From Pseudomonadota bacterium (GTDB taxonomy: Bacteria > CALINM01), in NCBI GenBank assembly GCA_026415985.1, contig JAOAGA010000021.1, positions 1-20,514 on the forward strand: DNA of 20,514 bases, written 5' to 3'. The notes under the pieces were generated by a model. That model did not search any database and was not told the DNA's origin. It saw only the letters and a program-made list of their open reading frames with translations. Of this stretch, positions 1 to 20,514 are shown piece by piece. The position numbers were made by a program, and so were the translations under genes. Within the stretch, counting starts at the first letter, position 1, and each line of letters begins with the position of its first letter.

Positions 1-778
1 CAACTAAGTTCTTTGCGCTTTCGTCGATAAACTCGAGGGCTGCAAAGTTAAGATGCCCTTTTATGCTCTCCCTGAAAAAAATCATTACATCTTCTATACC
101 CTTAAAGGGAACAAGGAAAAAAATCTTTCTCTCCGGTAATCTGATAAAATTTAAGGTGGCTCTTAGAATTATCCCAAGTGTCCCTTCAGAACCGATGAAA
201 AGCTCATTAAGATTATAACCGGAAGAATATTTATAGACATTCCCACCTGTATTTAAAATCTTTCCCGCACCTGTAACAACAGAAAGGGACATTACATAAT
301 CCTTTGTTGTGCCATACTTTATTGCAGAAGGTCCGCCTGCATTGGTGGCGATATTTCCACCGATACTTGATGATTCAAAACTCTGGGGATCGGGAGGATA
401 ATAATAACCATTTTTTTTAAGCTCCTCCTTCAGTATGCCGTTTATAACCCCCGCTTCCACCGTTGCAGATAAATTTACCTCATCTATCTCAATAATCTTA
501 TCCATTCTTTCTAAAGAAATAACAACACCTTTCTCTGTTGTTACCGCCCCGCCACATACACCGGTGCCGGCACCTCTCGGCGTAATCTTTATATTCTCTT
601 CTTTGGCAAATCTTATAAAATCAACTACTTTTTCACAGTTATCGGGCAGAAAAACTGCCAGTGGCTTTCCATAGTAAATGGTAGATTCATCATAAAAATA
701 TTTTTCCGGTATTGAAGTGATAAAAAAATCTTTACGATCGAATCTTTTTTCTAAAAGGTTGATGGTCTTATCTTTCAT
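1..778 (-). CDS. FAD-linked oxidase, GlcD-like (3'-truncated by window edge)
   Basis: A flavin oxidoreductase of the FAD-binding type 4 / GlcD family, which oxidises 2-hydroxyacids such as glycolate or D-lactate. The first 259 residues are present; families of this type usually run to about 450-470, so the C-terminal oxidase domain lies beyond the left edge. Visible motifs are PRGAGTG (residues 67-73, FAD pyrophosphate loop), YPPDPQS (127-133), GGNIATNAGG (140-149) and a GSEGTLGI stretch near 196-203, all typical of the FAD-binding half. The ATG at 776-778 overlaps the TGA of the upstream purine permease as ATGA, and there is no Shine-Dalgarno sequence of its own, so translation is probably coupled. 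The substrate cannot be read from this half; glycolate or lactate is the usual guess for the family. The family call is firm and the specificity is not. Confidence 0.85.
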   Translation of the reverse strand, partial: MKDKTINLLEKRFDRKDFFITSIPEKYFYDESTIYYGKPLAVFLPDNCEKVVDFIRFAKEENIKITPRGAGTGVCGGAVTTEKGVVISLERMDKIIEIDEVNLSATVEAGVINGILKEELKKNGYYYPPDPQSFESSSIGGNIATNAGGPSAIKYGTTKDYVMSLSVVTGAGKILNTGGNVYKYSSGYNLNELFIGSEGTLGIILRATLNFIRLPERKIFFLVPFKGIEDVMIFFRESIKGHLNFAALEFIDESAKNLV

Positions 779-2097
779 TTGAGGAAGATGTATTTCAAGA
801 TAAAAATAAGAGATACAGTTAGCACAAGTCTGTTTTGTTCTTTAATCTTGCCTCTGAACAGACCTATCAGAGAGTAGCTTATAAATCCAAAGGCTATTCC
901 ATCGGTTATACTAAAGGTAAGAGGTATCATAATCATTGCGAGAAAGGCTGGAAACCCCTCTTCAAAGTCTTTAAAATCTATCTTTTTAACATTCTGGGTC
1001 ATTAAGTAACCAACAAAAATAAGAGCAGGCGATATCGTGGGATAATAATAAAAGCCATTACTTTCATAGCCACCACCAACAGTCTGCACAAGGGGGTAAA
1101 AAAAGAGAGCGATGATAAAAAGCAAGCCGGTAATAACACTTGCCAGTCCGGTTTTGGCGCCAACACTTATCCCGCTGGCACTCTCAATGTAGCTTGTGAC
1201 TGTTGAGGTACCTAAAACACTACCTGTCAATGTCCCGATTGCGTCTGCCAAAAAGGCTGACTTTGCTCTTGGCAACTTTCCCTGATGGATAAAACCACCT
1301 TGTTCACCGACACCAACAAGGGTTCCGACGGTATCAAACACATCAAGGAATAAAAAGACAAAAATTGGAGCAAGATAGTTAAAAGAAAGGACATCCAGAA
1401 GCTTAAACTTAAAAAAGGTTGGTTCAATGGAAGGTGGAAGGCTGACCACCCCATGAAACTTTGATAGACCAGCCAATAGAGATAAAGAAGTAGAGCTAAG
1501 TATCCCCCATAATATGGCTGACTTGACATCCCTTAAATGCAGAAAGATAATCACTAATAGTCCGGAAAAGGTGATTAAAACCGGTAAAAAGTTTAACTCA
1601 CCAAGTCCTATAAATGTTCCGGGTTTTTGCACCACTATACCTGACCATTCTAATCCTATCAATGTTATTAACAGTCCTATGCCAACAGAGATGCCGTATT
1701 TCAAACTATTTGGCATATCATTAAGTATCCTTTCCCTGAAGGGCACTAAAGAAAGAATTATAAAAAGACTTCCCGATATAAAAATTATCCCTAAAGCCTT
1801 TTCCCAACTTATGGCTAATGCAGAAGCGGTAATAACAAATAAAAAATTATGTCCCATACCCGGTGCCAATGCTATGGGATAATTTGCCAGAATACCCATT
1901 AATATCGTTGCAATGGCAGAAGAAAGACAGGTTGCTACCATGACAGAGCCAAAATCCATCCCCAGTTTAGAAAGGATCGCAGGCTGAACAAAAATTATAT
2001 AGCACATAGTAAAAAAGGTGGCTAAGCCACCTTCTATCTCTGTCATAATATTTACTTCTCTTCCTTTGAAGAAAAGCTTATCAATGATTTTTAACAC
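775..2097 (-). CDS. NCS2-family purine permease (AzgA-like)
   Basis: A 440-residue inner-membrane transporter of the NCS2/AzgA type, which imports adenine, guanine or hypoxanthine, usually with protons. Family signatures are the N-terminal TFFTMCYIIFVQPAIL segment (about 27-42), ANYPIALAPGMG (71-82), a DVFDTVGTLVGVGEQGG stretch around residue 255, and the STVTSYIESASGI region that follows. Length and the dozen or so hydrophobic segments fit the family. The usual LNAFF after APGMG reads HNFLF here, a small departure in the substrate region. The start is a GTG at 2095-2097 that overlaps the TAG of the actin-like gene by one base (TAGTG). It is preferred over the ATG 17 codons later because the longer form restores the amphipathic N-terminus (LFFKGREVN) seen in relatives. 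The gene sits between an actin-like ATPase and a FAD oxidase in a tightly overlapping trio. The exact purine is unknown. Confidence 0.88.
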   Translation of the reverse strand: MLKIIDKLFFKGREVNIMTEIEGGLATFFTMCYIIFVQPAILSKLGMDFGSVMVATCLSSAIATILMGILANYPIALAPGMGHNFLFVITASALAISWEKALGIIFISGSLFIILSLVPFRERILNDMPNSLKYGISVGIGLLITLIGLEWSGIVVQKPGTFIGLGELNFLPVLITFSGLLVIIFLHLRDVKSAILWGILSSTSLSLLAGLSKFHGVVSLPPSIEPTFFKFKLLDVLSFNYLAPIFVFLFLDVFDTVGTLVGVGEQGGFIHQGKLPRAKSAFLADAIGTLTGSVLGTSTVTSYIESASGISVGAKTGLASVITGLLFIIALFFYPLVQTVGGGYESNGFYYYPTISPALIFVGYLMTQNVKKIDFKDFEEGFPAFLAMIMIPLTFSITDGIAFGFISYSLIGLFRGKIKEQNRLVLTVSLIFILKYIFLK

Positions 2098-3113
2098 TAC
2101 TTTTCTCCAAACCAGATACTTTTACCATATTTTAAATAGCCCTTAACATTAAAGAACCTGCCATCGATGGAACTATCAAAGGCTGACTGTGCATTAGGAA
2201 GAAGGGGTTTTAGATACTTTTCAAGCAATGACCCTCCACCTCCGCTTATAAGAATACTATCTATGTCCCAGTCATCAATCCAGAACCTTTCCGTATCTGA
2301 AGCAATCTGAGAGGCAAGTTGTTGTAACACCTGCTCTCTTACAGAGGTCAGATCATACTCTTTGCCTTTAATCTTTATACTACCCTTTAGTATGGGCTCA
2401 TAAATTTTAAATATCTCTACATTAACAGCGCTTTTTTCCCTTAGCTTATTTGCTATAACTGAAAAGGCCTTTGAAATTCCATTATCTGTGGTCTTACTTC
2501 CCCTTTCGGAATACTGAAGCTTATCGGATATAATATAATCGGTTGTCCTGAAGCCAATGTCTATGATTCCTATCTTTTGTTTAAACAAATCAGTATTTTT
2601 TGCCTTGCCTTCATCATCAAGAAAGACATTTAAAAGACTTCCATAGGGCTGTGGGATAATCCTGATCTTTCCTATGGTAAAAATTTTTTCAACCTCTTCG
2701 TTAGAGCCCTTTATTAAGGAAAACTTATGCTCCCCTAAAAGACTGCTTGCCAATGCATCCTTGTACTGTTTGTAATATCCTACAGGAAGTCCCGTTACAA
2801 GATTGACATTATCATAATTGTCAACAATATTGCCAAGCGTTACCAGAGCAAGAACCTTTGAGAACTGTGTGATAAACTGTGTCTGGTCAAGGGTAAAAAG
2901 CCTGACGTTGGATTGCCTTTCTGCAAGCTCTCCCGCAAAATAGTTCTTACCTTCGATTTTAATATTCAAAAGATCCTGCTTTTTTCTGGGAAAAAGCTCA
3001 TCCTGAAACTGAATCTCCGTAGCCTCCCCTAAAATAGACTTAAAAATAACATCTTTTGTGCCATCTGTTGCTTTCGTAAAACCAAAACCAATATCAATCG
3101 CCACAATACTCAT
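2097..3113 (-). CDS. ParM/StbA-like actin-family ATPase
   Basis: A 338-residue actin-fold protein of the ParM/StbA/Alp group. The three nucleotide-binding motifs are visible: phosphate 1 DIGFGFTK (7-14), phosphate 2 DIGFRTTD (185-192) and the adenosine motif ISGGGG (289-294). A QPYGSLL stretch (155-161) and a C-terminal FNVKGYLKYG are also typical of ParM relatives. Such proteins form nucleotide-dependent filaments that segregate plasmids or position cell structures. A strong ribosome site (AAAGGAG, 3120-3126) lies six bases before the ATG. The stop overlaps the purine-permease start by one base, so the two are probably co-translated. No ParR-like DNA-binding gene or clustered centromere repeats are visible nearby, which argues against a complete plasmid partition cassette in this window. 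The fold is clear; the cellular role (orphan chromosomal filament, or remnant of an integrated plasmid) is open. Confidence 0.85.
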   Translation of the reverse strand: MSIVAIDIGFGFTKATDGTKDVIFKSILGEATEIQFQDELFPRKKQDLLNIKIEGKNYFAGELAERQSNVRLFTLDQTQFITQFSKVLALVTLGNIVDNYDNVNLVTGLPVGYYKQYKDALASSLLGEHKFSLIKGSNEEVEKIFTIGKIRIIPQPYGSLLNVFLDDEGKAKNTDLFKQKIGIIDIGFRTTDYIISDKLQYSERGSKTTDNGISKAFSVIANKLREKSAVNVEIFKIYEPILKGSIKIKGKEYDLTSVREQVLQQLASQIASDTERFWIDDWDIDSILISGGGGSLLEKYLKPLLPNAQSAFDSSIDGRFFNVKGYLKYGKSIWFGEK

Positions 3114-3119
3114 ATCCTA

Positions 3120-3126
3120 CTCCTTT
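3120..3126 (-). promoter_or_regulatory. Ribosome binding site of the actin-like gene
   Basis: AAAGGAG on the minus strand sits six bases before the ATG at 3111-3113, a near-ideal position. It suggests efficient independent initiation of this gene, whereas the two genes downstream rely on overlapping codons. Confidence 0.7.
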
Positions 3127-3226
3127 ATAAAATTTGATTAAGTTTAATTTTGAGTTTTAGGCTAAAAACTACTATCAACCCAAATCTCCGCTAATATAAT
3201 TTATGAACTTACTCTTATCCATTTGA

Positions 3227-3841
3227 TTAATAGACCCCTTTTGTCCTGAACTCCTTTCTTTTGGTTTCTATCTCTATATTTTTTCTCACAAACTCTGCCT
3301 CATAATAATCGGTAAAGGGTGATAATATTATATAATTTAGCCCGTTCTTTTTAGACAATCTTGCGGTATGATAACCCAATGAAATAAGATTGTCCTTAAC
3401 CGAGACAGCCTCATCATCATTTTTATAGGTAGCGACAACCTGATAAAATTTTGGTTTTTTAGGTTCTTCTTTTTTCTTAACTTCTTCCTTGACTTCCTTA
3501 TCCTTTTTTACCTCTTCCTTTTTATCTTTAGCAGTTTCCTTCGTTTCTACCTTTTTTGGCTCCTCTTTTTTCTGTTCAGTTTTTTTAGTTTCAACCTTTT
3601 TGTCTTCTTTTGCAATCTCTTTGGGTTCTTGCTTCTTTACTTCATCCTTTTTACCATCCTTACTCATTGGCTTTTCCGTTTCTTTGGCTGTTTGTAAAGA
3701 TGTTATTTTTGGCATCACGATTTTAACCTTAGATGGCATTTCAGGTGCAGAAGGCTCTGACTGAAGAATAAACAGATAATAATAGGCTCCCCCTATGAGA
3801 AGCAAAGATATGATAACTGAATATATTATCGCCTTTTTCAT
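3227..3841 (-). CDS. SPOR-domain membrane protein with Lys/Glu-rich linker
   Basis: A 204-residue, single-pass inner-membrane protein with an N-in/C-out layout. MKKAIIYS leads into a hydrophobic helix (about 5-26). A highly charged linker of alternating Lys and Glu runs from about 52 to 130. A C-terminal SPOR-like domain (about 131-195) has YQVVATYKNDDEA at its start and a YIILSPFTDYYEAEFVRKNI half-repeat at its end. SPOR domains bind peptidoglycan strands stripped of stem peptides, mostly at the division site. The linker is long enough to span part of the periplasm. A TTG six codons upstream is also in frame, but AAAGGAG at 3847-3853 lies five bases before this ATG and inside the longer form, so the ATG is chosen. 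It lies downstream of a LysM protein and a CpoB-like lipoprotein, which fits a cell-envelope group. The SPOR sequence is divergent, lacking the usual Gln-Val-Gly-Ser-Phe run. Confidence 0.8.
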   Translation of the reverse strand: MKKAIIYSVIISLLLIGGAYYYLFILQSEPSAPEMPSKVKIVMPKITSLQTAKETEKPMSKDGKKDEVKKQEPKEIAKEDKKVETKKTEQKKEEPKKVETKETAKDKKEEVKKDKEVKEEVKKKEEPKKPKFYQVVATYKNDDEAVSVKDNLISLGYHTARLSKKNGLNYIILSPFTDYYEAEFVRKNIEIETKRKEFRTKGVY

Positions 3842-3846
3842 CTCTT

Positions 3847-3853
3847 CTCCTTT
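3847..3853 (-). promoter_or_regulatory. Ribosome binding site fixing the start of the SPOR gene
   Basis: AAAGGAG on the minus strand is followed by AAGAG and then the ATG at 3839-3841. Because this site would be inside the coding sequence if the upstream in-frame TTG were used, it decides in favour of the shorter, 204-residue protein. Confidence 0.7.
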
Positions 3854-3903
3854 AAACAAATCACGTTGTTAAATCAATAATACAATTCTTCTTGTATATC
3901 ATA

Positions 3904-3928
3904 ATTTTCAACTCAGAAGGTTGAAAAT
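3904..3928 (-). terminator. Hairpin across the LysM gene stop codon
   Basis: A perfect 9-bp inverted repeat, ATTTTCAAC and GTTGAAAAT, flanks a 7-base loop that contains the TGA stop of the LysM gene (3913-3915). The stem is AT-rich and is followed on the minus strand by TATGATATAC rather than a run of T, so it is not a convincing intrinsic terminator. It may attenuate transcription, stabilise an mRNA end, or mean nothing. It lies in the 71-bp gap before the SPOR gene. Confidence 0.35.
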
Positions 3929-4977
3929 CTGTAGCCTGCCTCAACAATATCTCTTATCTCAATTACATAGGCACAGGAGATATTATCCCATGTCTTTACA
4001 ACAACCATCCTCCCCAAATCAAGATAGCGCTCTCTTTTCCCGCCAAGCATCTTTTCTATTTTCAGGATATTCCCCTTCGTAAGTCCGTCCAGACTTCCCT
4101 TGTCAATAAAAACAAAGCTTTTATCAGATATAAAGAAGCTTTGTTCAACACCGCCTATAATCCTTCCCTCAAGAAAAACTTCAGATTTATTAAGGACTAT
4201 CTCGTAATTCTCCGTATCTTTCTCCTTAATTAATATATCACCTTCATTTATTTCTCTGTATGATTTTATAACCCTGCCAACGGACATGTTGGGATACACT
4301 TCTGTAATCTTGATCTTACCTATCTTTATATAAAACTTGCCGAAAAATCTTTGCGTCAGTTCATCCACAATATCCTTTTGATATCTGATAATTGTATATA
4401 CATCATTTAAACTGACGGAGTTAATATCCCCTCCATCTATAAAATACTCTGTACCACTCTCTCCCAATTTTTTATTGGTATCTACAGAAGTAAGAATCTT
4501 AATCTTACTATCCACCTCTTTTGGAAATATGAAACCAAGCCTGTCTAACTCCCTGAGGTCCAATACGAACTTTTTTACCTTTTCTTTCTCTTCTTTCTTC
4601 TCCTCTATGCCAACTTCTCTTGCCTTTTCTTCGTATATAACCTTTTCTTCTACCTCAACCTTTGGTTCCGGAATAACCTGCTCTTCCTTAACCTCAGCCT
4701 TTTCCTGTTTCTTCTCAATAACTATCTGATCTTTATAGATTCTCAAGGTCCAACCGGGATAAATCCAGTGCGGATCTGTCACTTTAGGATTTAATTTCCA
4801 GATGTTTATCCATTTATAGGGATCTTTTTTATATTTTTCAGAAAGACTCCAAAGGGTATCTCCTTTTCTTACAATATGTTCCTTATACTCTTCTCCTCTA
4901 ACCATCAGTGGAAGGGTAATAATTACAACGAACGAAAGAAAAATTTTTGAAAAAAGCTTATATTTACTTATTTTCAT
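3913..4977 (-). CDS. Secreted LysM-domain peptidoglycan-binding protein
   Basis: A 354-residue exported protein. Residues 1 to about 28 form a signal peptide (Lys-rich start, hydrophobic core FLSFVVIITLPLM, then VRG-EE). A LysM domain follows at about 33-82, with HIVRKGDTLWSLSEKY and the end HWIYPGWTLRIYK; it binds N-acetylglucosamine chains of peptidoglycan. Residues 88-135 are a Glu/Lys-rich linker. The remaining 210 residues form a mostly beta-predicted domain with VGRVIKSYREINEGDILI, seen in similar LysM proteins of Desulfobacterota and related groups but without an assigned activity. No amidase, peptidase or lytic motif is visible. The ATG at 4975-4977 lacks a strong Shine-Dalgarno sequence. 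It follows the CpoB-like gene by 15 bp, so the two are probably co-transcribed. The likely role is a structural or scaffolding protein of the cell wall. Confidence 0.85.
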   Translation of the reverse strand: MKISKYKLFSKIFLSFVVIITLPLMVRGEEYKEHIVRKGDTLWSLSEKYKKDPYKWINIWKLNPKVTDPHWIYPGWTLRIYKDQIVIEKKQEKAEVKEEQVIPEPKVEVEEKVIYEEKAREVGIEEKKEEKEKVKKFVLDLRELDRLGFIFPKEVDSKIKILTSVDTNKKLGESGTEYFIDGGDINSVSLNDVYTIIRYQKDIVDELTQRFFGKFYIKIGKIKITEVYPNMSVGRVIKSYREINEGDILIKEKDTENYEIVLNKSEVFLEGRIIGGVEQSFFISDKSFVFIDKGSLDGLTKGNILKIEKMLGGKRERYLDLGRMVVVKTWDNISCAYVIEIRDIVEAGYRFSTF

Positions 4978-4992
4978 AATATTTTCCAGAAA

Positions 4993-5793
4993 TTACTTAA
5001 TTTTTTTCGCTGGTTCTGAATCTTTATATTTTTTTAAGAGCTCCTTTTTCCATTTTTCCGCTTCCTTTTTATTGCCCAACTCAGTATAGGCCAAATATAT
5101 TTTATAGTAGGCATCAGGAGCCTTATTACCATCGGGGTATTTTTCAACCTTTTTAAACTCTTCTATAGCCTTCTGAAAATTTTTCTGAGAATAATAGCTT
5201 TCTGCTATCCAGTACTGTGCATTATCTGCCAGTGCATCCTTAGGATACTTTTGTAAAAACTCCCTGAATATAGATATCGTCTGGGGGTATTTTCCCTGAC
5301 TATACATCTCATAGCCTTTGTTGTAGAGGGTCTGACTCGTCTCCTTTTGAGTTACCTCTTTTACCTCAAGAGGTTTTTCTTCTTTTTTAGGTGTCTCAGT
5401 TTTTGCTTCATCTTTTTTAACTTCCGGTGTTGCCTGTTTTTCTGCCGTTTCCGAAACCTTAATTACTCCTTCGGGCTTAATACTAATAACGCTCGACGCA
5501 GGAACCGGGGTAAGTTTGGCTGATTCGGTAACCTCTAAAAGAGGATTTGTTTTAATTCTTTCAAGGTTTTTCTCTAAGGAACCTATTTTTTCATCAATCT
5601 TATCCAATCTCTCTGTTACCTCTAACTTAATATTTGTATCTCTCTTTGCCTTCACTTCCAGAGCTTCAACTCTTTGGGAAAGAGCAACAAGCTGTGACTG
5701 AAAATCTTTGAAGTACTCTGTCTGGACCCTGTCGGAAGAGCCTGCACAGGCCGATAATATAAAGATCAAAATTGGTAATATCGCTTTTTTCAC
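4993..5793 (-). CDS. ybgF: CpoB/YbgF-like TPR lipoprotein
   Basis: A 266-residue predicted lipoprotein with the architecture of CpoB/YbgF, the Tol-Pal-associated factor that coordinates peptidoglycan synthesis with outer-membrane constriction. The N-terminus ends in the lipobox LSAC (Cys16), followed by Ala rather than Asp, which fits outer-membrane sorting. Residues about 28-83 form a heptad-like coiled coil, the trimerisation region in YbgF. A Lys/Glu/Pro-rich linker follows (to about 150). Residues about 153-262 hold three TPR-like repeats, including YNKGYEMYSQGKYPQTISIF and AQYWIAESYYSQKNFQKAI. Classical E. coli CpoB is a soluble periplasmic protein, so the lipobox is a variation. The start is GTG at 5791-5793, overlapping the fbp stop by four bases (GTGA) and preceded by a strong ribosome site. 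tolB, pal and tolQRA are not in this window, so the link to Tol-Pal is by family only. Confidence 0.8.
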   Translation of the reverse strand: MKKAILPILIFILSACAGSSDRVQTEYFKDFQSQLVALSQRVEALEVKAKRDTNIKLEVTERLDKIDEKIGSLEKNLERIKTNPLLEVTESAKLTPVPASSVISIKPEGVIKVSETAEKQATPEVKKDEAKTETPKKEEKPLEVKEVTQKETSQTLYNKGYEMYSQGKYPQTISIFREFLQKYPKDALADNAQYWIAESYYSQKNFQKAIEEFKKVEKYPDGNKAPDAYYKIYLAYTELGNKKEAEKWKKELLKKYKDSEPAKKIK

Positions 5794-6776
5794 ATTCCCT
5801 CCTTTATAAAATTTAATACTTCTTCCACATCAGTTTTGCTTCCGATAATCAAAGGAGACCTTTCATGTAACTCCGATGGAGTTTTATCCAAAATCCTCAT
5901 CTTTCCATCTGTTGCTATACCGCCTGCCTGCTCAAAAAGATATGCCATAGGAAAACACTCATAAAGAAGTCTTAGCTTGCCCTTTGGATTTTTTTTGTCA
6001 CCGGGATACAGAAATACACCACCTTTTAAAAGTGTTCTATGGGCATCGGCAACTAATGTGCCCACATACCTCAAGGATTTCTCTCTCTTCTCCTTTGTTT
6101 TTTCTATATATCTTTTTGTCCAGTCATCCCAGATAGCGTAATTCCCTTCGTTAATACTATAGTTTTTCCCCTTTTCAGGAACCTTTATACCCTCATGGGA
6201 AAGCAAAAACTCACCCACACTTGGATCAAGCGTAAAACCATGAACTCCCTGACCTGTCGAGTATACAAGCATCGTGCTTGAGCCGTATATTACATATCCT
6301 GCAGCAACAATATTTCTACCACACTGAAGAAAATCATTAACGTCAGGGTGGTCTCCCTTGCTCACCCTTTTAAAGATACAGAATATTGTTCCGATACTAA
6401 TATTTACATCAATATTGGAAGATCCGTCGAGAGGATCCATAACCATAATGTATTTTCCTCTGGGATAGTATTCAGGGACAGGACAAAAATCATCCATCTC
6501 TTCCGATGCGAAGGCAGCCAAATAGCCGGTATGTTCCAGATGCTTGATAAAGGTCTCATTGGCAAATACGTCTAACTTCTGAACCTTTTCACCGTGAACA
6601 TTCTCCTTTCCTGTCCCGCCTAAAATATCCACCAGGCCAGCCTTTCTTACCTCTCTCGTAACAATTTTTGCAGCTGTTGCAATATCATTTAAAAGAGAAG
6701 TAAACTCTCCTTTTGCCTCGGGATAACTTCTTTGCATTTCAAGGATAAACTTGGTAAGAGTGGTTCCTGTCGTCAT
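5790..6776 (-). CDS. fbp: Fructose-1,6-bisphosphatase class I
   Basis: A 328-residue cytosolic enzyme that hydrolyses fructose 1,6-bisphosphate to fructose 6-phosphate and phosphate, the committed step of gluconeogenesis, using Mg2+. Family marks are the N-terminal TTGTTLTKFI, GEFTSLLNDIATAAKI, NVHGEKVQKLDVFAN (59-73), the metal ligands SEE (91-93) and the signature DPLDGSSNID (114-123). GKLRLLYECFPMAYLFEQAGG lies near the substrate-binding C-terminal part. Length is normal for class I. The ATG at 6774-6776 is six bases from AAAGGAG; a GTG one codon earlier would sit only three bases from it and is less likely. It is the first gene of a run with the CpoB-like, LysM and SPOR genes and has a good promoter 43 bp upstream. 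Supplying fructose 6-phosphate for amino-sugar and wall synthesis would explain its company, but that is inference. Confidence 0.97.
   Translation of the reverse strand: MTTGTTLTKFILEMQRSYPEAKGEFTSLLNDIATAAKIVTREVRKAGLVDILGGTGKENVHGEKVQKLDVFANETFIKHLEHTGYLAAFASEEMDDFCPVPEYYPRGKYIMVMDPLDGSSNIDVNISIGTIFCIFKRVSKGDHPDVNDFLQCGRNIVAAGYVIYGSSTMLVYSTGQGVHGFTLDPSVGEFLLSHEGIKVPEKGKNYSINEGNYAIWDDWTKRYIEKTKEKREKSLRYVGTLVADAHRTLLKGGVFLYPGDKKNPKGKLRLLYECFPMAYLFEQAGGIATDGKMRILDKTPSELHERSPLIIGSKTDVEEVLNFIKEGM
5797..5805 (-). promoter_or_regulatory. Ribosome binding site of the CpoB-like gene inside fbp
   Basis: AAAGGAGGG on the minus strand lies in the last codons of fbp, three bases before the GTG start at 5791-5793. 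An ATG in another frame overlaps this GTG but meets TGA at once, so the GTG is the true start. Confidence 0.7.
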
Positions 6777-6782
6777 CACTTT

Positions 6783-6789
6783 CTCCTTT
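6783..6789 (-). promoter_or_regulatory. Ribosome binding site of fbp
   Basis: AAAGGAG on the minus strand, followed by AAAGTG and the ATG at 6774-6776. The six-base spacing supports the ATG over the GTG immediately before it. Confidence 0.65.
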
Positions 6790-6818
6790 CGACATAGAAA
6801 GACATAATCTTTAAGGCA

Positions 6819-6847
6819 AATATATCAGATATTTAAAACAAATTCAA
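6819..6847 (-). promoter_or_regulatory. Sigma70-type promoter for fbp and the envelope genes
   Basis: On the minus strand, TTGAAT (6842-6847, -35) and TATATT (6819-6824, -10) are separated by exactly 17 bases. Each hexamer matches consensus at four to five positions. Transcription would start near 6812, giving a leader of about 35 bases before the fbp ATG. The opposite direction, towards the radical-SAM gene, has only a weak -10-like TATGCT near 6910 and no convincing -35 box. Confidence 0.55.
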
Positions 6848-6926
6848 CATTTTCTGATAATGAAAAAAATTTTATTCTTTTCATAGTTATGGAAAACAAC
6901 CGGTCTTATATGCTAAATTAAATATT

Positions 6927-8324
6927 ATGAATATTCTACTCATTAAGATGAATAGTCCCGCCGATGAGATAATTCCGCCTATTTCTCTCGGATATTTAGC
7001 ATCAGGTGTTCTTGACAGGCATAACGTAACCATCCTTGACAATTTAAAGGAAAAACTTTCTTTAGAAGAAATCTCAGAAAAAGTAAGAAAGTTTGATATA
7101 GCAGGCATAACTCTCTTTACAAAAGACCTCTCGCTCTGCAAAAAATATTTAAAAACAATAAAATCCGCCAACCCAAACTGTATTACTGTACTCGGTGGCC
7201 CACACCCATCGGCCTTACCAGAAGAAACAATGTTTTTTTTTAAAGATTTAGTCAACTATCTTCTGGTTGGGGAAAGTGAGACTGGTTTCCCAAAACTAAT
7301 TAATTTTATTGAGTCTGGAAAGCCTGAACTGAATGAGATTGAAGGACTTGTATATATTAAAGATGGAAGTATCAAAAAAAATACACCTATATGTATTGAA
7401 AACATTGATAATTTTAAAATAGCATGGCAGTTAATTCCTCCAGACTCCTATCCTCAGGCACCCCACGGAGCATTCTTTAAACAATTTCCCATTGCCCCAA
7501 TAATTACTTCCAGAGGTTGTCCCTTTCATTGTACTTTTTGTGGTGGCCATATAATTTCAGGAAGAAAAATCAGGCAGAGAAGCGTTGATAATGTCATAGA
7601 AGAAATCGGGTTACTTTACAAAAACTATGGGGTCCGCGAGATTCATATAGAAGACGATAACTTTACTTTTAGAAAGGATTATGTTCTTGAATTTTGCTCA
7701 AAACTGAAATCAAATTTTCCGGATATAACCTGGACCTGCCCTAACGGTGTAAGGATAGATACCCTGGACGAAGAGATGATTTCTGCTATGAAGTCATCGG
7801 GTTGTTATGCCTTGTCAATAGGCATAGAATCGGGGAGTAACAGAATATTGAAACTAATGAAAAAATCATTAACAGTCGAAAAAACAAAAGAGAAGGTAGA
7901 AATGTTGAAAAAGTTTGATATTGATATAAACGCCTTTTTTATACTTGGCTATCCCGGAGAGAAAAAGGAAGATATTGAAAAAACGATAAATCTTGCCCTG
8001 TCACTACCTCTCAAAAGGGCTTCCTTTGCAAATTTTCAGCCACTTCCAGGAACAGAATCATATTATAATTTAATCAAAGAGGGACTGCTTAAGATAGATC
8101 ACTGGGAGAAATTCAGCCCATCTCTTCAATCAACGATATGGTCAGCACCGGGATTTACAGTGAGAGAACTTGCCTGGTACAGAAGAAAGGCCCTTCTTAA
8201 ATTTTATCTGAGACCCCGAATAATGTGGCATTTTCTGAAAGGTATCAGAAACTTACAACATTTTTACTATATCTTTAAACGTGCTTACAGATGGCTTACT
8301 TATACCGGGGAGAAGACTTTATAA
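6927..8324 (+). CDS. Radical-SAM protein with B12-binding-like N-terminal domain
   Basis: A 465-residue iron-sulfur enzyme of the B12-binding/radical-SAM class (BchE/HpnJ-like layout). Residues 1 to about 140 resemble a cobalamin-binding Rossmann domain (MNILLIKMNSP at the start, VLGGPHPSALPEE at 88-100) but lack the DxHxxG histidine motif, as many members do. The radical-SAM cluster motif is Cys198-x3-Cys202-x2-Cys205 in SRGCPFHCTFCGGH. RQRSVDNVIEEI, the acidic EDDNFTF stretch and SIGIESGS follow in family order. This is the only plus-strand gene of note. Its ATG has no clear Shine-Dalgarno sequence. The last 29 bases overlap the 3' end of the convergent TMTC-like gene. The family carries out methylations, ring formation and other radical chemistry on lipids, cofactors and peptides; the substrate here is unknown. 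Proximity to the glycan genes hints at lipid or glycan modification, but only weakly because it is not in their operon. Confidence 0.88.
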   Translation: MNILLIKMNSPADEIIPPISLGYLASGVLDRHNVTILDNLKEKLSLEEISEKVRKFDIAGITLFTKDLSLCKKYLKTIKSANPNCITVLGGPHPSALPEETMFFFKDLVNYLLVGESETGFPKLINFIESGKPELNEIEGLVYIKDGSIKKNTPICIENIDNFKIAWQLIPPDSYPQAPHGAFFKQFPIAPIITSRGCPFHCTFCGGHIISGRKIRQRSVDNVIEEIGLLYKNYGVREIHIEDDNFTFRKDYVLEFCSKLKSNFPDITWTCPNGVRIDTLDEEMISAMKSSGCYALSIGIESGSNRILKLMKKSLTVEKTKEKVEMLKKFDIDINAFFILGYPGEKKEDIEKTINLALSLPLKRASFANFQPLPGTESYYNLIKEGLLKIDHWEKFSPSLQSTIWSAPGFTVRELAWYRRKALLKFYLRPRIMWHFLKGIRNLQHFYYIFKRAYRWLTYTGEKTL

Positions 8325-9954
8325 TCCCTTTTACATCTTTTATATTTTTCAGATATTTTTCATCCCCTGTCATGCTATAGGCCCTCTCAAAAAAAGACAA
8401 TGCAGACATATAATTACCCTTTATAAACTCAATCTCCCCTAATCTGTTATAAATATCTCCGTTGTTTTTGTCAAAATTTAGGGCCTGATTAAAAAACCAT
8501 TCTGCAGAGGTTATATCCTTCTCTTTCAGGGCTATCTCCCCAAGAAAATAATAGGAAGGTCCAAAGTTGGGCTTATATCTTAAAGAGGCCAAAAAGTTTT
8601 CTTTTGCCTCTATAAGAAAATTTTTGTCATATAAAACTCTCCCTAAATCATAATAACCGCCGTAACTCTGCGGTGATATAGATATTACCTTTCTGAAAAC
8701 ATTTTCTGCTCTGTCTAAATCACCGATAAAATAATAGTAAACCCCTATCTCATTCCAGACCAATGGATCATCAGGTGCATCTTTCAATGCTTCTGATATA
8801 AATTTTTCCTGATTCTCATAGGAATAGTTCCTTTTGACAGTATAGATACCTGAAACAAGTGAAACTATCAGTAAAATAAATGTTGCCCTTCTTAGGCTTA
8901 ACCTGTTTATCAGATATGAAAGAATAAAACTTAACCCGAAAGAAGGCAGATATAAATATCTATCTGAGCCGAAGGTAATGGTAGAGGTTATAACAACGCC
9001 CGAAACAGGCAGGATTAGTATCAAAAACCATAAAACAAAAAAAACAAGCCTTCTCTCAACCCTGACGATTAAAAAAGATATTACAGAAAAAATTATTAAA
9101 ATAATCAGGGATGATAAAATCTCAATATCAAAATAATTTTTTATTAATCCGCTGTAAAAAATTTTAAGATTAAAAGGAATAAAAAATTTTTTCAAGTAGA
9201 AGGCTACGTTATGAATAATGGTTAAAAACCTTATAATAACAGGCACATTTTCACCAAAGGGCTCCGGTAAAAGAATTTTCCTGATAAGTATATAGAAAAA
9301 CGATATTACTATGTATGGAAAAAAATAAATCAGCTTTGAGTTTTTAATATCATTGAGGTTTTTCACATTTATGAACAAATCACAGAAAATATATAAAAGC
9401 GGAAGTACTACCGCTGTCTCCTTTGACAATAGTGAAAAACCATAAAATAAATAACCCCAGTAAGATTTTTTAATATAAAAGTATAGAGATATAAACCCAA
9501 AAAGACTGTATAAAAGCTCGTTTCTCGCCGAGATCCATGAAACCGCCTCAGAATGGGTTGGATGAACAGAAAAAATAACAGCGGTAAAAAGAGCGGTTCT
9601 TTTATCAAACTTTAGAGATAAAACTACCTTATATAAAAAATAAGCTACTAAAACTTGTAAAAGCAAGTTCCCCAAATGAAAACCAAAGGCACTGCCATTA
9701 AAAATCAGGGCATCAATTGCCAGAGAAAGAAAAAAGACAGGTCTATAATAGGAGACGTTCTCTCCTACTCTGGAAATTAAGAAGGACAGGTCTTTTACTG
9801 ACGATATTAACCTGTCGTTAAAAACTATCTGTCTTATATCGTCCCAGACAAAATCAAAAAAAAGCGTATTGAAATATAGAATCAGATTTATGAAAATCAG
9901 AATAAAAACTTCTTTCCGCTCTTTAACACTATTTATAAAGACCTTTTTTATCAT
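8296..9954 (-). CDS. TMTC-like GT-C glycosyltransferase with TPR tail (copy 1)
   Basis: A 552-residue polytopic membrane protein with a TPR tail, the layout of animal TMTC O-mannosyltransferases. Roughly ten hydrophobic segments fill residues 16-372. The first outer loop holds FDFVWDD (W37-D38-D39), the GT-C acidic pair expected to be catalytic. YYRPVFFLSLAID (69-81) and GFHLGN follow, then HPTHSEAVSWISARNELL (131-148) and SDRYLYLPSFGL (330-341). Each has a counterpart in TMTC proteins. Four TPR repeats occupy about 397-532 and should face the periplasm. By analogy it would use a polyprenyl-phosphate sugar to glycosylate proteins, but donor and acceptor are not shown by the sequence. It overlaps the ALG5-like synthase gene by 26 bp and is read from the same strand. 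Its 3' end overlaps the radical-SAM gene by 29 bp tail to tail. Confidence 0.82.
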   Translation of the reverse strand: MIKKVFINSVKERKEVFILIFINLILYFNTLFFDFVWDDIRQIVFNDRLISSVKDLSFLISRVGENVSYYRPVFFLSLAIDALIFNGSAFGFHLGNLLLQVLVAYFLYKVVLSLKFDKRTALFTAVIFSVHPTHSEAVSWISARNELLYSLFGFISLYFYIKKSYWGYLFYGFSLLSKETAVVLPLLYIFCDLFINVKNLNDIKNSKLIYFFPYIVISFFYILIRKILLPEPFGENVPVIIRFLTIIHNVAFYLKKFFIPFNLKIFYSGLIKNYFDIEILSSLIILIIFSVISFLIVRVERRLVFFVLWFLILILPVSGVVITSTITFGSDRYLYLPSFGLSFILSYLINRLSLRRATFILLIVSLVSGIYTVKRNYSYENQEKFISEALKDAPDDPLVWNEIGVYYYFIGDLDRAENVFRKVISISPQSYGGYYDLGRVLYDKNFLIEAKENFLASLRYKPNFGPSYYFLGEIALKEKDITSAEWFFNQALNFDKNNGDIYNRLGEIEFIKGNYMSALSFFERAYSMTGDEKYLKNIKDVKGIIKSSPRYK

Positions 9955-10651
9955 AATATTTAATCTTTAAAACTTCCCTGAGCATTCTAAAGGCATCTCT
10001 TATAATTTTCATTTTCGAATCTTCCCTGTCAATCCACAAAACGGGATATTCCTTAATCTTGAAACCCCTTATCTTAGCGATGTGTAAGATTTCTACATCA
10101 AAGGCATAACCATTTATTCTTGATTTTTTAAAAATTTCCTTTGCAACATCTGATTTAAAAAGTTTAAATCCACATTGAGTATCTTTTACTCCCCTGAAAC
10201 CAATAACGCCAATTATTATATTAAACATTCTGCCTATAATCTTTCTGTGCAGTGGCCTCTTTTTAATTTTTGCTCCTTCTGCCAGTCTTGAGGCAACAAC
10301 AATATCAGATCCTTTATCTAATTCCTCTTTCATGCCTTTTAGGTTTTCCATAGGAGCAGATAAATCTGCATCTGTAAAAAGAATAACTCGACCTTCCGAT
10401 AAAAAGATTCCGTCTTTTACAGATTTGCCCTTGCCTTCATTGATTTTGTGTTTGATTATCTTTAGCTGATTAATTTTATGAGATAATTCTTTTAAGATTT
10501 CTTCTGTTCTGTCTTTAGAACCATCGTTTACAACAATTATTTCCCATGTATATTTGTTGTCAGTCAAATATTTTGCTATGTTTTTAACCGTATCAGCTAT
10601 TAGTAACTCTTCATTATAAGCAGGAATAACGACAGATATATCAACTTTCAT
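9929..10651 (-). CDS. GT2 polyprenyl-phosphate sugar synthase, ALG5-like
   Basis: A 240-residue GT-A fold glycosyltransferase of family GT2, closest in motif pattern to dolichyl-phosphate beta-glucosyltransferase (ALG5/DPG synthase). It carries SVVIPAYNEE (6-15), NDGSKD (42-47, nucleotide site), the metal motif DADLSAPMENL with D94 and D96, then RKIIGRMFN, DTQCGFKLF and a YAFDVEIL stretch with PVLW. Such enzymes move one sugar from UDP-glucose or GDP-mannose to a polyprenyl phosphate on the cytosolic face of the membrane. There is no C-terminal membrane helix, so it would bind the membrane peripherally. It lies between two TMTC-like genes and overlaps the downstream one by 26 bp. No strong ribosome site precedes its ATG. 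The 111-bp gap upstream holds a TATAAT on the minus strand. The sugar identity (glucose versus another hexose) is not certain. Confidence 0.85.
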   Translation of the reverse strand: MKVDISVVIPAYNEELLIADTVKNIAKYLTDNKYTWEIIVVNDGSKDRTEEILKELSHKINQLKIIKHKINEGKGKSVKDGIFLSEGRVILFTDADLSAPMENLKGMKEELDKGSDIVVASRLAEGAKIKKRPLHRKIIGRMFNIIIGVIGFRGVKDTQCGFKLFKSDVAKEIFKKSRINGYAFDVEILHIAKIRGFKIKEYPVLWIDREDSKMKIIRDAFRMLREVLKIKYYDKKGLYK

Positions 10652-10738
10652 AAAGTAATTTTAACAGATTTTTATCTAACATAGAACTTTGTTTATTTTG
10701 GGGACTAATTGTAGCTTTTCAGATATTTTAAATGCCAG

Positions 10739-10744
10739 ATTATA
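10739..10744 (-). promoter_or_regulatory. Possible -10 box in the gap before the ALG5-like gene
   Basis: A consensus TATAAT on the minus strand, about 90 bases before the ATG of the ALG5-like gene and just after the end of the preceding TMTC-like gene. No -35 box is seen at 16-18 bases and there is no extended TG. It may start a second transcript, or be chance in AT-rich DNA. The rest of the 111-bp gap (10652-10762) shows no clear terminator. Confidence 0.25.
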
Positions 10745-10762
10745 CCTACACTTTTTAAGAAC

Positions 10763-12547
10763 TTATTTACCGCCCAGTTTTTGTAGCTTTATCCTGTATT
10801 CATCATTGTCTGTATCTAAAGATAGAGCCTTTTCGTACATCTCTTTTGCCAGCTTAAAATTGCCTACCATAGCATATATGTCTCCCAGTTTAGCATAGGC
10901 TTTATAATAATCGGGGTTGTATGCCAAAACATTTTTAAAGGTGTTCTCGGCATTTATTAAATCATTTTTTCTTAAAAAGATTTCCCCTATCTCATATAAA
11001 ACGTTTGGTTCGTTAGGGTTGATCTCAAGGGATCTGTAAAAAATAGCCAAAGCTTTGTCCAAATCACCAATCCTTAGGTATAAATCAGCTAAATCATTAA
11101 GAGCAAGATAATAATAGGGATCTAACTTTAAGGCCTGAAAATATTTTGATTCAGCAAGTTTATACTTACCCCATCTTTTGTATAAATTGCCCAGCTTGTG
11201 ATGTATCTGAGGGTTTTGTGAATCTGCTACCTCAAGTCTTTTAAGTTCTATTTCTGCCTGTGAATAATATTTTCTCTCCATATATGCAGTTGCTAACTTA
11301 TCCATAACATAAGGTTCATAGGGCTCATTTTCCTCAGATGTTTTCCAAAGAGTTAAATCATCTTTGTATTCCAAGTTTCTTTCTAAGGTAAGTGCTAAAA
11401 AAACTATAGTTACGATAATAAAAAAAGCTTTAGCTATTAATGCCCTCGTGCGATTATAGGCAGAGATGGCTCTGTAAATGTCAGCATATAAAATACCTAT
11501 AAACATTGCCAACCCAAAAGATGGTATATAAAGATACCTCTCTGCAATCAAAGCGGGATATATGAGAGTCACTATTGTTGTAACCGGAATCAGTGTAACT
11601 ATAATCCACATAAAGGAAAAAAATAAACGCCTGTCATACTTTCTAAGTGAAAAAACTATAAAAAGTATTGTTAAAAATCCAATTAAGTAGATAATAGAAT
11701 ACCAGTCTGAAAACCTCTGAAAAATTTCAACTCTATAGAAGGCTTTATGAAAAAATGGGAAAAAAAGCAAGAATATGTCATACAATATTACTTTAGAAAA
11801 TGTGGCCAGTCGCCATATAATGGGATACTCATTTTCAGCAGATTCCACAATTGCCAGTCTGATAAAAAAATATATTAATGAGGTAATTATAAAAAACAGA
11901 GTAGTTTTTATATGTTTTTTTATCTCTTCTCTGTGAAAGGTGTATTCATATAAGATTACTAAAAATGGCATTGTAATTGCCATCTCTTTGGATAATAGCC
12001 CCAGAAAATAAAAAAAAAGGCTTAAAAATAAAAAAATTTTTTTATCTTTCTCAAACCTGAACCTGGTATAAAAAGAGAAAGAATGGAGCAAAAAAAAGCC
12101 ACATAGTAACTCATTTCTTGCAGATACATAAGATACTGTGGCAGAATGGGTGGGATGAACAGCAAAGACTATACTGGCAATAAAGGCAACGGTTCTCGAT
12201 TTAAAAAGCCTTTCAGCAATTATAAAAACTAAAATGTTATTAAAGATATTTATCAAAATGTTTGTTAAATGAAAACCAAAAGGATTATTTCCCCATATTT
12301 TATAATCAATCAAAATAGACAGCATAAACATGGGACGGTAATACAGTGGCATTTCAGGAATAGGCTGTAAGAAGAAATCAAATATGTTTCTGAAGTTTCT
12401 GACCGACGGGTTATATTTTATCTGATGAACATCATCCCATACAAAATCAAAAAAAAGACTATTGGCAAAAGTAATAAAACAAATGGCTATTATAAATACT
12501 AAATATAACAACAATCCTTCATGCTTAATTTTTCTGAAAGAAAACAT
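10763..12547 (-). CDS. TMTC-like GT-C glycosyltransferase with TPR tail (copy 2)
   Basis: A 594-residue membrane/TPR protein paralogous to the neighbour ending at 8296. The shared landmarks are LFFDFVWDD (W37-D38-D39), LYYRPMFMLSILID (68-81), FGFHLTN, FAVHPTHSATVSYVSARNELL (128-148) and AERYLYIPSFGL. About ten hydrophobic segments precede the tail. The tail (about 428-594) is longer than in copy 1, with five or so TPR units such as IHHKLGNLYKRWGKYKLAES and ALNDLADLYLRIGDLDKALA. The start ATG overlaps the stop of copy 3 by one base (TGATG), so the two are translationally coupled. As for copy 1, a polyprenyl-phosphate sugar donor and a protein acceptor in the periplasm are inferred from the family and from the DPM1-like gene upstream. 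Copies 1 and 2 are also alike at nucleotide level in the conserved loops, pointing to duplication. Confidence 0.82.
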   Translation of the reverse strand: MFSFRKIKHEGLLLYLVFIIAICFITFANSLFFDFVWDDVHQIKYNPSVRNFRNIFDFFLQPIPEMPLYYRPMFMLSILIDYKIWGNNPFGFHLTNILINIFNNILVFIIAERLFKSRTVAFIASIVFAVHPTHSATVSYVSARNELLCGFFLLHSFSFYTRFRFEKDKKIFLFLSLFFYFLGLLSKEMAITMPFLVILYEYTFHREEIKKHIKTTLFFIITSLIYFFIRLAIVESAENEYPIIWRLATFSKVILYDIFLLFFPFFHKAFYRVEIFQRFSDWYSIIYLIGFLTILFIVFSLRKYDRRLFFSFMWIIVTLIPVTTIVTLIYPALIAERYLYIPSFGLAMFIGILYADIYRAISAYNRTRALIAKAFFIIVTIVFLALTLERNLEYKDDLTLWKTSEENEPYEPYVMDKLATAYMERKYYSQAEIELKRLEVADSQNPQIHHKLGNLYKRWGKYKLAESKYFQALKLDPYYYLALNDLADLYLRIGDLDKALAIFYRSLEINPNEPNVLYEIGEIFLRKNDLINAENTFKNVLAYNPDYYKAYAKLGDIYAMVGNFKLAKEMYEKALSLDTDNDEYRIKLQKLGGK

Positions 12548-14100
12548 CAGTTCAGCCCTTGCAACATATCTCTATATTTCTTCTTATGGGGAGAAATTTT
12601 TATTGCCCTGTTTAAATACTCCTTTGCCTTTTCTGTATTATTTTTTATTAAATTAACCCTTGCAAGCCCCCAGTATGCCTCATCATACTCGCTTAACTCC
12701 AAAGCTTTGTTATAATAGATTTCTGCAGTAATGTAGTCATTAAACCTAAGATAAAAATTACCAATTTTTGTGTAGTTATCGTAATCTCCCGGACTAATCT
12801 GTGTAATCTTATCATAAACCATTAATGCAGAGAGATAATCTTCCTTACCAAGATATACCTGCGCCAGTTGATCTAATGCGTATGTGTTTGTAGGGGCGGA
12901 CTCAACTGCTTTCAGCCAGAACAGATGATTATCCTCATATGGCAACATTCTTTTGTATATGGTATAAAAACCAGGTATTGAAAAGATAATAATAAAAGAA
13001 AATATAAATATCTGTTTTTTCTCAATTTTTTCAACGAACAGCTTTACAAACTCCGGTATCAGAAAGGAGAGCCCTATAAGCGGAATATATAAATATCTTT
13101 CGGAAATGAGGCTTGGGTACATAATATAGGGGATGTTTGATACAAAAAAGAAAGTAAGAAAAAACCAGAGAAGACCTAAAAAAACATTCCTGTTCTTTCT
13201 GGCCGAAACCCAAAGGCCATAAAATAATGATAGCAGGACAACAAGCCCGGCCAAAACATTTAAATCAAAAGATTTTTTAAAATAGGAAAAGTTTTCATAA
13301 AAAACCTTGAGATTAAAAGGGAAAAGTGAAATCTCCAAATATTTAATAAAAGTGGAGAGACCGGTAAAAAATCTCGTAGGGAAAGGGACATCAAGCCAGA
13401 TAAATCTGTTTAAAACCATCCATCTAATAAGAATATAGACGACTATTATTAAGATATGAGGAATTAATAGTTTTAAAGTCTTTCTTAGATTGTAAAAACC
13501 CTGTTCAAAAATAATAAATACAGGTAAAAAAATAGTCATTTCAATGCTAAAAACAGCTAAAAGATAGGTAAAAACAGAAAGATAATAGAATTTTTTATTA
13601 TTTTCTTCCTCCTGCTTCTTAAGAAAATAGAAGGTAAGTAAAGAGAATAAACCTCCTAAGATATGTAGCCTTGCACTAACATAGACAACTGCCTCTGATC
13701 TTGCAGGATATATACTCACAATAAGTGTACCTATAAAGGCATAAAGATCATCCTTAAAGAAATACTGTAAGGTCAGAAAAAGCACAATGGTAAGAAGTAC
13801 GTGAAATATTATATTTGTCAGATGAAATAAGGAGGGTGTGTCATTAAAGAAAAGAAAATCTATTGCCAAAGAAAGTAAAAAAACTGGTCTGTAATAGGGG
13901 GTTTTGGACTCTCTGCCTACAATACCAGATTCGCCATCTTTAGTAAAAATATCAATTAGCTTAAAATTCTTTACTGTTTCATTATTTATTATCTGGGGTA
14001 TATCATCCCAGACAAATCCAAGGGTTAAAGCCTTCGCATAAAAGATAAGATTTATTACAATAAGCAAAAAAAGAAATATCTTTTTTTTATCCTTAATCAT
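12547..14100 (-). CDS. TMTC-like GT-C glycosyltransferase with TPR tail (copy 3, divergent)
   Basis: A 517-residue paralogue of the two genes downstream. It keeps the acidic pair in GFVWDD (W31-D32-D33), PYYRPVFLLSLAID (68-81), LFHLTN and SERYLYIPLIGL. The second loop, however, reads YPARSEAVVYVSARLHIL where the others have HPTHSEAV and SARNELL. The two histidines of that motif and the Asn-Glu pair are lost. The C-terminal tail (about 402-517) has about three TPR units, fewer than in the others. The ATG at 14098-14100 overlaps the TGA of the methyltransferase gene by four bases (ATGA), and its own stop overlaps the next start by one. It is most likely a membrane glycosyltransferase with a different acceptor, or a partner subunit with altered activity. 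The fold assignment is good; function is inferred. Confidence 0.8.
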   Translation of the reverse strand: MIKDKKKIFLFLLIVINLIFYAKALTLGFVWDDIPQIINNETVKNFKLIDIFTKDGESGIVGRESKTPYYRPVFLLSLAIDFLFFNDTPSLFHLTNIIFHVLLTIVLFLTLQYFFKDDLYAFIGTLIVSIYPARSEAVVYVSARLHILGGLFSLLTFYFLKKQEEENNKKFYYLSVFTYLLAVFSIEMTIFLPVFIIFEQGFYNLRKTLKLLIPHILIIVVYILIRWMVLNRFIWLDVPFPTRFFTGLSTFIKYLEISLFPFNLKVFYENFSYFKKSFDLNVLAGLVVLLSLFYGLWVSARKNRNVFLGLLWFFLTFFFVSNIPYIMYPSLISERYLYIPLIGLSFLIPEFVKLFVEKIEKKQIFIFSFIIIFSIPGFYTIYKRMLPYEDNHLFWLKAVESAPTNTYALDQLAQVYLGKEDYLSALMVYDKITQISPGDYDNYTKIGNFYLRFNDYITAEIYYNKALELSEYDEAYWGLARVNLIKNNTEKAKEYLNRAIKISPHKKKYRDMLQGLN

Positions 14101-14738
14101 TTTCGGGCAACCAGTACAGAATATGTGAACAAATCTTTTATACCAAAATAATATTCTACTAATTTTAAATCAGTTTTGTTTAAAAAATCTATGGCTTCTT
14201 TTTTAGATTTAAGCCTCGACGGCTCTTCGGGATAAAAATCGGGATTTTTTTTCAAAATTATTTTCCAGAAAAACAGTAATATCTTAAAAAAAACAACACT
14301 TAACCCAAACTCCGGCGGGACAAAAATTATTATAAAACCGCTGTTTTTTATCACTCTTTTAAACTCTGAAAATAACCTTATAATCTCATCCTTATTAAAA
14401 TGCTCAATCACACCGAGATTATACAACACATCAAAGGTATTATCTTTAAAGGGAAGATTAAATATATCTGCCCTTATTTTTTTTCTGTCAACCATATTAA
14501 TTTTTAAAGCAGTCAGGGAAATATCGCAAGCGGTTATGTTATAACTTTCTATTATATCTTTATCTACTTCGCCACTTCCGCAACCTGCATGAAGCAGTTT
14601 GGTATTTGGACCTGAATATTTTTTTATAAAATGGTTAAGAGACCTTTTTATAATCCTGTTACGATAAAAAGATGCAATAGTATCATAAATCTTTCTCTTT
14701 TTATCTCTTTTAGCTTCCCAGTATTCTTCCCAGTTCAT
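14097..14738 (-). CDS. Class I SAM-dependent methyltransferase
   Basis: A 213-residue cytosolic methyltransferase of the Methyltransf_11 type. Motif I is LLHAGCGSGEVD (48-59), followed by CDISLTAL (71-78), an ADIFNLPFKDNTFDVLYNLGVIEHF run that holds motifs II and III, and FKRVIKNSGFIIIFVPP (motif IV). Its start overlaps the DPM1-like stop by one base (TAATG), and its stop overlaps the following TMTC-like start by four, placing it firmly in the glycan operon. The C-terminal part contains a hydrophobic stretch (about 155-168) that may sit against the membrane. The substrate is unknown: it could O-methylate a sugar on the lipid carrier or on the finished glycan. Related proteins are common in polysaccharide and glycosylation islands. 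Confidence 0.85.
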   Translation of the reverse strand: MNWEEYWEAKRDKKRKIYDTIASFYRNRIIKRSLNHFIKKYSGPNTKLLHAGCGSGEVDKDIIESYNITACDISLTALKINMVDRKKIRADIFNLPFKDNTFDVLYNLGVIEHFNKDEIIRLFSEFKRVIKNSGFIIIFVPPEFGLSVVFFKILLFFWKIILKKNPDFYPEEPSRLKSKKEAIDFLNKTDLKLVEYYFGIKDLFTYSVLVARK

Positions 14739-15448
14739 TATCTTTTCAATCCGAGCCGATATAAAAAAAGATTAAACAATTTATAAAGGCTTTTAAAAAT
14801 CTCTTTTATCGTCATTTTGGAATGACCATAGGTCCTTTTTGGCAGAACTATTGGTATTTCCTTTATCTTATAACCGTTTAAATTGAGAAAAAAGAGGCTT
14901 TCAAAAAAAAATGAGTATCCGTCAGACCTTACCTTGTCAAAAACTTTTTTGTCTATTTTTTTCAGATTATACAATCTGAAGGCACCAGTAGCATCATAGT
15001 CCATACCTAATAAATATTTGGTTAAAAAATGCCCGAGCTTTGTTAAAAACCTCCTATAAATATTCCAGTCTTTAAGACTATCTTCTTTTGTATATCTTGT
15101 TCCTATGACTATATCATACTCACTGTTTTCCAAAAATAAGGGAATATCTGAAGGACTATGGGTAAAATCGCAATCCATAGTAAGCAGATACTCATAGCCT
15201 TTTTCATAGGCATAAGAAATGCCGAATTTATGAGCATTTCCTATCCCTAATTTTTTTTCTCTATGAACTACTATGAGCTTTGGAAAAATTTTTCTGAGTT
15301 TTTCAAGTATTTCGCCAGTCCCATCGGGAGAGTTGTCATCTGCTACCAATAAATCACCATCTATCCCTAACTCAAAAACATTTTTTACCATTTCTTCTAC
15401 GTTCTCACTCTCATTATAGGTAGGAATAAATATCAATAGCCTATTCAT
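14738..15448 (-). CDS. Polyprenyl-phosphate mannose synthase, DPM1-like GT2
   Basis: A 236-residue GT2 enzyme with the full motif order of dolichol-phosphate mannose synthase: FIPTYNESEN (7-16), ADDNSPDGTGEI (36-47), MDCDFTHSPSDIP (91-103; D92 and D94 stand for the DxD metal site), GAFRLYN where relatives have SGFRAY, then YSFFFESL, GYKIKEIPI and RTYGHSKM. It would transfer mannose from GDP-mannose to polyprenyl phosphate on the inner face of the membrane, giving the donor used by GT-C mannosyltransferases. The absence of C-terminal membrane helices matches the short, human-type class. It overlaps the SDR gene by eight bases upstream and the methyltransferase gene by one base downstream. Presence in the same operon as TMTC-like proteins is the best clue that those use lipid-linked mannose. 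Glucose or another hexose remains possible. Confidence 0.88.
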   Translation of the reverse strand: MNRLLIFIPTYNESENVEEMVKNVFELGIDGDLLVADDNSPDGTGEILEKLRKIFPKLIVVHREKKLGIGNAHKFGISYAYEKGYEYLLTMDCDFTHSPSDIPLFLENSEYDIVIGTRYTKEDSLKDWNIYRRFLTKLGHFLTKYLLGMDYDATGAFRLYNLKKIDKKVFDKVRSDGYSFFFESLFFLNLNGYKIKEIPIVLPKRTYGHSKMTIKEIFKSLYKLFNLFLYRLGLKR

Positions 15449-16373
15449 TTTTCATATCACTCATAATCTTTATAATCATCTCTTTAAAGCCTAAAGACCT
15501 TTTCCAGCCTGTTTTTTCTGATAATTTTTTTGGATTACCAATAAGTATGGGCTTGTTCCTCTTTAAGATATTTTTATCTTCACAGACATAATTTTTATAA
15601 TCAAGGCCAAGTACTGTAAATACAACTTCCACCAAATCTCTGACTGTATGACCTTCTCCGGTAGCAATCACAAAATCATCTGGTTTGTCAATATGAAGTA
15701 TTTTTATCATAGCGTCAACATAATCATAGGCATAACCCCAATCAGTTACCGAACTAAGATTACCTACAATAATTTTATCCAGTTTTCCCTTTTTAATATC
15801 AATAGCACTCTTAATTATCTTAGGGAAAAGAAACCTGTCACTCCTAAACTCAGACTCGTGATTGTATAATATACCATTACTAACAAACAAGTGGTAATTA
15901 TCTCTATAGTAACGCCCTAAAAAAAAACCACTCGCTTTAGTTATTCCATAAATGCAGACGGGGTTAATAGGAGTTTTTTCATCCTGAATATCCGTGGGTG
16001 GATTACCGAATATGAGAGATGAGGCAGAATAAAAAACCCTTGTTTCAGGTGAATATAATCTTATGGCTTCTAAAAAATAATTATACAAAATGAAATGTGT
16101 AAAATTGCTTTTTTCCGTCAGTGATATATCATCCTCAGGGGCTTCTTCTGATGAATGGTGATAACTGGCAAGATAATACAAAAATTTTGGTTTGTACTCT
16201 TTTACAAGGGATTTTATTAACTCTTTTTCGTAAGTTTTTACTGATATTTTTTTATCTTCACCGAAATTTACAACAAAATCCTTATGAAATCCTATTATTG
16301 ATTCTTTACCTAACAGGTTACAAATTATTCTTCCGTCCTGTCCCCCCGCACCAACTACAAAGATTTTATCCAT
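15441..16373 (-). CDS. Extended SDR of the GDP-mannose 4,6-dehydratase family, non-dehydratase active site
   Basis: A 310-residue NAD(P)-binding nucleotide-sugar enzyme. The dinucleotide motif GAGGQDG (G8, G11, G14) is the GMD-type GxxGQDG. The catalytic Tyr-Lys pair is YGITK (Y142, K146). The C-terminal half (VTDWGYAYDYVDAM, PDDFVIATGEGHTVRDLVEV, GNPKKLSEKTGWK) is close to GDP-mannose 4,6-dehydratase. In the serine/threonine loop, dehydratases read STSELYG, while this protein reads ASSLIFG. The catalytic Ser118 is kept but the Glu needed for water elimination is Leu120. A GDP-4-keto-6-deoxy-mannose reductase-like or epimerase role is therefore more likely than dehydration. It overlaps the methyltransferase before it and the DPM1-like gene after it by eight bases each. 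The product would be a modified GDP- or other NDP-sugar for this cluster; its identity is unknown. Confidence 0.82.
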   Translation of the reverse strand: MDKIFVVGAGGQDGRIICNLLGKESIIGFHKDFVVNFGEDKKISVKTYEKELIKSLVKEYKPKFLYYLASYHHSSEEAPEDDISLTEKSNFTHFILYNYFLEAIRLYSPETRVFYSASSLIFGNPPTDIQDEKTPINPVCIYGITKASGFFLGRYYRDNYHLFVSNGILYNHESEFRSDRFLFPKIIKSAIDIKKGKLDKIIVGNLSSVTDWGYAYDYVDAMIKILHIDKPDDFVIATGEGHTVRDLVEVVFTVLGLDYKNYVCEDKNILKRNKPILIGNPKKLSEKTGWKRSLGFKEMIIKIMSDMKNE

Positions 16374-17607
16374 TAACTACCTCTAAATCTGGTAAAGGAA
16401 ATATTAATTTTCCTCCCTTTTTGAGAAAATCCTTTTCCTTATTGATTATCCCTCTTTTAAAATGCCAGGGAAGAACCAAAAAATAATCGGGGGCCATTTT
16501 TCTTGCTGATTCTTCTGAAATTATCGGTATTTTGGTACCGGGAGTAAAAGCACCAAACTTATCTTCGTTTACTTCTGCTATATAAGGTATTTTAACGCTG
16601 TCAATACCACAAAACTGTAATATCACATTTCCCTTTGTAGACGCACCGTAACCAAAAATCTTCTTTCCGTTACCTAACTCCCTGTCTATAAAATCATTAA
16701 GTTTTTCTTTATGTTCAAAAACCCTTTTTCTGAAATCCTCCCAGAAATTTTGTCTATTGTAACCTATTTTTTCTTCATATCTTAAAATACCGCCAATTTT
16801 TTTCAGTGCGGGGTTATATTGGCTTTCTAACTTGCTTGCTGTTATTCTTATGCTTGCCCCATTCACATTATTGAGTTTAATATTTATAATTTTCATACCC
16901 GCTTTTTCAAGTATAAATAAAATATCCTTTAAGGAGTAATACAATAAATGCTCATGGCAAATCGTGTCATACCCACATTTTTTAAAAATATTAGGAGTAT
17001 AGCTCTGTTCAAATACCCATATACCATCATCAGTCAGGATATCAGAGATATCTCTTACAAACCTAACAGGATCCTCTAAATCATAAAACATTGCTATTGA
17101 TGTAATAACTTTCGCCTTTTTACTCCCAAAATAATCTAAAAAAAGTCTCTTACTGAAAAAATCAGATATAACAACTATATCTTTTTTATAAAACCCAAGA
17201 AATTTTTTCGCTGTAGGATCAATACCTATTAAAGAATATCCGTCATCATAAAAAGAAAGCAAGGTTCCGTCATTACTTCCTATATCAACAATAATATCTC
17301 CTCTGTTAAGGCTAACCGTTTTTTTTATATCATCTACTATATCTTTCAGATGATTAACCATAGATATATTGAGAGAAGACCTGTACCCGTAGTTATCGCC
17401 ATAAAGCAATGTTAGATCAAAACTATCCCTTAGCTGAACTATACCACAAGCCTTTTCAAAATCTCCTTCACATTTAACAAGTCTTAAAAGCCCCATAGGA
17501 ACATTTTCATTTCTTCTTGGAAAGACCCCTGTATAGGCAAAATTTCCTAAAGATAATATCTCCTGAAGATTTTCGTTTCCACAAACCCTGCATCTTTTAA
17601 TTTCCAT
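16366..17607 (-). CDS. Three-domain sugar C-methyltransferase-like protein
   Basis: A 413-residue protein with the domain order of NDP-hexose C-methyltransferases (TylC3/TcaB9 type). An N-terminal zinc-binding segment has Cys6, Cys9, Cys46 and Cys54 (CGIVQL). A SAM-binding Rossmann domain has VDIGSNDGTLL (107-117) and IGIDPT. The catalytic-region motif CHEHLLYYS (218-226) follows, with the Glu and His used as base in the family. The C-terminal nucleotide-binding domain holds GYGASTKGNVIL (319-330), PGTKIPI and DYFLVLPWHFK. Such enzymes add a methyl to carbon 3 of a keto-sugar, giving branched deoxysugars. The residue before HEH is Cys, where some members have Tyr; this variant occurs in relatives. 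AAGGAAAGAG precedes the ATG. The 3' end overlaps the SDR gene by eight bases, so the two may act on the same nucleotide sugar. Exact sugar unknown. Confidence 0.83.
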   Translation of the reverse strand: MEIKRCRVCGNENLQEILSLGNFAYTGVFPRRNENVPMGLLRLVKCEGDFEKACGIVQLRDSFDLTLLYGDNYGYRSSLNISMVNHLKDIVDDIKKTVSLNRGDIIVDIGSNDGTLLSFYDDGYSLIGIDPTAKKFLGFYKKDIVVISDFFSKRLFLDYFGSKKAKVITSIAMFYDLEDPVRFVRDISDILTDDGIWVFEQSYTPNIFKKCGYDTICHEHLLYYSLKDILFILEKAGMKIINIKLNNVNGASIRITASKLESQYNPALKKIGGILRYEEKIGYNRQNFWEDFRKRVFEHKEKLNDFIDRELGNGKKIFGYGASTKGNVILQFCGIDSVKIPYIAEVNEDKFGAFTPGTKIPIISEESARKMAPDYFLVLPWHFKRGIINKEKDFLKKGGKLIFPLPDLEVVNG

Positions 17608-17649
17608 AAATTTTTACTCTTTCCTTACCAATAGTAATTACCTAATATT

Positions 17650-20485
17650 TTACTCACACATTCCTTTTATAAACTCATGGACTATTTTGTTTTCTCCAAA
17701 CCAATCCGTCATCTTGGCTCTGCTCAATCCCACATCTTCTTTATTCCCAAGCACACTGCTTAAAAACGATGCGGTGATTAAGTACTCCTTTGCAATAGGT
17801 GGCAGAAACTTACTTTCCGATAAGATCTTTTCCGCATAAATACCCATAGAAGCTATATCTCTCTTACTGATACTTAGAAAGAGATCAATCCAGTTCCTTT
17901 CTGCCTCGCTCATCAATCTGTATGCTTTGCTGTCCTTTATTTTGTCCCATATAACAATCAAATCTTTCTCGTTTAAATAAGGAATGATTATTATAGCAAG
18001 ACCAAATAATAAATTCATCTTTTCATTCGTGTCGGTAATCATCTCAGGTTTTTCCATAAAATCTAAAATTTTATAGCAATCTTTAATAACTTCCTGTGGG
18101 AGATCATTATTAATCCTTTGTTCAATCAGCATATCTCTAACACCTTTTGCTATAAATGCCTCTTTTGCCCTTGAAAAATATAGGGATTTGTTGATTTGGT
18201 AACTTTCATAGTTAAACATATCCCTATCAAAAAACTTTATTATTGGTACATAATAATTTGCCAACCTTAAAAAATCTCCCGCCCCTGTATTCATAAATCT
18301 TGTCATTGGCGACTTTCTTTCTAAAACAGGTTCAAAATCGCTGTTGGGTCTTACGATGATTTTATCGAAAAATCTTTGCATAGCCTTTTTACTTCCAATC
18401 TTTCTGATCTCAATATCATATATGGAGCTAATTCCCAGCTTCTCAAGAAAATAATTAACCTCATCGTTTATAATTAATTCTGAAAGACACCCCAACTTTC
18501 CTCTTTTCTTAGCCAAGATCAAAACCTCATTATCGTTGGTTGCATAAATAAGATAATCATCAAAATAATCTGACAGTGCCTTGAAAACCGAAGCCATAAG
18601 GGGAATATCTATCTCATAAAGCTGAAGCCACTGAACAAATATACCATTATCATTTAAGTCTTCAGACACAAGTTTATAAAACTCTTTTGTAAAAAGACTT
18701 GCCACCCCGCTAATCCAGGGGTTGGAAGGCTCAGAAACAATAATATCAAACTTTTTATTGCTTCTTATAAAAAAATTTCTCGCATCATCAATAACTATCT
18801 TACTTCTTCTGTCTTTGAACACTAACTCGTTGTAAGGATTGAAAAATCTACCTGCCTTAACGACCTCTTTCTCAATCTCTATTGTATAGACCTCATTAAT
18901 ATTCCTGTTACTCAACAATATATTGCTGGTAACACCGGTTCCCAACCCTATATTTACTGCATTCTTTGCTGACCTGTTATGAAGCATGGGAAGATAACCC
19001 AAAAGGAAAATGGTAAACTCATCCATCTCAGGTGGATAATTTGGTTCTATTGATATTGCACTATCACTTTTCCCGTTGGTTCTGATACTTAAGGCGTTAT
19101 CAATCTTAACAACCGAAATACTGGCGGTCTTGCCTTCCTTGTAATACAAAACTTGAGATGTTTCTTTATCAATCATCTCACCGGTTCTATACACACCAGA
19201 CACGAGTTTCATAGGGTTAGGGTCAAAAAAATAACCAAGAAGAATTATTATTAAGCCTGATGAAAGTGCCAGATACTTTTTATTTAAAATCAGGCCTTTC
19301 TCAATCTTATATTTTATAAGAAGCTCGACACCTATGAGAATATCAATTAAAGCTCCTATAATCAGCGAGTCTTTAAGGCCTGTGATAGGGAAAAGAATGT
19401 TTACCGTTAACAACACACCAAAAATTGCCCCGATTGTATTTGCTCCATAAACATATCCAATAGATCTCTCTCCATGACCGTTTTTCACAAGATGATTTGT
19501 TATCAGAGGCAAAGTCATACCCGCAAAAAACGTAGCAGGAAACATAATCATAATTGAGATACTCTGAGTGACAAAATTATATAAATGATACCCCCACTCT
19601 GTTTTAGGTAAACTTTTAAAAAAGTAGGGGAAAATATTGAAAGACAGATTATAAAGTGGTAGAGTTACCACCGCAAAAAAACCCATTAAGATCTGGATAT
19701 TTGCAAGATATGATATATCATCAGACAGTTTATCAATCTTATTTCTGATATAAAAACCACCCAGTGCAAGACCTAAAAGAAATGAGAAAAGCATAATCTC
19801 AAAAGAGTGGACAGAGCTACCAAAAACCAAAGACAGCATTCTAATCCAGCAAATCTCATAAATAAAAGAAGAAAGACCTGTCAGAAGAGCAATAAAAACA
19901 ATCAAATAAAAATCCTCTACATTTTGGATATTTTCTGAAGCTTTTACTGTATGAAGATACTCCATATTATCTTCAACATGCCTTTTAAGTATGAAAAATC
20001 TGAAAAACAGGGCTATTAAAACATTAACAGCACCTGCAAGATAAATGGTTTCAGAAAGCCCGAGATAATCAAGCAAAACAAACCCGGAAAGAAAAATCCC
20101 GGCACAACCACCTATTGTGTTTGTAAAATATAAATAAGAAAAAATCTTTCCGCTTTCACTTATCCCTGCTCTCAAAAGAAAGGAACTGATTAATGGGAAG
20201 GTAGTCCCCAAAAGTATAACCTGTGGCAAAATTAACAAAGAAGACGATACCATTCTATAGAGATCAACAACTACCGGATTTGTGATATAAGGTATTACAT
20301 AATTTTGGGAAATAGCTATGAACTCTTTAAAAATCACATCAAATAAGATGGCATAAACACCTATGGCAATCTCTATATAGAAATAAAAGGTACCCGGTTT
20401 TTTTATCTTCTTAATAAAATACCCTATAACCAAAGAGCCGATAGTAAGTCCGCCCATAAAAACGCAAAGTACCAAAGCTTGAGAA
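17650..20485 (-). CDS. Membrane protein fused to spermidine-synthase-like domain (5'-truncated)
   Basis: About 944 residues of a large two-part protein whose N-terminus is lost at the contig end. The apparent start beyond 20485 is translated adapter and must be ignored. The first roughly 420 residues are a multi-pass membrane region made of two similar halves. The second half shows the full FIYEICWIRMLSLVFGSS and FLLGLALGGF pattern; the first half begins just after that point, so about 40-60 residues are missing. A Rossmann domain like spermidine synthase follows, with GLGTG (519-523), an acidic YTIEIEKE, DDARNF (572-577) and EPSNPWISG (591-599), counting from the adapter Met. Spermidine synthases have GGGDG and a catalytic Asp in a DSSDP loop; these are changed here, so aminopropyl transfer is doubtful. 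About 250 helical residues end the protein. It ends with TAA 42 bp before the C-methyltransferase. Function unknown. Confidence 0.8.
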
Positions 20486-20514
20486 CTGTCTCTTATACAC
20501 ATCTGACGCTGCCG
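20486..20514. other. Nextera transposase adapter left at the contig end
   Basis: The last 29 bases are the reverse complement of the Illumina Nextera read-1 adapter. They include the 19-bp mosaic end AGATGTGTATAAGAGACAG (minus strand) and the following GACGCTGCCG on the plus strand. Translated in frame with the neighbouring gene the adapter gives MCIRDS, a well-known artefactual protein start. This is not genomic sequence. Confidence 0.97.

Follow-up and report, generated by a model that had tools for sequence, protein, structure and literature searches.

The window, the whole 20,514-nucleotide stretch of DNA analysed here, carries what is probably an accessory operon for extracytoplasmic glycosylation, in which a lipid-linked single sugar is moved to an outside acceptor by two TMTC-like membrane proteins, A and B. 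In the proposed route GT2b, and also GT2a, would take a sugar from a nucleotide donor and attach it to polyprenyl phosphate at the inner face, and a flippase of some kind would turn the lipid-linked sugar over. A and B would then move the single sugar through an outward WDD/SKE/(D/E)RYLY site, and the TPR tail may recruit the acceptor or a partner. Given the TPR tail and the parallel with TMTCs, an exported protein appears a likelier acceptor than a polysaccharide; transfer to protein would follow from that parallel. The third protein of this kind, C, probably no longer uses the donor in the normal way and may serve as a non-catalytic partner. As for the sugar, it is possibly not plain mannose but a C-methylated 6-deoxyhexose produced via GMD-like and 3-C-methyltransferase-like enzymes. 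In animals, TMTC enzymes modify cadherins; we know of no function for their prokaryotic relatives.

Table 1. Features of the locus and the evidence for each.
Feature	Position	Strand	Evidence or remark
Synteny break	6780..6926		genes at 2-6779 kept in two same-family genomes
B12-binding radical SAM protein, convergent with A	6927..8324	+	overlaps A by 29 bases
Protein A, TMTC-like GT-C + TPR, 552 aa	8296..9954	-	has WDD, YYRP, HPTHSEAV, RNE, SKE, DRYLY
GT2a, polyprenyl-phosphate-sugar synthase-like GT2 (ALG5/GtrB/DPM type), 240 aa	9929..10651	-	PF00535, PDB matches
Protein B, TMTC-like GT-C + TPR, 594 aa	10763..12547	-	AF2 model and fold matches
Protein C, TMTC-like GT-C + TPR, 517 aa	12547..14100	-	motif alignment
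MT, class I SAM methyltransferase, 213 aa	14097..14738	-	PF08241 2.6e-15
GT2b, DPM1-like polyprenyl-phosphate-sugar synthase, 236 aa	14738..15448	-	PDB 5mlz 3.4e-22
GMD-like short-chain dehydrogenase, nucleotide (probably GDP) sugar	15441..16373	-	PF16363 4.8e-52; PDB 1rpn 2e-45
CMT, sugar 3-C-methyltransferase-like	16366..17607	-	PF08421 + PF08484; PDB 4rv9 1.2e-46
Fused membrane / spermidine-synthase-like protein, truncated by contig end	17650..20502	-	NF037959 4e-25

The ORF positions agree with the first-pass annotation in placing two DPM-type GT2 genes beside the three GT-C/TPR genes with almost all junctions overlapping: from A through GT2b the overlaps measure 26, 1, 4 and 1 bases, the sole gap, which separates B from GT2a, being 111 bases long. 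The unit is nevertheless longer than that annotation stated, since 8-base overlaps carry the tandem run upstream of GT2b as far as position 17607. MT was absent from its description of the cluster. It is uncertain whether the truncated spermidine-synthase-like protein is part of the cassette; an adaptor sequence was found at the contig end.

The locus is accessory: a genome of the same family lacks the cluster at the corresponding site, which is a new observation. Beyond FBPase, that genome (G002) has two ORFs in place of the cluster, one small and unrelated, the other NAD-synthetase-like. The B12-binding radical SAM gene falls within the inserted segment. Two of the comparison genomes belong to the host's family; the remaining ones listed have no more than the domain in common with it.

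A, B and C are lineage-specific paralogues. Their N-terminal domains share 33% pairwise identity (BLASTP E 4e-43 to 8e-40), a likeness not due to chance, because the pairs score 133-142 bits and shuffled controls at most 23.5 (50 shuffles per pair), and the tree unites the three in one clade with support of 100/99. The C-terminal TPR repeats first noticed in all three proteins score well above Pfam cut-offs. Among the motifs described as common to them, FVWDD and YYRP(V/M)F are indeed identical or nearly so throughout, whereas the other two vary: HPTHSEAV in A is HPTHSATV in B and YPARSEAV in C, and ERYLY in B and C is DRYLY in A. C differs from the common motifs at HPTH, RNE and SKE.

An AF2 model of B (pLDDT 94.6, pTM 0.92) has 11 transmembrane helices. 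VIA-align matches its residues from about 2 to 424 with STT3 (Z 22.9), Pmt4 (21.1), ArnT (20.9) and Pmt2 (20.5), and its tail with TPR structures, bearing out for B the GT-C fold expected by the first-pass annotation. These GT-C matches came from VIA-align; the top matches listed by Foldseek against the PDB were TPR only, no TMTC structure was among the structural matches listed, and a profile built on the GT-C domain matched no PDB sequence at E<=10. The model of A, built from three sequences, was too poor for use (pLDDT 62.9). Helix order and the positive-inside rule, applied to loop charges, predict that the motif loops and TPRs lie outside, and the acidic WDD pair is thus predicted to be non-cytosolic, as had been supposed.

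Both GT2 proteins are kin to dolichol-phosphate-mannose synthase, as originally proposed. GT2a matches PF00535 (2.3e-34) and the DPM synthase 5mlz (2.1e-21); GT2b aligns with 5mlz over residues 4-229 and contains MDCD, a DxD-type motif by inspection. Neither has an obvious membrane anchor by hydropathy, and GT2b is a different gene from the DPM1-like one resident in its genome, which is also a new observation. The operon contains no flippase gene and the genome (84% complete) no GtrA family protein, which counts against the glycosylation pathway favoured here and makes the earlier description of a complete pathway an overstatement.

The same parts, a GT-A synthase, a flippase and a GT-C protein, make up known multi-component systems (PMC8035078, PMC11127046). 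The locus might accordingly be a variant, Gtr-like system in which GT2a and GT2b make polyprenyl-P-sugars and the GT-C proteins decorate a surface polysaccharide with side-chain sugars, with the TPRs only as scaffold, an alternative that we consider possible if somewhat unlikely. GT2a also resembles the GtrB-like sll0501 (PDB 5eke, 9.1e-18), the tailoring genes are similar to ones found in polysaccharide and natural-product clusters, and some GT-C-type proteins in the related cassettes described below have no Pfam TPR match. The visible window, however, contains no polysaccharide polymerase or export genes, the absence of GtrA from the 84%-complete genome tells against this system too, and TPRs occur on all three GT-C proteins, as in protein-modifying TMTCs. 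That GT-C enzymes of multi-component systems act on polysaccharides is in turn a point against the favoured pathway.

The neighbouring genes bear on the identity of the sugar. CMT has the domain order of sugar 3-C-methyltransferases, a Zn-binding N-terminal domain (PF08421), then a SAM domain (PF13489) and a C-terminal domain (PF08484), and aligns with the D-mycarose 3-C-methyltransferase 4rv9 over residues 3-410. The GMD-like protein, aligned to 1rpn, keeps YGITK and has SSL for the dehydratase TSE; it is a GMD-family member whose catalysis is probably altered, because the catalytic Glu of dehydratases is missing, and this loss also weighs against the favoured pathway. GT2b, MT and CMT recur together next to GT-C-type proteins in two unrelated bacteria, a further new observation. 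In one of them (G060) the three orthologues are 42, 47 and 43% identical and adjoin a TMTC-like gene; in the other (G083) GT2b (51%) is fused to MT (38%), CMT is 49% identical, and the set lies beside GT-C-type proteins. In relatives MT is either fused to GT2b or adjoins it. A profile scan of 386 genomes found an MT orthologue in only five, the host's own included, and the G060 cassette was found independently of the MT profile, in the same setting.

Since this set recurs with GT-C-type genes, the donor is possibly a modified deoxysugar, for instance a methylated one, instead of the mannose previously assumed, which is not supported given the sugar-tailoring enzymes in the cluster and its relatives. 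A more specific proposal is that of a mobile cassette in which CMT, the GMD-family enzyme and the MT-coupled DPM1-like synthase would make a polyprenyl-phosphate-linked C-methylated deoxysugar, and TMTC-like GT-C/TPR transferases, one active type and a donor-site-deficient paralogue, would put it on exported proteins. As a whole this proposal is speculative and rather unlikely; if true, it would mean that a pathway of the TMTC type can work with a sugar other than mannose.

A, B and C share part of the TMTC features, and strict TMTC membership is not supported. The model of B and the TPR matches reproduce the TMTC order of a GT-C domain with 11 transmembrane helices followed by outside C-terminal TPRs, and the motif positions of B (DD 38/39, YRP 70-72, RNE 144/146, KE 187/188, ERxxY 336-340) are nearly collinear with those of human TMTC3 (DD 31/32, YRP 70-72, RxD 143/145, KE 188/189, ERxxY 375-379; Table 4, PMC7801869). 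The DD of M1 (first outer loop) is present in all three proteins, as D38 and D39 in B, and so is M7 (ERxxY, fifth outer loop) in its ERYLY and DRYLY forms. M2 (SHKSYRP) is represented by YRP, with SHK absent. M3 (RxD, second outer loop) is RNE, a conservative change, in A and B and RLH in C, and M4 (KE(T/Q)xxT, third outer loop) retains KE in A and B and reads IE in C. The features that do not hold are the metal-binding DW of M5 (fourth outer loop), which is FY throughout, and PF08409 (DUF1736), for which a Pfam search found no match among the window proteins or in the host genome and one among 55 relatives (E 0.033). Of the 74 relatives that align at the M5 position, only 23 have D or E; the replacement of its metal-binding Asp by Phe in all three proteins is a further point against the favoured pathway.

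These motifs and the domain order, together with a DPM1-like GT2b, would also suit a strict TMTC pathway in which polyprenyl-P-mannose is the product of GT2b and each of A, B and C uses it to O-mannosylate exported proteins of its own. This is improbable in view of the absent PF08409, the change of DW to FY and the conservation of tailoring enzymes with GT2b. Moreover, C is without the EL3 lysine (K187 in B), which binds Dol-P-Man in POMT1 and is retained in 75 of 82 relatives, and the earlier idea that each GT-C copy serves its own acceptors was therefore overstated.

C has also lost the near-invariant His131 and Pro321 (B numbering). The loss of the lysine suggests that C may be inactive, possibly non-catalytic. 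It is not unique to C, since a tandem pair elsewhere (L072) independently has M and G at this position. No close orthologue of C was present in the genome sample in which its losses could be matched. A GT-C domain serving as a non-enzymatic membrane scaffold, with TPR tails that assemble another envelope machine, would fit these losses and the TPR matches to the PilW/PilF and MamA scaffolds, but is very improbable, as none of the 17 family sites scored is changed in A and only two are in B, which keeps K187, WDD and ERYLY, and both share an operon with donor-making enzymes.

Bacterial TMTC-like proteins with TPRs, such as AMJ42_05695, were noted in 2021 (PMC7801869). Searches of open-access literature turned up no account of an operon of TMTC-like genes in a bacterium. 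TMTC-like genes occur in 63 of 144 genomes sampled. The predicted co-occurrence with lipid-phosphate-sugar synthases stands at the genome level, DPM-type GT2 genes being present in 55 of these 63 genomes against 48 of the 81 others (P 1.5e-4), whereas physical linkage is exceptional. In a first set, 5 of 29 GT2 genes lay <=8 kb from a TMTC-like gene (0.65 expected). Linkage is at best weak, because a fresh set gave 3 of 106 (1.2 expected, P 0.12), although within <=3 kb it gave 3 against 0.54 (P 0.017); with the excess so reduced, general physical clustering was rejected. Most bacterial TMTC-like genes do not adjoin a GT2 gene, which also counts against the favoured pathway. Three TMTC-like transferases tied to donor synthases and tailoring genes provide a testable donor hypothesis for a common bacterial family, and the operon allows a natural comparison of catalytically intact and donor-site-deficient copies.

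Among known systems, TMTC1-4 (CAZy GT105) share with A, B and C the 11-helix GT-C domain followed by TPRs and the DD, YRP, HPxH, KE and ERxxY motifs, with HPxH and KE kept in A and B. The window proteins differ in a shorter fourth outer loop, besides the PF08409, DW and SHK differences, and are bacterial, encoded in one operon with their own donor synthases and sugar-tailoring genes. Prokaryotic TMTC-like GT-C/TPR proteins have the same architecture, but their genes mostly do not lie beside a DPM-type gene, whereas the window has three co-operonic copies forming their own clade. Multi-component systems (GtrA/GtrB/Gtr*, CsbB-type, GT136) likewise pair a polyprenyl-P-sugar synthase, GT2 or other, with an outside-acting GT-C protein; the window has the GT-C genes and, by homology, the GT2-type synthase, but its GT-C proteins are TPR-bearing and TMTC-like, no flippase is seen, and the known acceptors of those systems are polysaccharides or teichoic acids. 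The catalytic domains of Pyrococcus furiosus DPMS (5mlz) and sll0501 align with GT2a and GT2b, which differ in having no obvious membrane domain. CMT aligns full length and in the same domain order with 3-C-methyltransferases (4rv9; TcaB9, 3ndi), but sits with DPM1-like and GT-C-type genes instead of antibiotic genes. Finally, PMT/POMT and ArnT have the same GT-C fold as B at about 10-14% identity, and B carries a TPR tail in contrast to their MIR or other domains.

The locus is a real, accessory, GT-C-based operon for putative extracytoplasmic glycosylation, encoding three paralogous TMTC-like membrane proteins with TPRs (A, B, and C; residue numbers follow B). From CMT through A, neighboring genes overlap by 1-26 bases at every junction but one, B/GT2a, where 111 bases intervene. 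The operon described in the first-pass annotation was right overall, but omitted the class I SAM methyltransferase gene (MT) in the C/GT2b interval and stopped short of an operon that extends to at least position 17607.

Features of the window, with the operon in downstream order
Feature	Positions	Strand	Placement
CMT (sugar 3-C-methyltransferase-like)	17607-16366	minus	first in downstream order
GMD-like gene (short-chain dehydrogenase)	16373-15441	minus	after CMT
GT2b (DPM-type GT2)	15448-14738	minus	after GMD-like gene
MT	14738-14097	minus	between GT2b and C
C	14100-12547	minus	after MT
B	12547-10763	minus	after C
GT2a (DPM-type GT2)	10651-9929	minus	after B
A	9954-8296	minus	after GT2a, last of series
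B12-binding radical SAM gene	6927-8324		convergent with A, within inserted segment
Fused membrane/spermidine-synthase-like gene	17650-20502		
Nextera transposase adaptor sequence, CTGTCTCTTATACACATCT	20486-20504		contig end

Distant homologues of the radical SAM gene lie near TMTC-like genes at loci L065, L075, L104, L119, and L129, and a homologue of the fused gene (7e-70) adjoins a TMTC-like gene at L117. Owing to the adaptor, the last ∼30 bases and the first residues (RQRQMCIRDS) of the fused open reading frame are artefactual.

A, B, and C share FVWDD, YYRP(V/M)F, a HPTHSEAV region, SAR, and (D/E)RYLYxP, and all certainly carry TPRs. Identity between the N-terminal domains is 33% (E ∼1e-40, far above shuffled sequences). 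The AF2 model of B (62 aligned sequences; pLDDT 94.6, pTM 0.92) matches GT-C enzymes over residues ∼2-424 in VIA-align (STT3, Z 22.9; Pmt4, 21.1; ArnT, 20.9; Pmt2, 20.5), as had been anticipated, while its tail matches TPR proteins. Counted by hand from the model's helix list, B has 11 membrane helices, with helix 243-262 taken as juxtamembrane. Loops assigned inside are enriched in basic residues, and loop charges together with the model place WDD, SKE, ERYLY, and the TPRs on the outer side; the acidic pair is thus predicted to be extracytoplasmic rather than cytosolic. Fold and topology, two of the points on which the first-pass annotation could have been refuted, thus speak for a GT-C enzyme whose active site faces outward.

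The earlier picture of three alike proteins needs qualifying, as C deviates at three motif sites. Among 82 relatives, D38/D39, P72, H93, H131, P132, K187, P264, P321, and Y340 are near-invariant, but C has Y at H131, I at K187, and F at P321. Since the matching EL3 lysine in POMT1 reportedly binds Dol-P-Man (PMC6801728), C is likely impaired. This reading is tempered by a tandem TMTC-like pair elsewhere (L072, 8021-11552), in which the lysine is replaced by M and G; a DPM-type GT2 gene directly follows that pair. A and B are probably active and C altered. At B position 188, bacterial TMTC-like proteins fall into a KE class (46/82) and a KP class (17/82; HPLxVESVAW...ERK), which may mark differing donors or acceptors.

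Profile searches of two genome sets found TMTC-like genes in 18/41 and 63/144 genomes, with maxima of at least 12-15 per genome and frequent tandem arrangement. Four such genes at L133 (1883-12199) and five at L087 (5128-17061), within ∼12 kb, show repeated tandem expansion of the family. A 73-protein tree groups A, B, and C in a clade of their own (support 100/99), and duplication inside this lineage is their simplest origin.

The genes at positions 2-6779 are syntenic in two same-family genomes (G001 and G002), neither of which has TMTC-like genes. Beyond the FBPase gene, G002 carries a small unrelated ORF and then a NAD-synthetase-like gene, named by inspection. GC content is 0.317 in the cluster vs 0.372 in the flank. 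The segment from 6927 onward looks like an acquired island; its loss from G001 and G002, rather than gain in the host, is conceivable. The contig stops before the far end of the apparent island.

Both GT2a and GT2b match Pyrococcus furiosus DPM synthase, with no clear membrane anchor in either. The host has a second, resident-like DPM1-like gene (contig C88), 72-76% identical to that of the two same-family genomes, whereas GT2b is 34-37% identical to those genes, so GT2b is an additional, cluster-specific enzyme. The expected co-occurrence with lipid-phosphate-sugar synthases holds for genomes: a DPM-type gene of either kind is present in 55/63 genomes with TMTC-like genes vs 48/81 without (P 1.5e-4, from raw counts ignoring genome size and phylogeny). 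Close linkage, however, was enriched in a first set (5/29 observed, 0.65 expected) but weak in a fresh one (3/106 within 8 kb, 1.2 expected), so sharing a genome is the tendency and a tight operon is unusual.

Parts of the operon recur. In G083, GT2b (51%) and MT (38%) homologues form one open frame directly adjoining a CMT homologue (49%), beside a large membrane protein that has an RDE motif in its N-terminal part and is GT-C-like by inspection. A profile scan matched MT in 5/386 genomes, host included. G060, absent from the sequences behind the profile, has GT2b (42%) then MT (47%), with CMT (43%) convergent; upstream are three large membrane proteins (PMT_2, TMTC-like with TPRs, and GT-C-like by inspection). 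In G095 and G366, of one genus, MT homologues adjoin GT2 genes, and a second, independent GT2-methyltransferase fusion lies nearby (L142, 13276-14694). At L067 and L129, GT2a-like, methyltransferase, and TMTC-like genes follow the same order on one strand. That these genes are fused or repeatedly adjacent speaks for joint action of DPM-type synthesis and methylation with GT-C-type enzymes.

The sugar is possibly not the mannose first proposed. Along its entire length, CMT aligns with D-mycarose 3-C-methyltransferase and TcaB9. In the GMD-like protein, sequence of the GDP-mannose-dehydratase type and YGITK are retained, but SSL replaces TSE, which casts doubt on dehydratase activity. Judging by the enzyme families, we hypothesize that the candidate donor is a GDP-linked, C-methylated deoxysugar; such a modification could escape a search for +162 Da alone. 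A protein is favored over a polysaccharide as putative acceptor.

The proposed kinship with TMTCs holds in part. Motif order in B (DD 38/39, YRP 70-72, RNE 144/146, KE 187/188, ERxxY 336-340) is nearly collinear with human TMTC3 (DD 31/32, YRP 70-72, RxD 143/145, KE 188/189, ERxxY 375-379; PMC7801869), and the TMTC3 segment KSSVIASLLFAVHPIHT quoted there resembles VAFIASIVFAVHPTHS of B. However, the metal-binding DW of TMTCs is FY in A, B, and C alike, the loop bearing this site is ∼30 residues shorter, and the window proteins lack a match to PF08409 (DUF1736); they are therefore TMTC-like rather than TMTC. Full-length prokaryotic homologues with TPRs are reported to exist (PMC7801869).
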